Positions 1 to 64,000 of a DNA stretch of 64,000 nucleotides are shown here, piece by piece; the first letter of the stretch is position 1; every line of letters starts with the position of its first letter. The stretch spans positions 682,001 to 746,000 of the forward strand of contig NZ_AP023176.1 of the NCBI RefSeq assembly GCF_013426895.1. The letters run 5' to 3'. This DNA is from Paraburkholderia largidicola (lineage in GTDB: Bacteria > Pseudomonadota > Gammaproteobacteria > Burkholderiales > Burkholderiaceae). The notes below the pieces were generated by a model that had not been told where the DNA came from, made no database searches, and saw only the letters and a list, made by a program, of their open reading frames with translations. The translations under genes and the position numbers were made by a program.

Positions 1-32
1 GACGCAAGAACGTTTGAATAACCGGGGACTTT

Positions 33-1154
33 ATGAAGATCAGCTTTCCCGTCGAACCCGATTTCGACACGCAGCGCACCCAGTTTCTCGACGCGGCCCG
101 CGCGGCAGGCGCCGCATTGACGACGTATGCGCATCCTTTGAAAGGACCGAATGGCGAAGCGCTCGCGACAGACGTCGCCTGGCTCGGCAAGCCCGACGCA
201 TCCCGCGTACTGATGACGCTATCGGGCACACATGGCGTAGAGGGCTACTACGGTTCGACCTGTCAAACCGCGTGGCTGCGCGAACTGGCAACGCACCCAC
301 TACCCGACGATGTCGCCGTGCTGATGGTCCATCTGATCAACCCGTGGGGTACGGCGTGGGTCAGGCGCGTGAACGAAGACAATGTCGATCTGAATCGCAA
401 CTACGTCGACTTCACGTCTGCGCTGCCCGACAATCCGCGCTACGAAGCGCTGCATGAAATCTACACGTGCCGCGACATCGACGGTCCGCAGAGGCAGCAT
501 GCCGATGCGCTGCTCGCGAAGCAGATCGACGCGTTGGGGTGGTCCGGGGTACAGGCAATCGTCGGCGCGGGTCAATACCTCCACGCAGACGGTCTGTTCT
601 ATGGCGGCCAGCAGCCCACCTGGTCGAACCGCACGCTGCGCGATATCGCCGCGCGTTTCCTCAAGCCCGCTCAGGTTGCGATTGCCTTCGACCTGCATAC
701 GGGCGCAGGCGCGTTCGGCCATCCGATGCTGATGTCGATCACGCAATCGGTCTATCCGGGGCTCGCCGACGCGCAGCGCCTCTATGGCCCGTGGCTCTAT
801 ACGCTGGTCACGCACGCGGATGCAGCAGTCAGCGAGACAGGCGTGGTCGCACGGGCGACGGGCTATACGTCGCAAGCGATGCTGGACGCGTTGCCGGACA
901 CGCACTTGCTGCAGCTCGTCATCGAGTGCGGCACCTATCCCGAAGCGCCGATGCACACGGCGCTGCGCGACGACCATTGGCTGCATCTGTACGGTGACCC
1001 TCACGATGCGCGAGGACGCGCGATCAGCCGCGCACTGTTCGAATCGTTCATGCCCGCCGATCCCGACTGGCGCGAACTGGTATGGATGCGCACGCGCCAG
1101 ATCTGGATGCGGGCGCTTGCCGCGCTGCCCGGCATCACGCCGAAGCAAAGCTGA
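33..1154 (+). CDS. M14-like metallopeptidase (DUF2817 family)
   Basis: A 373-residue protein with the zinc carboxypeptidase-like layout of the DUF2817 family. It has an HxxE zinc motif (His67, Glu70, inside SGTHGVEG), an Asn-Arg pair in DLNRN near residue 120, a third His ligand in FDLHTG, and a late catalytic Glu in IECGTY. No signal peptide is visible, so it is probably cytoplasmic. It is likely to cleave a C-terminal amino acid or acyl-amino bond, but the substrate is unknown. It ends facing the 3' end of the ABC importer operon and may be only a neighbour of it. The family call is strong; the function is generic. Confidence 0.82.
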   Translation: MKISFPVEPDFDTQRTQFLDAARAAGAALTTYAHPLKGPNGEALATDVAWLGKPDASRVLMTLSGTHGVEGYYGSTCQTAWLRELATHPLPDDVAVLMVHLINPWGTAWVRRVNEDNVDLNRNYVDFTSALPDNPRYEALHEIYTCRDIDGPQRQHADALLAKQIDALGWSGVQAIVGAGQYLHADGLFYGGQQPTWSNRTLRDIAARFLKPAQVAIAFDLHTGAGAFGHPMLMSITQSVYPGLADAQRLYGPWLYTLVTHADAAVSETGVVARATGYTSQAMLDALPDTHLLQLVIECGTYPEAPMHTALRDDHWLHLYGDPHDARGRAISRALFESFMPADPDWRELVWMRTRQIWMRALAALPGITPKQS

Positions 1155-1184
1155 AGCACCTCTAAAGCACCTCTAAAGCACCTC
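1154..1184. repeat. Tandem 11-bp repeat between convergent genes
   Basis: The unit AAGCACCTCTA occurs almost three times head to tail between the stop of the M14-like gene and the stop of the ABC permease gene. There is no hairpin or T tract, so it is not an obvious terminator. Replication slippage explains it best. Confidence 0.7.
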
Positions 1185-2010
1185 AGACGAGCGCCTGGCT
1201 CGCAGCCGCAGCCCGGCTGCGCAGCCAGTTGATGCTTGCGAACAGCAGCACCGCAAACACGATCAACATCGTCGCGACGGCGAGTATTGAAGGATCGATC
1301 GAATCTCGGATGCCGCTCCACATCTGCCGCGGCACCGTGGTCTGATCCGGCCCGCCGATGAACAGAATGACGATCACTTCATCGAACGAAGTCGCAAATG
1401 CAAACACGCTGCCCGTCGCGACGGCCGGCGCAATCAGCGGCAGCGTCACGCGCCGGAACGCGATCCAGGGCCTGGCGCCGAGACCCGATGCGGCGCGTAG
1501 AAGACTCTGATCGAACGACAGCAGCGACGCCGTCACGGTGATGACCACGAAGGGCGTGCCGAGCGCCGCATGCGCCAGCACGACGCCGGGATAGGAATTC
1601 ACCAGCCCCAACGGCGCGAAGATCAGATAGAACCCGGCCGCGACGACGACGATGGGAACGATCATCGGTGAAATGATGATCGGCATGATCAGCGAGCGCA
1701 GCGGAAACTGCGTGCGGCTCAGGCCGAGCGCGGCGAGCGTGCCGAGGCATGTTGCGATCAGCGTCGAGGCCGCGCCGATGCCGAGGCTGTTCAGGAGTGC
1801 GCGCTGCCAGTCGCCGCTGGTCAGCGCCTGTTCGTACCAGCGCAGTGAAAAGCCCTGCAACGGGTACGAGAAATACGAGCCCGAGTTGAACGAGAGCGGG
1901 ATGATCGCGAGAATCGGCGCGATCAGAAAGAACAACACGATCGCGGTATGCACGCGCACCCAGTGCGTCGCGATGCGCTCCGTCAACACCTTCTTCCGTT
2001 GATTTTGCAT
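1183..2010 (-). CDS. ABC importer permease, PotC-like
   Basis: Inner-membrane permease of the spermidine/putrescine (PotC) type, 275 residues. It has about six hydrophobic segments and the cytoplasmic EAA-like loop (AASGLGARPWIAFRRVTLPL) that docks on the ATPase. It is the last gene of a minus-strand run: Rieske oxygenase, ATPase, binding protein, PotB-like permease, this gene. It lies 30 bases after the PotB-like gene. The imported compound is probably a nitrogenous small molecule given the adjacent catabolic genes, but the sequence does not identify it. Confidence 0.88.
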   Translation of the reverse strand: MQNQRKKVLTERIATHWVRVHTAIVLFFLIAPILAIIPLSFNSGSYFSYPLQGFSLRWYEQALTSGDWQRALLNSLGIGAASTLIATCLGTLAALGLSRTQFPLRSLIMPIIISPMIVPIVVVAAGFYLIFAPLGLVNSYPGVVLAHAALGTPFVVITVTASLLSFDQSLLRAASGLGARPWIAFRRVTLPLIAPAVATGSVFAFATSFDEVIVILFIGGPDQTTVPRQMWSGIRDSIDPSILAVATMLIVFAVLLFASINWLRSRAAAASQALV

Positions 2011-2040
2011 GGCGGCTCTTTGTCGTCGTGTAGGCGTGGC

Positions 2041-3306
2041 TCAACCGAAGCGCAAACGGTCGATGCCGACGATGCGGTTGAACAGGAAGTAGAACACTGC
2101 GGTGAAGATCACGAGATACGCCGACAGCGCGCCCGCGAGCCCCCAGTTGAGCTGCGTGTTGGTCTGCATCGCAATGAGCTGGCTGATCATCTCGTCGCCC
2201 GCTCCGCCGAGCAATGCGGGCGTGATGTAGTACCCGAGCGCCAGCACGAACACGAGAAAGCAGCCCGCGCCGACACCCGGCAGCGTTTGCGGCACATACA
2301 CGCGCACGAATGCGGTGAATGGATGTGCGCCGAGCGACTGCGCCGCGCGCACGTAAATGGGCGAGACACTCTTCATCACCGAATAGATGGCGAGAATCAT
2401 GTACGGCAACAGCACGTGCGTCATGCCGATCAGCACACCCGCACGATTGAAGATGAGCGGCACGGGATGCGTCGCGAGTCCGAGTCCCATCAGCAGGCTG
2501 TTGATGACGCCGCCCGGCTGCAACAGCACGTACCATGCCGTGGTGCGCACCAGCAGCGAGGTCCAGAACGGCACGATCACGAGCAGCATCAGACGGTTGC
2601 TGCTTTTCGCGGGCAGATTGGCGAGCATCCACGCGACGGGGTAGCCGAGCAGCAGACACAGCACCGTAACGGTCGCGCTGATCGAGATCGTGCGCAGGAA
2701 CGCCTGTCGATAGACCGACGAGTTGTCCGGCACGAACTCGACGGAACCTTGCGGCGTGACTTGCGCATCGACGGCGGCGAGCAGATAGTCCGGCGTCGGC
2801 GATGCGGCGGCGCGTTTCAGCAGGCGCCAGGTTTCCGGCGAGTTCCAGCGCTCGTCCATTTGCGTGAGCGCGAGTTTCCATGCGGGCGGCGCATCGGCGG
2901 GCAGATTGCGCGCGGTGCGCATCAGCAGGCTGCGGAACTCGGGCTGAGCGAAGTTCAGGCGTCGCGCGACCGTGCCGAGTTGTCCGCTTCCTTGCGCTTC
3001 TTTGAGGCCCGACGCAAGCAGTGCAAACGTGCGTTCGTCCGGTACACCGTGGCCGTCCCATGCATCGAGCGCGCGGGTGAGCGCAGGCATGCTGTCGGGC
3101 ACTTCGTGATTCTGCACACTGCGCGCGAGCAGCAACGCGATGGGCGCGATGAATGTCGATAGCAGAAACAGAATCAACGGCAGCGCCAGCAGCAGCGCCT
3201 GAGCCGACGCGCGGCGCTGCGCCTTCTGGAACGACGCGCGGCCGTTGGCTCTCGTCGGAGAGCCCGAAGCCGCGGCTGGGGCCGATACGGGCATGCTGGT
3301 AGTCAC
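2041..3306 (-). CDS. ABC importer permease, PotB-like, with inserted domain
   Basis: PotB-type inner-membrane permease with the EAA loop near its C-terminal third (RAAQSLGAHPFTAFVRVYVPQ). At 421 residues it is over 100 longer than the usual 285-300. The extra sequence lies between the first membrane segment (about residues 35-60) and the second (about 210-230). It is hydrophilic and helical in character and probably periplasmic. The start used is GTG behind an AGAGAG stretch; an in-frame ATG four codons later is also possible. It pairs with the PotC-like permease and the neighbouring binding protein and ATPase. Confidence 0.87.
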   Translation of the reverse strand: MTTSMPVSAPAAASGSPTRANGRASFQKAQRRASAQALLLALPLILFLLSTFIAPIALLLARSVQNHEVPDSMPALTRALDAWDGHGVPDERTFALLASGLKEAQGSGQLGTVARRLNFAQPEFRSLLMRTARNLPADAPPAWKLALTQMDERWNSPETWRLLKRAAASPTPDYLLAAVDAQVTPQGSVEFVPDNSSVYRQAFLRTISISATVTVLCLLLGYPVAWMLANLPAKSSNRLMLLVIVPFWTSLLVRTTAWYVLLQPGGVINSLLMGLGLATHPVPLIFNRAGVLIGMTHVLLPYMILAIYSVMKSVSPIYVRAAQSLGAHPFTAFVRVYVPQTLPGVGAGCFLVFVLALGYYITPALLGGAGDEMISQLIAMQTNTQLNWGLAGALSAYLVIFTAVFYFLFNRIVGIDRLRFG

Positions 3307-3331
3307 GTCGGGCTCTCTTTGAACAGCGAAG

Positions 3332-4387
3332 TTACTGGGTCAGCCAGGTCTGGAAACGCTTGTTGATCTGGTCCGCGTTGTCGGCCCAGAAGTTCGCGTT
3401 GATCTGCAGCGCGCGCTTGAAGTTCTGCGGCGAGGTCGGCAGATCGGACAGCCGCTGCTTGTCGACGAGCGCGATCGCGTCCTTGCGCGGCGGCGCGTAG
3501 GCGATGTACTTCGACAGATCGGCATACGCTTTCGGCTGCGAAGCGGACACGATGAACTTCGCCGCCGCGTCCGCGTGCTTCGCGCCCGTGGGAATGCCCC
3601 ACCAGTCGAAGTCGTATACCTGCGCATCCCAGACGGCCTTGAACGGCTTGTTGTCCTTCTTCGCGGCATCGTCGATGCGGCCGTTGTAGGCTTGCGTCAT
3701 GACAACTGCGCCGTCAGCGAGCAACTGCGGCGCCTGCGCACCCGATTCCCACCAGACGATGTTCTTCTTGATTGTATCGAGCTTCTTGAACGCGCGATCG
3801 ACGCCTGCGGGCGTAGCGAGCACCTTATAGACGTCCTTCGGATCGACACCGTCGGCGATCAACGCCCATTCCATCGATACCTTCGGCGACTTGCGCAGCC
3901 CGCGCTTGCCCGGGAATTTCTGCAGATCGAAGAAGTCGGCGACGGTGGTCGGCGCGCTCTTCAGCTTGCTCGCATCGTAGGCGAAGACGGTCGACCAGAC
4001 CATGCTCGCCACGGCGCAATCGCTGATCGAGCCGGGGATGAAATCGCTCGTCTTGCCCAACGTTTTCTTGTCGAACTTCTGCAGCAGGCCTTCATCGCAG
4101 GCGGTGATGGCATCATTCGTTTCGAGGTCGATCAGATCCCATGTGGTGTTCTTCGCCTGTTCCATCGCGGAGAGCTTGGCGAGGCCGCCGTCGTAGGATT
4201 CCGTCGAAAAGCCCACGCCCGTGGCTTGCGTGAACGGCTCGAAATAGGCCTTCTTCGCAGCGGCTTCATAGGCGCCGCCGAAGGTCACGACGGAGAGCGT
4301 CTCTGCTGCCTGAGCACTGGCGGCGAAGAACGCGAAGACGGAGAGGGCGGCAAGTGCGGCACGTTGTGCCTTGATTGGAGTGCGCAT
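3332..4387 (-). CDS. ABC importer periplasmic binding protein, PotD-like
   Basis: A 351-residue extracytoplasmic solute-binding protein. A classical signal peptide covers about residues 1-27, ending AASAQA-AE, followed by the family opening TLSVVTFGGAYEAAAKKAYFEPF. This variant of the PotD family often binds polyamine-like or other nitrogen-containing ligands. It is encoded one base after the ATPase stop and just upstream of the PotB-like permease, so all four importer genes should be co-transcribed. The ligand is not readable from the sequence. Confidence 0.88.
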   Translation of the reverse strand: MRTPIKAQRAALAALSVFAFFAASAQAAETLSVVTFGGAYEAAAKKAYFEPFTQATGVGFSTESYDGGLAKLSAMEQAKNTTWDLIDLETNDAITACDEGLLQKFDKKTLGKTSDFIPGSISDCAVASMVWSTVFAYDASKLKSAPTTVADFFDLQKFPGKRGLRKSPKVSMEWALIADGVDPKDVYKVLATPAGVDRAFKKLDTIKKNIVWWESGAQAPQLLADGAVVMTQAYNGRIDDAAKKDNKPFKAVWDAQVYDFDWWGIPTGAKHADAAAKFIVSASQPKAYADLSKYIAYAPPRKDAIALVDKQRLSDLPTSPQNFKRALQINANFWADNADQINKRFQTWLTQ

Positions 4388-4388
4388 G

Positions 4389-5576
4389 TCAGTTGGCTCC
4401 TGCGGGTGCGGTCGTAATGATGGAAGGTAACGGAGACGGCGGGGAGTAATTGGCAGGCGCGTTGCGATGCGCGCTTGCCGTCATTGCGAGAATCTTGCAG
4501 TCGTCGTGGCGCCATGCGACCTCGACCATGTCGCCCGGCGCGGGCAGCGCGTGGCGTTGCGTGTTGGGCACCTTGACGACGAGGGCGTCGCGCGCACCGA
4601 GCTTCAGATGGACGCGGTGATGATCGCCGCAATACACCAGTTCTTCGACGCGCGCTTGCACGACGTTGTTGTGTCCGTCGACCTGCGTGCCTTCGGCGCT
4701 CGGAATATGCGCGCGCTCGGGGCGCAGCGCGAGCATCGCCTCGTCGCCTTCGCGCAGCCCGCTCTCGCAGCGGCCGCGAATGATGCTGCCGTCCGCCAGT
4801 GCGAGGGTCGCGCTGTCGTCGCTGACGTTGACGACACGGCCCGTCAATCCATTGTTCTCGCCGACGAAGTTCGCGACGAAGGCATTCTGCGCATTCTCGT
4901 AAAGCTCGCTCGGCGTAGCGGCTTGCTGGATACGGCCATCGGAGAACACGGCGACACGGTTCGACATCGTCAATGCTTCGGCCTGATCGTGCGTCACGTA
5001 GACGATCGTGAGCGACAGCTCGCGATGCAGGCGCATGATTTCGTATTGCATCGTTTCGCGCAGACGCTTGTCGAGCGCGCCGAGCGGTTCGTCCATCAGC
5101 ACGACGCTCGGCTCGAACACCAGCGCGCGCGCCAGTGCGACGCGCTGCTGTTGTCCGCCCGACAGTTGCGACGGACGACGGTTGGCCAGATGCGGCAATT
5201 CGATCATGTCCAGCGCGCGCTTCACGCGTGTCTTCTGCTCGGCGCGGCTCACGTGACGCACCGAAAGCGGAAACGCCACGTTCTCCGCAATCGTCAGATG
5301 CGGAAAGAGCGCGTAGTTCTGGAACACCATGCCGATGTCGCGCTGATGCGGCGGCTTGTCGTCGAGCCGCTTGCCGTCGAGACGAATCTCGCCCTGCGTG
5401 GGCGTTTCGAAACCCGCGAGCATCATCAGAGTGGTGGTCTTGCCCGAACCCGACGGCCCGAGCAGCGACAGGAATTCGCCCTTGCGCACGTCGAGGTTTA
5501 GATCGTCGACGACGTAGTTCGCGCCGTCATACGATTTGCTCACGCCCGAGAATGAAATGAAGGAAGGGTTAGACAT
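4389..5576 (-). CDS. ABC importer ATPase, PotA-like
   Basis: Cytoplasmic ATPase of the importer. Visible motifs are Walker A GPSGSGKTT (residues 40-48), signature LSGGQQQR, Walker B VVLMDEPLGALD, and a C-terminal TOBE-type domain from about residue 280. I place the start at the ATG giving MSNPSFISF, preceded by an AGGA stretch. The longer frame would begin at a TTG touching the stop of the upstream Rieske gene. Tight spacing with the Rieske oxygenase gene suggests uptake and oxidation of the ligand are co-expressed. Confidence 0.9.
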   Translation of the reverse strand: MSNPSFISFSGVSKSYDGANYVVDDLNLDVRKGEFLSLLGPSGSGKTTTLMMLAGFETPTQGEIRLDGKRLDDKPPHQRDIGMVFQNYALFPHLTIAENVAFPLSVRHVSRAEQKTRVKRALDMIELPHLANRRPSQLSGGQQQRVALARALVFEPSVVLMDEPLGALDKRLRETMQYEIMRLHRELSLTIVYVTHDQAEALTMSNRVAVFSDGRIQQAATPSELYENAQNAFVANFVGENNGLTGRVVNVSDDSATLALADGSIIRGRCESGLREGDEAMLALRPERAHIPSAEGTQVDGHNNVVQARVEELVYCGDHHRVHLKLGARDALVVKVPNTQRHALPAPGDMVEVAWRHDDCKILAMTASAHRNAPANYSPPSPLPSIITTAPAGAN

Positions 5577-5608
5577 CGTGCTGGCGTCCTGTCGGTGTTG
5601 CGTCGTAG

Positions 5609-6757
5609 TCAATGCGTGCCGATCTTCGCCGCGAGATAGCGCGCGAAGTCATAGTTGGGGCGTTCGAGATGGCTCAGATGGCCGGGCTTCGCAAGCGGTG
5701 CATGCACGCCGCGAAACACGGCTTCGACGCCGCGCCGGTCTTCCGCATTCACGTCGTCGAGGAGCTTTTTCAGCGTATCCATGTAGGCGTGCGCCTGCGG
5801 ATCGGCGACGAACTCCGGCGCCAGTCCGCCGCCGAAGCGGATATGCACGCGCCCCACGCCTTCGGGCTGCAGCACGAGATACCAGAAGTACCCCGGCGTC
5901 AGGGTCACGAGATGCGTCGGGTAAATCGCGAGCAAAGCCGTGGTCTTGCGCCAGTGTCCCGTGAGACGCGTGTTGTCGGGATGCGCGTTGCCGATCGGCA
6001 AGGACGCTTCCTTAGTGATCCAGTGATAGTTGAAGGCCGGAAGGCCGGGCGGGCATTCCATTTCTTCGAGCCGCGAATGCGGGCCTACCGTCGCGCGATG
6101 CAGCATCGGCAGGTGATAGCTCTCCATGAAGTTTTCCGCGAGGATCTTCCAGTTCGTATCCCACACGTGCTCTTCATAGAAAGTTTCGATGTAGTCGGAC
6201 ATGCCGTATGCGCCGATCAACTCGTTCAATTCAGCGAGCCGCGTGTGAACGGGCAGGGCGTTTTCATCGAGCGTCACGTAGATCCAGCCTTGCCATTCTT
6301 CGCAGCGCACGGCAGGCAAGCGGTAGCTCTCCTTGCAGAAGCCTGCTTGCCGATCCATCAGCGGCGCACCCTTCAGCGCGCCATCGAGCGAATAATTCCA
6401 CGCGTGATACGGGCACACGATCCGGCGCACATTGCCACGTCCTTCGAGCAGCACCGACATGCGATGCAGGCAGACATTCGACATTGCCTTCAACTGCATC
6501 TGCTCGTCGCGCAGCACGACGATCGGCTGGTCGCCGATGCGCGCAGTCAGGTAGTCGCCGGCGTCCTTCAACGCGCTCGCGCGGCCGACGCATTGCCATT
6601 CGCGCGAGAAGATATCGCGCTCTTCCAGTGCGAGAAATTCGGGTGACGTGTAGACACCGGGCGGCATCGAGCGCGCTTCGCTGAAAGGGCGATCGCAACC
6701 GGTCAGGAGTTCATCGACCAGCGCATCGATTGCGATCGTCCTTGCCGGGTTTGCCAT
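5609..6757 (-). CDS. Rieske-type oxygenase alpha subunit
   Basis: A 382-residue aromatic-ring-hydroxylating-type oxygenase alpha subunit. The Rieske [2Fe-2S] motif is C-x-H in NVCLHRM and C-x2-H in CPYHAW near residues 95-117. The mononuclear iron site is seen in ENFMESYHLPMLH (His-x4-His). Such subunits also hydroxylate or demethylate non-aromatic amines (glycine betaine and carnitine oxygenases), so the substrate need not be aromatic. No reductase gene is adjacent. The start has an ideal AAGGAGGG site. It heads the minus operon that continues into the ABC importer, downstream of the LysR gene on the same strand. Confidence 0.9.
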   Translation of the reverse strand: MANPARTIAIDALVDELLTGCDRPFSEARSMPPGVYTSPEFLALEERDIFSREWQCVGRASALKDAGDYLTARIGDQPIVVLRDEQMQLKAMSNVCLHRMSVLLEGRGNVRRIVCPYHAWNYSLDGALKGAPLMDRQAGFCKESYRLPAVRCEEWQGWIYVTLDENALPVHTRLAELNELIGAYGMSDYIETFYEEHVWDTNWKILAENFMESYHLPMLHRATVGPHSRLEEMECPPGLPAFNYHWITKEASLPIGNAHPDNTRLTGHWRKTTALLAIYPTHLVTLTPGYFWYLVLQPEGVGRVHIRFGGGLAPEFVADPQAHAYMDTLKKLLDDVNAEDRRGVEAVFRGVHAPLAKPGHLSHLERPNYDFARYLAAKIGTH

Positions 6758-6888
6758 GTCGCCCTCCTTGTTTCGAGCTTGCGAGTGCGGCCGACGCTGG
6801 ATTGCGCGGTGTTGCGCTCGACATGGACATCAATCTATCAAGCCAAATTCCCAGCCAAAATATTGTTTTTGGATGCAAAGCAAAGGTT

Positions 6889-6902
6889 TTTACTATGCAG
6901 CG
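6889..6902. promoter_or_regulatory. Candidate LysR site upstream of the Rieske gene
   Basis: TTTACTATGCAGCG lies about 130 bases before the Rieske start, in an AT-rich spacer. Its near-identical reverse complement occurs at 7930-7944, next to the divergent LysR/monooxygenase promoters. Two copies at the two operons flanking one regulator gene suggest a shared binding site. This is inference from the matching motif. Confidence 0.4.
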
Positions 6903-6946
6903 CCGATGCTGTCAGCACGGGCCCCAACGCCTGTTTGGAGCAGGGT

Positions 6947-7873
6947 TTACGAGTCCAGATGCAACCGTCTGATGTACGTTTCGCAATACGACGCGAACCG
7001 GTGCACCACCTGCCGGGGCCGCATGGTGCGTGATTGCGCGATGCCGAGCGTGGTCGCGTTGACGTTGTCCTTGAAGCGCTTCACGACGAAGTCTTCGCCG
7101 TCGACAGTGCGGTTCGACTTGAGGGGAAAGTTGAGGATGCTGTAGCCGAGTCCGTTCGCCACCATGCCGCGCACGACCTCCGGCTGGGATGAGCGGAACG
7201 CCGGCACGGGCCGGCTGCCCACGGCGTCGAACAGTGCGGCGAAATACTCGCGGCTGTGCGGCAGATCCAGCATCACGTAAGGCTCGTGCAACAGGTCGGC
7301 CAGCGATACCTTGCGCGCGCGGGCAAGACGGTGAGACGTGGGCAGGATCACATACGGCGGCAACGACAGCAGCGGCGTGAAGGCGATGTCCTCGGTCAGG
7401 TCGAGGCTATAGGTCAGAACTATGTCGAGCGAGCCGTCGTGCAGGCCTCTTAGCAGACCGTCCTGATGCGCTTCGACGGTGCGAAACGAAATGCCCGCAT
7501 GCTCGCTCGCGAACCGGCTGATGAGCCTCGGCATCAGGGGCGGCGCGAGCGAAACGAGGCAGCCGAGCGCGATCGAGCCCGTCATGCCGCCGTCCATCTC
7601 TTTCGCGGACGTCTGCAATTCCTCGGCGATCTTCAGCAGATTGCGCGCCTGCCCAAGCAGATCGCGGCCCGCTTGCGTGAGCGACAGGCCGCTCGCGTGA
7701 TGTCGGATGAAAAGCTGCACGCCGAATGACGATTCGAGATCGGCGAGCGCCGTCGAGATCGACGGCTGCGAGATATGCAGGCGCTTCGCGGCGGCCGTAA
7801 AGGACAGCGTTTCCGCCGTGACCACGAAATAGCGCAACTGGCGAAGCGAGTAGCGCAGGGGATGGTTTTCCAT
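6947..7873 (-). CDS. LysR-family regulator of the Rieske/monooxygenase locus
   Basis: LysR-type transcriptional regulator of 308 residues. The winged-helix domain covers about residues 5-65 (LRQLRYFVVTAETLSFTAAAKRLHISQPSIS is recognisable) and the effector-binding domain about 95-300. I chose the ATG giving MENHPLRYS, with TGGAG eight bases upstream. The longest frame would need a TTG two codons earlier. It is transcribed away from the flavin monooxygenase operon and toward the Rieske/ABC operon. It is the obvious candidate to control both, with a pathway compound as co-inducer. Confidence 0.9.
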   Translation of the reverse strand: MENHPLRYSLRQLRYFVVTAETLSFTAAAKRLHISQPSISTALADLESSFGVQLFIRHHASGLSLTQAGRDLLGQARNLLKIAEELQTSAKEMDGGMTGSIALGCLVSLAPPLMPRLISRFASEHAGISFRTVEAHQDGLLRGLHDGSLDIVLTYSLDLTEDIAFTPLLSLPPYVILPTSHRLARARKVSLADLLHEPYVMLDLPHSREYFAALFDAVGSRPVPAFRSSQPEVVRGMVANGLGYSILNFPLKSNRTVDGEDFVVKRFKDNVNATTLGIAQSRTMRPRQVVHRFASYCETYIRRLHLDS

Positions 7874-7916
7874 CGGCAATGCTCCAGATTCGGGCGTTCA
7901 TTGCGCACCATTGTGA

Positions 7917-7982
7917 TGCGTTCAAAAAACGCTGCATAGGTAAATCCGATGCCATGCATTTTTTAAATATATTTTTCGGATT
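7917..7982. promoter_or_regulatory. LysR/monooxygenase divergent control region
   Basis: Several symmetry elements sit in the AT-rich gap between the LysR and monooxygenase genes. GCGTT and AACGC (7918-7922, 7928-7932) form a short inverted repeat. CGCTGCATAGGTAAA (7930-7944) is the reverse complement, with one extra base, of the motif before the Rieske gene. AATCCGA and TCGGATT (7943-7949, 7976-7982) form a longer-spaced inverted repeat. This is what a LysR operator region looks like, but the assignment is inferred. Confidence 0.45.
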
Positions 7983-8116
7983 CGAGGGGCGCGCGTAGAT
8001 TCTGCACCAGGACAGCTGATTCACGGTGCTGCGCGCCGCTCGACAGGTCGCTTCGCCCGCATCGAACGCGACGCCGCGACGGCTCGAATCAAACCGCCTT
8101 TGAGAAGGACTTAGCC

Positions 8117-9451
8117 ATGGCAGTGAAAACAACGTCAATCGACACGCTCGTAGTCGGCGCCGGTCAGGCCGGCGTGGCGATGAGCGAACATTTGAGCAAC
8201 ATCGGCGTGCCGCATATCGTGCTGGAGCGCGCGCGCATCGCCGAGCGGTGGCGCACGGGACGCTGGGATTCGCTGGTTGCCAATGGACCCGCGTGGCACG
8301 ATCGTTTCCCGAATCTGGAGTTCGCCGAGGTCGATCCCAATGGCTTCGCGTCGAAGGATCAGGTCGCGGATTACTTCGTCGCCTATGCGAAGAAATTCGA
8401 CGCGCCGATCCGCACGGGCGTCGAAGTGAAGAAAGTGGTGCGCAATGCGGGCCACCAGGGTTTCATCGTCGAGACCTCCGAGGGTACGTTCGAAGCGAAC
8501 CGTGTGGTCGTTGCAACAGGACCGTTTCAACGCCCGCTGATTCCCGCCGTCGCGCCGAAATCGGATCGGTTCACGCAGATTCATTCCGCCGACTATCGCA
8601 ACCCGCAGCAGTTGCCCGAAGGCGGCGTGCTGGTGATCGGCGCGGGTTCGTCGGGCGTGCAGATCGCCGATGAACTGCAGCGTTCGGGCAAGCAGGTGTA
8701 TCTGTCGGTCGGACCGCACGATCGCCCGCCGCGCGGGTATCGTGGCCGCGACTTCTGCTGGTGGCTCGGCGTGCTCGGCGAATGGGATGCCGAAGTCATG
8801 CGTCCGGGCAAGGAACATGTGACCATCGCGGTGAGCGGTGCGCGCGGCGGCCACACCGTGGACTTCCGGCGTCTTGCGCATCAGGGCGTCACGCTCGTCG
8901 GTTTGACGAAATCGTTCGACGACACCGTCGTCACGTTCGACTCGGACCTGGCGGACAACATCGCGCGTGGCGACGAAAACTATCTGTCGTTGCTCGATGC
9001 AGCGGATGCGTACGCGGCCCGCAACGGTCTCGAACTTCCGGAAGAACCCGAGGCGCGCGTCATTCCCGCAGACCCGGACTGTGTCATCAATCCGATTCTC
9101 GAACTCGATCTGGTCAAGGCCGGTGTGACGTCGATTGTCTGGGCGACCGGCTATGCCGTCGATTTCAACTGGCTGCAAGTCGATGCCTTCGACGAGAAAG
9201 GCAAGCCAAAGCATCAGCGCGGTGTATCGAAAGAGCCGGGCATCTATTTTCTGGGTCTTCCGTGGCTATCGCGTCGCGGTTCCGCTTTCATCTGGGGCGT
9301 GTGGCACGACGCGAAGCATGTTGCCGATCACATCGCCACGCAGCGCAAATATCACGCGTACTACGACGCGCCTGATCGCCAGGCAAAGGCACCGAACGAC
9401 GCCGTAGCCGATTCAGGCATTCACAAGGTCAGCGAACTCGACCTGAGTTGA
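8117..9451 (+). CDS. Flavin-dependent monooxygenase, CzcO/FMO-like
   Basis: A 444-residue NAD(P)/FAD-dependent oxidoreductase. The FAD-binding GxGxxG is VVGAGQAG near residues 10-17. A second dinucleotide motif, VIGAGSSGVQIADEL, is near residue 175. The segment RWRTGRWDSLVANGPAWHDRFPN is typical of the YUCCA/CzcO-like group of class B monooxygenases, which insert oxygen at a heteroatom or carbonyl. It starts at an ATG with AAGGAC upstream. It opens the plus-strand operon (monooxygenase, RidA, DUF1028, M20 deacylase, NCS1 permease) divergent from the LysR gene. The substrate is unknown. Confidence 0.88.
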   Translation: MAVKTTSIDTLVVGAGQAGVAMSEHLSNIGVPHIVLERARIAERWRTGRWDSLVANGPAWHDRFPNLEFAEVDPNGFASKDQVADYFVAYAKKFDAPIRTGVEVKKVVRNAGHQGFIVETSEGTFEANRVVVATGPFQRPLIPAVAPKSDRFTQIHSADYRNPQQLPEGGVLVIGAGSSGVQIADELQRSGKQVYLSVGPHDRPPRGYRGRDFCWWLGVLGEWDAEVMRPGKEHVTIAVSGARGGHTVDFRRLAHQGVTLVGLTKSFDDTVVTFDSDLADNIARGDENYLSLLDAADAYAARNGLELPEEPEARVIPADPDCVINPILELDLVKAGVTSIVWATGYAVDFNWLQVDAFDEKGKPKHQRGVSKEPGIYFLGLPWLSRRGSAFIWGVWHDAKHVADHIATQRKYHAYYDAPDRQAKAPNDAVADSGIHKVSELDLS

Positions 9452-9506
9452 CGCGCCCACGAACCCGACCCGCATTCTCCCTTTATTTTCGTATCAAGGT
9501 GCATTG

Positions 9507-9944
9507 ATGAGCCAACCTACGCATACCCGTATCCGCATGTTCAACACGAAGGACACGTATCCGAACCAGACGCTCGACAACGACCTGTGTCAGGCCGTGC
9601 GCGCGGGCAATACGGTGTACGTGCGCGGCCAGGTGGGGACCACGTTCGACGGGCAGCTCGTGGGGCTTGGCGATCCGCGTGCGCAGGCCGAGCAGGCGAT
9701 GAAGAACGTCAAGCAGTTGCTCCAGGAAGCGGGCAGCGACATGTCGCACATCGTCAAGACGACCACGTTTCTGACTGACGTGCGGTATCGCGAGCCCGTG
9801 TATCAGGAAGTCGGCAAGTGGCTTAAGGGCGTGTTCCCGATTTCGACGGGTCTGGTCGTCACGGCGTTGGGCCAGCCGCAATGGCTGATGGAGATCGACG
9901 TGATCGCCGTCATTCCCGATGGATGGACGCCGTCTCAGGGCTGA
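9507..9944 (+). CDS. RidA/YjgF-family protein
   Basis: A 145-residue RidA-family protein. The family hydrolyses reactive enamines and imines, or in the RutC branch helps process a pyrimidine breakdown product. The C-terminal pattern TTFLTDVRYREPVYQEVGKW, with WLMEIDVIAVIP at the end, fits the family. The ATG follows a TTG that would extend the frame by one codon; ATG is preferred. Its place between a flavin monooxygenase and hydrolases recalls the organisation of the Rut uracil pathway, though no RutA or RutB is present. Confidence 0.88.
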   Translation: MSQPTHTRIRMFNTKDTYPNQTLDNDLCQAVRAGNTVYVRGQVGTTFDGQLVGLGDPRAQAEQAMKNVKQLLQEAGSDMSHIVKTTTFLTDVRYREPVYQEVGKWLKGVFPISTGLVVTALGQPQWLMEIDVIAVIPDGWTPSQG

Positions 9945-9954
9945 GGAACACGAC

Positions 9955-10632
9955 ATGACTTTTTCTATCGTCGGACGTTGTGCGGAAACGGGGCAACTCG
10001 GCATTGCGATCAGTTCTTCGAGCATCGCAGTCGGCGCGCGTTGCCCGTGGGTGCGCGCGGGCGTGGGCGCAGTGGCGACGCAGAACGTGACGCTGCCCGC
10101 GCTCGGTCCGCAGGTTCTCGATCTGCTGCAGCACACGCTACTCGAACCCGCGGCAGCGCTGGACCGTGCGCTCGGGGCGAACGACTGGAGCGAGTATCGA
10201 CAGGTAACGGTGATCGATGCGAGCGGACGCACCGCGTTTTTCAGCGGCAAGGAAGCACTGGGCACGTATCACGCAGTGGCGGGCGAACAGTGCGTCGCGG
10301 CGGGCAATATGCTGGCGGACATTGGCGTGATCGAGTCGATGGCGCCTGCATTTGCGAATGCGAAAGGCGCACTCGCCGATCGTCTGCTCGCGGCGATGCA
10401 TGCCGCGATGGCCGCAGGCGGTGAAGCGGGCCCCGTGCATTCGGCGGCGCTGAAGATCGTCGGCGATCAAAGCTGGCCGATCGTCGATTTGCGCGTCGAT
10501 TGGGCCGACGACGATCCCATCGGCAAGCTCGACGGTCTCTGGCAAGCGTACAAGCCGCAAATGCAGGACTACGTGACCCGCGCGCTCAATCCAACGGCCG
10601 CGCCGAGTTATGGAGTACCGGGCGATGAATGA
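9955..10632 (+). CDS. DUF1028-family protein (Ntn-hydrolase fold)
   Basis: A 225-residue member of DUF1028, a family related to N-terminal-nucleophile hydrolases but without an assigned reaction. It begins MTFSIVGRCAETGQLGIAISSS, so Thr2 is the candidate nucleophile after Met removal. I start it at the ATG behind GAGGA; the longer reading would begin inside the RidA gene. Its stop overlaps the deacylase start by eight bases, which implies translational coupling. A likely job is cleavage of an amide in the pathway intermediate, but that is inference. Confidence 0.82.
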   Translation: MTFSIVGRCAETGQLGIAISSSSIAVGARCPWVRAGVGAVATQNVTLPALGPQVLDLLQHTLLEPAAALDRALGANDWSEYRQVTVIDASGRTAFFSGKEALGTYHAVAGEQCVAAGNMLADIGVIESMAPAFANAKGALADRLLAAMHAAMAAGGEAGPVHSAALKIVGDQSWPIVDLRVDWADDDPIGKLDGLWQAYKPQMQDYVTRALNPTAAPSYGVPGDE

Positions 10633-11794
10633 CCGCTCGAGCCGCGCGCTGCTCGAACAGCTGATCGGATTTCCCACCGTCAGCCGGGACTCCAATCTCG
10701 CGATGATCGATTTCATCCGGCATTACCTCGGCGATCTCGGTGTGCATAGCGAGCTGTTCTACAACGCGGAGCGCACGAAGGCGAATCTGTTCGCGACGAT
10801 CGGTCCGGATGACGGCGGCGGCATCGTGCTCTCCGGTCACACCGATGTGGTGCCTGTCGACGGGCAGCCCTGGACGGTCGAGCCGTTCCGTCTGAGTGAA
10901 AAAGACGGACGCCTGTATGGACGCGGTACGGCCGATATGAAAGGCTTCATCGCATCGGTATTGGCAGCCGTGCCCGGGTTCGTCGCTCGCGATCTGAAGG
11001 TGCCGGTGCATCTTGCGTTCTCGTATGACGAGGAAGTGGGATGTCTGGGCGTGCGGCCGATGCTCGCCGAACTGGCGAAGCGCGCGCACAAGCCTGCGCT
11101 GTGCCTGATCGGCGAACCGACGGAATTGAAGCCGGTGCTGGGTCACAAAGGCAAGCTGGCGATGCGCTGCCAGGTCAAGGGCGCACCTTGCCATTCGGCG
11201 TACGCGCCGTATGGCGTCAACGCGATTCAGTACGCGGCGCGTCTGATCAACCGTCTCGAAGAGATCGGCGAGCAGTTGTCGTCGCCTGAACAGCACGACG
11301 AACGCTTCGATCCGCCGTATTCGACCGTGCAGACGGGTGTCATCAAAGGTGGCAGGGCGCTCAACATCGTGCCGGCCGAATGCGAATTCGATTTCGAAGT
11401 GCGGGCGCTGCCCGGCTACGACGCAACGAACGTGGCCGACGAGTTGCAGACCTTTGCGCAGACCCAGCTATTGCCGAAGATGCGCGCAGTGAACGCCGAC
11501 ACCGATATTCGCCTCGAGTCACTTTCCGCATACCCCGGCCTCGCAACGCCACCCGGCAGCGACGCAGCGCAGCTACTCGCCATGCTGTGTGGCTCCCGCG
11601 AGTTCGGCACGGTGGCATTCGGCACGGAAGGCGGACTCTTCAATCAGGCAGGCATTCCTGCCGTGGTCTGCGGACCCGGCAGCATGGATCAGGGACACAA
11701 GCCGGACGAATTCGTCACAGTCGAGCAACTCGAAGCATGCGATGCGATGTTGATGCGACTGGCGGATCACCTCTCGATCCGGTCCGGCTCGTGA
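10625..11794 (+). CDS. M20 metallohydrolase, ArgE/acetylornithine deacetylase-like
   Basis: An M20-family amidohydrolase of 389 residues (ATG at 10625; an in-frame ATG at 10610 is an alternative). Zinc-site motifs are SGHTDVVPVDGQPW, GRGTADMKGF, the catalytic DEEVG and GEPTE. ArgE-type enzymes remove an acyl group from the alpha nitrogen of an amino acid. Here the enzyme lies in a catabolic operon, overlapping the DUF1028 gene, so it probably deacylates a pathway intermediate and not N-acetylornithine. No arginine biosynthesis gene is nearby. Confidence 0.85.
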   Translation: MNDRSSRALLEQLIGFPTVSRDSNLAMIDFIRHYLGDLGVHSELFYNAERTKANLFATIGPDDGGGIVLSGHTDVVPVDGQPWTVEPFRLSEKDGRLYGRGTADMKGFIASVLAAVPGFVARDLKVPVHLAFSYDEEVGCLGVRPMLAELAKRAHKPALCLIGEPTELKPVLGHKGKLAMRCQVKGAPCHSAYAPYGVNAIQYAARLINRLEEIGEQLSSPEQHDERFDPPYSTVQTGVIKGGRALNIVPAECEFDFEVRALPGYDATNVADELQTFAQTQLLPKMRAVNADTDIRLESLSAYPGLATPPGSDAAQLLAMLCGSREFGTVAFGTEGGLFNQAGIPAVVCGPGSMDQGHKPDEFVTVEQLEACDAMLMRLADHLSIRSGS

Positions 11795-11887
11795 TTCGAA
11801 TGGATGAACGCAAGCAACGAGCGCGCTCGGGCAACGCCTGAGCCGCTGAATATCGCAGCGCAGCTGCGCGAGACAGGAGACAGCATC

Positions 11888-13303
11888 TTGGCCACCACGG
11901 ACAGCAAAGCTTCCCAATTGATCGAAAAACACACGATTGGCTATGTGCCACCCGCGGATCGTCACGGCAAGGTGCGCGATCTGTTCACGCTCTGGTTCGG
12001 CGGCAATATCGCGCCGTTGCCGATCGTGACGGGCGCGCTCGGCGTCCAGCTTTTCCATTTGAACCTGTTCTGGGGCATCGTCGCGATCGTTGTGGGGCAG
12101 GCCGTCGGCGGCGTGCTGATGGCGCTGCATTCCGCGCAAGGTCCTCAAATGGGCATTCCGCAGATGATCCAGAGCCGCGCGCAGTTCGGATCGTGGGGCG
12201 CGCTGCTCGTCACGGTCATTGCGGGCGTGATGTATGTGGGCTTCTTCGCTTCCAACATCGTGCTGGCGGGGAAATCGCTGCACGGAATCGAATCGACTGT
12301 GCCTGTGCCGGTAGGCATCGTGCTTGGCGCGTTGGGCTCGGGGCTGATCGGCATCATCGGCTATCGCTTCATCCACATACTGAACCGGATCGGCACGTGG
12401 GTGCTGGGCATCGGCATCTTTGTCGGCTTCTGGTACATCCTGACGCACGTGTCGACGGCGGACTTTCTGACGCGCGGCGGTTTCAATATCGCTGGATGGC
12501 TCGCGACGGTCTCGCTGTCCGCGCTCTGGCAAATCGCGTTTGCGCCGTACGTGTCCGACTATTCGCGCTACCTGCCTGAGAATGTCAGTGTCGCGTCGAC
12601 GTTCTGGGCGACGTATCTGGGCTGTACGATCGGCTCGACCCTCGCGTTCGTTTTCGGCGCCGTTGCCGTGCTGGCCGTGCCGCCCGGCGTCGATGCGATG
12701 GATGCCGTCAAGCAGGCGACGGGGCCGCTCGGCCTGCCGATGCTGGTGCTGTTCCTGCTGAGCGTCATCAGTCATAACGCGTTGAATCTCTACGGCGCGG
12801 TGCTCGCGGCGATCACCTCGGTGCAGACCTTTGCGTACCGCTGGATTCCGACGGCCAAAACGCGTGCGGTGTTCTCGGTCGTCATTCTTGCCGCGTGCTG
12901 CTATGCGGCGCTCGGGGCGTCGACGAACTTCGTGGGCAACCTGGTCGATCTGGTGCTTGCGCTGCTCGTCGTGCTCGTGCCGTGGACGGCAATCAATCTG
13001 ATCGACTTTTACGTCATCCATCAAGGCAAGTACGACATCGACTCGATCTTCGAGGCGGACGGCGGCATTTACGGACGCTTCAATCCGCAAGCGCTTATCG
13101 CCTACGCCGTGGGTATTGCCGTGCAGATTCCGTTCATGAACACGCCGATGTATGCCGGACCCGTACCTGGCTATCTGGACGGCGCGGATCTTTCGTGGGT
13201 GATCGGGCTGGTGCTGACGTCACCGCTGTACTACTGGCTGGCAACGCGGAATACGACGTATCGGCGCCGTCTGAATGCGGGGTTGGGGGCGACGGTTCGT
13301 TGA
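11888..13303 (+). CDS. NCS1-family permease (purine/cytosine permease-like)
   Basis: Integral membrane transporter of the nucleobase-cation-symport-1 family with about twelve hydrophobic segments. The opening (EKHTIGYVPPADRHGKVRDLFTLWFGGNIAPLP) is typical of cytosine/allantoin/hydantoin-type permeases. I favour a TTG start giving MATTDSKAS, because AGGAGA lies seven bases upstream. An ATG 28 codons earlier (11804) has no good ribosome site. As the last gene of the operon it probably imports the pathway's nitrogenous substrate by proton or sodium symport, alongside the ABC importer of the opposite arm. Confidence 0.85.
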   Translation: MATTDSKASQLIEKHTIGYVPPADRHGKVRDLFTLWFGGNIAPLPIVTGALGVQLFHLNLFWGIVAIVVGQAVGGVLMALHSAQGPQMGIPQMIQSRAQFGSWGALLVTVIAGVMYVGFFASNIVLAGKSLHGIESTVPVPVGIVLGALGSGLIGIIGYRFIHILNRIGTWVLGIGIFVGFWYILTHVSTADFLTRGGFNIAGWLATVSLSALWQIAFAPYVSDYSRYLPENVSVASTFWATYLGCTIGSTLAFVFGAVAVLAVPPGVDAMDAVKQATGPLGLPMLVLFLLSVISHNALNLYGAVLAAITSVQTFAYRWIPTAKTRAVFSVVILAACCYAALGASTNFVGNLVDLVLALLVVLVPWTAINLIDFYVIHQGKYDIDSIFEADGGIYGRFNPQALIAYAVGIAVQIPFMNTPMYAGPVPGYLDGADLSWVIGLVLTSPLYYWLATRNTTYRRRLNAGLGATVR

Positions 13304-13591
13304 GCGAGTGTCGATCTGAAACTGTCGTAAAGAGCGGAGCCCCGCGTATCGCGGGACTCCGAACGCGGTACATCTGAGCGGCAGCCCTGCCGCTCGATCA
13401 TTCTCAGCCGCCATTCGCGGCGTGACGAAACGAAGGGCGCGCGTCGCGCGCCAGGTCACGTCTTAAATAGCGGTTTCATAAGCCTTCGGGAAAGCCGCTA
13501 TCTGCGTGGCTCGCTTCTTGCACCCACAGCATGTGTCGATCTCCATTGCCACATCGGTTCGGAATTGATCGACACCATATTGGGGGCACAG
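13304..13591. other. Intergenic region rich in hairpins
   Basis: This gap holds at least two strong stem-loops: GGAGcCCCGCG with CGCGGGaCTCC (13336-13360), and GAGCGGCAG with CTGCCGCTC (13376-13395). It also holds a longer-spaced pair, TAGCGG with CCGCTA, around 13467-13500. None is followed by a T tract, so intrinsic termination is not clear. One or more may end the NCS1 operon or fold in the leader of the small gene downstream. Confidence 0.5.
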
Positions 13592-13858
13592 ATGGACCCG
13601 CTAACCGACCGCCAATGGGCGCGCGTCAGTCATCTGTTCGACACGTCTGCAAAAGCGGGGCGACCCGCCGCCGATCCTCGCGCTGCGTTGAACGCCATTC
13701 TATGGGTCGTCGTTCAGGGCAAGCGTTGGCACCATCTTCCACCCGGGCATCCTGCTTCCCAGACGTGCTACAACAAATGGCTGACCTGGAAAAAGGACGG
13801 CACGTGGCAAAAGATCGTCGATGAGTTGGGATCGGAACTCGTTCTACCACCAGCGTGA
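13592..13858 (+). CDS. Solitary IS5-type transposase N-terminal domain (DUF4096-like)
   Basis: An 88-residue protein matching the N-terminal DUF4096 domain of IS5/IS4-group transposases: LTDRQWARV at the start, GRPAADPRAALNAILWVV in the middle, and TCYNKWLTWKKDGTWQKI at the end. It stops cleanly where the DDE catalytic domain would begin; none follows, and I see no terminal inverted repeats. The ATG is preceded by a purine-rich GGGGGCACAG. It may be a decayed insertion-sequence remnant or a retained small DNA-binding protein. The intact frame and good start favour retention, but this is not proven. Confidence 0.7.
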   Translation: MDPLTDRQWARVSHLFDTSAKAGRPAADPRAALNAILWVVVQGKRWHHLPPGHPASQTCYNKWLTWKKDGTWQKIVDELGSELVLPPA

Positions 13859-13955
13859 CACTCGATTTGCGCCTATGCTGCTGACATGGGTCGCATGTCG
13901 CTTGAGGCAGAGCTTGCAAATGCCTGAATGCGCATCCTGATGCTGGAGGTGGCGG

Positions 13956-14339
13956 ATGAAAGAGGAACAGATTCGTGAGGTCCTGAATGCGCACTGGCGC
14001 GCGTCGGCGGAAGGCGACCTCGAACTGGAACATGACATTTATCACGACGACGCCATTTGCGATTACCCGCAATCAGGCGAGCGCATCCTTGGACGAAGCA
14101 ATCTGCAGGCGTTGCGCGGTCATCATCCCGGCCGGCCTTCTGGTTTCGAGGTCAGGCGAATTCAGGGTAACGGCGATCTCTGGATCACGGAATACATGAT
14201 CAATTACACGGATCGTGCGACCTACGTCGTGAGCATCATGAGATTCCATGACAGCAAGGTCGTACACGAGACGCAATACTTTGCGGACCCCTTCGATGCA
14301 CCAGACTGGCGTAGTCAATGGGTTCAGCGTATCGCGTGA
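13956..14339 (+). CDS. SnoaL/NTF2-like protein
   Basis: A 127-residue protein of the NTF2-like superfamily, close to the SnoaL-like polyketide cyclase domain. Features are an N-terminal helix, LNAHWRASAEGDLELEHDIYHDDAICDYPQSGERILGR, and a C-terminal strand region ending DPFDAPDWRSQWVQRI. It is probably a small cytosolic cone-fold protein that binds or isomerises a small molecule. A strong TGGAGG ribosome site precedes the ATG. It appears monocistronic; the next gene encodes a GlxA-type regulator, which gives no clear functional hint. Confidence 0.75.
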   Translation: MKEEQIREVLNAHWRASAEGDLELEHDIYHDDAICDYPQSGERILGRSNLQALRGHHPGRPSGFEVRRIQGNGDLWITEYMINYTDRATYVVSIMRFHDSKVVHETQYFADPFDAPDWRSQWVQRIA

Positions 14340-14563
14340 CGAATCCGTTCGGCCCTTCTTCCGCTCGCACGCCACCCGGACTATACGGAAGTATGACCCG
14401 TCCATCCCATTGCAGTGACGGTTTCGAACAATAGTGGGGTGGTTATCTGTAGGCTATACGACTAGTTTTACCAACAAGGTCGAACGTGATTGCCGTCATG
14501 TCGATCTGGGTGTGTCACGCGCAAGATAACGTCGTTCCAGTCGCACACGTGCGGATCCGGAAA

Positions 14564-15574
14564 ATGAAAATCGCTATTGTCGTGCTCGACGGTGTGCAAG
14601 CGCTGGATATTGCCGGCGCACTCGATGTCTTCGCCGAAGCGAATAAATGCCTGCGGGCAGCCTGTCAGTATCAGGTTTCGTTGATCGGTGAACGTGCGGG
14701 CCCGATAGCTTGCTCGAATTCGATGCAGCTTTCCGTTCCGTTCGACTACACGGCGTTTCGAACCTCTGTCGATGTGTTGCTGGTGACGGGGAGAGCGCAC
14801 GCGTCGAACTGTCGCCCGAAGCGCGACTTCCTGGACTGGCTGCGCGATCGTGCTCTTCAATCGAAGCGGATCGGCTCCATTTGCAATGGGGCGTTTCTGT
14901 TAGGGCAGGCAGGTGTGCTCAATGGCAGAGAAGTCAGCGCCAGTTGGGCCGATGCCAGTTCTCTGGCAAGAGAATTTCCGCTGGCACGCATCCGCCCCGA
15001 CAGGGTCCTGATCCGCGATGGCAACCTGGTCTCATGCGCCGGTGCAACGGCGGGCTGGCATCTTTGCCTTTCCCAGGTCGCCGACGACTGGGGCCATGAA
15101 TTCGCTGCACGGATCGCGACACGGCTCGGCATGGACATGGATCAGGAGGGCCGACCGTATATCGATCCCGCTGCAGGCAAGAGCACGCTGATCGAGAAAG
15201 TACAGCGCTACGTCAACGAACATATCGCCGATGAACTGTCGATCGAACAGCTTGCGAGCGCCGTCTCCGTTAGCAGAAGAAGTTTTTCGCGGCTGTTTGC
15301 AAAACACGCGCAGACCACACCATCCGCATTCGTGGAAGAACTTCGGGTAGACGCCGCGAGAAAGATACTGGGTGAGACGGACGATCCGCTGAAGACCGTT
15401 GCATTCAAATGCGGTTTTCACAACGCGACGCATATGCGTATGGTTTTTCTTAGGCGCATCAACGTGACACCTATGCAGTATCGACAGCAAAAGCGAAGTG
15501 GCCAGAGTGTGCACGGCATGCCGCGACGCATGCATCGGACGGATCGATCCATTGACTTCGAGGCCACGGCGTAA
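14564..15574 (+). CDS. GlxA-type transcriptional regulator (DJ-1/PfpI plus AraC HTH)
   Basis: A two-domain regulator of 336 residues. The DJ-1/PfpI-like domain (about 1-170) holds the nucleophile-elbow Cys in SICNGAFLLG. A C-terminal AraC-type double helix-turn-helix lies at about 225-320 (IEQLASAVSVSRRSFSRLF and KTVAFKCGFHNATHMRMVF). GlxA-type regulators often control amino-acid or betaine metabolism. I start at the ATG giving MKIAIVVLDG, the normal family beginning; the open frame extends upstream to a GTG. It converges on the MFS gene that follows. Confidence 0.88.
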   Translation: MKIAIVVLDGVQALDIAGALDVFAEANKCLRAACQYQVSLIGERAGPIACSNSMQLSVPFDYTAFRTSVDVLLVTGRAHASNCRPKRDFLDWLRDRALQSKRIGSICNGAFLLGQAGVLNGREVSASWADASSLAREFPLARIRPDRVLIRDGNLVSCAGATAGWHLCLSQVADDWGHEFAARIATRLGMDMDQEGRPYIDPAAGKSTLIEKVQRYVNEHIADELSIEQLASAVSVSRRSFSRLFAKHAQTTPSAFVEELRVDAARKILGETDDPLKTVAFKCGFHNATHMRMVFLRRINVTPMQYRQQKRSGQSVHGMPRRMHRTDRSIDFEATA

Positions 15575-15655
15575 AGCACGGGCGACCAATGCCATGCGAC
15601 GATGATATTGGCCGCCACGCGAACCTGGCGTTTCACCTTGAGCGCATGATCGACG

Positions 15656-16876
15656 TCACGATTGAGCCGCGCTTCGCACGCGCCGGTTGCCACCAAGCCA
15701 GTGGTATGCAGAAGCAACGAGCCCCAGTGCAATGCCGAAGACGACGACGCCCGTCCAGCCGAAGCGGGTCATCAGCCAGCCGCTGATCATCACGCCGATG
15801 GCGCCGCCGGAGAAGGTGGCCGTCATATAAAGACTGTTGATGCGGCCTTGCGCCTTGGGATCGACGGCAAAGGCGCGCGTCTGGTTGGACACCAGGCCCG
15901 ACTGCACACCGATATCGAGCACGATGACGCCGATGATCAGAAACGCAAGCGAAGACTCCGCGCCGGCGAGCAGCACATAGGCCAGCGTAACGATACCGAT
16001 GCTCGCCGCGATGACGGTCCGCGAGCCGAGCCGATCCGTCGCACGGCCGCCGAGCGAAGCGGCCAGTGCACCCGTCGCGCCAATGATGCCGAAACCACCA
16101 GCCCACGCACTGCCAAGATGCTGCGGCCCGTTTGCGAGCAGCGCTGCCAGGTTGACCCAGAACGCGTTGAAGCCGGCCCACAACAGCGCCTGAACGATCA
16201 TCGATTCGCGAATTGGGCGATTGTCCCGAACCAGCGGCCAGAGCGAAACGAGCAGACGACCGTAGGAGAGATCGGTGGAAGGCACGCCGCGCGGCAGCAG
16301 CGACGCGGCAGCGATCCAGACGGGGATCATGAACAGCGCTTCTACGCCGTAGACCGCGCGCCAGCCGTAGGCCGCGCCGACCACGCCGCTGATCGTACGG
16401 CCCAGCAGAATGCCGACCATGATGCCGCTGACGACCGTGCCGACCGAACGCCCGCGTTCACTCGGCAATGACATGACGGCTGCGAAGGGCACGAGCTGCT
16501 GAGGCACGCAACTGACGACGCCAAGTCCGAAGGACGCGCCGATCAACGGCCAGATGCCGGGTGAGAACGCGGAACCCAAGGCGAAGACGAAGGCGAGCGC
16601 AATCTGCGCGAGCACGAGCTTGCGACGGTCGAAGCGATCGCCGAGTGGTAACAGCAAGGCAAGACCCGTCGCAAAGCCGAGCAGCGCCGCGCCGGCGACC
16701 AGATCGACGGTGGTCAGGTCGACCTGCAGGCCGGACGCGATCAATGGCAGGATCGGTTGCGTGCAGTAGATGTTGGTGATCACCGCGCCCGCGATGACCG
16801 CCATCATGACGATCCTGGCGCGTGACGCGACCGCGGGGGGCTGGGGTTGATCAGGTGTGGTTGGCAGGCCGTTCAC
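15656..16876 (-). CDS. MFS transporter
   Basis: Major facilitator transporter of 406 residues with about twelve transmembrane segments. An MFS motif A-like loop, LGDRFDRRKLVLAQ, lies near residue 80. The overall type resembles drug or sugar efflux proteins of the Bcr/AraJ kind. The start is GTG with AAAGGAGAG upstream. It is divergent from the LysR gene starting at 17016, which probably regulates it. The substrate cannot be read from the sequence. Confidence 0.85.
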   Translation of the reverse strand: MNGLPTTPDQPQPPAVASRARIVMMAVIAGAVITNIYCTQPILPLIASGLQVDLTTVDLVAGAALLGFATGLALLLPLGDRFDRRKLVLAQIALAFVFALGSAFSPGIWPLIGASFGLGVVSCVPQQLVPFAAVMSLPSERGRSVGTVVSGIMVGILLGRTISGVVGAAYGWRAVYGVEALFMIPVWIAAASLLPRGVPSTDLSYGRLLVSLWPLVRDNRPIRESMIVQALLWAGFNAFWVNLAALLANGPQHLGSAWAGGFGIIGATGALAASLGGRATDRLGSRTVIAASIGIVTLAYVLLAGAESSLAFLIIGVIVLDIGVQSGLVSNQTRAFAVDPKAQGRINSLYMTATFSGGAIGVMISGWLMTRFGWTGVVVFGIALGLVASAYHWLGGNRRVRSAAQS

Positions 16877-17015
16877 GGCACTCTCCTTTTCTTTCGATCT
16901 TCAGGGCATGAAGCACGACGCTGTGGCCCATCGCCAGAAGGCTACGCGCTTGCATTTCTAAAGAGAATCTCCCAACATCGGGAATCATCCTTCCATTTTT
17001 TGATAGGCCCATCCG

Positions 17016-17936
17016 ATGAACCGGCTTGATTCCATGTCCATCCTTGTCGCTGTCGTTGATTCGGGCAGTCTGTCGGCGGCGGCGCGGCGCCTCGGCATGC
17101 CGTTGGCGACGGTGAGCCGCAAGGTGGCAGAACTGGAATCGCATCTGAAGACACGTCTGATTCAACGCACGACGCGGCAGTTGTCATTGACGGAAGCGGG
17201 CGCCTCGTACGTGGCGGCGTGCCGGCGGATCCTCGATGAGATCGCGGAAGCCGAGCGTGCGGCGACGGGCGAATACGCGTCTCCCAAGGGCGAACTCGTG
17301 GTCACGGCACCCGTCGTGTTCGGCCGCTTGCACGTCGTGCCCGTGGTTGCGGAATTTCTCGCGCACTATCCGGAAATCGACGTGAGTCTCATGCTCACGG
17401 ATCGCGTCGTCCATCTGATGGAAGAGCAGGCGGACGTCGCCGTCCGGATCGGCGAACTGCCCGACAGCACGCTGATGGCGACGAGAGTGGGAACGGTCCG
17501 CCGCGTCGTCTGCGCGAGCCCCGCGTATCTGGCAACACATGGTGTGCCCGTCAAGCCGCGCGATCTCGCAGCGCATCAGTGCATCACCTTCGAGGTGCTC
17601 GCCTCGACGCGTGCCTGGGTGTTCGGGTCGGGCAAGTCGGAAGTGTCCGTGCCCGTTCAGTCACGATTTGCCGTCAATACGGCGGAAGCAGCGATCGCAG
17701 CCGCGAAGCTCGGTGTCGGACTGGTGCGTGTGTTGTCGTATCAGGTCGCGGATGCCATTCGTGACAACGGACTGAGCATCGTGCTCGACACATTCGAATC
17801 GGCACCCTTGCCCATCAGTCTCGTGCATAAAGGCCAGGCGCCTTTGCCGCTCAAGTTACGCGCGTTTCTCGACTTCGTGGCGCCGCGTTTGCGGACCCGT
17901 ACCTCGCGCATACTCGATGACGCGACGACAGCATGA
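17016..17936 (+). CDS. LysR-family regulator
   Basis: LysR regulator of 306 residues. The HTH domain (about 1-60) starts MNRLDSMSILVAVVDSGSLSAAARRLG, and the substrate-binding domain covers about 90-295. It is of the CrgA/DmlR-like branch. The 139-base gap to the divergent MFS gene contains the imperfect dyad TCCCaacatcGGGA about 45 bases before the start, a possible operator. It runs nearly into the convergent glycosylase gene, leaving only seven bases between stops. Confidence 0.88.
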   Translation: MNRLDSMSILVAVVDSGSLSAAARRLGMPLATVSRKVAELESHLKTRLIQRTTRQLSLTEAGASYVAACRRILDEIAEAERAATGEYASPKGELVVTAPVVFGRLHVVPVVAEFLAHYPEIDVSLMLTDRVVHLMEEQADVAVRIGELPDSTLMATRVGTVRRVVCASPAYLATHGVPVKPRDLAAHQCITFEVLASTRAWVFGSGKSEVSVPVQSRFAVNTAEAAIAAAKLGVGLVRVLSYQVADAIRDNGLSIVLDTFESAPLPISLVHKGQAPLPLKLRAFLDFVAPRLRTRTSRILDDATTA

Positions 17937-17943
17937 ACCGCGC

Positions 17944-18570
17944 TCAAGTGTGCTTTGGAAACGGCTTGCTCCAGAACTTCGACGCGGCGAGACCGTAACG
18001 CCAGGGCAAAGCGATTGCCCTGGTAATGCCGATGCGCGGCCCCGTCACGATCGACACTGGTTCTTGCGGCGCTTCGATATGGAAAGGCGCTTCCAGTAAC
18101 GACATGCCGTTGTGCCGGTGCGTGATGCCCAGTGCCTGTCCAACGCGGCCTGGTCCGGAACAGAGCTGACGGACCGGTTCGAGCCCGCGCCGCTGGCGCA
18201 TTGCGTCCAGGCCGGTCAACGGTTCGATCGCGCGGATCAGTACGCCGGCGCCGTGACCTTCTTCACGGCACACGAAGTTGAGGCACCAATGAATGCCGTA
18301 CGACCGGTACACGTAGACGTGTCCGGGCGGTCCGAACAGGACGGTGTTGCGCGTCGTCAGTCCGCCGAAAGCATGCGACGCCGGTTCCTCGGGATCGTAC
18401 GCCTCCGTTTCGACGATACGGCCGCCAACGCCATCCACGGTCAGGATCGCGCCGATCAGCCGCTGTGCGACCAGGTCGGCGGACGCCGCAAAATCGATCG
18501 ATCCGATATTGGAAGAAAGGCGTAAGGTCACGGTGGGTAAGGATTCAACTGCAAACCTGTGCAGCGACAC
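17944..18570 (-). CDS. 3-methyladenine DNA glycosylase (AAG/MPG family)
   Basis: A 208-residue alkyladenine DNA glycosylase. It excises 3-methyladenine and related damaged purines in base-excision repair. The family core is present: LIGAILTVDGVGGRIVETEAY with the catalytic Glu, then the conserved GPPGHVYVYRSYGIHWCLNFV, then the RIGITRAIALPWRY end. The start is uncertain: the longest frame begins at a GTG without a clear ribosome site, and a GTG thirteen codons later is also possible. It lies upstream of, and divergent from, the formate dehydrogenase operon. Confidence 0.88.
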   Translation of the reverse strand: MSLHRFAVESLPTVTLRLSSNIGSIDFAASADLVAQRLIGAILTVDGVGGRIVETEAYDPEEPASHAFGGLTTRNTVLFGPPGHVYVYRSYGIHWCLNFVCREEGHGAGVLIRAIEPLTGLDAMRQRRGLEPVRQLCSGPGRVGQALGITHRHNGMSLLEAPFHIEAPQEPVSIVTGPRIGITRAIALPWRYGLAASKFWSKPFPKHT

Positions 18571-18777
18571 AGACAGATTCGCGGTTAAAACAGCTTGCTC
18601 ATGTTATCGGTTGCGGCGTAGGGTCGACGCGAGTATTCACTACCCGGACTGATGTTTAAAGACGCGAACGGAAAAGACAGGTTTCGCGTTGCTCAACAGT
18701 CTGACCCGTCAGGGTGCGCGTTGCTTGCGCAACGAAGTGGTCACGTACCCTCCCAATACGCAATACGGGAAGCGACA

Positions 18778-18783
18778 TATACT
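18778..18783 (+). promoter_or_regulatory. Possible -10 element of the formate dehydrogenase operon
   Basis: TATACT lies about 38 bases before the alpha-subunit start, without a good -35 at 16-18 bases. An activator or another sigma factor may be involved. Upstream, CGTTGC-TT-GCGCAACG (about 18718-18733) is a short dyad. Confidence 0.3.
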
Positions 18784-18820
18784 CTCGCCACTTGCTCAAG
18801 CATCAGAACGAGAGGCGACC

Positions 18821-21800
18821 ATGTTGCAAATGTCCCGCCGTCAGTTCCTGAAGGTGACGGCGAGCACGCTGGCCGGATCGAGTTTGGCCCTGATGGGCTT
18901 CTCGCCGGAACCCGCGCTCGCCGAAGTCCGACAGTACAAACTGGCTCGTACTACCGAAACGCGCAACACGTGTCCTTATTGCTCAGTCGGCTGCGGCATC
19001 CTGATGTACGGCCTGGGCGACGGCGCGAAGAACGCGACGGCCAGCATCATCCACATTGAAGGCGACCCCGATCACCCGGTCAATCGCGGCACGTTGTGCC
19101 CGAAGGGTGCGAGCCTGATCGACTTCATCCATAGCCCGAGCCGTTTGAAGTATCCCGAGTATCGCGCTGCTGGCTCCGACCAATGGCAACGCATTTCATG
19201 GGACGACGCGCTTGACCGCATCGCGAAGCTGATGAAGGAAGACCGCGACGCCAACTTCGTCGAGAAGACTGAAGATGGCAAAACGGTCAACCGTTGGCTG
19301 ACCACGGGCATGCTGGCGGCATCGGCGGCCAGCAACGAGGTCGGTTATCTGACGCACAAGGCCATCCGCAGCATGGGGATGCTCGCGTTCGACAACCAGG
19401 CGCGTGTCTGACACGGCCCGACGGTGGCAGGTCTTGCCCCGACGTTTGGCCGTGGAGCGATGACGAACCATTGGGTCGACATCAAGAACGCGGACGTGAT
19501 TCTGGTGATGGGCGGCAATGCAGCCGAGGCGCACCCATGCGGTTTCAAATGGGTGACGGAGGCGAAGGCGCACAACAAGGCGAAGCTGATGGTGGTCGAT
19601 CCGCGCTTCACGCGAACGGCGTCGATCGCGGACTTCTATGCGCCGATCCGCACGGGTACCGACATCGCATTTCTTGGCGGCGTGATCAACTATCTGCTGA
19701 CCAACGACAAGATCCAGCACGAGTACGTGAAGAACTACACGGACTTTGCGTTCATCGTCCGCGAAGACTTTTCGTTCAAAGACGGCATCTATTCCGGCTA
19801 CGACGCGAACGCGCACAAGTACCCGGACAAAACGACATGGGACTACGAGCGCGGCGACGACGGTTACGCAAAAGTCGACATGACGCTGCAGCATCCGCGC
19901 TGCGTCTACAACCTGCTCAAGCAGCACTATTCGCGCTACACGCCGGAGATGGTCGAAAAGACCTGCGGCACGCCGAAGGACAAATTCCTGCACGTCTGCG
20001 AGACGCTTGCGACGACCTCGACGCCCGGCCGCGCCGGCACGATCCTTTACGCACTCGGCTGGACGCAACACTCCGTTGGCGCGCAGATGATCCGCACGGG
20101 TGCGATGGTGCAACTGCTGCTGGGCAATATCGGCATTGCAGGCGGGGGGATGAACGCATTGCGCGGCCATTCGAACATTCAGGGTTTGACGGATCTCGGG
20201 CTGCTGTCGAACTCGCTGCCCGGCTATATGACGTTGCCGAACGAGCCTGAGCAGGATTTCGACGGCTACATCAAGAAGCGCGCCGCACAGCCGCTGCGGC
20301 CGAACCAGTTGAGCTATTACAGGAACTACCGCGCGTTTTTCGTCAGCATGATGAAATCGTGGTGGGGCGCCGCTGCGACGGCCGACAACAACTGGGGCTA
20401 TGACTACCTGCCGAAGCTCGACAAGCCATACGACCTGATGCAGATGATCGAGCTGATGAATCAGGGCAAGGTCACCGGCTATATCTGCCAGGGCTTCAAT
20501 CCGCTCGCGGCAGCGCCGAACAAGGCGAAGACGTCGGCGGGCCTCGCAAAGCTGAAGTGGCTCGTCATCATGGACCCGCTCGCGACGGAAACCTCCGAGT
20601 TCTGGAAGAACTACGGCGAATACAACGACGTCGATGCGTCGAAGATCCAGACGGAGGTGTTCCGGCTGCCGACCAACTGCTTCGCCGAAGAGCGCGGTTC
20701 GTTAGTCAGTTCGAGCCGTGTGCTGCAATGGCACTGGCAAGGCGCACAGCCGCCCAATGAGGCACGCAGCGACCTCGAGATCATGTCGGGTCTGTTTCTG
20801 CGCATGCGCAAGGCGTATGTGGAGCAGGGCGGCAAGTATCCCGATCCGATCGTGAAACTCGACTGGCCTTACGCGAACCCTGAAAGCCCGACGCCCGAAG
20901 AGATCGCAATGGAGTACAACGGCCGCGCACTCGCCGACATTACAGACCCGAAGGATGCATCGAAAGTGTTGGTCAAGAAAGGCGATCAACTGGCCGGCTT
21001 CGCGCAACTGAAGGACGACGGCACGACGACGAGCGGCTGCTGGATCTTCTGTGGCGCGTGGACCCAGAACGGGAACCAGATGGGCCGGCGCGACAACAGC
21101 GACCCGACGGGCATCGGCCAGACGCTGAACTGGGCATGGGCGTGGCCTGCGAACCGGCGCGTGCTGTACAACCGCGCGTCGTGCGACCTCAGCGGCAAAC
21201 CGTTCGATCCGAAGCGCAAGCTGATTGCGTGGAACGGCACGAGCTGGAGCGGCCCCGACATTCCCGACTTCAAGATCGACGAGCCGCCTGAGAACGGCAT
21301 GAATCCGTTCATCATGAACGCGGAGGGTGTCGCGCGTTTCTTCGCGCGCGATGCGATGAACGAAGGACCGTTCCCCGAGCACTACGAGCCATTCGAAACG
21401 CCGCTAGGCTACAACACCTTCCATCCCAACAATCCGCTGGCGACCAGCAACCCGGCTGCGCGCGTCTTTCCCGACGATCGTGCGGCGTTCGGCAAGTCGC
21501 CCGAATTTCCGCATACGGGTACCACCTATCGTCTGACCGAGCACTTCCACTTCTGGACCAAGCACGCACGTCTGAACTCGATCGTGCAGCCACAGCAGTT
21601 CGTCGAGATCGGCGAAGACCTCGCGAAAGAAATCGGTGTCGTCGCGGGCGATCGCGTGAAGGTGTCGAGCAAGCGCGGATATATCGTGGCCGTCGCCGTC
21701 GTCACGAAGCGGATCAAGCCATTGATGATCGACGGCAAGAAGGTGCAGACGGTCGGCATTCCGCTGCACTGGGGTTTCAAGGGGCTCACGAAACCTGGCT

Positions 21801-21892
21801 ATATCACGAACACGTTGACGCCTGCCGTGGGCGACGGAAATTCGCAGACGCCGGAATCGAAGTCGTTCCTCGTCAAAATCGAGAAGGCATAG
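18821..21892 (+). CDS. fdnG: Formate dehydrogenase-N alpha subunit, selenocysteine-containing
   Basis: Molybdopterin catalytic subunit that oxidises formate to CO2 in the periplasm and passes electrons to the iron-sulfur beta subunit. It is about 1,023 residues, matching E. coli FdnG/FdoG. Reading starts at [12 protein letters not shown], a twin-arginine signal ending ALA near residue 34. The [4Fe-4S] cysteines are C51, C54, C58 and C93. The frame passes an in-frame TGA at 19409-19411 (residue 197). Flanking residues NQARV and [19 protein letters not shown] match the family around its active-site selenocysteine, so TGA is read as Sec. An annotation ending at the TGA would wrongly split the gene. 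The operon continues with beta and gamma subunits. Confidence 0.95.
19409..19438 (+). promoter_or_regulatory. Selenocysteine codon with bacterial SECIS hairpin
   Basis: The TGA at 19409-19411 is followed by a hairpin whose upper stem is GGCA (19426-19429) and TGCC (19435-19438) closing the loop GGTCT. The GGUCU apical loop and its spacing after UGA match the SelB-binding SECIS of E. coli formate dehydrogenase mRNAs. Weaker pairing extends below the upper stem. The element lies wholly inside coding sequence, as in other bacteria. Confidence 0.88.
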
Positions 21893-21902
21893 GGGAGACG
21901 TC

Positions 21903-22841
21903 ATGGCATTTCAATCGCTCGATATCAGACGTCTCTCTGCCACTACGGTACAGCCGACGTCGGTGCGCGAGCCTGTCACCGGCGACGTCGCGAAGCTGAT
22001 CGACGTCACCAAGTGCATCGGCTGCAAGGCGTGCCAGACGGCGTGCATGGAATGGAACGACCTGCGCGACGAGGTCGGCATCACGACGGGCATCTACGAC
22101 AACCCGCGCGACCTCACCGAGCATTCGTGGACGGTGATGCGTTTCACCGAGTACGAGAACCCGAAAGGCGATCTCGAATGGCTGATCCGCAAGGACGGCT
22201 GCATGCACTGCGAAGACCCCGGTTGCCTGAAGGCGTGTCCGTCGCCGGGTGCGATCGTGCAGTACACGAACGGCATCGTCGATTTCCACGAGGAGAACTG
22301 CATCGGCTGCGGCTACTGCATTGCGGGCTGCCCGTTCAATATCCCACGGCTGTCGAAGACCGATCATCGCGTCTACAAGTGCACGCTCTGCTCGGACCGC
22401 GTAGGGGTGGGTCAGGAACCGGCGTGCGTCAAAACCTGCCCGACGGGCGCGATCGTGTTCGGCACCAAGGTCGACATGATCCAGCACGCGGAAGAACGCA
22501 TCGTCGACCTGAAGGAACGCGGCTTCGAACACGCGGGACTGTACAACCCGGCAGGCGTGGGCGGCACGCACGTGATGTACGTGCTGCATCATGCTGACCA
22601 GCCGTCGCTGTATCACGGGCTGCCCGACGATCCGCATATCAGCCCGTTCGTGAAACTGTGGAAAGGCCTTGCGAAGCCGCTCGGCGTCGCGGCTATCGCG
22701 CTGACGGCACTGGCGGGCTTCTTCCACTACACGCGCATCGGTCCGAACGAAGTCAGCGAAGAAGACGAAGACGCCGCCCGCAACGCCGCGCGCGATATCC
22801 GCGAACGTCGCGAGCACAAGCCCGAGGAGCCCGTCAAATGA
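21903..22841 (+). CDS. fdnH: Formate dehydrogenase-N beta subunit (iron-sulfur)
   Basis: A 312-residue electron-transfer subunit with four [4Fe-4S] cysteine groups: [11 protein letters not shown] (residues 38-48), [24 protein letters not shown], and [12 protein letters not shown] with EPACVKTC. One membrane-spanning segment near residues 255-275 ([17 protein letters not shown]) anchors it, followed by a charged cytoplasmic tail. It links the periplasmic alpha subunit to the cytochrome gamma subunit. It starts ten bases after the alpha stop with a GGGGAGA ribosome site, and its stop overlaps the gamma start in an ATGA. Confidence 0.95.
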
Positions 22842-23473
22842 AACATCATCGGCATGAGAACCCGGACCTGATCGTGCGCTATACGCCGAACGAACGCACG
22901 AATCACTGGATCACGGCAATCACGTTCGTGCTGCTCGCGCTGTCGGGCCTGGCGCTGTTTCATCCGTCGATGTTCTGGCTGTCCGCGCTGTTCGGCGGTG
23001 GACAGTGGACGCGTATTCTGCATCCGTTCGTCGGTCTCGTGATGTTCGTGTCGTTCATGATTCTTGCGCTGCGCTTCTGGCATCACAACTACCTCGATGC
23101 CGACGACCGGCAGTGGCTGCGCCAGATCAACGATGTACTCACCAACCGCGAAGACCGGCTGCCCGAAGTCGGCAAATACAACGCCGGGCAGAAGCTGCTG
23201 TTCTTTGTTCTTGTGGTGTGCCTGCTGCTGTTGCTGCTGAGCGGCATCGTCATCTGGCGCGCGTATTTCGCGTTCTATTTTCCGATCGAAGTGGTGCGCG
23301 TCGCGGCCGTGATTCATGCGGCGACGGCGTTCGTGCTGATCTGCAGCATCATCGTGCATATCTACGCGGCGATCTGGGTGAAGGGTTCGATCGGCGCGAT
23401 GGTGCGTGGCACGGTGACGCTCGGTTGGGCGCGCAAGCATCATCCGAAGTGGTTTCGCGAGAGTATCAAGTAA
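22838..23473 (+). CDS. fdnI: Formate dehydrogenase gamma subunit (cytochrome b)
   Basis: A 211-residue integral membrane di-heme cytochrome b with four transmembrane segments. His residues positioned as heme ligands are seen in [20 protein letters not shown] and [22 protein letters not shown]. It passes electrons from the beta subunit to quinone. The ATG overlaps the beta stop (ATGA); the open frame extends far upstream but those codons belong to the beta gene. No fdhE, fdhD, selA, selB or tRNA-Sec gene lies nearby, so maturation factors must be encoded elsewhere. Confidence 0.95.
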
Positions 23474-23914
23474 GCCCGTGCAGTCAGTGCGCTTGTTGGC
23501 TCAGTGCAAAAACCAACTAAACCAAAGTATGACCGCCAATACAAAAGTGCAATCGACGCCTGGTCGCGTTTGCGCTCTTATGTGATTCATGCGTGTGTCT
23601 TCGTCCCGAGAATTTTCGATCTGGATGAATGATCTGAAGCGATCAAGATGAAGTGACAGGACTTCGCTGCGGCTCGCCTTTGCCGACGCCGCTCGATGTC
23701 CTTTTGGTTCGCGTGGCAGCCACGAATAAACGAAGAAAAACAATCCAATACTTCGGCCGCGTAAAAATATAAATAGCTGTTTGACGATCGGCTTTCACAT
23801 AAATAAATATCCGCTTCTTGAGCCGCCAGAAACGTACTTCCGAGGAGTCCGGACACCACACGCTATTTGACGATTCTTCACTGGACGAAGTCGATTTCTT
23901 TCAAGAGGTGGCAA
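23474..23914 (+). promoter_or_regulatory. AT-rich intergenic region with porin promoter
   Basis: A 441-base gap, clearly less GC-rich than its surroundings between about 23720 and 23820. It contains a good sigma-70-like promoter: TTGACG at 23781-23786, a 17-base spacer, and TAAATA at 23804-23809. This would start transcription about 100 bases before the porin ATG. I see no reading frame or structural RNA I can support in the first 250 bases. Confidence 0.6.
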
Positions 23915-25060
23915 ATGAAACGAATCGCTGTTGTCGCATTCTCGATGGTCGCAGCGACTGCTGCGCACGCACAGAGCTCCGTGACCCTTTACGGTCTCAT
24001 CGACGCAGGGCTCATGTACACAAACAACGTGGTGAAGGGCGGATCGCATGGTTCACTGTTCCAGGCGACCAGCGGCGAAATCAACGGAAGCCGGTTTGGT
24101 CTTCGCGGATCTGAAGACCTGGGCGGCGGTCTGCATGCAATCTTCGTTCTGGAAAATGGATTCAACGTGCAGAACGGCAAGCTTGCGCAAAATAGCCGGC
24201 TTTTCGGCAGGCAGGCTTTCGTGGGCATCAGGAGCGACATGTTCGGCACGTTGACATTGGGACGTCAATACGACTTCCTGACGGATTACGTCGCGCCATT
24301 GTCAGGCGTCTCGGGGACTTTGGGCGACACCGGGTTTGCTCACCCGTACGACAACGACAATTTCGATCACTCTTTCCGTATCAACAACGCGATCAAATAC
24401 AGCAGCCCCGACTATCACGGTTTCAAGTTTGGCGGCATGTACGCGTTCTCGAACAACCAGAACTTCGCAAACAATCGGGCCTACAGCGTCGGCGCGATCT
24501 ATAGCCGCGGTCCGTTGAATATCGCGGCGGCTTATCTGCAGATAAACGGATCGAACTCGACGACGTCGGCTACGGGCGCTATCGACACAGCCGAATCGGG
24601 CGCAAACGGGGTAGGCGGATTCCAGCTTGGCGCCGACGTACAACGCACCGCAGCGGCCGCCATCAACTATAGCTATGGTCCGGCCGTTGTCGGGTTTGCC
24701 TATTCTCATAGCCAGTTCCAGGGCACGCAGTCGTTCGGGTCCAATAACGGCACGCTCCGCTTCGACAACTACGATCTAAACGTGAAATACGCACTCACGC
24801 ACGCGTTCGCGCTTGGCGGGTCGTACACGTACACGGACGGACACGTATCCCAAACCACGACCTTTGGCGCAGATCCGAAATGGAATCAGGTCAATGTGCA
24901 GGCAGTCTATTCGTTCTCGAAGCGCACGGATGTCTACGCCGAAGCGATGTACCAGCACACGACTGGCCACGGCTATGTGGCGTTTATCAATAACTCGGGC
25001 GGTGCGTCATCGACGGCCAATCAGGTTGTCGGCACGGTGGGCATGCGCGCACGGTTCTGA
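23915..25060 (+). CDS. Gram-negative trimeric porin
   Basis: A 381-residue outer-membrane porin of the 16-strand general diffusion type common in Burkholderiaceae. A signal peptide, MKRIAVVAFSMVAATAAHA, precedes the mature start QSSVTLYGLIDAGLMY. Beta strands alternate through the body, including GSRFGLRGSEDLGGGLHAIFVLE and FGRQAFVGIRSDMFGTLTLGRQY, and the chain ends with the outer-membrane insertion signal MRARF. I use the ATG behind AAGAGGTGG; the longest frame adds 16 codons lacking signal character. It has its own promoter and a long leader. Confidence 0.92.
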   Translation: MKRIAVVAFSMVAATAAHAQSSVTLYGLIDAGLMYTNNVVKGGSHGSLFQATSGEINGSRFGLRGSEDLGGGLHAIFVLENGFNVQNGKLAQNSRLFGRQAFVGIRSDMFGTLTLGRQYDFLTDYVAPLSGVSGTLGDTGFAHPYDNDNFDHSFRINNAIKYSSPDYHGFKFGGMYAFSNNQNFANNRAYSVGAIYSRGPLNIAAAYLQINGSNSTTSATGAIDTAESGANGVGGFQLGADVQRTAAAAINYSYGPAVVGFAYSHSQFQGTQSFGSNNGTLRFDNYDLNVKYALTHAFALGGSYTYTDGHVSQTTTFGADPKWNQVNVQAVYSFSKRTDVYAEAMYQHTTGHGYVAFINNSGGASSTANQVVGTVGMRARF

Positions 25061-25078
25061 TCGGGTCCAGGCGAAGCG

Positions 25079-25110
25079 AAAAAGACGCACAGACCTTCGA
25101 GGTCTGTGCG
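25079..25110 (-). terminator. Intrinsic terminator, porin / DUF4148 convergent gap
   Basis: An 11-bp perfect stem (CGCACAGACCT with AGGTCTGTGCG) closes a TCG loop at 25086-25110. On the minus strand it is followed by GTCTTTTT, so it terminates transcripts from the DUF4148 gene. On the plus strand it lies just past the porin stop but lacks a T tract. Confidence 0.72.
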
Positions 25111-25215
25111 AAGCCGTCGAGGAACTCGACAGCGGAGGTGATGTACAACGACTCGGGCCCGCTATCGAATTCAACAGCGACAGCCGGCCAGTTTTCATAT
25201 CAGATCGCGCGCATG

Positions 25216-25524
25216 TCAGGGACGGTTGTACATCGCGTCCCAGTCCGCCTTCGAGACGGCCGCGTGACCTGCGCTAAACGATCCGCTGGTGACCCCACCG
25301 ACGCCCGTCGCATTGTTCTGCGCGGCGACCTTCGCTTCGGCTGCCTGAATCTGTTCCGGATAGGTGGTGTTGTCACCATCGCCGGGGTGATAGCCAGCCT
25401 TTTCCAGCTGAACGAGTTCGGCGCGCACCTGCGCACGGGTGATGGGCTGGTTCGACTGCGCAAATGCGGCTACGGGAGCGGCGAGGGCAGCGGCAATAAC
25501 AGCGGCTTGAATCAGGGACTTCAT
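25216..25524 (-). CDS. DUF4148-family secreted protein
   Basis: A 102-residue periplasmic or secreted protein. A signal peptide covers about residues 1-22 (ending AAFAQ), and the DUF4148 signature QPITRAQVRAELVQLEKAGYHPGDGDNTTYPEQIQAAEAKV follows directly. The family is abundant and multi-copy in Burkholderia and relatives; its function is unknown. It ends facing the porin gene with a terminator between them. A well-placed AGGTCAC-type ribosome site precedes the ATG. Confidence 0.88.
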   Translation of the reverse strand: MKSLIQAAVIAAALAAPVAAFAQSNQPITRAQVRAELVQLEKAGYHPGDGDNTTYPEQIQAAEAKVAAQNNATGVGGVTSGSFSAGHAAVSKADWDAMYNRP

Positions 25525-26058
25525 GATAGTGACCTCCAGTATTTGTTTTGGTCTTCAAACGATTTCTGTTCGAGAACCAGTGACTGCAGTGTAGATAGCA
25601 ACAGGCGCGAGATTAAGGTGGCCAGGTGGAAAGCATTGTTGTTGGGTCTGTGCATGCACAGCATGTCGAACATGCCAACGACGCTCACCATTTGCATCGA
25701 CGTACGCCCCTCGCCCGGTGGGCAAGGGCCGGCAACGCTGCCGACACGTGAGGCAATACCGTGCACGTTGGGGATTTATTCCCCTCGGGAAACACTGTTG
25801 TGCTGGGAAGCAGGGAGAGGGCTTGATGGACAGCGGAAAGGGAACTCGACAACGCAGACACACACGCGCGGCCAACATGCCTCACGCAGCGTGCGAAACG
25901 AGTGAAGCATGACCGTTCGTATCACGGACGCTGCCACTGCATAGACCAGGAAGCCGTGCCACGCTGCGCGACAGGCTGACTCTATCGTTCCACGCGAATC
26001 TATCGCCTTGATGCGAAAATCACGCTTTGTCCATCGACCCGTGTTTTGGAGAACTCGC
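25525..26058. other. Intergenic region with palindromes, no gene seen
   Basis: A 534-base gap between divergent genes. It holds a perfect 14-bp palindrome, CTGTGCATGCACAG (25648-25661), directly followed by the inverted pair GCATG-TCGAA-CATGC (25661-25675), about 125-150 bases upstream of the DUF4148 start. These could be regulator sites. Frames here lack coding character. I see nothing I can call in the rest. Confidence 0.4.
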
Positions 26059-27306
26059 GTGCACGACTTCCCTCGCATCAATCCCGTTCGCCTGCTCGAC
26101 GATCTCAAGACGCTGCGCAGCTTCGGCGCCAACGGACCCGGCGTGGTGCGCCTGTCGCTCTCACCGGTCGATATGGAAGCGCGCCGATGGCTCGCGGGGC
26201 GCATGACGGATGCCGGGCTGGACGCGGCTATCGATGGTGCCGGTACGGTGTTCGGACGCTCGCGCAAGTCCGGCCCGGCGCTCGTTATCGGCTCGCACAC
26301 CGATACGCAGCCGACGGGCGGCTGGCTGGACGGCGCGCTCGGCGTGATCTACGGGCTCGAAATCGCGCGCGCCCTTCACGAATGCGCGGCAACGCGTGAT
26401 TTCGCGGTGGACGTTGCCTCGTGGATCGACGAAGAGGGCACGTTTTCGAGTTTTCTCGGCAGCCGTAGTTTCGTCGGCGATGCAATCGATGCGTCGTTGC
26501 AGCACGCCCGCAATCGTGAAGGCGTGTTGCTCGGCGATGCGCTCACGCAAGCAGGCCTTGCGAACGCGCCGCGCGTGGTGCTCGATCGCGCGAGACAACG
26601 CGCGTATCTCGAACCGCACATCGAGCAGGGCGGTCGGCTCGAAGCATCGGGGAAGTCGATTGGCGTGGTGACGACGATTGTCGGCATCCGCGAGTTTCAG
26701 TTGCGCTTCACCGGACAGCGCAATCACGCGGGCACGACGCCGATGTCCATCCGGCGGGACGCGGGTGCGGCGTTGGTTGCGTTCATCGCGCGCATCGACG
26801 CGGCGTTTGGCCGGCTGGCGGACGCGGATACGGTGTGGACGGTCGGCCGGATCGATCTCGATCCGGGTTCGTTCAGTGTGGTGCCCGGCAAGGCTGAGAT
26901 GTACTTGCAGTTCCGCGACGGCAACCCCGAGCGGCTGCATGCGATGGAAAGCGCCCTTGCTGTGTTGGTGGACGAGTGGAATTCGCAGCATGCCGTGCCC
27001 GTCGAGCTGATGCCTTGCGACGGTCCCGAGGAGCCGGTCGTGATGGATACGGCGTGGCAGCAGCATATTGCGCAAGCGGCCGAAGCGGTCGCGCCGGGAC
27101 AGTGGATTCGGATGCCGAGCGGCGCGTCTCACGATGCGCAGGTGATCGGGCATCACATTCCCGCTTGCATGCTTTTCGTGCCGAGCATTGGCGGCGTCAG
27201 TCACGATTTCATCGAAGATACGGCCGAGGCGCATATCGTGCTCGGATGTGAGGTGGCGGCACGGGCGGCGGCGGGGATCGTGGAGGCGTTGCGGCTTTCA
27301 GCTTGA
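26059..27306 (+). CDS. M20 Zn-dependent amidohydrolase (allantoate/N-carbamoyl amino acid type)
   Basis: A 415-residue member of the hydantoinase/carbamoylase branch of M20 (allantoate amidohydrolase, N-carbamoyl-L-amino-acid hydrolase, beta-ureidopropionase). It has the zinc motifs GSHTDTQPTGGWLDG and DEEG. The dimer-domain signature is GRLEASGKSIGVVT followed by QRNHAGTTPM, and the final His is in GGVSHDFIED. I choose the GTG at 26059 because TGGAGA lies seven bases upstream and this gives the family's usual length. Longer frames start at TTG or ATG near 26008. The exact N-carbamoyl substrate is not decidable. It converges on the AEC transporter gene. Confidence 0.86.
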   Translation: MHDFPRINPVRLLDDLKTLRSFGANGPGVVRLSLSPVDMEARRWLAGRMTDAGLDAAIDGAGTVFGRSRKSGPALVIGSHTDTQPTGGWLDGALGVIYGLEIARALHECAATRDFAVDVASWIDEEGTFSSFLGSRSFVGDAIDASLQHARNREGVLLGDALTQAGLANAPRVVLDRARQRAYLEPHIEQGGRLEASGKSIGVVTTIVGIREFQLRFTGQRNHAGTTPMSIRRDAGAALVAFIARIDAAFGRLADADTVWTVGRIDLDPGSFSVVPGKAEMYLQFRDGNPERLHAMESALAVLVDEWNSQHAVPVELMPCDGPEEPVVMDTAWQQHIAQAAEAVAPGQWIRMPSGASHDAQVIGHHIPACMLFVPSIGGVSHDFIEDTAEAHIVLGCEVAARAAAGIVEALRLSA

Positions 27307-27329
27307 TGGCTGATGTCCCGTTTGCATCC

Positions 27330-28274
27330 TCAGAAAAAATACGCGATCAGCAGTCCCTCGGTCACGACGCCGAGAATCGTACTGATCAGGATGGTTGCGG
27401 TGGCGTCGCGTGTGTACGTATTGCTCTTGAGCGCGAACATGGCGGCCGCGGTGGCCGTCGGCACGGCGCCCGTGATAACGGCCTGGTGAGCCGGTGCGCC
27501 CACGACGCCAAACAATACGGCGCCGAGCGCCATCAAGGCCGGTTGCAGGAAGTTCTTCATACCCAGATTCGCGAGGACGTTGGCGTTGATCACGAAGCGC
27601 TCGCCATAGAGTATCAATCCGAGCGCAAATAGCGACGTCCCGCCCGCGGCCTTTGCGATCAGGTCGACGGAGGTCAGGACGGGTCCGGGCAGCGTGACAT
27701 GGCAGAAGCTCAGCACCATGCCCGAGATCGGCAGCCAGACAATGGGATGGATGACGGCGCGCGCGATACTTTGTCCAAATACCCGCAACACGTCCGGCTG
27801 CGCCTTTCCCGCCTCGTTCTTGTCGCCCAGTCCGGTCAGGACGATGGTGAGCGGCAGCATGAAGATGCTGGTGACGAGATTGCCGACCAGCACCGCGAGA
27901 AATCCCTCCGGCCCGAACACGGCGGCGAGAATCGGCGCGCCGAAATAAGCCATGTCCGGAAAAGCGCACACCAGTGCCTGCATGGTGGCGGTGCGCAGGT
28001 CATGCCTGAACACAAAGCGGCCGACGCCCAGCGCAATGACATACGTACCCATCAAGCCAAGTGTCAGGCACAGCGCGAAGCCCACGTTGTGCAGCTTGTC
28101 CGGCGAGGTCTTGACCGCGCCTTCGAACAGCGCAAAAGGCAGCGCAAACCGGACCACCAGGGTTGCCAGCACGCTGGCGTCGTCGTGCTTCAACAAGCCG
28201 ATGCGCACCGAGAGCCAACCGAGCATGATGACGAATGCAACCGGCAACAGTCCATTGAGAATGGTGTTGAGCAA
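27330..28274 (-). CDS. AEC-family transporter
   Basis: A 314-residue auxin-efflux-carrier (AEC) family membrane protein with about ten hydrophobic segments. Characteristic stretches are FALPFALFEGAVKTSP and ALVCAFPDMAYFGAPILAAVFG in the first half, and the GVVTEGLLIAYFF end. Bacterial members export or exchange carboxylates such as malonate or malate. It starts at TTG with CAGGAG upstream. It lies tail to tail with the amidohydrolase, so the two are probably not co-transcribed. Confidence 0.85.
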   Translation of the reverse strand: MLNTILNGLLPVAFVIMLGWLSVRIGLLKHDDASVLATLVVRFALPFALFEGAVKTSPDKLHNVGFALCLTLGLMGTYVIALGVGRFVFRHDLRTATMQALVCAFPDMAYFGAPILAAVFGPEGFLAVLVGNLVTSIFMLPLTIVLTGLGDKNEAGKAQPDVLRVFGQSIARAVIHPIVWLPISGMVLSFCHVTLPGPVLTSVDLIAKAAGGTSLFALGLILYGERFVINANVLANLGMKNFLQPALMALGAVLFGVVGAPAHQAVITGAVPTATAAAMFALKSNTYTRDATATILISTILGVVTEGLLIAYFF

Positions 28275-28622
28275 AGGACGACTCCTGTTTTATTAACCGG
28301 TAGATATCGCGCTGCTTTTCGATTCGCTTGCACGGCATGAGCCGATTCACATCGAACGTGTCGCACTTCGTTTGGCGAGCAGTTCACAACCATAACGCGC
28401 AATGTCGGAGCACGCTGTGAAGGTGCCGCTCGTCGAACACAGTGTCGGGAGGCTTTCTCACACGGGGTGTGCGTTGGGGAATGGCGATCCCTGGTCTAGC
28501 TGGCAATCGCAGTGACGCTGATTCTCATTGGGGAAAAGGTGATTTTCGTTTTGCTCATCGCGGGTCTCGACTGTCTGCTTCTGCGGGACGTCAACCGCTA
28601 GACGCCGGCGCAACGGCAAGAC
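28275..28622. other. Intergenic region, nothing recognised
   Basis: This 348-base gap lies between the AEC transporter start and the 3' end of the secreted hydrolase gene, both on the minus strand. It should contain the transporter's promoter, but I see no convincing -35/-10 pair, hairpin terminator or RNA gene. Confidence 0.4.
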
Positions 28623-29606
28623 TCAGTGCAACTCCGCGCGGAAGAAATCGACCACATCTTCATTGAACTGCTCATGGAACGCAGCGCGATCGAAGCCCGG
28701 CAAGCTATTGCAAAGGGCGGGCATTTTGCGGGCGAGGCGCGCATCGCAAGGCGGCAGAAAATCGTAATGTCCTGCGTTCGGTACAACGTGATAGTCGGGC
28801 GGATGGGGCAGGTCGACGCGCACTGCCTCTTCATAGTATGGGTCCGGCTGATGACGGTCATCGGCGGCCCGCCACAGTTGAATTGGCGCGCGCACGCCGC
28901 TCAAACCTGCGCGTCCAAACGCGAATCCGAAAGCGGGAGCCGCAATCACGGCGGCCTTGATTCGCGGGTCCCGCAGCCACACGCTGGCGGGCACAGTCTC
29001 AGCCAGGTCGGGATTGACTCCGGCATGCTGCAGCGCGCTGCACAGGTCGTGATCCGGGTGTGCGTGACAATATGGAGCGATCTCGGACAGGTTCGGTACA
29101 CCGCCCAGCATCACGAGCACAGTGAAGCCGCCATTGGAGAAGCCGAACGCGCCGACGCGCGCCTTGTCCAGATGCTCATGATCGGCCCATTCGTCGAGCA
29201 TGTAGTCCACCAACCGATGCAGTTGAACCGGACGACGCCATAGCTGCATAACGCGGCTCTGATCGTCGAACGTGTCACCGGCATGACTTACCGCCGCTGC
29301 CACGAAGCCGGCGCGGGCAAGCGCGATGGCGGTGTCGTAATGGCTGTCGTACCAGCCGCCACCGCCGTGCGAGATTACGATTAACGGCAAGCGACGGCCT
29401 GCGACGGGTGCATCCCGTGCGACAGTCTCCGTGTGGGTGCCGACGGTTTGCTCGACTGCAGCAGCGTCCGTCGGATACCAGATTCCGACCGTCAATGGCG
29501 GTTCCGCACCATTGGCGATCTTCACTTCCTCGAAGCCGACGTTGGCAGCAAAAGCTGGCGTAGCAAGCAAACCGCAAACGACAGCAACCACAGCAAATAG
29601 CCTCAC
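28623..29606 (-). CDS. Secreted alpha/beta hydrolase (dienelactone hydrolase-like)
   Basis: A 327-residue alpha/beta-fold hydrolase with a signal peptide (MRLFAVVAVVCGLLATPAFA). The nucleophile elbow is GFSNGGF, the oxyanion region is VISHGGGGWYDSH, and a late catalytic His is in PNAGHYDFLPPC. Repeated cysteines (PYCHAHPDHDLC; PPCDAR; ALCNSL) suggest disulfides, fitting a periplasmic location. I use the GTG at 29606 because AGGGAGA precedes it; an ATG 18 codons upstream would bury the signal peptide. The ester substrate is unknown. It follows the PqiB-like gene on the same strand after 67 bases. Confidence 0.8.
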   Translation of the reverse strand: MRLFAVVAVVCGLLATPAFAANVGFEEVKIANGAEPPLTVGIWYPTDAAAVEQTVGTHTETVARDAPVAGRRLPLIVISHGGGGWYDSHYDTAIALARAGFVAAAVSHAGDTFDDQSRVMQLWRRPVQLHRLVDYMLDEWADHEHLDKARVGAFGFSNGGFTVLVMLGGVPNLSEIAPYCHAHPDHDLCSALQHAGVNPDLAETVPASVWLRDPRIKAAVIAAPAFGFAFGRAGLSGVRAPIQLWRAADDRHQPDPYYEEAVRVDLPHPPDYHVVPNAGHYDFLPPCDARLARKMPALCNSLPGFDRAAFHEQFNEDVVDFFRAELH

Positions 29607-29673
29607 GACAGCAATCTCCCTCTGTGCGTTGTTCGCGCCGCGCGCCGTTGCAGCTTTCATGAATCTGATCGGA

Positions 29674-31233
29674 TCAGTTATGGTCCGGCTTACCCCACAA
29701 AAGGGATTCAGGATGCCGTTGCAAATACTCCGACAGTGAGCCAAGACTGGCAAGCGTTCGACGCAATTCGCCCAGCGCCTGATGCACTTCGGCTTGAAGC
29801 GGAGAGTCCTTCGCAAGCGTAGCGTTCGCCGCGTCGAACGAACGCTGCGCGGCTTCCAGTTCCGCCCGCGTCTCGGGGACCAGCTCGCCATCGATCTTCT
29901 GGAACAGCGACGCCGAGTTCCGGAGCGCCTTGTCGAGATTGTGTCCAATCTCATCGATGGGCACATCGTCGAGTTTTTTCACGATGCTTGCAAGCTGGTC
30001 CTGAAGTTCTTCGAGTGTATTGGGTACCGTCGGCAGTTCGACGGGCGTTCGCTGCGTATCGATCCTGACCGCGCGAGCGTGTGGAAAGAAGTCGAGTGCG
30101 ACGTAACGCTGGCCGGTCAACACGCTGCCCGTGCGCAATTGTCCGCGTAGCCCGTCGGCAACCAGTTGATGCAACAATCGTCGGCCCTCGGCGCCATCGC
30201 CGTTTCCTAGCGCTTCCCGGTAGCGTCGTCCGAGCCGCGACGGGTAAAGATCGAGTGTAGCGACCATGTCGACGTGCGCGGTTCGAACATTGAAGTCGAC
30301 ATCGATAGCCACGACCTGACCCAGTTCGACACCGTGGAAATCCACCGGTGCACCGATCGACAAGCCACGCAACGACTGTCCGAACCGCATGAGCACACGC
30401 GCGGCCGGACCATCCTCGGCTTGACGCGCGGCCTCCGTCCGCGTCGCGGACAGTGCGAACGACGTGCCATCCGATGCCTGAGATCGCGTCGTTGCCGGCC
30501 CAACGATATCGAACGCGACCCCTCCGGAGAGGATCGACGCGACCGATTGGGTGTCCAGTCGCAGCCCGTTGGAATCGAAGCGCAAGTCGATTCCGCTCGC
30601 GTGCCACCATTGCGTAGTCGAGGTGACAAACTGGTCGTAAGGCGCGTTGACGAAGACATCGACGATCACCTCCGCGCCATCCTTCGAAAGCGAATAGCCG
30701 AGAACCTGACCGGCCTGAACGCGGCGGAAGAGGACGGGCGAGCCAGGTGTCAGCGACCCCAGAGAGCTTGTGTGAAGCACAAAGCGTTTTCCCTTCTGAT
30801 CGGAGGTGACGGAGGGCGGCACTTCCAGGCCCGCAAAGTCTTTGCAAACGCCGGCAGTGCGCCCCGTATCGGCGGCGATATACGAACCTGAAATAGCCGT
30901 TGCAAGCCCGGAAATACCTGTCATGCCGATACGCGGACGTACCACCCAGTATCGCGTATCGCATGCCGCAAAGGCTTTTGCCGAGTCGTCCAGTTGCACA
31001 TCGGCGAGAACCCGTGCGCGATCGGATGTGAGATGCAGGTCGGTGAGCGTGCCAATCTCGACATCCCGGTATCGCACCCGCGTCTTACCCGCCTCGAGTC
31101 CTTCGGCGCTCGTAAAACTGATCCTGATACGAGGTCCGCGTTGCAAGACGGACGCAACGAGCAGCGCGCCGCACATTAGCAGCGCGGCAAGAGGAATGAG
31201 CCATACAGCCGACGGCCGGCGCCGGCTCTTCAT
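29674..31233 (-). CDS. pqiB: PqiB/MCE-domain lipid-transport protein
   Basis: A 519-residue inner-membrane-anchored periplasmic protein with three MCE domains, the PqiB layout. The anchor is at about residues 8-30 (AVWLIPLAALLMCGALLVASVL). MCE repeats open with RIRISFTSAEGLEAGKTRVRYRDVEIG, then FVLHTSSLGSLTPGSPVLFRRVQAGQV, then SLRGLSIGAPVDFHGVELGQV. A helical C-terminal region (about 420-519) would form the needle-like tunnel carrying lipids between membranes. The ATG giving MKSRRR is preferred; a GTG 21 codons earlier is possible. The usual PqiA partner is missing; a small membrane protein and a DUF3313 lipoprotein lie upstream instead. Confidence 0.82.
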   Translation of the reverse strand: MKSRRRPSAVWLIPLAALLMCGALLVASVLQRGPRIRISFTSAEGLEAGKTRVRYRDVEIGTLTDLHLTSDRARVLADVQLDDSAKAFAACDTRYWVVRPRIGMTGISGLATAISGSYIAADTGRTAGVCKDFAGLEVPPSVTSDQKGKRFVLHTSSLGSLTPGSPVLFRRVQAGQVLGYSLSKDGAEVIVDVFVNAPYDQFVTSTTQWWHASGIDLRFDSNGLRLDTQSVASILSGGVAFDIVGPATTRSQASDGTSFALSATRTEAARQAEDGPAARVLMRFGQSLRGLSIGAPVDFHGVELGQVVAIDVDFNVRTAHVDMVATLDLYPSRLGRRYREALGNGDGAEGRRLLHQLVADGLRGQLRTGSVLTGQRYVALDFFPHARAVRIDTQRTPVELPTVPNTLEELQDQLASIVKKLDDVPIDEIGHNLDKALRNSASLFQKIDGELVPETRAELEAAQRSFDAANATLAKDSPLQAEVHQALGELRRTLASLGSLSEYLQRHPESLLWGKPDHN

Positions 31234-31344
31234 CACAGCGTTCCAGTGATCACGTCGCACAGTCGCCTGCCGAACCGGCGAACGATGGCTGCGCACGCCT
31301 TCAACCGGCGGCGCAGACGCTTCATCGCTGGCCGATCGCCGTGA

Positions 31345-31554
31345 CTAGTGAAGGTTCGCATGTGAGCTGACGGCCAGCGCGATGTAGACAAGCGCTGCGA
31401 ACACGCCCGCCATCGTCCCGAGCACATCCCTGTAGCCAGCACCGCGCGTGAAATGAACCGGGAGTCCCACCACGAAGTAGGTGACCGCGAACACGATCAC
31501 GACCATCAATGGCGGCGGTGTCGTCATGACGAGGTCGGCCAGGGCATGCATCAT
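31345..31554 (-). CDS. Small inner-membrane protein, unknown function
   Basis: A 69-residue protein with two predicted membrane helices (about 15-32, PPPLMVVIVFAVTYFVVGLP, and 45-63, VLGTMAGVFAALVYIALAV) joined by a short basic loop, HFTRGAGYRDV. It lies between the DUF3313 lipoprotein gene (26 bases away) and the PqiB-like gene, on the same strand. The ribosome site is weak. Its position suggests a role with the MCE protein, perhaps as a minimal membrane partner. I do not recognise a family. Confidence 0.6.
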   Translation of the reverse strand: MMHALADLVMTTPPPLMVVIVFAVTYFVVGLPVHFTRGAGYRDVLGTMAGVFAALVYIALAVSSHANLH

Positions 31555-31580
31555 GGCGTAACCACGTGGCTTGCCGGGTG

Positions 31581-32243
31581 TTACTTCAGTTGCGCGACGA
31601 GGGCATCGGCACCCTTGTCGATCCCGGTTCTGGCGGCGCTGAGCGAGCCGAACGCGGCGGGCAGATTCATCGCGTTGGGATACTGCTTCGTCACATATGC
31701 CCTCAACAGATGCCCATTGGAACTGTCGTACACCTCGACGGCGTAAGACACCGAGCCGCTGAACGCACCTTTGCCGCCGCGGATGGCCTGCACGCCGTTA
31801 TAGAGATTTCCGGCGATATCGAAGTGCATCACCTGTCCGACGAGTGCCGTGGTGGGTTCCGCGCCCGTCAGCGTGAGCTTGATACGCAGGGTGGCAGGCG
31901 AGGGCTGTGCGGCGATTTCGAAACGCTTCGACAGTTTCGATGCGAACGTCTTGCCCATGTAGTCAGCGAGGGCGGCCCGGTCGTCATCCTTCATATCCCC
32001 GAACTGGTTGTCATTGCCCCGATAGACATCGACGGGATCGACGATCACCTGGTTGTAGCGCGACCAGACCACGGGGGCAGCGAACCGGTACGGCACCTTG
32101 GCGGAGTCGTCATCCCGGTTTTGCTTCAGTTGCGGCGCGGAGGCGATACCCGAGTACGCCACGGGCTGCACGCCAGCACAGGCCGTTAAGGCCAGCGCGG
32201 TTGCGCCGGCGAAGAGGAGCGGAGTCAGTCTGAGCTTGAGCAT
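31581..32243 (-). CDS. DUF3313-family lipoprotein
   Basis: A 220-residue lipoprotein. The signal peptide ends in a lipobox (LALTACAG, Cys near residue 21). The DUF3313-like body includes FAAPVVWSRYNQVIVDPVDVYRG and a C-terminal domain with AVEVYDSSNGHLLRAYV. The chosen ATG has AGGGAA upstream. It probably resides in the outer membrane facing the periplasm. As the first gene before the small membrane protein and PqiB-like gene it may supply the outer-membrane component of a lipid-transfer set, like PqiC in the Pqi system; that is inference from gene order. Confidence 0.8.
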   Translation of the reverse strand: MLKLRLTPLLFAGATALALTACAGVQPVAYSGIASAPQLKQNRDDDSAKVPYRFAAPVVWSRYNQVIVDPVDVYRGNDNQFGDMKDDDRAALADYMGKTFASKLSKRFEIAAQPSPATLRIKLTLTGAEPTTALVGQVMHFDIAGNLYNGVQAIRGGKGAFSGSVSYAVEVYDSSNGHLLRAYVTKQYPNAMNLPAAFGSLSAARTGIDKGADALVAQLK

Positions 32244-32341
32244 GTGGTGTTCCCTGGAAGCCGATGGCAGGTGTCGGAAGAGCGTCACGTCGGGTGAATC
32301 CCGATGTGTGGCCGAAGCGTAGCATCGCCGTTTTCATATGT

Positions 32342-32387
32342 AAACCGTCTACCCGGTTTGTTTTTATGGAAAACTCGGGCGTACAAT
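32342..32387 (+). promoter_or_regulatory. TetR gene promoter with overlapping inverted repeat
   Basis: Inverted repeat AAACCG-TCTACC-CGGTTT at 32342-32359 overlaps a plausible -35 (TTGTTT, 32358-32363). An 18-base spacer and the -10 TACAAT (32382-32387) follow, directed toward the TetR gene. A weaker divergent promoter for the lipoprotein gene (TTTACA/TACGCT on the minus strand) abuts the repeat. The repeat is therefore a candidate operator for both units. Confidence 0.5.
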
Positions 32388-32514
32388 TCAGGCTTCACCA
32401 GCATGAACGCCCGGTTTGTATCGGATATCAGCGGCTGGCGGGGCGGGCATCAGCCGCCGCCAGACCTGCAACAGACGGCATGACCGGTTGACGCGACGAC
32501 ATCATTATTGATCA

Positions 32515-33111
32515 ATGGACAATCAGACCCGTTCCGAGACGACCCGCAAGAAGGCTATCGACGCCGCATTCACGATCCTTGCGCGAGAAGGCGTGGGTGG
32601 CCTTACCTTCGATTCGCTGTCGCGCGAGAGTGGCGTGAGCAAGGGAGGGCTGCTGCATCAGTTCCGCACCAGGCATGGTGTGCTGACGGCGCTGCTCGAT
32701 TTTCAGCGGCAACAGTTTGAACAGATCCGGCTCGACTACCTGGCCAAAGAAGCAGGCAAGAAAGCCGAACCCAATCTTTCGGCGCATATCGCCGTCTATC
32801 GGGAGTCCATCAAGCAGCCACACTCGGTCGCGCGAGCGGTATTGGCTGCATTGGTCGAGAGTCCGGAACTGCTCGACGATTCCAAAGCGGCGGACGCCGA
32901 CAGGATGAAAGCGCTTCAGCGCGAATCGGGCGACCTCGAGCTTTCATTGCTTCGCTATTTCGCTGCAAGCGGCATCGCGTTCAATTCATTGCTCGGACTC
33001 GCACCGCTGCCTCAAACCATGATCAATCGTCTGTTTGACCGCTTGCTCGATGAGGACAGCTGGCAGACCCAGAAGCAGCAGCCCAAAGCGCCAAAGCGGG
33101 CTGTGCGATAA
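32515..33111 (+). CDS. TetR-family regulator
   Basis: A 198-residue TetR-type repressor. The HTH domain lies at about residues 8-55 (KKAIDAAFTILAREGVGGLTFDSLSRESGVSKGGLLHQF), followed by an all-helical ligand-binding domain. It is divergent from the lipoprotein/PqiB-like unit, and the inverted repeat between them is the likely operator, suggesting control of envelope genes by a small ligand. The leader before the ATG would be about 120 bases from the predicted start site. It is convergent with the aldolase gene, with only 18 bases between stops. Confidence 0.88.
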   Translation: MDNQTRSETTRKKAIDAAFTILAREGVGGLTFDSLSRESGVSKGGLLHQFRTRHGVLTALLDFQRQQFEQIRLDYLAKEAGKKAEPNLSAHIAVYRESIKQPHSVARAVLAALVESPELLDDSKAADADRMKALQRESGDLELSLLRYFAASGIAFNSLLGLAPLPQTMINRLFDRLLDEDSWQTQKQQPKAPKRAVR

Positions 33112-33129
33112 GGTGCGCCAGCGCTGCAT

Positions 33130-33909
33130 CTAGTTTCGATACGACGGGTCCCGTCTGTCGAGAAAGCGCAGCATTGCGGGCCATTCCATTTCGCCGTATG
33201 GGCGGCGCGTTTCCGGCTTGTACAGATGCGCGGTCTTGTCGATCACATGCTGCGGCGGCATATGCAGTTCGGTATTGCACGCCATCGCATCGACTTGCGC
33301 GCGGCACGCGTTCTCGAGCCAGTAGATCGCATTGAAGGCTTGCGGAATCGAGGCGCTCGCAACCAGTAGTCCGTGATTGCGCAGGATCATCGCCTCGGCC
33401 TGGCCCAGATCTTCCGCAAGCGTCTTGCGTTCTTCGAGATCGATCGCGACGCCCTGATAGTCGTGATACGCAACGGGACTGAAGCGCATCGCGGTTTGCG
33501 TGAGCGGCAACAACCCGCACGACAACGCCGACACAGCGAGCCCGCCACGGCTGTGCGTGTGGATCACGCAGTGTACGTCGTGCCGTGCGCTGTGCACGGC
33601 GCTATGAATCACATAACCGGCAGCGTTCACACCATACGTGCCCTCGTTCGGATTGAACAGAACGTTGCCGTCGATATCGATCGTGATCAGACTCGACGCC
33701 GTGATCTCCTCGTACATGTAGCCATACGGATTGATCAGCAGCCGCGTGTCGTCGCCAGGGATGCGCGCCGTGATGTGGTTGTACACGAGATCGCTCAATC
33801 CGAAATACGGCATCAGCCGATAACACGCGGCAAGATCGACACGCGTGTTCCATTCGGCTTCGGAAACCATCGACTTCACATTCGACGGCATCTGTTGTTC
33901 CATCAGCAT
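33130..33909 (-). CDS. Class II aldolase/adducin-family protein
   Basis: A 259-residue class II aldolase/adducin-fold enzyme. Zinc-binding histidines are in VIHTHSRGG and a later His in ILRNHGLLV. The N-terminal part (LSDLVYNHITARIPGDDTRLLINPYGYMYEEITASSL) is typical. The fold includes fuculose-phosphate-type aldolases, and also decarboxylases of dihydroxyphthalate-like aromatic acids. Given the LigI-like hydrolase and aromatic-acid-type transporter upstream in the same operon, the decarboxylase or aromatic ring-side-chain option is attractive. This is inference. TGGAGA precedes the ATG. Confidence 0.82.
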   Translation of the reverse strand: MLMEQQMPSNVKSMVSEAEWNTRVDLAACYRLMPYFGLSDLVYNHITARIPGDDTRLLINPYGYMYEEITASSLITIDIDGNVLFNPNEGTYGVNAAGYVIHSAVHSARHDVHCVIHTHSRGGLAVSALSCGLLPLTQTAMRFSPVAYHDYQGVAIDLEERKTLAEDLGQAEAMILRNHGLLVASASIPQAFNAIYWLENACRAQVDAMACNTELHMPPQHVIDKTAHLYKPETRRPYGEMEWPAMLRFLDRRDPSYRN

Positions 33910-33941
33910 GTTCGTCTCCAGTACTCAACAGGATCACGCGC

Positions 33942-34811
33942 TCATTGCGGGTCGAACCCGTAGAGCGCGGCAGGGTTGTCCACGAGAATGCGTCGTTGCG
34001 CCTGTGACGAGGGCGCCCATCGCATCAATGCATCGAGCAGTTCGCCGTCGTCGGGCATCGTGCCTTCCAGATTCGGATGCGGCCAGTCCGTGCCCCACAC
34101 GCACCGCTCGGTCGCGACGCGCGCCAGCAGCGTCGCGAGTGCGTCGACATCGTGAAACGGATAGCCTACGCTCGAACAGCGATAACCGCACAGCTTCAAC
34201 CACGCGCGTCCACCATCGAGCAGCGCGCGCAGCGCCGTGACCGCCGGATGCGCGATGCCCCACGCGGCCGGTATCTGTCCCATGTGATCGATGACGACAT
34301 CGGTGGGCAGGCGGCGCAGGATCGGCAGCAGATCGGGCAGATCCTCGCCGTTCGCGTAGATCTGCGTGTGCCAGCCGAATGGCGCGATCCTGTCGGCGAG
34401 CTGGATCAGATGATCGACGGGCGGCCCGCCCGGCGTCACCAGATTGACGCGCACGCCGCGCGCACCCGCTTCGTGCATCTGCCGCAACTGGGTCTCGCCG
34501 ATCTGCGGATCGACCACGACGACGGCACGGCTGCGTTGCGTGCCGAAGTGCGCGACGGCATCCAGCGTGCAGCGATTGTCCGTCGCATAGAAGCTGGGCT
34601 GCACGATCACCACGCGTTGCGTGCCGAGCACATCCTGCACATGCTCATACTGGGAAAGCGTTGCCTCGGGCGGCGTATAGGCGCGTCGCTCGCTCAACGG
34701 AAAACGTTCGAACGGACCCGTGATGTGAATATGGCAATCGCACGCGCCGGGCGGCGCCTTCTGGTCGGGCGTCTTGATGGTCGCGCGTGGAGCCTGGCAG
34801 GTTGCGGACAT
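33942..34811 (-). CDS. Amidohydrolase-family lactonase, LigI-like
   Basis: A 289-residue metal-dependent hydrolase of the 2-pyrone-4,6-dicarboxylate lactonase (LigI) branch of the amidohydrolase superfamily. The HxH motif is CDCHIHITGPFERFP (near residue 29), with DHMGQIP in the middle and the final metal Asp in WGTDWPHPN. I start at the ATG giving MSATCQAPR; the frame stays open into the upstream MFS gene but that part is shadow. LigI opens a lactone ring in protocatechuate or gallate breakdown. The exact lactone here is unproven. It lies between the MFS and class II aldolase genes. Confidence 0.82.
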   Translation of the reverse strand: MSATCQAPRATIKTPDQKAPPGACDCHIHITGPFERFPLSERRAYTPPEATLSQYEHVQDVLGTQRVVIVQPSFYATDNRCTLDAVAHFGTQRSRAVVVVDPQIGETQLRQMHEAGARGVRVNLVTPGGPPVDHLIQLADRIAPFGWHTQIYANGEDLPDLLPILRRLPTDVVIDHMGQIPAAWGIAHPAVTALRALLDGGRAWLKLCGYRCSSVGYPFHDVDALATLLARVATERCVWGTDWPHPNLEGTMPDDGELLDALMRWAPSSQAQRRILVDNPAALYGFDPQ

Positions 34812-34842
34812 GTGTCGGTGGCGTTGACGGAAAGGGTCGATG

Positions 34843-36129
34843 TCAGGACGGCGTATAGCTGCTCGCAGCGCCGCCCTCGGTCTGCAGCGGCGTGTCGGCG
34901 TCATCGGGCAAGGGTCTGCCGAGCGTTTCGGGTAACAGCAGCACGGCGAGAAGCATGACGGCATAAGCCGCGATACCGAACGCCGCAATCGCATTGCCCA
35001 GTCCCATCACGCTCGTCAGCTTGCCCACCAGCGCCGGGAAGAGTGCGCCGATTCCGCGGCCGAAGTTGTAGCAGAAGCCCTGGCCCGCCGCGCGCATGCG
35101 CGTCGGGAACAACTCGGTCATGTACGGTCCCATTGGCGAGAACATCATGAACGCGCAGAGGCCGAGTGGAAAGCCGAGCACGAGCATCGCGCCGTTGCTG
35201 ATCGGCATCAGCATATAGGCGGCGAGAATCACGGCCGAGCCGATCGCGCTGACCATGAAAGTCCGCTTGCGCCCAATCGAATCAGCCAGATACGCACCGA
35301 GGATAAAGCCGACGAACGCGCCGAGAATCATCACTGTCGTGTAGCTCGCAGTGCCGATGACCGACAGGCCGCGTGCCGTCTTCAGATAGGTCGGCAGCCA
35401 GATCAGGAACGTGTAAGAGCCGCCGATCGACCCCGTTGCGAGCGCCGAGACCCTGAGCGTCGTCGCCAGGTAGTCGAGGCGGAAGATTGACAGCAACTGA
35501 CGCAGCATGCCGCGGTTGCGCCGCTCGCGTCGCCCCTTGGTGAACACTGCTGATTCAGGCACGTGCCGGCGCACCCAGAACACCAGAACCGCGGGCGCGA
35601 GGCCGACCCAGAACAGCGCGCGCCACGCGAGTTGCTCCGGCATGATCGAAAAGAACAGGCCGAACAGCAAGGCGGCCATGCCCCAGCCCACGGCCCAGCC
35701 GCTCTGCACGATGCCGACGGCGCGGCCCCGGTACGCGCCGCGCACCGTCTCGCCGATCAGCACGGCGCCCGCTGCCCATTCGCCGCCAAAGCCGAAGCCC
35801 TGCAGTGCGCGGCAAATGAAGAGCTGCTCGTAGTTCTGCGTGAAGCCGCAGGCGAAGGTGAAGATCGCGTACCAGAGAATCGTCGCCTGCAAGACGGCGA
35901 CGCGACCGAAACGGTCGGCGGCCAGGCCGCTCAACCATCCGCCGACAGCCGACGCCAGCAGCGTCACGGTGCCGAGCACGCCGGCTTCGGCAGCCGTGAT
36001 GTGCCAACCGACCATCAGCGCCGGAATCACGAAGCTGTAGACCTGCACATCGAGCGCGTCGAGTGTCCAGCCAAGAAAGCAGCCGGCCATGGTGCGCCGC
36101 TCAGTCCTGTCGAGCTCCGTCATCCACAT
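34843..36129 (-). CDS. MFS transporter, aromatic acid:H+ symporter-like
   Basis: A 428-residue major facilitator protein with about twelve membrane segments. It has the motif LSGLAADRFGRVAVLQATI after helix 2, [17 protein letters not shown] in helix 4-5, and the mid-loop ADSIGRKRTFMV. The type resembles aromatic-acid or carboxylate proton symporters (AAHS group). The ATG giving MWMTELDRTERR has AAGGAGAC upstream. It opens the leftward operon, followed by the LigI-like hydrolase and aldolase, and is divergent from the IclR gene. A close paralogue is encoded at the right end of the window. Confidence 0.86.
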   Translation of the reverse strand: MWMTELDRTERRTMAGCFLGWTLDALDVQVYSFVIPALMVGWHITAAEAGVLGTVTLLASAVGGWLSGLAADRFGRVAVLQATILWYAIFTFACGFTQNYEQLFICRALQGFGFGGEWAAGAVLIGETVRGAYRGRAVGIVQSGWAVGWGMAALLFGLFFSIMPEQLAWRALFWVGLAPAVLVFWVRRHVPESAVFTKGRRERRNRGMLRQLLSIFRLDYLATTLRVSALATGSIGGSYTFLIWLPTYLKTARGLSVIGTASYTTVMILGAFVGFILGAYLADSIGRKRTFMVSAIGSAVILAAYMLMPISNGAMLVLGFPLGLCAFMMFSPMGPYMTELFPTRMRAAGQGFCYNFGRGIGALFPALVGKLTSVMGLGNAIAAFGIAAYAVMLLAVLLLPETLGRPLPDDADTPLQTEGGAASSYTPS

Positions 36130-36508
36130 GTCTGTCTCCTTGCCGATGCTCGTCGCGCGCCGGCTTTGATCGAAACCTCCGGCATGCAGGAAACCATTCG
36201 TCATCCGAACCGTTTCGGTGCCGTATCGAGGCGAGCCGCCGCGTGGGATGCGTCGACCTTTACTTTTCGCTATTTCGAAAGTAATTTCGAATATATGGAT
36301 TGACTATAGGAGTCGGTTTTTGAGGTGTCAAGAATGGGTCAGCCCGCGGAGAACGTCGTCAAAGGCGCGTCAGGCGCTTGTCCAGCAAGGCTTCGCGGCT
36401 TTCTCAGGCACACACCAGGGCTTTCCATGAGCAGTCAGCGCTGGCGCAACCCGGCGTTTGGCCTATACTGAATTTCGAAATAGCAAATTACTTTTCGAAC
36501 ATACGAAA
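36130..36508. promoter_or_regulatory. MFS/IclR divergent control region with paired operators
   Basis: This 379-base gap contains a perfect palindrome TTCGAAA-GTAA-TTTCGAA at 36274-36291 on the MFS side. Related elements lie on the IclR side: TTTCGAAATAGC (36473-36484) and AAATTACTTTTCGAA (36485-36499), near-reverse complements of sequences around the first palindrome. A TATACT -10 (36464-36469) would start IclR transcription inside the second set. This fits IclR repressing itself and the MFS operon. The central part (about 36300-36450) shows nothing recognisable. Confidence 0.6.
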
Positions 36509-37240
36509 ATGAAACCAACCGATCGCGCACTGGGCATCTTCGAAGCATTCGAGGCGGAAGGGCGTCCGATGACGCTCAGCGAACTCGCCGAGGCGGCCGG
36601 TTTGCCTGTCAGCACGAGTCACGGCATCGTGCGCGTGCTGCTCGAACGCGGCTACCTGTACCTGACGAGCCGAAGAAAGGACCTCTTTCCAACGCGTCGC
36701 CTGTACGACATGGCCGCAAAAATCATCGCCAACGATCCCTACCTCGAACGCATCGAGCCGCAGCTTCAGACGCTGCGCGATGCGACGCAGGAAACCGTGA
36801 TCGTCGGCAAGCGGCAGCACGACGAGATCGTCTATCTGAGCGTGCTCGAAGGGCCGCAGACGATCCGCTACAGCTCGGCGGCGGGCGCGTTGAAACCGCT
36901 GCATTCGACGTCGATCGGCAAGGCGATGCTGAGCCGTGTCGATGCCACCGAACTTCGCCGCTTCCTGGCGCAGGCCGCGCTGACGAGCGTCACCGACAAC
37001 ACCTTGACCTCCGCCGACGACCTGTTCGACGACATCGCGCAATCGCGTGAGAAGGGCTTTTTCGTGACGCGCGGCGAGAGCGTCAGCGACGTGTTCGCGA
37101 TCGCGGTGCCCGTCGATGTGAATCGCGACGTGCTGGGCATTGCCGTCGCCGGGCCGCGCCATCGCATGGAAGATCAGATCGAGCGGATCGGCGCGGTGCT
37201 GCTCGAAGCGAAGCGTTCGATCGAAGCGGGCGGTCATTGA
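36509..37240 (+). CDS. IclR-family regulator
   Basis: A 243-residue IclR regulator. The N-terminal winged HTH is at about residues 5-60 (ALGIFEAFEAEGRPMTLSELAEAAGLPVSTSHGIVRVLLERGYL). The C-terminal effector domain includes the family pattern LHSTSIGKAMLSRV and the GESVSDVFAIAVPV loop. The ATG chosen gives MKPTDRALGIF; upstream codons lie in the operator region. The stop overlaps the start of the crotonase gene (TGATG), so the regulator is transcribed with the B12-mutase operon. The effector is probably a substrate or CoA ester of that pathway. Confidence 0.9.
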   Translation: MKPTDRALGIFEAFEAEGRPMTLSELAEAAGLPVSTSHGIVRVLLERGYLYLTSRRKDLFPTRRLYDMAAKIIANDPYLERIEPQLQTLRDATQETVIVGKRQHDEIVYLSVLEGPQTIRYSSAAGALKPLHSTSIGKAMLSRVDATELRRFLAQAALTSVTDNTLTSADDLFDDIAQSREKGFFVTRGESVSDVFAIAVPVDVNRDVLGIAVAGPRHRMEDQIERIGAVLLEAKRSIEAGGH

Positions 37241-38043
37241 TGAGCGGCGAAGTGTCGAGCGTGCTGACGAGCGTGCGCAGCGGCGTGCTGTACGTGACGA
37301 TCAACCGTCCGGACAAGCGCAACGCGCTGAATCGCGCGACGCTCGATGCCTTGCGCGAAACCTTCGCTGAGACTGCGCATGCCGCAGCGTTACACGCCGT
37401 CGTGCTGTCGGCGGCGGGCGATCGCAGCTTCGCGGCGGGCGGCGATCTGCGCGAATTCGACGCGCTGCGCACGCAAGCCGACGCCGCCGCGCTATTCGAC
37501 CACGCGGCCGCCGCGCTCGATGCGATCCGCGCGACGCCCGTGCCCGTGATCGCCGCATTGAACGGCACGGCGTTGGGCGGCGGCGCGGAACTGGCGATCG
37601 CGTGCGACTACCGCGTCGCGGCGGCGCACGCATGCATCGGCTTCGTGCAGGCGACGCTCGCCATCACCACAGGTTTCAGCGGCGGCAGCGATCTGTTCGC
37701 GCTGCTTGGCGCCGCGCGCGCGATGCGCGTGCTTGCCGATGCGCGTGTGCTCGAAGCAAACGAAGCGCTGACGCTCGGTCTACTCGACGACGTGTGCGCG
37801 CCAGGTCAACCGCTCGACGACTGTGTCGCGCAGTTCGTGAAGCCGTTCGTTGGCCGTCCGCCGCACGTGATTCGCGCGATGAAGCAGATTGCCGCCGCGC
37901 ATCGCAGCGCGTTGTCGCAAGCCACGCGCGCTGCCGAGCGCGCGGCTTTCGTCGCGACCTGGACGGCGCCCGCGCACTGGGAGCAGGCGCAAAAGTTTCT
38001 CGACCGGCAGCGCACGTCGACGGCAAGCGGGTCAACAAGCTAG
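37240..38043 (+). CDS. Crotonase-fold protein, possible acyl-CoA decarboxylase
   Basis: A 267-residue enoyl-CoA hydratase/isomerase-family protein. The CoA and oxyanion motifs are present (NRPDKRNALN; FAAGGDLREF near 65-73; NGTALGGGAELAIACD near 108-123). The first catalytic Glu position is kept (Glu118), but the second Glu of true hydratases is replaced by Gln137 (IGFVQATL). Loss of that Glu is also seen in methylmalonyl-CoA decarboxylase (YgfG/ScpB). With the mutase, CoA-transferase and MeaB genes alongside, I infer decarboxylation of a 2-alkylmalonyl-CoA. A racemase/isomerase role is not excluded. Confidence 0.8.
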   Translation: MSGEVSSVLTSVRSGVLYVTINRPDKRNALNRATLDALRETFAETAHAAALHAVVLSAAGDRSFAAGGDLREFDALRTQADAAALFDHAAAALDAIRATPVPVIAALNGTALGGGAELAIACDYRVAAAHACIGFVQATLAITTGFSGGSDLFALLGAARAMRVLADARVLEANEALTLGLLDDVCAPGQPLDDCVAQFVKPFVGRPPHVIRAMKQIAAAHRSALSQATRAAERAAFVATWTAPAHWEQAQKFLDRQRTSTASGSTS

Positions 38044-38088
38044 CCCGAGTCGCGCCGTTCAGCCACCGCAAGAAAGGAGCGTCACAGC

Positions 38089-39710
<1,622 letters not shown>

Positions 39711-39714
<4 letters not shown>

Positions 39715-40175
39715 ACAGCACGAGCAGCAAGTCCGCCGATCCGTCCGTCGCTGCCGGCGCAACAGTCCGAAGCCCGCATGCGCCGCTCAAGGGCAAGCGC
39801 ATTCTCGTCGCCAAGCCGGGACTCGACGGGCACGACATCGGCGCGAAAGTGATCGCGCTCGCGTTGCGCGATGCGGGCGCGAGCGTGATCTACACCGGCT
39901 TGCGCAAGAGCCCGGAGTACATCGCGCGGATTGCCGTCGATGAAGACGTCGATGCCGTCGGTCTGTCCATTCTCTCGGGCAGTCACAACGAACTCGTCGC
40001 GCGCACGGTCGAACTGCTCGCGGATCAGGGCGCGGGCGCGATTCCCGTGTTCGTCGGCGGCACGATTCCCGCCGACGATCGCGCGGCTTTCCTGAAGGCG
40101 GGCATACGCGGCGTATTCACCAGCGACATGCCGCTCGACGACGTGATCGACGCCGTCGCGAAGGTGCTGGGATGA
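39711..40175 (+). CDS. B12-dependent acyl-CoA mutase, small (cobalamin-binding) subunit
   Basis: A 154-residue cobalamin-binding subunit. It has the base-off motif DxHxxG as LDGHDIG (Asp39, His41, Gly44), then LSILSGSH and FVGGTIP, the standard Rossmann-like B12 fold of mutase C-terminal domains. It is separate here, as in isobutyryl- and hydroxyisobutyryl-CoA mutases, whereas E. coli ScpA carries the domain fused. A 33-residue Ser/Ala-rich leader precedes the fold. It overlaps the large-subunit stop (ATGA), implying coupled translation and a fixed ratio. Confidence 0.92.
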
Positions 40176-41350
40176 ACGCGCCCGGTTTCGCCGCGCCCGA
40201 CGACACGCCGCATGGCCGCGCGTCGGGCGGACCGCTCGCGGGGATACGCGTGATCGAAATCGGCCACATGCTGATGGGCCCGTACTGCGGAATGCTGCTC
40301 GCCGATCTCGGCGCCGAGGTGATCAAGATCGAGCCTCCCGAAGGCGACATCGGGCGTTCGATCAGTCCGCACACGATCGGCCCGCACAACGCGTATTTCG
40401 CCAGCCTGAACCGCAACAAGCAGAGCGTCGTGCTGGATCTCGCAAGCGAAAGCGGCAAGCACGCGCTCGCAGCGATGGTGCGCGATGCGCACGCGCTCGT
40501 GACGAACCTGCGGCCGTCCGCGATCCGCAAGCTCGGCCTCACGTACGACCGGCTGCGCGAGCACAACGAGCGGATCGTCTGCGTCGCGCTGACGGGCTTC
40601 GGTCTCGACAGTCCGAATGCCGAATTGCCCGCCTACGACTACGTGATCCAGGCGCTCACGGGCATCATGCATCTGACGGGCGATCCCGATGGTCCGCCGA
40701 CCAAGGCCGGCTTCTCGACCGTCGACAACTCGACGGGCATCATGGGCGCCGTCGGCCTGCTGGCGAAGATCGTCGAAGGGCGTGGCGGCCAGGTCGACAT
40801 TGCGATGTTCGACGTGATGGTCTCGCAGCTCAACTACGTCGCAGGCGCCGCGCTCAACGGCGGCGAGCAGCCTTCGCGGCATGCGCTGTCGTCGCATCCC
40901 TATATCGTGCCGGCGCAACTGTTCCGCACGCGCGACGACTGGCTGATGCTGTTCATCACGCACGACAACTTCTGGCGCATCTTCGCGCAACGCGTCGGGC
41001 ATCCCGAGTGGATCACGCAGACGGGCTTCGCGACGATGGCGGAACGGCGCGCGCATCGCGACGCGGTAATCGGTGCGCTGTCCGAGATGTTCGCGGGCGA
41101 GACCACGCAGCATTGGCTCGATGCGCTGGCTTCGTCGGGCGTCGTGGTGTCGCGGCTCGCGTCGATTGCCGAGGCGCTCGAGAGCGCGCAGGCGCAGGCG
41201 CGCGGGCTCGTCGTGGAGATCGAATCGGAAGCGGGGCCGCTGAAGGTGGTGGGCAACCCGATTCATATCGACGGCGTTCACACGCGGTATGGCTTGCCGC
41301 CGCTGCTGGGCGAACACACGTCGGCGTGGTGCGGCGAGGTGTCGACATGA
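40172..41350 (+). CDS. CaiB/BaiF (type III) CoA-transferase
   Basis: A 392-residue class III CoA-transferase. It opens GPLAGIRVIEIGHMLMGPYCGMLLADLGAEVIKIE. The catalytic Asp (equivalent to Asp169 of formyl-CoA transferase) is probably Asp185 in AGFSTVDNSTGIMG. Such enzymes move CoA between carboxylates through an aspartyl-CoA thioester. In this operon it should activate the imported dicarboxylate, using the CoA of a pathway product or of succinyl-CoA. Four-base overlaps join it to the genes on both sides. The specific acid is not readable. Confidence 0.9.
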   Translation: MNAPGFAAPDDTPHGRASGGPLAGIRVIEIGHMLMGPYCGMLLADLGAEVIKIEPPEGDIGRSISPHTIGPHNAYFASLNRNKQSVVLDLASESGKHALAAMVRDAHALVTNLRPSAIRKLGLTYDRLREHNERIVCVALTGFGLDSPNAELPAYDYVIQALTGIMHLTGDPDGPPTKAGFSTVDNSTGIMGAVGLLAKIVEGRGGQVDIAMFDVMVSQLNYVAGAALNGGEQPSRHALSSHPYIVPAQLFRTRDDWLMLFITHDNFWRIFAQRVGHPEWITQTGFATMAERRAHRDAVIGALSEMFAGETTQHWLDALASSGVVVSRLASIAEALESAQAQARGLVVEIESEAGPLKVVGNPIHIDGVHTRYGLPPLLGEHTSAWCGEVST

Positions 41351-42255
41351 GCGGCGCAGCGGATGCCACTGCCGGCGTCGCGCGCCGTCAGTTGGCGCGC
41401 GATCTGTCGAAGCTCGCGCGCGCGAGCGTCGCCGAGTCGTTGCATCTGTTGCGGGACAACTGCGTCAGGCCCGCGCGCCGCATCGGCTTCACGGGGCCGC
41501 CGGGCGCGGGCAAGAGCACATTGATCGGCCGCCTGGCGAAGGCGCGCGCGGCGCGCGGCGAATCCATCGCAATCATCGCCATCGACCCGAGCAGTCCCAC
41601 GACCTCGGGCGCGCTGCTCGGCGACCGCGTGAGGATGGATGCCGTGCTCGCCGACACGGACGTCTTCATTCGTTCGCTGCCGAGCGGCTGGTCCGCCGAC
41701 GGTCTCTCGGACAATCTGGCCGACGTGCTCGCTGCCGTCGAAGCCGATGGTTTCGCGGAAATCCTGCTCGAAACGGTCGGGGTGGGGCAAGTGGAAAACG
41801 GCGCGCGCGCACTCGTCGACACGCTGGTGCTGACGATGGGCCCGCACTCGGGCGACCAGATCCAGGCGATGAAAGCAGGCGTGCTGGAGACGGCCGACAT
41901 CGTCGTCGTCAACAAATGCGATTTGCCGGGCGCCGAGCGCGTCGCGCAGGACATCGGCAACGTGCTCGAACGCAATCGCGCGAACGGGCGGCGCGTGGCG
42001 CCCGTCGTGTTGACGCGGGCGAACGATGAAGCATCGATTGCGCAACTCTCCGCCGAGATCGACGCGCACACGGCATGGCGTGCCGCGCATGTGGACGCAG
42101 CGCACGCCGACGAGTTGCGCAAGCGCTTTCACGTGCGCAGTCTGCTGACGCGCCGCGTGGCCGAACTCATCGATACCTTGCCTGCCGACGCGCGCACGGC
42201 ATCGGTTGCCGAGCTGTATGCGTGCATCGCGAAGCAGATAGGCGGTTCGGGATGA
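41347..42255 (+). CDS. meaB: MeaB/ArgK-type GTPase, mutase chaperone
   Basis: A 302-residue G3E-family P-loop GTPase. Walker A is GPPGAGKST (50-58), followed by IAIDPSSPTTSGALLGDRVRM, the ETVGVGQ switch segment and NKCD as guanine-binding motif. MeaB proteins gate cobalamin loading and protect or reactivate B12-dependent acyl-CoA mutases. Its location two genes after the mutase small subunit, overlapping the CoA-transferase stop (ATGA), supports service to this mutase. The longer open frame begins far upstream but that part lies inside the CoA-transferase gene. Confidence 0.93.
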   Translation: MSGAADATAGVARRQLARDLSKLARASVAESLHLLRDNCVRPARRIGFTGPPGAGKSTLIGRLAKARAARGESIAIIAIDPSSPTTSGALLGDRVRMDAVLADTDVFIRSLPSGWSADGLSDNLADVLAAVEADGFAEILLETVGVGQVENGARALVDTLVLTMGPHSGDQIQAMKAGVLETADIVVVNKCDLPGAERVAQDIGNVLERNRANGRRVAPVVLTRANDEASIAQLSAEIDAHTAWRAAHVDAAHADELRKRFHVRSLLTRRVAELIDTLPADARTASVAELYACIAKQIGGSG

Positions 42256-42314
42256 CGCCAGCGTAGCGACACATCATCCCGCACAACGACAAACCAGGAT
42301 GGAAGGAGACGCGG

Positions 42315-43334
42315 ATGAAACAACTTCGTTTTTTGATGACGACGCTGGTAGCGGCTGTCGCGTGCACATTCGCCGCGTTGCCCGCCGCGCAGGCCGACGA
42401 CACGATCACGCTGAAGATGGCGCATCAATGGCCTGATGATCCGAACGACTACGTCGTGCAGACAGGCAAGAAGTTTGCGCAGGAAGTGATGCAGCGCTCG
42501 GGTGGCAAGATCCATATCGACATCTTTCCCGCCGAGTCGCTGGTGAAGGCGCTCAACATGCATACGGCGCTACGCAGCGGCAGTGTCGATCTGGCGATCT
42601 ACCCGTACATCTACGCAGCGGGTGCGGTGTCGCAGATGAACCTGATCCTGTTGCCCGGCCTCTGGAAGACACCCGACGACGTCTATCGCTTCCGTACCTC
42701 GGCGCCGTGGCGAGAACTCGAAACGAAGCTCGAAGCGTACGGCTTCAAGACCTTGTGCTGGATACAGATATCGGGCGGCATGGCATCGAAGGGAAAACCC
42801 GTCAACATACCCGCCGATCTCGAGAAAACCAAGGTACGCGGCGCGGGCAAGATGATGGAAGCGGCGTTGCAGAGCGCGGGCGCGAGCACGGTATCGATGG
42901 CGTCGTCGGAAACCTATAACGCGATGCAACTCGGTCTGCTCGACGGGTTGTGGACCTCGTCGGGCACCTTCGGCTCGTACCGTCTCTACGAAGTGGCCAA
43001 GTACTACGACTCGCCCGAGCAGTACAGCATCTACTACACGATCGAGCCGATCGCGATCAGCATGAAGACCTGGAACAAGCTGACGCCGGCGCAACAGAAG
43101 ATCATGACGGACGTCGGGCAAAGCCTCGAACAAAGTGCGTTCGAAGGCGCGAAGGCCGACGACCGCCGCGTCGCGCAACTCTTTGCCAGCCATGGCGTGC
43201 AAATCCACAAGATGACGCTCGACGAATGGACGCAGTGGCAGAAGCTGTTCCAGCAGGTCAGCTTCACGAAGTTCCGCAACGAAGTGCCAGACGGCGCGCG
43301 GCTGCTCGATCAGAGCGTCGCGCTCTACAAGTAG
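42315..43334 (+). CDS. TRAP transporter solute-binding protein (DctP)
   Basis: A 339-residue periplasmic binding protein of the DctP type. The signal peptide ends PAAQA (about residue 27), followed by DDTITLKMAHQWPDDPND. The conserved ligand region KVRGAGKMMEAALQSAGAS contains the carboxylate-clamping Arg. It supplies a carboxylate to the DctQM membrane unit. GGAAGGAGAC precedes the ATG. It follows the MeaB gene after 59 bases on the same strand, so the imported acid is most likely the substrate of the CoA-transferase/mutase enzymes. Confidence 0.92.
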   Translation: MKQLRFLMTTLVAAVACTFAALPAAQADDTITLKMAHQWPDDPNDYVVQTGKKFAQEVMQRSGGKIHIDIFPAESLVKALNMHTALRSGSVDLAIYPYIYAAGAVSQMNLILLPGLWKTPDDVYRFRTSAPWRELETKLEAYGFKTLCWIQISGGMASKGKPVNIPADLEKTKVRGAGKMMEAALQSAGASTVSMASSETYNAMQLGLLDGLWTSSGTFGSYRLYEVAKYYDSPEQYSIYYTIEPIAISMKTWNKLTPAQQKIMTDVGQSLEQSAFEGAKADDRRVAQLFASHGVQIHKMTLDEWTQWQKLFQQVSFTKFRNEVPDGARLLDQSVALYK

Positions 43335-43343
43335 GAGAACGGC

Positions 43344-43892
43344 ATGCGCGGGCCGCTCGATCGTGTGGTGCATCTGCTCGATGTCTTTTTCAAGGGCGTC
43401 GCGCTGTCGGCGGGCGTCGCGGCGATCGCGACAGTCGCGGTGATTTCGTACGGCGTGCTGGCCCGCGAGGCATTGCATCTGTCAGATGTGTGGGTGACGG
43501 AGGTCACGACCTATCTGATGGCGTACATGACCTTCGTCGGCACGGCGGCGCTCGCGTGGCAGTCGCGTCACCTGAAGATCGACGTGCTTGGTCATCATCT
43601 GGGCGAAGGCGGCAGGCGCGTGCTCGCGGCGTTCTCGACGCTCGTGATGTCGGTTGTTGCCGTCGTGATCGCGGTGCTGGCCGTGCAGTTCTGGTGGGAC
43701 GCGTACACGAGCGGCGAGCGTTCGTGGGGCATGTTCTCGTTGCCGCTGTGGATTCCGTATCTGTGTCTCGTCGCCGGCGCGCTGCTGCTGTCGCTCGTGC
43801 AACTGGTGCGGCTCGCGACCATCGTCTTCGCGCGCCGCGAACTCGCGCACGATCTGTCCGTCGACGAACTCGCGCTCGGGAGAGACAAGTGA
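43344..43892 (+). CDS. TRAP transporter small membrane subunit (DctQ)
   Basis: A 182-residue protein with four membrane helices. The family pattern VTEVTTYLMAYMTFVGTAALAWQSRHLKIDVLG is in the middle. The small subunit stabilises the large permease. It starts nine bases after the DctP stop with AGGAG upstream, and its stop overlaps the DctM start (GTGA). Confidence 0.9.
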   Translation: MRGPLDRVVHLLDVFFKGVALSAGVAAIATVAVISYGVLAREALHLSDVWVTEVTTYLMAYMTFVGTAALAWQSRHLKIDVLGHHLGEGGRRVLAAFSTLVMSVVAVVIAVLAVQFWWDAYTSGERSWGMFSLPLWIPYLCLVAGALLLSLVQLVRLATIVFARRELAHDLSVDELALGRDK

Positions 43893-45184
43893 CCCAGCTA
43901 TTCATCGGCGCCGGGATGTTCGGCGGCCTGCTCGCGGTATTGTCGTTCGGCGTGCCGATCGCGTTCGCGCTGCTGTTCGTCGCGCTGGTCTCGCTGTTCG
44001 TCACGGGCGGCGGCTGGGACGCGCTGAACCTGATTCCGAGCACGTACTGGGGCTCGGTCGCGACGTTCACGCTGACCTCCGTGCCGATGTTCATGTTCAT
44101 GGGCGCGATCGTGTCGGCGTCGGGCATGGGCGCGCGACTGTACAGCGCGCTCGCGACGATCCTCGATGGCGTGCCGGGCGGTCTCGCCGTCGCGACCACG
44201 CTGGCGTGCGGCGTGATGGCGGCCGTATCGGGATCGAGCGTGGCGACGGCGGCGGCGATCGGCGGGTTCGCGGTGTCGGAGATGCGCCGGCATGGTCTGC
44301 CAGCCGGGCAGGCGTGCGGCTCGGTCGCGGCGGGCGGGACGCTGGGCATTCTGCTGCCGCCGAGCATTCCTCTCATCGTCTATAGCGTGATTGCCGAGCA
44401 GTCGATCGGCCGCCTGTTCGTCGCGACGCTCGTGCCGGGCGCGATCATGGCGACAGCCTTTGCGCTCTATCAGATGGCGCTCGCGCTGCGGCGCAAATCG
44501 CGCGGCGAAGCGCGCAGGCGTCCGCTCGCGCCGCTTCGCGCGCGCATCGTCGCGTTGAAGGATATCGGCCCGTTCGCGCTGCTGATCCTGATCATCCTCG
44601 GTTCGCTGTACCGCGGACTCGCGACGCCGCAGGAGGCGGCATCGCTGGGCATCATCGCGAGCCTGATTCTCGCGGGCGTCGTGTATCGCGAACTGAGCTG
44701 GCGCAAGTTTCACGAGATTCTCGTGAGCGCGGCACAGAGCAGCGTGATGATACTCGCCGTGATTTCATCCGCGATCGTGTTCGGCTATGTGATGACGACG
44801 AGCCAGGTCGCGTCGTCGCTCACGCAGGCCGTGGCGGGCGCGCACGTCGCGCCGTGGGTGCTGTTCGTCAGCATCAATCTGTTGCTGATTTTTCTCGGCT
44901 GCTTCATGGAGACCATCGCGATCATCGTCGTGACGATGCCCGTGCTCGTGCCCGTGGTGCAGGCGTATCACTGGAACCTGATCTGGTTCGGCGTCGTCGT
45001 GGTCATCAATATGGAAATGGCGCTGATCCATCCCCCCGTCGGGCTCAATCTGTTCGTCGTGCAAAGCGTGGCGCCGGACGTGCCGCTACGACGTATCGTG
45101 CTCGGCACGCTGCCGTATGTGTTCATCATGGCCGGCGTACTGGCGCTGATCGGCGTCTTTCCACGACTGACAAGCCTGCTGTAA
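43889..45184 (+). CDS. TRAP transporter large permease (DctM)
   Basis: A 431-residue sodium-coupled permease with about twelve membrane helices. Typical stretches are SVPMFMFMGAIVSASGMGARLY, AVSGSSVATAAAIGGFAVSEMRRHG, GGTLGILLPPSIPLIVYSVIAEQSIGRLF and VNMEMALIHPPVGLNLFVVQ-type sequence near the end. It starts at GTG overlapping the DctQ stop. The open frame extends about 310 codons upstream, but that stretch is antisense-like shadow of DctP/DctQ. It is the last gene of the IclR-to-TRAP operon. Confidence 0.92.
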   Translation: MTQLFIGAGMFGGLLAVLSFGVPIAFALLFVALVSLFVTGGGWDALNLIPSTYWGSVATFTLTSVPMFMFMGAIVSASGMGARLYSALATILDGVPGGLAVATTLACGVMAAVSGSSVATAAAIGGFAVSEMRRHGLPAGQACGSVAAGGTLGILLPPSIPLIVYSVIAEQSIGRLFVATLVPGAIMATAFALYQMALALRRKSRGEARRRPLAPLRARIVALKDIGPFALLILIILGSLYRGLATPQEAASLGIIASLILAGVVYRELSWRKFHEILVSAAQSSVMILAVISSAIVFGYVMTTSQVASSLTQAVAGAHVAPWVLFVSINLLLIFLGCFMETIAIIVVTMPVLVPVVQAYHWNLIWFGVVVVINMEMALIHPPVGLNLFVVQSVAPDVPLRRIVLGTLPYVFIMAGVLALIGVFPRLTSLL

Positions 45185-45234
45185 CGCGTATTCCTGGGGC
45201 CGCCAGAAAAGTGTACCGGCCCTGAATGTTGATG

Positions 45235-45279
45235 TTGCGGTGCGACAAAAACCAGCCTATAACCATCCATATGGATGGT
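45235..45279 (+). promoter_or_regulatory. Promoter with perfect operator palindrome, RHH gene
   Basis: -35 TTGCGG (45235-45240), a 17-base spacer and -10 TATAAC (45258-45263) are followed at once by the perfect 18-bp palindrome ACCATCCATATGGATGGT (45262-45279). It covers the expected transcription start, with a further GGATGG near 45284. A ribbon-helix-helix protein encoded 15 bases later is the likely binder, giving autorepression. Confidence 0.72.
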
Positions 45280-45293
45280 GAGAGGATGGAAAA

Positions 45294-45719
45294 ATGAAGA
45301 AGCCCACAGCACTCGAGCCGGTTCGTCCCAAAGGCGGCGAGTCGGAAAAAATCACGATCAACCTCGGCCCCGTCGATCTCGGGCAGATCGATCTGCTGGT
45401 CGAGGAAGGCTTTTATTCGAACCGGACCGACCTGATCCGGACAGCCATTCGCAACCAGCTTGCTCTTCATGCGCAGGTCGTGCAGGAAACAGTGACGCGC
45501 CGTGCGCTCGTGCTCGGACTGCAGCACTTTTCGCGGCAGGATCTCGAGGCGGTTCGCGCTGCGCGCCAGCGCCTCACCATTCAGGTGCTGGGACTCGCCA
45601 GCATCGCGACCGACGTCACGCCCGAGCTTGCGCTCGCCACCATCGAAAGCGTCACGGTGCTCGGCGCCTTTCACGCTTCGCCTGCCGTCAAGACGGCGCT
45701 CGCTGACAGAATCCACTGA
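45294..45719 (+). CDS. Ribbon-helix-helix (CopG-like) regulator
   Basis: A 141-residue protein. Its residues about 18-60 (EKITINLGPVDLGQIDLLVEEGFYSNRTDLIRTAIRNQL) form a ribbon-helix-helix DNA-binding domain: a beta strand binding the major groove, then two helices. The C-terminal half is helical and of unknown role, perhaps ligand or oligomer contacts. The operator palindrome over its own promoter supports autoregulation. It is probably co-transcribed with the PHB depolymerase-like gene 42 bases downstream, so it may link polymer use to a metabolic signal. GAGGATGG lies upstream of the ATG. Confidence 0.82.
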   Translation: MKKPTALEPVRPKGGESEKITINLGPVDLGQIDLLVEEGFYSNRTDLIRTAIRNQLALHAQVVQETVTRRALVLGLQHFSRQDLEAVRAARQRLTIQVLGLASIATDVTPELALATIESVTVLGAFHASPAVKTALADRIH

Positions 45720-45761
45720 TCAGGCGATGCAATACCCACTTCCGCTAACCGGACACATACG

Positions 45762-46844
45762 ATGAAATTCGACGAAGGTTTCATGCATTCAATGCAGGAA
45801 GCGATGACCTTGCTGCGTACCCGCGGTCCCGCCGAAGCGACGGAAGCCATACAACGCGCACTGCGAGGCGGCGCTGTTGATGGCGTGCGCGACACGGCGC
45901 AAGAGCCGGTGATTTTTCCGTTCGCCGGGACCATAGCGAAGGATGTCACGCCGCATACGGCACGAGGGCACAGCCCTGATGTCGAAGACCGCGGGCACTT
46001 CAGCACGCATGCGTATTCGAACGCGGCGGGCTCGCGGCAGTATCGGCTGTATGTGCCAGCGGGCGCAGTCGGCGAGCCGCTGCCGTTGATCGTGATGCTG
46101 CACGGCTGCACGCAAAACGCCGACGACTTTGCCGCAGGTACGCAGATGAACGCGCTTGCCGAGCAGCATCGATGCCTGGTCGCGTACCCGGTGCAGCCGC
46201 AACAGGCCAATCCGTCGAAGTGCTGGAACTGGTTCAAACCCAACGATCAGCATCGTGAGAATGGCGAGCCGTCATTGATCGCAGGCATCACGCGCGACAT
46301 CATCGCGGCCCACAACGTCGATCCGTCGCGCGTGTACGTTGCGGGCCTGTCTGCGGGCGGCGCGATGGCAGCGATCATGGTCGCCACCTACCCTGACCTG
46401 TACGCGGCAGCGGGCGTGCATTCCGGTCTGCCCGCGGGCTGCGCGCACGATTTGCCGTCTGCGCTCGCGGCCATGAAAGGCGGCAAACGCCGCGGCGCGA
46501 CAGCGCACGGGAAGCAGGCCAACGACGCGCCCAAGCGACCCATGATCGTCTTTCATGGCGACGCGGACGCCACGGTTCACGTCACGAACGCCACGCAGTT
46601 AGTGCAGGGCTTCGAAGCGCGGCATGACGGCGGTGAACGGCGTCATGCCGATGCGGGCCGGCGTAGCTGTACCGTCTCGAAGCTTGTTTCCCCCGATGGG
46701 AACGAGGCGGAACTGTGGACCATTCATGGCGCGCCGCATGCGTGGTCGGGCGGTAATGCCCGCGGCAGTTATACGGACCCGAGCGGCCCGGACGCGAGTG
46801 CCGAGATGCTGCGATTCTTTCTTGAGCATCCCAGGCGGGGATGA
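45762..46844 (+). CDS. PHB depolymerase-family esterase
   Basis: A 360-residue alpha/beta hydrolase of the poly(3-hydroxybutyrate) depolymerase / LpqC esterase family. The oxyanion motif is LHGCTQNADDF, the nucleophile Ser is in GLSAGGAMAA, the acid is in FHGDADATVH and the catalytic His in HGAPHAWSGG. No signal peptide is visible, suggesting a cytoplasmic enzyme acting on polyhydroxyalkanoate oligomers or other esters. It follows the RHH regulator gene. A strong bidirectional terminator lies after the stop. Confidence 0.87.
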   Translation: MKFDEGFMHSMQEAMTLLRTRGPAEATEAIQRALRGGAVDGVRDTAQEPVIFPFAGTIAKDVTPHTARGHSPDVEDRGHFSTHAYSNAAGSRQYRLYVPAGAVGEPLPLIVMLHGCTQNADDFAAGTQMNALAEQHRCLVAYPVQPQQANPSKCWNWFKPNDQHRENGEPSLIAGITRDIIAAHNVDPSRVYVAGLSAGGAMAAIMVATYPDLYAAAGVHSGLPAGCAHDLPSALAAMKGGKRRGATAHGKQANDAPKRPMIVFHGDADATVHVTNATQLVQGFEARHDGGERRHADAGRRSCTVSKLVSPDGNEAELWTIHGAPHAWSGGNARGSYTDPSGPDASAEMLRFFLEHPRRG

Positions 46845-46880
46845 GGCGCGTGGCTTCTCTGCCGCACGCAACGCCGTAAC

Positions 46881-46924
46881 GACAAACGCCGCTCTTCGTA
46901 CGAAGAGCGGCGTTTGTCTTTTTT
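46881..46924. terminator. Bidirectional intrinsic terminator
   Basis: A perfect 38-base inverted repeat centred at 46899/46900 (outer part GACAAACGCCGC, inner part CTCTTCGT, then its complement), followed on the plus strand by a run of six T. It separates the convergent esterase and small secreted-protein genes, and the A-rich flank on the other side suits the minus strand too. Confidence 0.88.
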
Positions 46925-46943
46925 GAGTACTTCCAGCCTCTGC

Positions 46944-47198
46944 TTAACTCGACTGCTTTGCCGACGATTGTGCTTTCGACACAGCGCCAGCCTGTACGAG
47001 GCGTGCGTCTTCCTGCGTCACCGCGCCGACGAATTTCCAGCCGTCCGGCAACTTCACGAACGTGTAGCCCGTGGGCGTATCGACGAACACGGTGTACACG
47101 GGCGAGTCAGCCTTCGCCTCGGAAACCGCTTGCGCATGCGACACCATCGGCGCGGCCAGCAGCATGGCAGCGAAAAGGGAAGAGGTAATCAGCTTCAT
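46944..47198 (-). CDS. Small secreted protein, unknown function
   Basis: An 84-residue protein with a signal peptide (MKLITSSLFAAMLLAAPMVSHAQA) and a short mature domain containing SPVYTVFVDTPTGYTFVKLPDGWKFVGAVTQED. It is probably periplasmic. I do not recognise a named family; small proteins with this layout occur in Burkholderiaceae. AAGGA precedes the chosen ATG. It is divergent from the TetR gene at 47384 and may be its target. Confidence 0.75.
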   Translation of the reverse strand: MKLITSSLFAAMLLAAPMVSHAQAVSEAKADSPVYTVFVDTPTGYTFVKLPDGWKFVGAVTQEDARLVQAGAVSKAQSSAKQSS

Positions 47199-47246
47199 TA
47201 GACAATCCTTGAGATGTTTGAACCGCTCGACCATCGAACCTGACCG

Positions 47247-47274
47247 ATGGTCACGCTATTTCTGTGACGACCAT
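47247..47274. promoter_or_regulatory. Candidate TetR operator in divergent gap
   Basis: GTCAC (47250-47254) and GTGAC (47264-47268) form an inverted repeat, framed by ATGGT (47247-47251) and ACCAT (47270-47274). It lies between the small secreted-protein gene and the TetR gene. The fit is imperfect by a few inserted bases. Confidence 0.4.
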
Positions 47275-47383
47275 TACATATATTGAAGCATACGGGCGTG
47301 CGTGCGTCCATAATTTTGTTATGATCGACATAGAATTCAGTTTTCGCGGGTTTGCGACAATCGCATGCCCGGAGGGAGGGGAC

Positions 47384-48013
47384 ATGGAGCCAGCCCGTTG
47401 CGGCGAAACCAAAGGGCGCGGCAGGCCGAGAGCATTCGAACGCGACGTGGCGCTCAGGCGCGCCATGGACCTTTTCTGGGAAAAGGGCTTCGATATGTGC
47501 TCGATGGCGGATCTCGTCGATGCAATGGGCGTCAACTCGCCGAGCATCTACGCGGCGTTCGGCAACAAGGAAAGCCTGTATCGCGAGGCGATCGAGCTTT
47601 ACGTGCGCGCTGAGGGCGGCGCGGCGTTGAGGAACTTCGAATCGCGCGCGACGTTGCGCGAAAGCCTCGAAGCGATGTTCGACGCGAGCATCGAGCTTTT
47701 CACGAGCGGACAACGTTCTCGTGGATGCATGATTTTTCTCGGCGGCGCGGGGATAGGCGCGGAGCACGTCGAGTTGCGAGACTTTCTTCAGGCGTTGCGG
47801 CTCAGGATGGCGCGTACCGTAGAGAAGCGCTTGAAGAAAGCCGTCGAACAGGGCGAACTCGCGCGCGACGCAGACCACGCGGCGCTTGCTACCTTGTGCA
47901 TGTCCGTTTTCTCCGGCTTGTCCGTCCAGGCCGCCGACGGTGCCAGCAAACGCAAGCTGCACGCCGGGGTTGCGCAGTTGCTGGCGGTGATTCCGTTTCG
48001 CGCTGCTGCGTAG
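47384..48013 (+). CDS. TetR/AcrR-family regulator
   Basis: A 209-residue TetR-type regulator. The HTH begins after a basic leader, GRGRPRAFERDVALRRAMDLFWEKGFDMCSMADLVDAMGVNSPSIYAAFGNKESLY (about 10-65), with a helical ligand domain after it. I use the ATG behind GGAGGGAGGGG; upstream codons have no domain character. It is convergent with a second TetR gene and divergent from the small secreted protein. Its target and ligand are unknown. Confidence 0.87.
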   Translation: MEPARCGETKGRGRPRAFERDVALRRAMDLFWEKGFDMCSMADLVDAMGVNSPSIYAAFGNKESLYREAIELYVRAEGGAALRNFESRATLRESLEAMFDASIELFTSGQRSRGCMIFLGGAGIGAEHVELRDFLQALRLRMARTVEKRLKKAVEQGELARDADHAALATLCMSVFSGLSVQAADGASKRKLHAGVAQLLAVIPFRAAA

Positions 48014-48122
48014 TGGGTAAAGCCATCGTGTCGTCGAACGATATCCCGCTGGCTCGCGCACGTTCCGTTTCGTCCTTCAGAAGAGGCGTTCGCGCCAATG
48101 TCAGCGCTAACCGGCTGTGCCG

Positions 48123-48713
48123 CTATTGGAAATTGTCGTGCAGGTAATCGCGCACGGCCGTCAGTATTTCATCGGAGAGCGGATCGCCTCGCACCGCACG
48201 CGCAAGTGTGGCCGCTCCCACCAGCATCGAAAGACGGGCGATGGCGCGCTGACGCGCTCTCTTTGACGGGCGCGGACCCGCAAACGACGCGAGCCGGCTG
48301 AACATCGCCTTGAGACCTTGCACGTAGGCTCCGCGCACCGGCTTGGTCGCGTCTTCGCGGGCCACGTCAGCGGCGAGACCGATGGCGGGGCAGCCACCGC
48401 CAGGCTCGTCGCGCTGCTTCGCGCTGAGATAGTGCTTCGCGAGCGCGTCGACGAAGGCCTGTTCGTCCGCATCTTCCTTGACCAGCGCTCTCCAGCGCAC
48501 CACGGATTCGCCGAACGCACGCTCGCACGCCACGGCCGCGAGTTCGTCCTTCGATTCGAAATGACCGTAGAACCCGCCATGCGTGAGCCCCGCGCTCGCC
48601 ATGATGTCGGTCACCGACACGCCGTTCAGCCCGCGCTCCTTGAAGAGTCGCGCGGACGCCGCCTCGATCAGCAGGCGGTTCCTGTCGGTTTGTTCCTTCG
48701 ATACACGAGGCAT
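48123..48713 (-). CDS. TetR-family regulator
   Basis: A 196-residue TetR regulator. The HTH lies at about residues 10-55 (RLLIEAASARLFKERGLNGVSVTDIMASAGLTHGGFYGHFESKDEL), a type often controlling oxidoreductase or efflux genes. It starts 42 bases after the tautomerase gene on the same strand, so both probably form one transcript. The operator-like palindrome in the promoter upstream of the tautomerase gene would make the unit self-repressed. Confidence 0.87.
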   Translation of the reverse strand: MPRVSKEQTDRNRLLIEAASARLFKERGLNGVSVTDIMASAGLTHGGFYGHFESKDELAAVACERAFGESVVRWRALVKEDADEQAFVDALAKHYLSAKQRDEPGGGCPAIGLAADVAREDATKPVRGAYVQGLKAMFSRLASFAGPRPSKRARQRAIARLSMLVGAATLARAVRGDPLSDEILTAVRDYLHDNFQ

Positions 48714-48755
48714 CCGGGCCCTCCGTGGTGAGTGCGGCGCGATTCGACCCTGCGC

Positions 48756-49139
48756 TTATTGTGCGTATTGTGCTTCGCCGTTACCGAACGACCAGTTCTC
48801 TTTCGGCACTTCGACGAGACTGATGAACAGGTCTTCGCGTCGCAGTCCGACGCGCGCGTGAAGACCTTCGCTCAGCGCTTGATAGAAGGCTTTTTTGAGT
48901 GTGATATCGCGGCCTGCATTCAATGTCAGCTGCACGATGATGCACTGAGGCGAGCGCTCGATGCCGAGATAGGTCGGATCGGCAATGAAGTTGCCGGACT
49001 TGTGCTCGTTGATCACCATGAACCGGTCATTGACGGGCACGTTCATCGTGGTGGTCATCGCCTTGTAGACCTCGTCGGCGACGGCGCTGCGATAGTCGGC
49101 GGATTGGCCTTCTGCGAGATCGATGCGTACGAGTGGCAT
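48756..49139 (-). CDS. 4-oxalocrotonate tautomerase-family protein
   Basis: A 127-residue tautomerase-superfamily protein. It starts MPLVRIDLAEGQSADYRSAVADEVYKAM, so Pro1 after Met removal is the catalytic base; a second tautomerase-like half follows. Length fits the two-motif subfamily. It could isomerise or dehalogenate a small oxo acid; the natural substrate is unclear. GAGGAAA precedes the ATG. The longer open frame is not used because only this start exposes Pro1. It is followed by a TetR gene. Confidence 0.85.
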   Translation of the reverse strand: MPLVRIDLAEGQSADYRSAVADEVYKAMTTTMNVPVNDRFMVINEHKSGNFIADPTYLGIERSPQCIIVQLTLNAGRDITLKKAFYQALSEGLHARVGLRREDLFISLVEVPKENWSFGNGEAQYAQ

Positions 49140-49229
49140 GTTAATTTCCTCGATTTGAACGTCGATGCCGGCGCGCGGCATCAGTTTGTGCACAAGAAAA
49201 GCCCGAATACCGGATTCGGGGACATGCCG

Positions 49230-49258
49230 ATAATAAATGATGGTCATCATTTATGCAA
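49230..49258 (-). promoter_or_regulatory. Promoter with operator filling the spacer, tautomerase/TetR unit
   Basis: On the minus strand, TTGCAT (49258-49253), a 17-base spacer and TATTAT (49235-49230) form a good promoter. The spacer is occupied by an inverted repeat with 10-bp arms ATAAATGATG and CATCATTTAT separated by GT (49233-49254). A second dyad, ATGAC-T-GTCAT (49265-49275), lies just upstream. Occupation by the adjacent TetR protein would block RNA polymerase. Confidence 0.7.
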
Positions 49259-49333
49259 TAGATGATGACTGTCATGTATTGGATGGAAGCCACGTGGCCG
49301 GTGCGAGGCTTTTGATCGCCCTTCGAGCCGCAG

Positions 49334-49987
49334 CTACTTTTGCGTCATCGAGTCCACGACCTCCTGGGTCGAAACGACGGCATGCGCAAGAAACGCATAG
49401 TTGATCATCGCTGCCTTATAGCCGTCGCCCCAGGTCGGATGACGCGGCCCCGCCGTCGCGTCGGAGACGACGGACACTTCGAAACCCTGCTCGATCAGGT
49501 CGCGCAGGTGAGACTCGACGCACATATTGGCCAGCATCCCGCCCAGCACGACTCTTTGCACGTGATGCTTTCGAAGTTGCAACGTCAGGTCATTTGTCTG
49601 CGGTCCGAATACCTTGTGCGGGCTCACCACGATCGTCTCGCCGTCTTCGATAAACGGCTTGAACTCATCCAGCCAGTCGGCCCCCGATTTCTCGAATCCG
49701 CTCAGGTTCAGCGCACCCGATCGTGCGAACGTGCCTGTCGCAAACTCGTCGGCCTCCAGTGGGCCGTTGAATTTCCATGCGCGGTCGGTTGGATAGAAAT
49801 AGTGTGGGGAGATGAACACGCTGAACTTCGCTGCTTTGGCTGCCTTGAAGATTTTCAGCATGTTTTCGACCGTTCGGTTTTCCGTCACGCTTGCACCGAC
49901 GGCGCCCCAGTTTTTTCCCGTCGGGCTCAATACGTCGTTCTGTGGATCGATAAACACAACTGCGGTATCAGCGGGGTCGTAGCTCAT
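49334..49987 (-). CDS. Isochorismatase-family cysteine hydrolase
   Basis: A 217-residue isochorismatase-like hydrolase. The catalytic triad positions are Asp in AVVFIDPQND, Lys in VVSPHKVFGPQ and Cys in GMLANMCVESHLRD, with the cis-peptide region just before the Cys. The family hydrolyses amides such as nicotinamide or N-carbamoyl compounds, or vinyl ethers. CTGGAG precedes the ATG giving MSYDPADT. It lies upstream of the tautomerase promoter on the same strand, and is probably a separate unit. Confidence 0.86.
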   Translation of the reverse strand: MSYDPADTAVVFIDPQNDVLSPTGKNWGAVGASVTENRTVENMLKIFKAAKAAKFSVFISPHYFYPTDRAWKFNGPLEADEFATGTFARSGALNLSGFEKSGADWLDEFKPFIEDGETIVVSPHKVFGPQTNDLTLQLRKHHVQRVVLGGMLANMCVESHLRDLIEQGFEVSVVSDATAGPRHPTWGDGYKAAMINYAFLAHAVVSTQEVVDSMTQK

Positions 49988-50486
49988 GGTCGAACTCCAG
50001 TGAGGTGGATGGCGGGACGCGGGCATTGCTGTACCAATGTAGGCGATCAGAGTCGACCCTGCACGCTTACGGACCTGTCATGAATGAAAGGACATCGTCC
50101 GGCTATCTACATGTTTGCGGCGCTCTTGCCGAAGTCATGCGCGACTTGGCAACCAGAACTGGCACGGCTGTGCTCGCCGCTGGATTTCCTCTGAGGACGG
50201 GTCTATAACTGGAGGAAAAGAAAAGGCGCGTCCCTAAACATGTGCCCCTGTCACCTCTTCAGAGGATGCCTCCAATAACAAAGAACTCACGCTGTTATTC
50301 GCACGTGCCGCTATTAAGTGTCTGTTGCGGCATAGTGCTTGAGGCGGTGCATTTCGAGCTTCGCCGGAACAGGCTTCCTTTTCTGCGATTGGCAACCGAA
50401 AGTCTGGCGTTCCTTCAAATCAATGTATTTCGATTCGTTATCCTCAATGGATGAACTCGAATTGCATTATCGACAAAGGTGCAGAA
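49988..50486. other. Intergenic region, no convincing gene
   Basis: A 499-base gap between divergent genes. Short frames here lack a good start and coding character. I see only a weak inverted pair, AATAAC/GTTATT (50274-50279, 50294-50299). The last 100 bases are relatively AT-rich and probably hold the promoter of the following small gene. Confidence 0.4.
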
Positions 50487-50774
50487 ATGAGAGTTTATTT
50501 TGCTTCATTATTGGTGGCTTCTGCATTGTCCGCGGTCACGGGTTTTGCGTATGCACAGACAACATGGCAACAGCCGTCCGGTAGCGCCGATCCACAAATG
50601 GCGCCGGCAGCGTCGATGTCCCAACCACAAATGGCACAGCCCGCCAGTTCGATGAATCGCTATGAGTACGATTCGGTCGGTCCTCAGCCAGGTGGATCAA
50701 GTGGAAGCGGGCGAGGGAGAAATGGCGGGCCGTGTGTCATCGGCTTGTCTTGCGATATTTACCAGGGCAGTTGA
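50487..50774 (+). CDS. Small secreted low-complexity protein, unknown function
   Basis: A 95-residue protein with a signal peptide (MRVYFASLLVASALSAVTGFAYA). The mature part is rich in Gln, Ser, Pro and Met, with two imperfect repeats (ADPQMAPAASMSQPQMAQPASSM), then a Gly/Ser-rich tail carrying two Cys (GGPCVIGLSCDIYQ) that may form a disulfide. I do not recognise a family. The ATG chosen gives a clear signal peptide; the open frame extends 12 codons upstream. Confidence 0.65.
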   Translation: MRVYFASLLVASALSAVTGFAYAQTTWQQPSGSADPQMAPAASMSQPQMAQPASSMNRYEYDSVGPQPGGSSGSGRGRNGGPCVIGLSCDIYQGS

Positions 50775-50784
50775 GTTCGCAGCG

Positions 50785-50810
50785 ATGGAATCCCATCGGA
50801 CGGATTCCAT
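50785..50810. repeat. Hairpin between convergent genes
   Basis: Perfect 9-bp arms ATGGAATCC (50785-50793) and GGATTCCAT (50802-50810) around an 8-base loop, eleven bases after the stop of the small secreted protein and before the convergent NmrA-like gene. It has no T tract, so at most it is a weak terminator. Confidence 0.5.
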
Positions 50811-50875
50811 GGCGTTGGACCTCACGCGGCGCGTCGGATCTGCATGACTAAACGGCGCGCCGCTCAACGAGCTTG

Positions 50876-51754
50876 TCACTCTTGCGCCCACGCCGCCGCG
50901 CTGCTGATCGCAAAGTCCCGATACGACCGCGGTTGCCGGCCCAGCAGCGACGCCAGGCGTGCGACCTGCGCAGGTGTCGCAACAGCGCCATCCTGTTGAT
51001 ACCGTTGCATCATCAAACGCATGTCGTAGGCGAGCCACGCTGGCGAGACCGATTTCAGACGTGCTTCGAGCGCAACGAGATCGTCACCGCCATAAGAAAT
51101 GGGGCGTTGCAACGCTTCGCTCCAGGTTGCGCTCACCCAATCGGCGTTCACCGCGTCCGGTCCGACGAGTTCGTATGTTTCGCCCGGCTGCGGTTCGCCA
51201 GCCCGTTCGCGGCGCAGCAGTTCGCGCGCGGCTGCCTCGCCGATATCGCGTACATCTACCATCGAAATGCCCTTCGCGCCGATCGGCATGCCATAGACAC
51301 CATGCTTCAGCAGCGCTTCTTTTTGCCGCTCATCGTTCTGGATGAAATAGGCGGGTCGCAGAACGGTGGCGGGCAAGTCGAACTGGTCGATCATTCTTTC
51401 CGCAGCAAACTTGCTCGTGAAGTGGGGCACATCGGTGTAGTGCTCGCCCTTGAACACCGAGAGATAAACGATGCCCTTCACACCCGCCTCGCGTGCGATG
51501 CTCAGCGCCTGTAACGCCTGAGTCTGCTCGTCCGCCGCGTTGGGCGCGAGCAGGAACAGCGTGGTGACGTCCTTCAGCGCATCGCGCAAGCCGTCGATGT
51601 CGGACAGGTCGCCCTTGACGGCCGCGACGCCTGCCGGAAGTTGCGCGCTCTCCGGTTTGCGGGTCAGCGCGCGAATTTCGGCGCCGCTGTCTTTGAGATG
51701 GTCGAGCACCTGTGTCCCGACCACGCCGGTGCTGCCTGTCACGAGAATAGCCAT
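50876..51754 (-). CDS. NmrA-like NAD(P)-binding oxidoreductase
   Basis: A 292-residue atypical short-chain dehydrogenase of the NmrA/QOR2 kind. The dinucleotide motif is MAILVTGSTGVVGTQVLDHL, followed by IRALTRKPESAQ. The SDR YxxxK is degraded (SKFAAERM is present in its place). Such proteins act as redox sensors or quinone reductases. AGGGAGA precedes the ATG. The divergent LysR gene starting 121 bases away is the probable regulator. Confidence 0.85.
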   Translation of the reverse strand: MAILVTGSTGVVGTQVLDHLKDSGAEIRALTRKPESAQLPAGVAAVKGDLSDIDGLRDALKDVTTLFLLAPNAADEQTQALQALSIAREAGVKGIVYLSVFKGEHYTDVPHFTSKFAAERMIDQFDLPATVLRPAYFIQNDERQKEALLKHGVYGMPIGAKGISMVDVRDIGEAAARELLRRERAGEPQPGETYELVGPDAVNADWVSATWSEALQRPISYGGDDLVALEARLKSVSPAWLAYDMRLMMQRYQQDGAVATPAQVARLASLLGRQPRSYRDFAISSAAAWAQE

Positions 51755-51875
51755 ATTCGATCTCCCTAAAGTGAAGTGGGTTGGGCATTGACGGCCCATG
51801 CAGTTACGATAGACGTTCAGTTAATGAGCCGAAAGACCGATCGACGAGACGCCTCGTCTCATTCATGGAACGATC

Positions 51876-52766
51876 ATGGATCTCACTGCACTTGCCGATT
51901 TCAACGCCGTCGCGCAACACGGCGGCTTTGCCGCTGCGGCCAGGAAGCTCGACCGGCCGAAAGCGACGCTGTCGCGCCGGGTGGCCGAACTCGAGCAGAG
52001 TCTCGGCGTGCGGCTCATCGAGCGAGGTGCGCGAACGCTGCGGCTGACCGACGAGGGGCGCATGCTGAACGAGCAAACACGCGGCCTGCTCGCGGAAATA
52101 GCCGAAGCAGGCGAGACGATCGCTTCGCGCGCGTCCGCGCCGCGCGGCCGTCTGCGTGTCAGCGCGCCGATCGTGTACGCGCATGTCGCGTTGCCGCGCG
52201 TGGCCTCGCGTTTTGCTCGCGCGTATCCGCAGGTCGAACTCGAAATCGTGGCCGAGGATCGGATGACGGATCCTGTCGAGGACGGCTATGACCTCGTTAT
52301 TCGCGTGAATCCCAATGCGGACGAGTTGCTCGTGGGGCGCCGCGTCACTACGGATCGACGCGTGCTGTGCGCGGCTCCGGATTCAGCCATTGCTCGCGAA
52401 TGCCTCGACGATGTGCGTCGCGGGCTGACATCGCCATTACCGGCCGTCGTGCTTTCGTCTTCATCCGATCAGACCTGGCAGATTCAGGCAAAGGACAAGA
52501 AGCTGTATCCGGTGACACCGAGGCCCGTTTTGAGGCTTTCCTCGCTGCTGATGGTACGTGAGGCGACGCTGGAAGGCACGGGCGCCGCGCTCTTGCCGGG
52601 ACTGCTGGTACAGGCCGATATCGCGGATGGAAAACTGATGCCGTTGGGTCTCGACGCGGGGCCACCCGTCGAAATCTGGGCGCTATACAGTTCGCGGCGC
52701 TTCCTGAGTGCGAAGGTGCGCGCATTCATCGACATGCTGGACCAGGCTGAGGCCACGGGCGCTTAG
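51876..52766 (+). CDS. LysR-family regulator
   Basis: A 296-residue LysR regulator (HTH about 1-60: DLTALADFNAVAQHGGFAAAARKLDRPKATLSRRVAELEQSLG; effector domain about 90-290). It is divergent from the NmrA-like oxidoreductase gene, the usual arrangement of a LysR gene and its target. No other partner is evident; the MFS gene downstream is 188 bases away. Confidence 0.88.
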   Translation: MDLTALADFNAVAQHGGFAAAARKLDRPKATLSRRVAELEQSLGVRLIERGARTLRLTDEGRMLNEQTRGLLAEIAEAGETIASRASAPRGRLRVSAPIVYAHVALPRVASRFARAYPQVELEIVAEDRMTDPVEDGYDLVIRVNPNADELLVGRRVTTDRRVLCAAPDSAIARECLDDVRRGLTSPLPAVVLSSSSDQTWQIQAKDKKLYPVTPRPVLRLSSLLMVREATLEGTGAALLPGLLVQADIADGKLMPLGLDAGPPVEIWALYSSRRFLSAKVRAFIDMLDQAEATGA

Positions 52767-52954
52767 CATGAAGGCTCTGCCGGACGTGAGGGCAGTGCAT
52801 CGCGTCGTCTTGCCGTTCCTGTTAAGGCATGGAATAGCAACGCACCGAACTTTCGCTATCGCACCATCACACTATCGCGCCACCGCTATGGTCCATACTC
52901 GCGCCTGCGATCGACGACTGCCCGATTGTCATTGTTAACCCGGCCCTCTCTTTC

Positions 52955-54130
52955 ATGCGTCCATTCAACGGCTTTCTCGTTCTCGTTGGTACCCTGCTCA
53001 CGGCGGCAGGATACGGCGGGACCTTTCTTCTTTCGATGCGCTTCCGGTCCATCGGCGGCACGGACGTCGACACCGGGCTGACGCTCGTGGCTGCGATGGT
53101 GGGTACCTTTGTCGGGGTTCCGCTTGTTGGCTGGCTTTCGCATCACCGCATCGGCGCGGCGCGCATGGCCGCGCTTGCGGCGTTATGCGTGGGCATGGGC
53201 GTCGCGGGTTTCGCCTTGATCGAGCGTGTTGGCCTGCTCGATGCGATTCCAGCGTTTCTCGTGGGCCTGGGCTGGGGCGCGTTCTATCTCGCGGCGCCGA
53301 TGTCGCTCGCCGAGCGAACCAATGATGCAGATCGGGGTTACTGGTTTCTGCGCTTTGGCACGTTCCAGATGGCGGGAATCGGCGGCTGCCCCGCGCTGGC
53401 GGGCGTCGCCATACATTCGTTGCACTGGTCGCTCAGCAGCGTGCTCTACACGGTCAGCGGCCTTTGTGTGGTCGCGTCGGTGATACTGGAAATGTTCGCC
53501 CGGCTGTCGCCTCTTTTGTCCGCGCCGCCGGTGCAGGAGCAATGGTGGCGTGGTATCGGCGCCATTGTGCGCACGCGTGCGATGTACCCGATCATCATGG
53601 TCGCGCTGGGCGCCTGCGTCTTCTCAGGCTTGATGACGTTTCAGATGTCGCTGGTGCAGGGAACGCATGCGCAAGCAACGACCTTCTTCAGCCTGTACGC
53701 GATAACCGTCGTGACCGTACGCTGGGCTTTCGCCCGACTGGTCATCAATCTGCGCCGCGAAACGGCAACGAAGGTGCTGCTCGTCATGATGGTGCTGGGC
53801 ATCGCGGCGATGTTCGCGGTGCCTTACCATGTGTCGGCTCATCCTGCCGCCGCTGTTCTGCTTGCCACGGGGTACGGGCTTGCCTATCCGGTGATCCAGA
53901 CTCAGGCGGTCAACGATTCCGCCGCCGCCCATCGTCGCGTCGCGCTGACAGGGTTCGTTGCGGCGTACTTCATCGGAGTCTTTGGTTTTCCGTCTGTGGG
54001 CGGGTGGGTACTGGTGCACGCCGGCAAGGGCGCGCTGCTGTCACTGATCGCGCTATGCGGCCTGACGGCGCTCATGCTCGCATTCCTCGCGGACCGGGGG
54101 CGTGTCGAGGCGCTTCCGGCAAAAGCGTAG
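52955..54130 (+). CDS. MFS transporter
   Basis: A 391-residue major facilitator protein with about twelve hydrophobic segments. It begins MRPFNGFLVLVGTLLTAAGYGGTFLLSM, with an early motif GVPLVGWLSHHRIGAARMAAL and a last half repeating AYPVIQTQAVNDSAAAHRRVALTGF-like sequence. The substrate is unknown. There is no clear ribosome site besides a short purine-poor stretch, and the start could be a little later. It converges on the mmsA gene. Confidence 0.82.
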   Translation: MRPFNGFLVLVGTLLTAAGYGGTFLLSMRFRSIGGTDVDTGLTLVAAMVGTFVGVPLVGWLSHHRIGAARMAALAALCVGMGVAGFALIERVGLLDAIPAFLVGLGWGAFYLAAPMSLAERTNDADRGYWFLRFGTFQMAGIGGCPALAGVAIHSLHWSLSSVLYTVSGLCVVASVILEMFARLSPLLSAPPVQEQWWRGIGAIVRTRAMYPIIMVALGACVFSGLMTFQMSLVQGTHAQATTFFSLYAITVVTVRWAFARLVINLRRETATKVLLVMMVLGIAAMFAVPYHVSAHPAAAVLLATGYGLAYPVIQTQAVNDSAAAHRRVALTGFVAAYFIGVFGFPSVGGWVLVHAGKGALLSLIALCGLTALMLAFLADRGRVEALPAKA

Positions 54131-54259
54131 CAACCGGCTGGCTCGAGCAGGGCGCAACTGGCTTCGTCTGCCGCCGTCGCGCTGGGTGCAACATCGGACG
54201 TTCTGTGTTTGAAACGGCAGCGGGCACGAAACCAACCGTGCCCGCGCCAACGCAACGCC

Positions 54260-55777
54260 TTACTTCGCCACGGGCATCGTGAACTCGGCACCGGTGGCGA
54301 TGCTGTCCGGCCAGCGCTGCATCACGCTCTTGTAGTGCGTGTAGAAGCGCACAGCCTCTTCGCCATAGGCGTGATGATCGCCGAACAGCGACCGCTTCCA
54401 GCCTCCGAACGAATGCCACGCCGGCGGTACCGGACTCGGGATGTTGATGCCCACCATGCCAATCTGAATCTGCCGCGAGAACAGGCGTGCCGCGGCGCCA
54501 TCGGATGTGAACAACGATACGCAGTTCCCCAGTTCGTGCGCGTTGACGAGCTTGATCGCACTCGCAAGATCGGGCACGCGGACGACCGACAGCACCGGCC
54601 CGAAAATCTCTTCGCGATAGATGCTCATATCCGGCTTCACATCATCGAACAGCGAGCCGCCAAGAAAAAAGCCCTCTTCATGGCCTGCCACGGTATGGCC
54701 GCGGCCATCGACCACGAGTTTCGCGCCTGCTGCAACGCCCGCTTCGATATAGCCTGTTACCTTGCTGCGATGCGCGGCGCTGATGAGCGGCCCCATGTCG
54801 AGATCGGGCTCCATGCCGCCGCCGATCCTGAGCGAACGCACGCGCGGCGCGAGACGCTCGATCAGTTCATCGCCGATACTACCTACCGCCACCGCGACGG
54901 ACGTTGCCATGCAGCGCTCGCCGGCCGAACCATAGGCCGATGAGATCAGCGCATCGACGGCCTGATCGAGATTGGCATCGGGCATCACGACCAGATGGTT
55001 TTTCGCGCTGCCGAGTGCCTGCACGCGCTTGCCGCGCTTTGCGCTTTCGCTGTAGATGTATTCAGCGACGGGTGTCGAGCCGACGACAGACATCGCGGCC
55101 ACATCGGGATGCGCGATCAACGCATCGACGACGGACTTGTCGCCATGCACGACATTGAATACGCCTTTGGGAAAGCCCGCCTCGATGAACAACTCGGCAA
55201 GCCGTATCGATGCCGACGGCGTGCGCTCTGAAGGCTTGAGAATGAAGGTATTGCCGCACGCGGCGGCCATTACGAACATCCAGCACGGCACCACCATCGG
55301 GAAATTGAACGGCGTGACGCCAGCGGCCACGCCAATCGGCTGACGCAGATTCCAGTTGTCGATGCCGCCGCTGATCGAATCAGTGAAGTCTGTCTTGAGC
55401 AACTGCGGAATGCCACAGGCGAATTCGACGATTTCGATGCCGCGCACCACTTCGCCCTTTGCGTCCGAGAACAGTTTGCCGTGGTCGCGCGTAATGAGTT
55501 CGGCGAGTTCGTCCGAATGCGCTTCGAGCAGTTCCTTGAACTTGAACATCAAACGGGCGCGCTTGAGCGGCGCGGTTTCGCTCCATGCCGGGAAGGCGGC
55601 TTTCGCAGCGGCGACGGCGGCCTCGACTTCAGCCGAGCTTGCGACGGGCACACGGGCCGTCATTCGCCCTTGTGCGGGATCGAATACGTCGCCAAACCGC
55701 CGGCCCGCACCCGCCGCGCGCTTACCATCGATGAAATGACTCAACTCGCGCACAGCGCTTTTATCTGCTTCGCTCAT
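54260..55777 (-). CDS. mmsA: CoA-acylating methylmalonate-semialdehyde dehydrogenase
   Basis: A 505-residue aldehyde dehydrogenase of the MmsA branch. It converts methylmalonate semialdehyde (from valine or myo-inositol-type breakdown) to propionyl-CoA, CO2 and NADH. The catalytic Cys289 is in SAGERCMAT. The general-base position of ordinary aldehyde dehydrogenases is Asn here (ALGSAKNH), as expected for this CoA-dependent family. AGGAG lies seven bases before the ATG giving MSEADKSAV. No mmsB, iol or regulator gene is adjacent, so it stands alone. Confidence 0.92.
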
Positions 55778-56298
55778 TACATGCTCCTGTCCAGGGCTGC
55801 AGACGTTGTCCGTGCCACGCTGCCCTATGTTGTCGAACGTGGGTTGTTCGGCCTTTACGCCCCGTACCGACCGATCCAATAGACACAATGTAGGTGGACG
55901 AACACGGAGATCGAACATCCGCGCCGGACAAACAGTCTTGCGCGGAAGGAACAAATGACAGCGAGTGGGAGGGTCTGGACGGCTGCACTGAGCAGCGAAC
56001 TTTGGCGCGTTGAAGCCGCTAAAAGAAGAGGGCAGGTTTGATGTGCCGGGCGTGCTTCGAGGTCGACTGCGCCTTATCGGACAAGGCGCGTCGTAGTCAC
56101 GTGAAGGGTTTTATGCCTCGGGAAATTGAAGCCGCTACGACCTGATGTACTCGAACATCTGATCGAATGAGTGGCCGTTGTCGCAGCGCGAAGTGTGCGT
56201 CAGGCTCTTTTTTGCTGGCTCAAAATCCGCCCAGTTTGGCCAGAAACGCGCCGCGCCGATGTATCGTCGATCATCGTCAGAAATGACTTTTCCACACG
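55778..56298. other. Intergenic region with short repeats
   Basis: A 521-base gap. It contains a direct repeat of TTGAAGCCGCTA (56010-56021 and 56126-56137) flanking a dyad GCGCCTT/AAGGCGC (56069-56075, 56083-56089). No coding frame is convincing. The repeats could be traces of an old insertion or a regulatory feature. Confidence 0.4.
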
Positions 56299-57321
56299 TC
56301 AGCGCCAACCAAGACCCGGCGCGACATGCGTGAGAATCGATTCGATGACGTGCGCGCAGTACTCGACACCCAACTGGTTGGGCACAGTGAGTAGCAGCGT
56401 ATCGGCGGCTGCGATGGCTTCGTCTTTTGCCAGTTCCTCGATGAGCACATCGGGTTCCGCGGCGTAATTCCGGCCAAAGATCTTCTGGATATCGTCGTCG
56501 AGAAAGCCGACCGTGTCGTTGCTCTGCGTGCCTCGGCCGAAATACATGCGGTCCCGTTGATTCATGAGCGCGAAGATACTCCGGCTCACCGACACGCGCG
56601 GTTCTCGCGTATGCCCGGCCGCTTTCCACGCATCGCGGTAAGCCTGAATCTGCTCGGCTTGCTGGATATGAAGCGGACGACCCGTTTCGTCGTTCTTCAA
56701 TGTCGAGGTCTGCAGATTCATCCACATCGTCGCGGCCCAAACGGCCGTTGCGTTGGAGCCCGAACCCCACCAGATGCGCTCGCGAAGACCTGCGGAATAC
56801 GGCTCGACGCGTAGAAGTCCCGGCGGGTTGGCGAACATGGGGCGCGGATTCGGCTGTGCAAAGCCCTTGCCTTGCAGCACTTCATAAAACACTTCTGTGT
56901 GACGGCGCGCGAGATCGGCGTGCGTCTCGCCTTCCTCTGGCGTGTACCCGAAATAGCGCCAGCCGTCGATAACCTGCTCACCCGAGCCTCGGCTGATGCC
57001 GAGTTGCAACCGTCCGCCCGCGATCAGATCGGCGGCGCCTGCATCTTCTGCCATATAGAGCGGATTCTCGTAGCGCATGTCGATGACACCCGTGCCAATT
57101 TCGATCGTGCGCGTCTTTGCGCCGATCGCCGCGAGAAGCGGGAAAGGCGAGGCAAGCTGTTGAGCGAAATGATGGACGCGGAAGAAGGCACCATCCGCGC
57201 CGAGTTCTTCGGCGGCGACAGCGAGGTCGATGGATTGCAGAAGAACATCGGCTGCCGATCGAGCCTGCGAGCCTGGAGAATTGGCCCAGTGGCCAAACGA
57301 GAGAAAGCCAATCCTTTTCAT
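56299..57321 (-). CDS. LLM-class flavin-dependent oxidoreductase
   Basis: A 340-residue bacterial luciferase-like (LLM) flavin monooxygenase. It has the TIM-barrel opening MKRIGFLSFGHWANSPGSQ, the segment LGADGAFFRVHHFAQQLASPFPLLAAIGAKT and GRLQLGISRGSGEQVIDG. It uses reduced FMN supplied by a reductase to oxidise an organic substrate, unknown here. It appears monocistronic and is upstream of no obvious partner. A glutathione S-transferase gene lies upstream on the same strand after a 133-base gap. Confidence 0.88.
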   Translation of the reverse strand: MKRIGFLSFGHWANSPGSQARSAADVLLQSIDLAVAAEELGADGAFFRVHHFAQQLASPFPLLAAIGAKTRTIEIGTGVIDMRYENPLYMAEDAGAADLIAGGRLQLGISRGSGEQVIDGWRYFGYTPEEGETHADLARRHTEVFYEVLQGKGFAQPNPRPMFANPPGLLRVEPYSAGLRERIWWGSGSNATAVWAATMWMNLQTSTLKNDETGRPLHIQQAEQIQAYRDAWKAAGHTREPRVSVSRSIFALMNQRDRMYFGRGTQSNDTVGFLDDDIQKIFGRNYAAEPDVLIEELAKDEAIAAADTLLLTVPNQLGVEYCAHVIESILTHVAPGLGWR

Positions 57322-57454
57322 AGCTGTAGATTCGGTTTGCGGGTGTCCGCGACCTCTGCCGCGGGACAGGAAAGCTGTAACACTACCGCATCGATCTGCA
57401 ACGCGCCGGCACGCGTTATTTCAGATGGCCGGCGCTTACGTTCCGGTGGCCTGT

Positions 57455-58138
57455 TCAGGCCGCGAGCGAGGCGTTCTGCGGGAACAGCGCGCGACGGGTC
57501 TCTTCATCGAACTCGGCCTTGAACGTGAGTCGGTCTTTCAGCGCCAGCGCACGGACAGCCGCCGGACGCGCCGCGATCTCGTCGACCAGGCGCTTGACAT
57601 GCGGATAGTCGCCAAGTCCCTTCTCACCGAAGATATAGCCGGCAAAATTCGCCCAGCCCCACAGCGCGATGTCGGCGATCGAGTAAGTGTCGCCGGCCAG
57701 ATACTTCGAGGTTCCGAGCCGCTCATCGAGAACGCGATAGTGACGCTCGACTTCTTTCAGATAACGGTTGCGCGCATACGGCAACGGTTCCGGTGCATGG
57801 TGCAGGAAGTGCACGGCCTGACCCGAAAACGGCGACAGCCCGGTCGCGACGAACTGGAGCCACGAGAGCATCGCTGCGTGCTCGGACGGCGCGGACGGAA
57901 CGAACTTCCCATGCTTTGCGCCGAGGTACAGAAGAATCGCGTGCGAATCGAACACGGTCACGCCGTCATCGACGATGGCCGGCACCTTGCCGTTCGGATT
58001 GATCTTCCGGTACGCCGGCGCGTGTTGCTCTCCCTTGAAGGTGTCGACAGAGGACAGCTCGAATGGCGTATCAAGCTCTTCGAGCAGCAGCGCCACCTTG
58101 AGGGGATTGGGCGAAGGGTGGAAGTAAAACTGAAGCAT
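57455..58138 (-). CDS. Glutathione S-transferase
   Basis: A 227-residue cytosolic glutathione S-transferase. The thioredoxin-like N-terminal domain (about 1-80) has NPNGKVPAIVDDGVTVFDSHAILLYL, containing the cis-Pro and glutathione-binding motifs. An all-helical C-terminal domain has the N-capping motif near KYLAGDTYSIADIALWGW. Ser10 in the HPSPNPLKVALLLEEL region is the likely thiolate-stabilising residue. AAGGAA precedes the ATG. The physiological substrate is unknown. Confidence 0.9.
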   Translation of the reverse strand: MLQFYFHPSPNPLKVALLLEELDTPFELSSVDTFKGEQHAPAYRKINPNGKVPAIVDDGVTVFDSHAILLYLGAKHGKFVPSAPSEHAAMLSWLQFVATGLSPFSGQAVHFLHHAPEPLPYARNRYLKEVERHYRVLDERLGTSKYLAGDTYSIADIALWGWANFAGYIFGEKGLGDYPHVKRLVDEIAARPAAVRALALKDRLTFKAEFDEETRRALFPQNASLAA

Positions 58139-58523
58139 GGGGTTTCCTTGATGAGGACTTGAGTGGATTGCAGCGAATGCGCAGCCTGATGGCTCCGTAT
58201 ATTGCAAGCGGCCTTCCGTATATGAGCGGGAAGGCACGTGCGTTTGAGCCCGTCTCCAGATCGCGTAGTCACATGCTGAACTCAAGCGCCCCATTTGCCG
58301 TGCGGCCTGTCCGATGAATACGTTCGATGAAATCGAACGTGTTTTTCTGCGGGGCAATGTGTGAACACCCAGCCTGTCACGCGCGACGATACGACGCGGC
58401 AGGTCAGCGACGCTCCCATTCCCGAATTCTGACAAATACCTTACACTGTCGTCAGAACTCCCCGACAGAGTGGCGCAATCCAGTCCGCCGTGGGGTTCCC
58501 ATATAAGGGTCTGAGGAGGCGAG
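58139..58523. other. Intergenic region with orphan terminator
   Basis: A 385-base gap between the divergent GST and small-protein genes. Apart from the plus-strand terminator at 58320-58346 (listed separately), it holds an inverted repeat TTCTGAC/GTCAGAA (58427-58433, 58451-58457) about 70 bases before the small-protein start, a possible operator. No protein gene is evident. Confidence 0.45.
58320..58346 (+). terminator. Orphan intrinsic terminator
   Basis: Perfect 9-bp stem ACGTTCGAT/ATCGAACGT with a GAA loop (58320-58340), followed by GTTTTT. It points along the plus strand, but no plus-strand gene ends before it. It may end a small RNA or a short leader transcript. Confidence 0.65.
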
Positions 58524-58793
58524 ATGCACTTCTATCACCACGGTGTAGCCATTCAGCCGTCGGTCGCACGAAGCGGCAATACCTTTGTCGCCCGGGTCGC
58601 GATTCTCGAAGAGGATGGCGAAGCGACGTCGCTTGGCGATCTGGGCCACTTCGCGAACCGGCAATCGGCCTTTGCGTTTGCCGTGCGCTGCGGCACGGCA
58701 TTCGCGGACAACGAACCGATGCCGTTACCGCCTTGCGATATCCGGTCAAAGAAAGCCGGTTCCAACCACGACGCGACGACCGATCTTCTTTGA
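58524..58793 (+). CDS. Small conserved-looking protein, unknown function
   Basis: An 89-residue protein. Residues 1-60 look like a small alpha/beta unit (FVARVAILEEDGEATSLGDLGHFANRQSAFAFAVRCGTAF); the last 25 are basic or polar and likely disordered. An ideal GAGGAGGCGAG ribosome site supports translation. No signal peptide or known motif is seen. It is followed after 106 bases by a second small protein gene of similar size. Confidence 0.65.
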   Translation: MHFYHHGVAIQPSVARSGNTFVARVAILEEDGEATSLGDLGHFANRQSAFAFAVRCGTAFADNEPMPLPPCDIRSKKAGSNHDATTDLL

Positions 58794-58899
58794 GATTCAA
58801 CCGTTTTGTCTTTAACGATCAGCACGCTTCGAAGCCGGAAAAATACGGCTTTCCTGCACGAAGCGTCACGCCAGAATCGCAAAACAGGAGGCGCTATCC

Positions 58900-59154
58900 A
58901 TGATTCACTCGGAAGTCCACAAGTTTCCCTACACGCGAGCGAGCGGCATGCAGCGCACCTACGACGTGACGATCAACCTCGTCCGGCGCGATTCGGGTGT
59001 ATTCGCCTATCGGTCGTGGGTGCACCACGCGGGGAGATTCAAGGGCAACGGTCTCGACTTTCCGCTCGTTTCCCGGACCACGGATCGCGCAATCACCGAG
59101 GCGCGCGCCCGTGTCGAAGAACACATTGAACACCTGCTCGGGGTAACGGAATGA
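58900..59154 (+). CDS. Small protein, unknown function
   Basis: An 84-residue protein with predicted strands (RTYDVTINLVRRDSGVFAYRSWVHHAGRF) and a C-terminal amphipathic helix (DRAITEARARVEEHIEHLLGV). CAGGAGG precedes the ATG. No known family is recognised. It lies downstream of the other small gene and before a strong terminator, so the two may be one operon. Confidence 0.68.
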   Translation: MIHSEVHKFPYTRASGMQRTYDVTINLVRRDSGVFAYRSWVHHAGRFKGNGLDFPLVSRTTDRAITEARARVEEHIEHLLGVTE

Positions 59155-59188
59155 TCCAGCACTGAAGGCAGTGCTGCACCTTTCGTGA

Positions 59189-59222
59189 AGGGGCGCTGAA
59201 GTTTTTATGCGCCCCTCTTTTT
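59189..59222 (+). terminator. Intrinsic terminator
   Basis: Eight-bp stem AGGGGCGC/GCGCCCCT (59189-59196, 59209-59216), then CTTTTTC. It ends the small-protein transcript before the convergent hydantoinase gene. Confidence 0.82.
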
Positions 59223-59246
59223 CTTCAGAACGTAACGCAAGCCGCG

Positions 59247-62879
<3,633 letters not shown>

Positions 62880-62949
62880 GGTGCGATGAAAGATAAGAGC
62901 GAGATGCAGCGACGGTTGATCGGATGAGCACGCATCGGGCGCGTCGAAC

Positions 62950-64000
62950 TCAGGCGGATTCGAGTTCGCGTCCGCGTGTTTCGGGCAGCGTGAGGGCGGC
63001 GATGATCAGCACGCCATAGGCGGCGACGGCAAAAATGCCGATGCTCGTGCCAAGGCCGAACTCTTTCGACAGCGAGCCGATCAACACCGGAAACAGCGCG
63101 CCGATCGCGCGGCCGACGTTGTAGCAGAAGCCCTGTCCCGAACCGCGCACGCGGGTAGGGAAGAGTTCGGTGAGAAACGCGCCCATGCCCGAGAAGATGC
63201 CGGAGGCGAAGAAGCCAAGCGGAAAGCCGAGCCAGAGCATCGACGTGTTCGTCAGCGGCAGCGACGTGTAGGCGAACGCGATGGCCATCGAGCCGACGGC
63301 GAACAGAATGAAATTGGGTTTGCGGCCAATGCGGTCCGTCAGCCACGCGCTCGACAGGTAGCCGATATACGAGCCAACGATGATCATCGCCAGATAGCCG
63401 CCCGTGCCCATCACCGTGAGATGGCGTTCCGTCTTGAGGAAGGTGGGCAGCCACGTGGTGATCGCGTAGTAGCCGCCTTGCGCGCCCGTCGTGAGCAGCG
63501 CGGCGCGCAGTGTCGTGGACAGCAGCTTCGGCGCGAAGATCTCGGTGAAGCGCGGTGTGTCGTGGGTGTCGCGGCGTATTGCCTTCGCCTGCTCGAATAC
63601 TTCGGGTTCCTTGACATACCGGCGAATCACGAGCACGAGAACAGCGGGCACGAGGCCGATCAGGAACAGCGCACGCCACGCGATTTCCGGCGCCATTGCC
63701 GAAAACAGCACGGCGTAGAGCAGGGCGGCCATGCCCCAGCCAAGCGCCCAGCCGGACTGCACGAGGCCTACGGCCTTGCCGCGGTCGCGTGCGCGAATCA
63801 CCTCGCCGATCAGCACGGCGCCCGCAGTCCATTCGCCGCCGAAGCCGAACCCCATCAGTGCGCGCGCGGCGAGCAACTGGCCGTAGTTCTGCGCGAGTCC
63901 GCACAGACCGGTGAAGACGGCGAACCACAACACGGTAAGTTGCAGCGTGCGCACGCGGCCGATGCGGTCCGACAATATGCCCGCGATCCAGCCGCCCAAG
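62950..64000 (-). CDS. MFS transporter, partial (N-terminus beyond window)
   Basis: C-terminal 350 residues of a major facilitator protein. The frame is open to the last base, so the true start lies outside. It carries [21 protein letters not shown] (motif A), [17 protein letters not shown] and the mid-loop [14 protein letters not shown]. It is clearly paralogous to the transporter at 34843-36129, and of the same aromatic/carboxylate proton-symporter type. It precedes the fused hydantoinase gene and probably imports its substrate. Confidence 0.85.

Follow-up and report, generated by a model that had tools for sequence, protein, structure and literature searches.

In a 64,000-nucleotide stretch of DNA from Paraburkholderia largidicola (the window), a locus of nine genes contains a cassette for a crotonase-fold protein, a split B12-dependent mutase, a family III CoA-transferase, and MeaB. 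These five genes, not nine, are the widely conserved unit. The cassette probably serves to catabolize a substituted succinate, HOOC-CH2-CH(R)-COOH, whose R group is bulkier than methyl, by uptake, CoA transfer, rearrangement, and decarboxylation. A wider reading is tentative, and we hold it with slightly less than even confidence: an uncharacterised class of B12 mutase would serve an undescribed respiratory route for bulky aryl- or alkyl-succinates, which would be free in soil and sea and perhaps released as lactones. This route would proceed via substituted malonyl-CoA, with a crotonase replacing the oxidative decarboxylase, and would have spread horizontally across the proteobacteria. To our knowledge, few B12-dependent acyl-CoA mutases have a known substrate, and this large clade, whose gene neighbourhood recurs and whose active site has been rewritten, offers a ready place to look for new specificity. 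Moreover, such a route could explain how bacteria that do not make substituted succinates consume free ones, and could offer carbon-skeleton rearrangement of bulky substrates for synthesis.

Organization of the locus

Nine co-directional genes fill 36509-45184 on the + strand, each with an ORF read from the sequence (Table 1), and all nine proteins score above the Pfam cut-off of the families named in a preliminary description of this DNA. That description had placed these families on one strand with many small overlaps; ORF positions and Pfam matches agree with it, and 5 of the 8 junctions overlap by a few bases. The overlap is 1 or 4 bases for IclR/crotonase, depending on the start, and 4 bases for both mutase small subunit/CoA-transferase and DctQ/DctM. 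The two mutase genes overlap by 4 bases with the start annotated in L047 and by 34 with the longest ORF, and CoA-transferase/MeaB by 4 with the ATG at 41347 and by 25 with the L047-annotated start. Homology to L047 was used to set the starts of the small subunit (39711; the longest ORF opens at 39681) and of the divergent MFS gene (ORF opening at 36204). The remaining junctions are gaps of 45 (crotonase/mutase large subunit), 59 (MeaB/DctP), and 9 bases (DctP/DctQ), and the three TRAP genes DctP, DctQ, and DctM are adjacent. No cobalamin riboswitch was found at the gathering score in the window. The source organism is a soil bacterium.

Table 1. Features of the cassette locus and the divergent operon (window positions)
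Feature	Position	Strand	Evidence
Class II aldolase/adducin-family protein, divergent	33130..33909	-	PF00596 6.5e-46; PDB 3ocr 3.1e-68
Amidohydrolase, divergent	33942..34811	-	PF04909 1.5e-51; PDB 4d8l 2.1e-57
MFS carboxylate transporter, divergent, probably co-regulated	34843..36129	-	MFS_1 5.6e-53
Probable (predicted) IclR operator, MFS side, TTCGCTATTTCGAAA	36266..36280	.	inverted repeat
Probable (predicted) IclR operator just upstream of iclR, TTTCGAAATAGCAAATTACTTTTCGAACATACGAAA	36473..36508	.	inverted repeat
IclR-family regulator	36509..37240	+	Pfam IclR_C 6.6e-33, HTH_IclR 3.7e-13
Crotonase-fold protein, proposed substituted-malonyl-CoA decarboxylase	37237..38043	+	Pfam ECH_1 4.9e-40
B12-dependent acyl-CoA mutase, large (substrate) subunit, own clade	38089..39714	+	PF01642 (MM_CoA_mutase) 2.8e-193
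Mutase small B12-binding subunit, DGHDIG (DxHxxG) motif	39711..40175	+	B12-binding 2.1e-23
Family III (CaiB/Frc) CoA-transferase	40172..41350	+	CoA_transf_3 (PF02515) 1.3e-111
MeaB-type GTPase chaperone	41347..42255	+	PF03308 (MeaB) 2.3e-60
TRAP solute-binding protein DctP	42315..43334	+	PF03480 2.8e-43; nearest PDB chain 4mco, 4.7e-52
TRAP small permease DctQ	43344..43892	+	PF04290 5.1e-22
TRAP large permease DctM	43889..45184	+	PF06808 3.1e-94

Conservation of the cassette

Among 144 genomes of the genus, 10 carry the mutase, the source genome included, and the order from iclR to MeaB is identical in all 10. Intact TRAP genes follow in nine of them; in L077, DctP and DctQ are present as pieces. 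The grouping of the genes therefore exceeds chance, as judged by this conservation within the genus. The five-gene cassette is also scattered in alpha-, beta-, and gammaproteobacterial genomes, with mutases mostly 70-78% identical. Across 54 loci with a mutase identity of at least 69%, in which neighbours were scored only where the contig extends far enough, the same-strand neighbours of the mutase include the small subunit (50/50), the CoA-transferase (46/49), the crotonase (45/51), and MeaB (39/45). Conversely, an adjacent gene is missing for the crotonase at 6/51, the CoA-transferase at 3/49, and MeaB at 6/45 loci. L146 showed no match to a CoA-transferase but has a ligase gene close by. 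L083 was left out of this count as the same contig as L011, and the pairs L023/L035 and L041/L042, each from one MAG, were kept. L147, one of the four matches of the phylum search, shares its contig with L034 and was thus already known.

A DctP match follows the cassette at only 10 of 42 loci, and its ligand is therefore not necessarily the mutase substrate. Importer and regulator vary among relatives, with TRAP being one of several importers joined to the cassette. Of the nine genes whose synteny the preliminary description proposed to check, the five-gene core is thus widely conserved, and the importer and regulator are the variable parts.

A mutase clade with a remodelled active site

The mutase carries the superfamily features of PF01642 and B12-binding proteins, namely the substrate domain, the DxHxxG domain, and H244, which we take to be the catalytic residue. 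Y89, Q197, R207, and H244 are kept in all 50 cassette-family mutases, which argues that the substrate is a dicarboxylyl-CoA and not hydroxyisobutyryl- or isobutyryl-CoA. A mutase for a monocarboxylic acid, of the 2-hydroxyisobutyryl-, isobutyryl-, or pivalyl-CoA type, is accordingly extremely improbable, even though HCM (4r3u) has the same large/small split subunits and is the highest-scoring solved relative. HCM has I/Q at positions 89/207 and the genome's own IcmF-like protein F/Q, and the assignment was rejected on the Y89 and R207 of the family. HCM also differs in keeping Y243, H328, and Q330.

Seven changes, F117L, S241A, Y243A, H328G, Q330V, T331C, and H364F, are found in 50/50 family members, a count that excludes mutases below 69% identity, those of at most 480 residues, and exact duplicates. 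The same positions are invariant in the nine outsider mutases compared, which are not independent, as the two HCMs and two Streptomyces rows are near-copies; the signature screen allowed one deviating outsider. At position 366, 37 members have C and 13 have A. In the tree, the window mutase family forms its own clade (100/100), as does MCM (100/100). Membership of MCM/ScpA was rejected on this separation and on the change of Y243, H328, Q330, and N366 in 50/50, and a housekeeping MCM role was rejected since a canonical MCM is encoded elsewhere in the genome, as is the IcmF-like protein. ECM/MeaA was rejected on its separate clade, here two rows of which one is annotated "protein meaA" and one is unannotated, on the split subunits, and on VFTC in the window against VQLP in ECM at 363-366. 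The mutase thus lies outside MCM, HCM, and ECM and differs from the IcmF-like protein of its own genome.

Such remodelling of the active site points to a substituent larger than those handled by methylmalonyl or methylsuccinyl mutases, with the residues taken to touch the substituent assigned by homology and from MCM structures. A list of pocket residues was not found in the available portions of PMC6759758, PMC10481361, and PMC6717113. The size argument is not strict, since ECM, with only a methyl/ethyl substituent, also alters part of segment 328-366, and F117L recurs in two other orphan mutases, L120 and L123. Drift or stereochemistry could account for the site changes in a small-substituent cycle, which would convert methylsuccinate to butyryl-CoA, or succinate to propionyl-CoA in the manner of E. 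coli Scp. For methylsuccinate, a simple diacid, the cassette and an importer could suffice without further enzymes, and some relatives, such as L039 and L148, show little besides cassette, IclR, and importer in the stretch examined. However, ECM keeps Y243, F117, and Q330, which all 50 family members lose, and the genome encodes the canonical MCM elsewhere; we regard such a cycle as unlikely and prefer a larger R.

The accompanying enzymes

For the crotonase, 46 distinct relatives were aligned together with ScpB and a pair of hydratases. The E144-equivalent is kept in 46/46, and the E164-equivalent is Gln (44) or His (2). ScpB, a single sequence that we recognised in the unannotated stretch L091, has Pro at this position, and the second hydratase Glu is thus absent in ScpB and cassette crotonase alike. 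Nevertheless, the best PDB matches in sequence and profile searches are hydratases, not a decarboxylase, and among the 25 of 72 NCBIfam matches listed no cut-off was reached and no decarboxylase model appeared. These rankings, and the loci where the crotonase is absent beside the mutase, would suit a hydrolase, isomerase, or other acyl-CoA enzyme, with the mutase product used otherwise. We consider this quite unlikely in view of the missing Glu, the usual adjacency to the mutase, which recalls ScpB in the ScpA operon, and the obvious pull that CO2 release would exert on rearrangement to a malonyl-CoA. ECHDC1, the animal ethylmalonyl-CoA decarboxylase, is presumably a similar case and was not counted as evidence.

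The CoA-transferase belongs to family III by its PF02515 domain and a PAYDY aspartate, which we take to be catalytic and which is conserved across 54 cassette-family sequences. Among NCBIfam models, those for succinate-glutarate, oxalate, and mesaconate CoA-transferases come nearest, all far below cut-off. MeaB is the sole stand-alone PF03308 match in the genome; the other of the two matches lies inside the IcmF-like protein.

Comparison with known systems

The closest precedents are E. coli Scp and iaaL-GH-F. Scp (Sbm-ArgK-YgfG-YgfH) combines a mutase, a MeaB-type GTPase, a crotonase-fold decarboxylase, and a CoA-transferase, and its ORF order is seen in L091. The window likewise has a mutase, MeaB, a crotonase, and a CoA-transferase in one operon. 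It differs in that ScpA is an MCM by tree and motif, whereas the window has unfused subunits, a CoA-transferase of a different family, and an attached importer and regulator.

In anaerobic indoleacetate degradation by Aromatoleum aromaticum, IaaL, a family III CoA-transferase, and the B12 mutase IaaGH act on an arylsuccinate (PMC8360864; PMC11659651, available portion). IaaGH converts arylsuccinyl-CoA to benzylmalonyl-CoA, from which CO2 is removed next, and IaaL can use succinate/succinyl-CoA (PMC8360864). Ten mutases were named iaaG-like not from records but from the adjoining iaaF-like gene (4/4 loci) and a hydantoinase-type gene in L137. They keep Y89, R207, Y243, and H244, with IAGGG (one IAAGG) at 328-332 and MALC at 363-366. 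In the four loci read, the preceding genes are an iaaF-like acyl-CoA dehydrogenase and a B12 subunit (4/4), and no MeaB match was found. The L134 dehydrogenase begins MDFDLTDD, as in the published iaaF primer; a loose pattern search with this primer gave only matches with 2-3 mismatches. Segment 328-366 is remodelled in both families, differently in each, but the iaaG-like mutases keep Y243 and F117, which the window family loses. The two share 43-45% identity and form separate clades, each with 100/100 support, on which IaaGH membership was rejected. Furthermore, IaaF is an oxidative decarboxylating dehydrogenase in place of which the window has a crotonase, and the window adds MeaB, importer, and IclR genes.

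Anaerobic alkane degraders also use CoA activation, rearrangement, and decarboxylation, in this case of (1-methylalkyl)succinate, a likeness drawn from the steps described in the available portion of PMC4561516; their substrate is made in the cell from an alkane, not imported. The split mutases ActD and MatB of actinonin and matlystatin biosynthesis, with a proposed long-chain alkylmalonyl-/alkylsuccinyl-CoA pair, are similar by description only and work in the opposite, biosynthetic direction (PMC5719088, available portion).

Proposed pathway and substrate

In the pathway that we infer, the TRAP system, or another importer in other hosts, would import the diacid, and the family III CoA-transferase would load CoA onto it, with succinyl-CoA as the likeliest donor. 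The split adenosylcobalamin mutase, whose activity its own MeaB would maintain, would then shift the CO-SCoA group to yield a substituted malonyl-CoA, HOOC-CH(COSCoA)-CH2-R. Decarboxylation by the crotonase-fold protein would give R-CH2-CH2-CO-SCoA, a 3-substituted propionyl-CoA that could enter beta-oxidation, and would pull the reversible earlier steps forward.

Succinate and glutarate are disfavoured as substrates, and the favoured, though unproven, candidate is an alkyl- or aryl-succinate of greater bulk. Glutarate, a candidate in the preliminary description, was rejected as a poor fit to a malonyl-CoA-forming mutase and decarboxylase, since a mutase acting on glutaryl-CoA would yield methylsuccinyl-CoA, not a direct substrate for a malonyl-CoA decarboxylase. 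The Scp-like cycle proposed there retains its logic of CoA transfer, mutase, decarboxylase, and GTPase chaperone, with a CoA-transferase of another family, and loses the importer as a fixed part. The preliminary description had also known of no described pathway with this set; the exact set was not found in open-licence PMC papers, but IaaL/IaaGH/IaaF and the alkylsuccinate route are partial precedents.

Regulation and the divergent operon

The best NCBIfam match of IclR is BhcR, whose 130 bits fall short of the cut-off (350), and there is therefore no named equivalog. Shared regulation, as first suggested, is probable: predicted operators precede both iclR and a divergent MFS-lactonase-aldolase operon. 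A 15-nt inverted repeat pairs 36266-36280 with 36473-36487 (93% complementary), and TTTCGAAATAGC occurs three times in the window within 1 mismatch, against a chance mean of 0.18. At the MFS-side position, 8 of the 10 genus genomes have TTCGAA sites. IclR may sense the substrate or an intermediate and control the divergent operon as well, which may furnish a related precursor, perhaps a lactone.

If the pathway instead started with the divergent lactonase, aldolase, and MFS transporter, the substrate and TRAP ligand would be a lactone or hydroxylated diacid. The common inverted-repeat sites would suit this, as would L081, the sole such genus genome without the MFS operon, which also lacks the MFS-side sites, and the SMP-30-type gene (cluster c23; Pfam on L025 only) that comes after MeaB at five loci from alphaproteobacteria. 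L082, however, has the operon and no TTCGAA site, and outside Paraburkholderia an aldolase homologue, at two loci, is the only divergent-operon gene in the stretches examined. We doubt this reading, as the operon, judged by these stretches, is not needed for the cassette. Within the genus, the divergent MFS gene is present in 9 of 10 genomes. The best NCBIfam match of its product is aromatic acid/H+ symport (212 bits, below the cut-off of 418.55), and the nearest solved relative of the amidohydrolase is 2-pyrone-4,6-dicarboxylate hydrolase, a lactonase.

Organization of the gene run and its genome

The nine genes, encoding in order an IclR regulator, a crotonase, the large and small subunits of a split B12-dependent mutase, a family III (CaiB-type) CoA-transferase, MeaB, and the TRAP importer DctPQM, all lie on one strand (plus), in line with the preliminary description, and all nine pass the Pfam cut-offs of their families. 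The gene overlaps claimed there were recovered at five of the eight junctions as overlaps of a few bases, although the exact count depends on the choice of start codons. The IclR protein, MeaB, and the CoA-transferase fell short of every NCBIfam equivalog cut-off, as did the crotonase for the 25 of 72 models listed; the mutase subunits passed subfamily-domain models only.

The source genome (9.47 Mb in five contigs, of which C3, with the window at 682001-746000, measures 2.34 Mb) encodes two other PF01642 proteins, a canonical methylmalonyl-CoA mutase (MCM) and an IcmF-like protein. The only other MeaB-type domain lies inside the latter, and the MeaB of the cassette (the five genes from crotonase to MeaB) is the sole stand-alone one. 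One PF01923 adenosyltransferase is present. No MeaB homologue was matched in the 16 kb surrounding the canonical MCM gene (L084), and the cassette MeaB might serve both mutases. The window mutase and that of Paraburkholderia sp. 22B1P share 100% identity; the values are 99.8% for a copy on a P. largidicola plasmid and 98.3% for the P. caribensis MBA4 mutase, which places the host near these Paraburkholderia.

Positions of features, in the window unless another record is named
Feature	Positions	Strand	Remark
Nine-gene run	36509-45184	+	iclR to dctM
MFS gene	34843..36129	-	Divergent operon
Intergenic region	36205-36520		
Inverted repeat, first copy	36266-36280		15 nt
Inverted repeat, second copy	36473-36487		15 nt
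ORF before SECIS_3	18689-19411		Same frame as the following ORF
SECIS_3 element	19406-19464		At the break between the two ORFs
ORF after SECIS_3	19424-21892		
Large ORF	59247-62879		1210 residues
MFS-like ORF	62950-63999		Adjoins the large ORF
Partial DctP and DctQ matches (L002/L077)	9792-10220		One Paraburkholderia genome
Second mutase region (L048)	1-9440		Diaphorobacter plasmid

Active site of the mutase

Residues were numbered as in MCM (chain index plus one), which was verified at landmark residues. Y89, Q197, R207, H244, and E370 are kept in all 50 distinct members of the window family, that is, relatives of the cassette mutase with at least 69% identity. In MCM, the free carboxylate is bound by Y89 and R207, whereas 2-hydroxyisobutyryl-CoA mutase (HCM) has I and Q at these positions; as the window family keeps the pair, its substrate would be expected to be a dicarboxylyl-CoA.

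Compared to nine outsider mutases, all 50 members carry M78G, F117L, L175Y, S241A, Y243A, E247D, S322A, H328G, Q330V, T331C, and H364F; the outsiders, which are few and not independent, agree at these positions except for one deviating outsider at 78 and at 322. Position 366, Asn in MCM, is Cys in 37 members and Ala in 13. The same motifs occur in three further members from phylum genomes that were inspected later, and in all four window-family mutases from one family of the order. The changed segment presumably faces the substrate and deoxyadenosine. Judged from these alignments, H244 and the carboxylate-binding pair are preserved, and the segment is rewritten with mostly smaller or more hydrophobic residues.

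Single changes are also found in other mutases. Ethylmalonyl-CoA mutase (ECM) has H328G in common with the window family and retains F117, Y243, and Q330. Y243G is found in an NRPS-linked mutase of Rhodococcus fascians (L088), Y243A in a Sphingobium mutase without H244, and F117L in two orphan mutases (L120 and L123). In the orphans L120, L123, L088, and L089, residue 243 is S, G, G, and A, respectively, and L089 is without H244. On a Streptomyces canus plasmid (L053), metH, metF, and ahcY lie upstream of a split mutase with active-site motifs of the usual kind.

Comparison with iaaG-like mutases

Ten mutases from one family of the order, with 43-45% identity to the window mutase, show IAGGG (IAAGG in one) at 328-332 and MALC at 363-366, and retain Y89, R207, Y243, and H244. 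The gene order in the four loci examined is acyl-CoA dehydrogenase, B12 subunit, large subunit, and the dehydrogenase of one (L134) begins with MDFDLTDD, as encoded by the iaaF primer printed in PMC8360864. One locus contains a hydantoinase-type gene (L137) and another a CoA_transf_3 gene (L136); weak CaiB matches were obtained in three of the four and a MeaB match in none. From these neighbours, the ten are provisionally named iaaG-like, a label of our own that no record carries. In indoleacetate degradation, IaaGH is the mutase that forms (2-aminobenzyl)malonyl-CoA, IaaF is a decarboxylating dehydrogenase, and IaaL is a phenylsuccinyl-CoA transferase that also works with succinate (PMC8360864).

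The same segment is altered in the window and iaaG-like families, but differently in each. A maximum-likelihood tree of 35 sequences placed the window family (eight rows), iaaG-like, MCM, HCM, and ECM proteins each on one branch (support 100/99 or 100/100), with the order among branches unsupported. We read this combination as a possible parallel adaptation to bulky substrates.

Conserved core and variable neighbours

Same-strand genes near the mutase were counted in 54 loci and scored only where the contig extends far enough. The preliminary description treated all nine genes as one unit, and its core is upheld: the small B12 subunit adjoins the mutase in 50/50 loci, and the CoA-transferase (46/49), crotonase (45/51), and MeaB (39/45) are nearly as constant. 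The importer, however, is not part of this synteny, since a DctP match lies downstream in only 10 of 42 loci and other systems take its place. Instead of DctPQM, Diaphorobacter has a tripartite tricarboxylate binding protein and Sulfitobacter a TAXI-type TRAP; in L148 a DctM-type permease of 680 residues is paired with an NMT1-like binding protein, a combination taken as TAXI-type, and L146 has LivFG-like ABC ATPases, identified by eye. An IclR homologue occurs anywhere in the locus in 39/54.

Alphaproteobacterial MAG loci carry a 2-oxoglutarate oxygenase (c6) and a luciferase-like enzyme (c5) upstream (11 loci each, the c5 count including one further locus outside this group), and downstream an SMP-30-type protein in 5 loci (c23), a hydroxyacid dehydrogenase in 10 (c8), and a sulfopyruvate-decarboxylase-like pair (c11 in 9, c7 in 11); the proteins were named from L025 alone. 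No CoA-transferase match was obtained in L146, the neighbours of which are an AMP-binding ligase, a P450, a thiolase-like protein, and an aldehyde dehydrogenase. Thioesterase-superfamily genes lie close to the cassette in L043, L146, and L148, and an adenosyltransferase gene adjoins it in Marinobacter and L148.

In one Paraburkholderia genome, DctP is matched in part and on the opposite strand and DctQ as a fragment, which would reflect decay or an assembly fault. Shortly upstream of the Diaphorobacter plasmid cassette lie a second, different mutase, MeaB, an AMP-binding protein, and a branched-chain-type ABC importer.

Partner enzymes and proposed pathway

Among 46 distinct crotonase relatives, Glu is present at the position equivalent to E144 in all; at the E164 equivalent, 44 have Gln and two have His (rat hydratase numbering). 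An alignment of 27 proteins is concordant (E118 invariant, Q138 nearly so). A sequence from an unannotated record that we take to be E. coli ScpB has proline at the E164 equivalent. Hydratases ranked first in PDB searches; the residue pattern would fit a decarboxylase. For the CoA-transferase, the best PDB matches were formyl-CoA transferase, YfdE, a CaiB/BaiF-family entry, and succinate-hydroxymethylglutarate transferase, with benzylsuccinate transferase scoring lower. The closest solved structure to DctP is 4mco (4.7e-52), the ligand of which is probably malonate.

In the proposed pathway, a diacid would be imported and receive CoA, the mutase would rearrange it to a substituted malonyl-CoA, and decarboxylation would give a 3-substituted propionyl-CoA for β-oxidation. 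For the substituent of the succinate, an aryl or longer alkyl group is favoured, with methylsuccinate being a possible substrate. The middle steps have been reported for alkylsuccinates in alkane degraders (PMC4561516). The preliminary description knew of no pathway with exactly this set; no description of the set was found in the open-licence literature, but each step has a precedent.

Distribution among bacteria

Scanning genome contigs with patterns derived from the window mutase, an approach biased towards close relatives, yielded 43 loci. Mutase identity was 90-95% in five Paraburkholderia, 83% in one MAG, and 70-78% in the remainder; by title, the records are alpha-, beta-, and gammaproteobacterial isolates and MAGs, with one Nitrospira and one Klebsiella title among them. 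In a protein search, 7997 of 8000 scored candidates, other mutases among them, had E ≤1e-60, and the 120 matches listed show 73-94% identity. Across whole genomes, the cassette mutase is rare and patchy: with the own genome included, it was found in 10/144 genomes of the genus, 2/150 of the order, and 4/398 of the phylum, and one family of the order has it in 4/74 (73-78% identity). Together with a Marinobacter plasmid copy flanked by IS elements, this suggests an accessory catabolic unit transferred among lineages.

Regulation

The region between iclR and the divergent MFS gene contains a pair of inverted repeats, which are the two exact copies of TTTCGAAATAGC; with at most one mismatch, this motif occurs three times in the window versus 0.18 expected. 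Ten genus genomes were compared, with the near-identical L047 standing in for the own genome. Nine of them have TTCGAA sites in the 350 nt upstream of iclR, and eight have such sites on the MFS side. L081, without the MFS operon, lacks the MFS-side sites, and L082, which has the operon, lacks the sites on both sides. In distant loci, TTTCA-N-TGAA palindromes were noticed, by eye only, close to the equivalent place. Given the paired repeats and the TTCGAA sites in the genus, the divergent MFS, lactonase-like, and aldolase genes probably belong to the same regulon as the iclR run.

Other features of the window

The two ORFs flanking the SECIS_3 element resemble, by eye, one formate dehydrogenase, and are probably an ordinary selenocysteine enzyme. 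The large ORF near the end of the window appears by eye to encode a fused hydantoinase/oxoprolinase.
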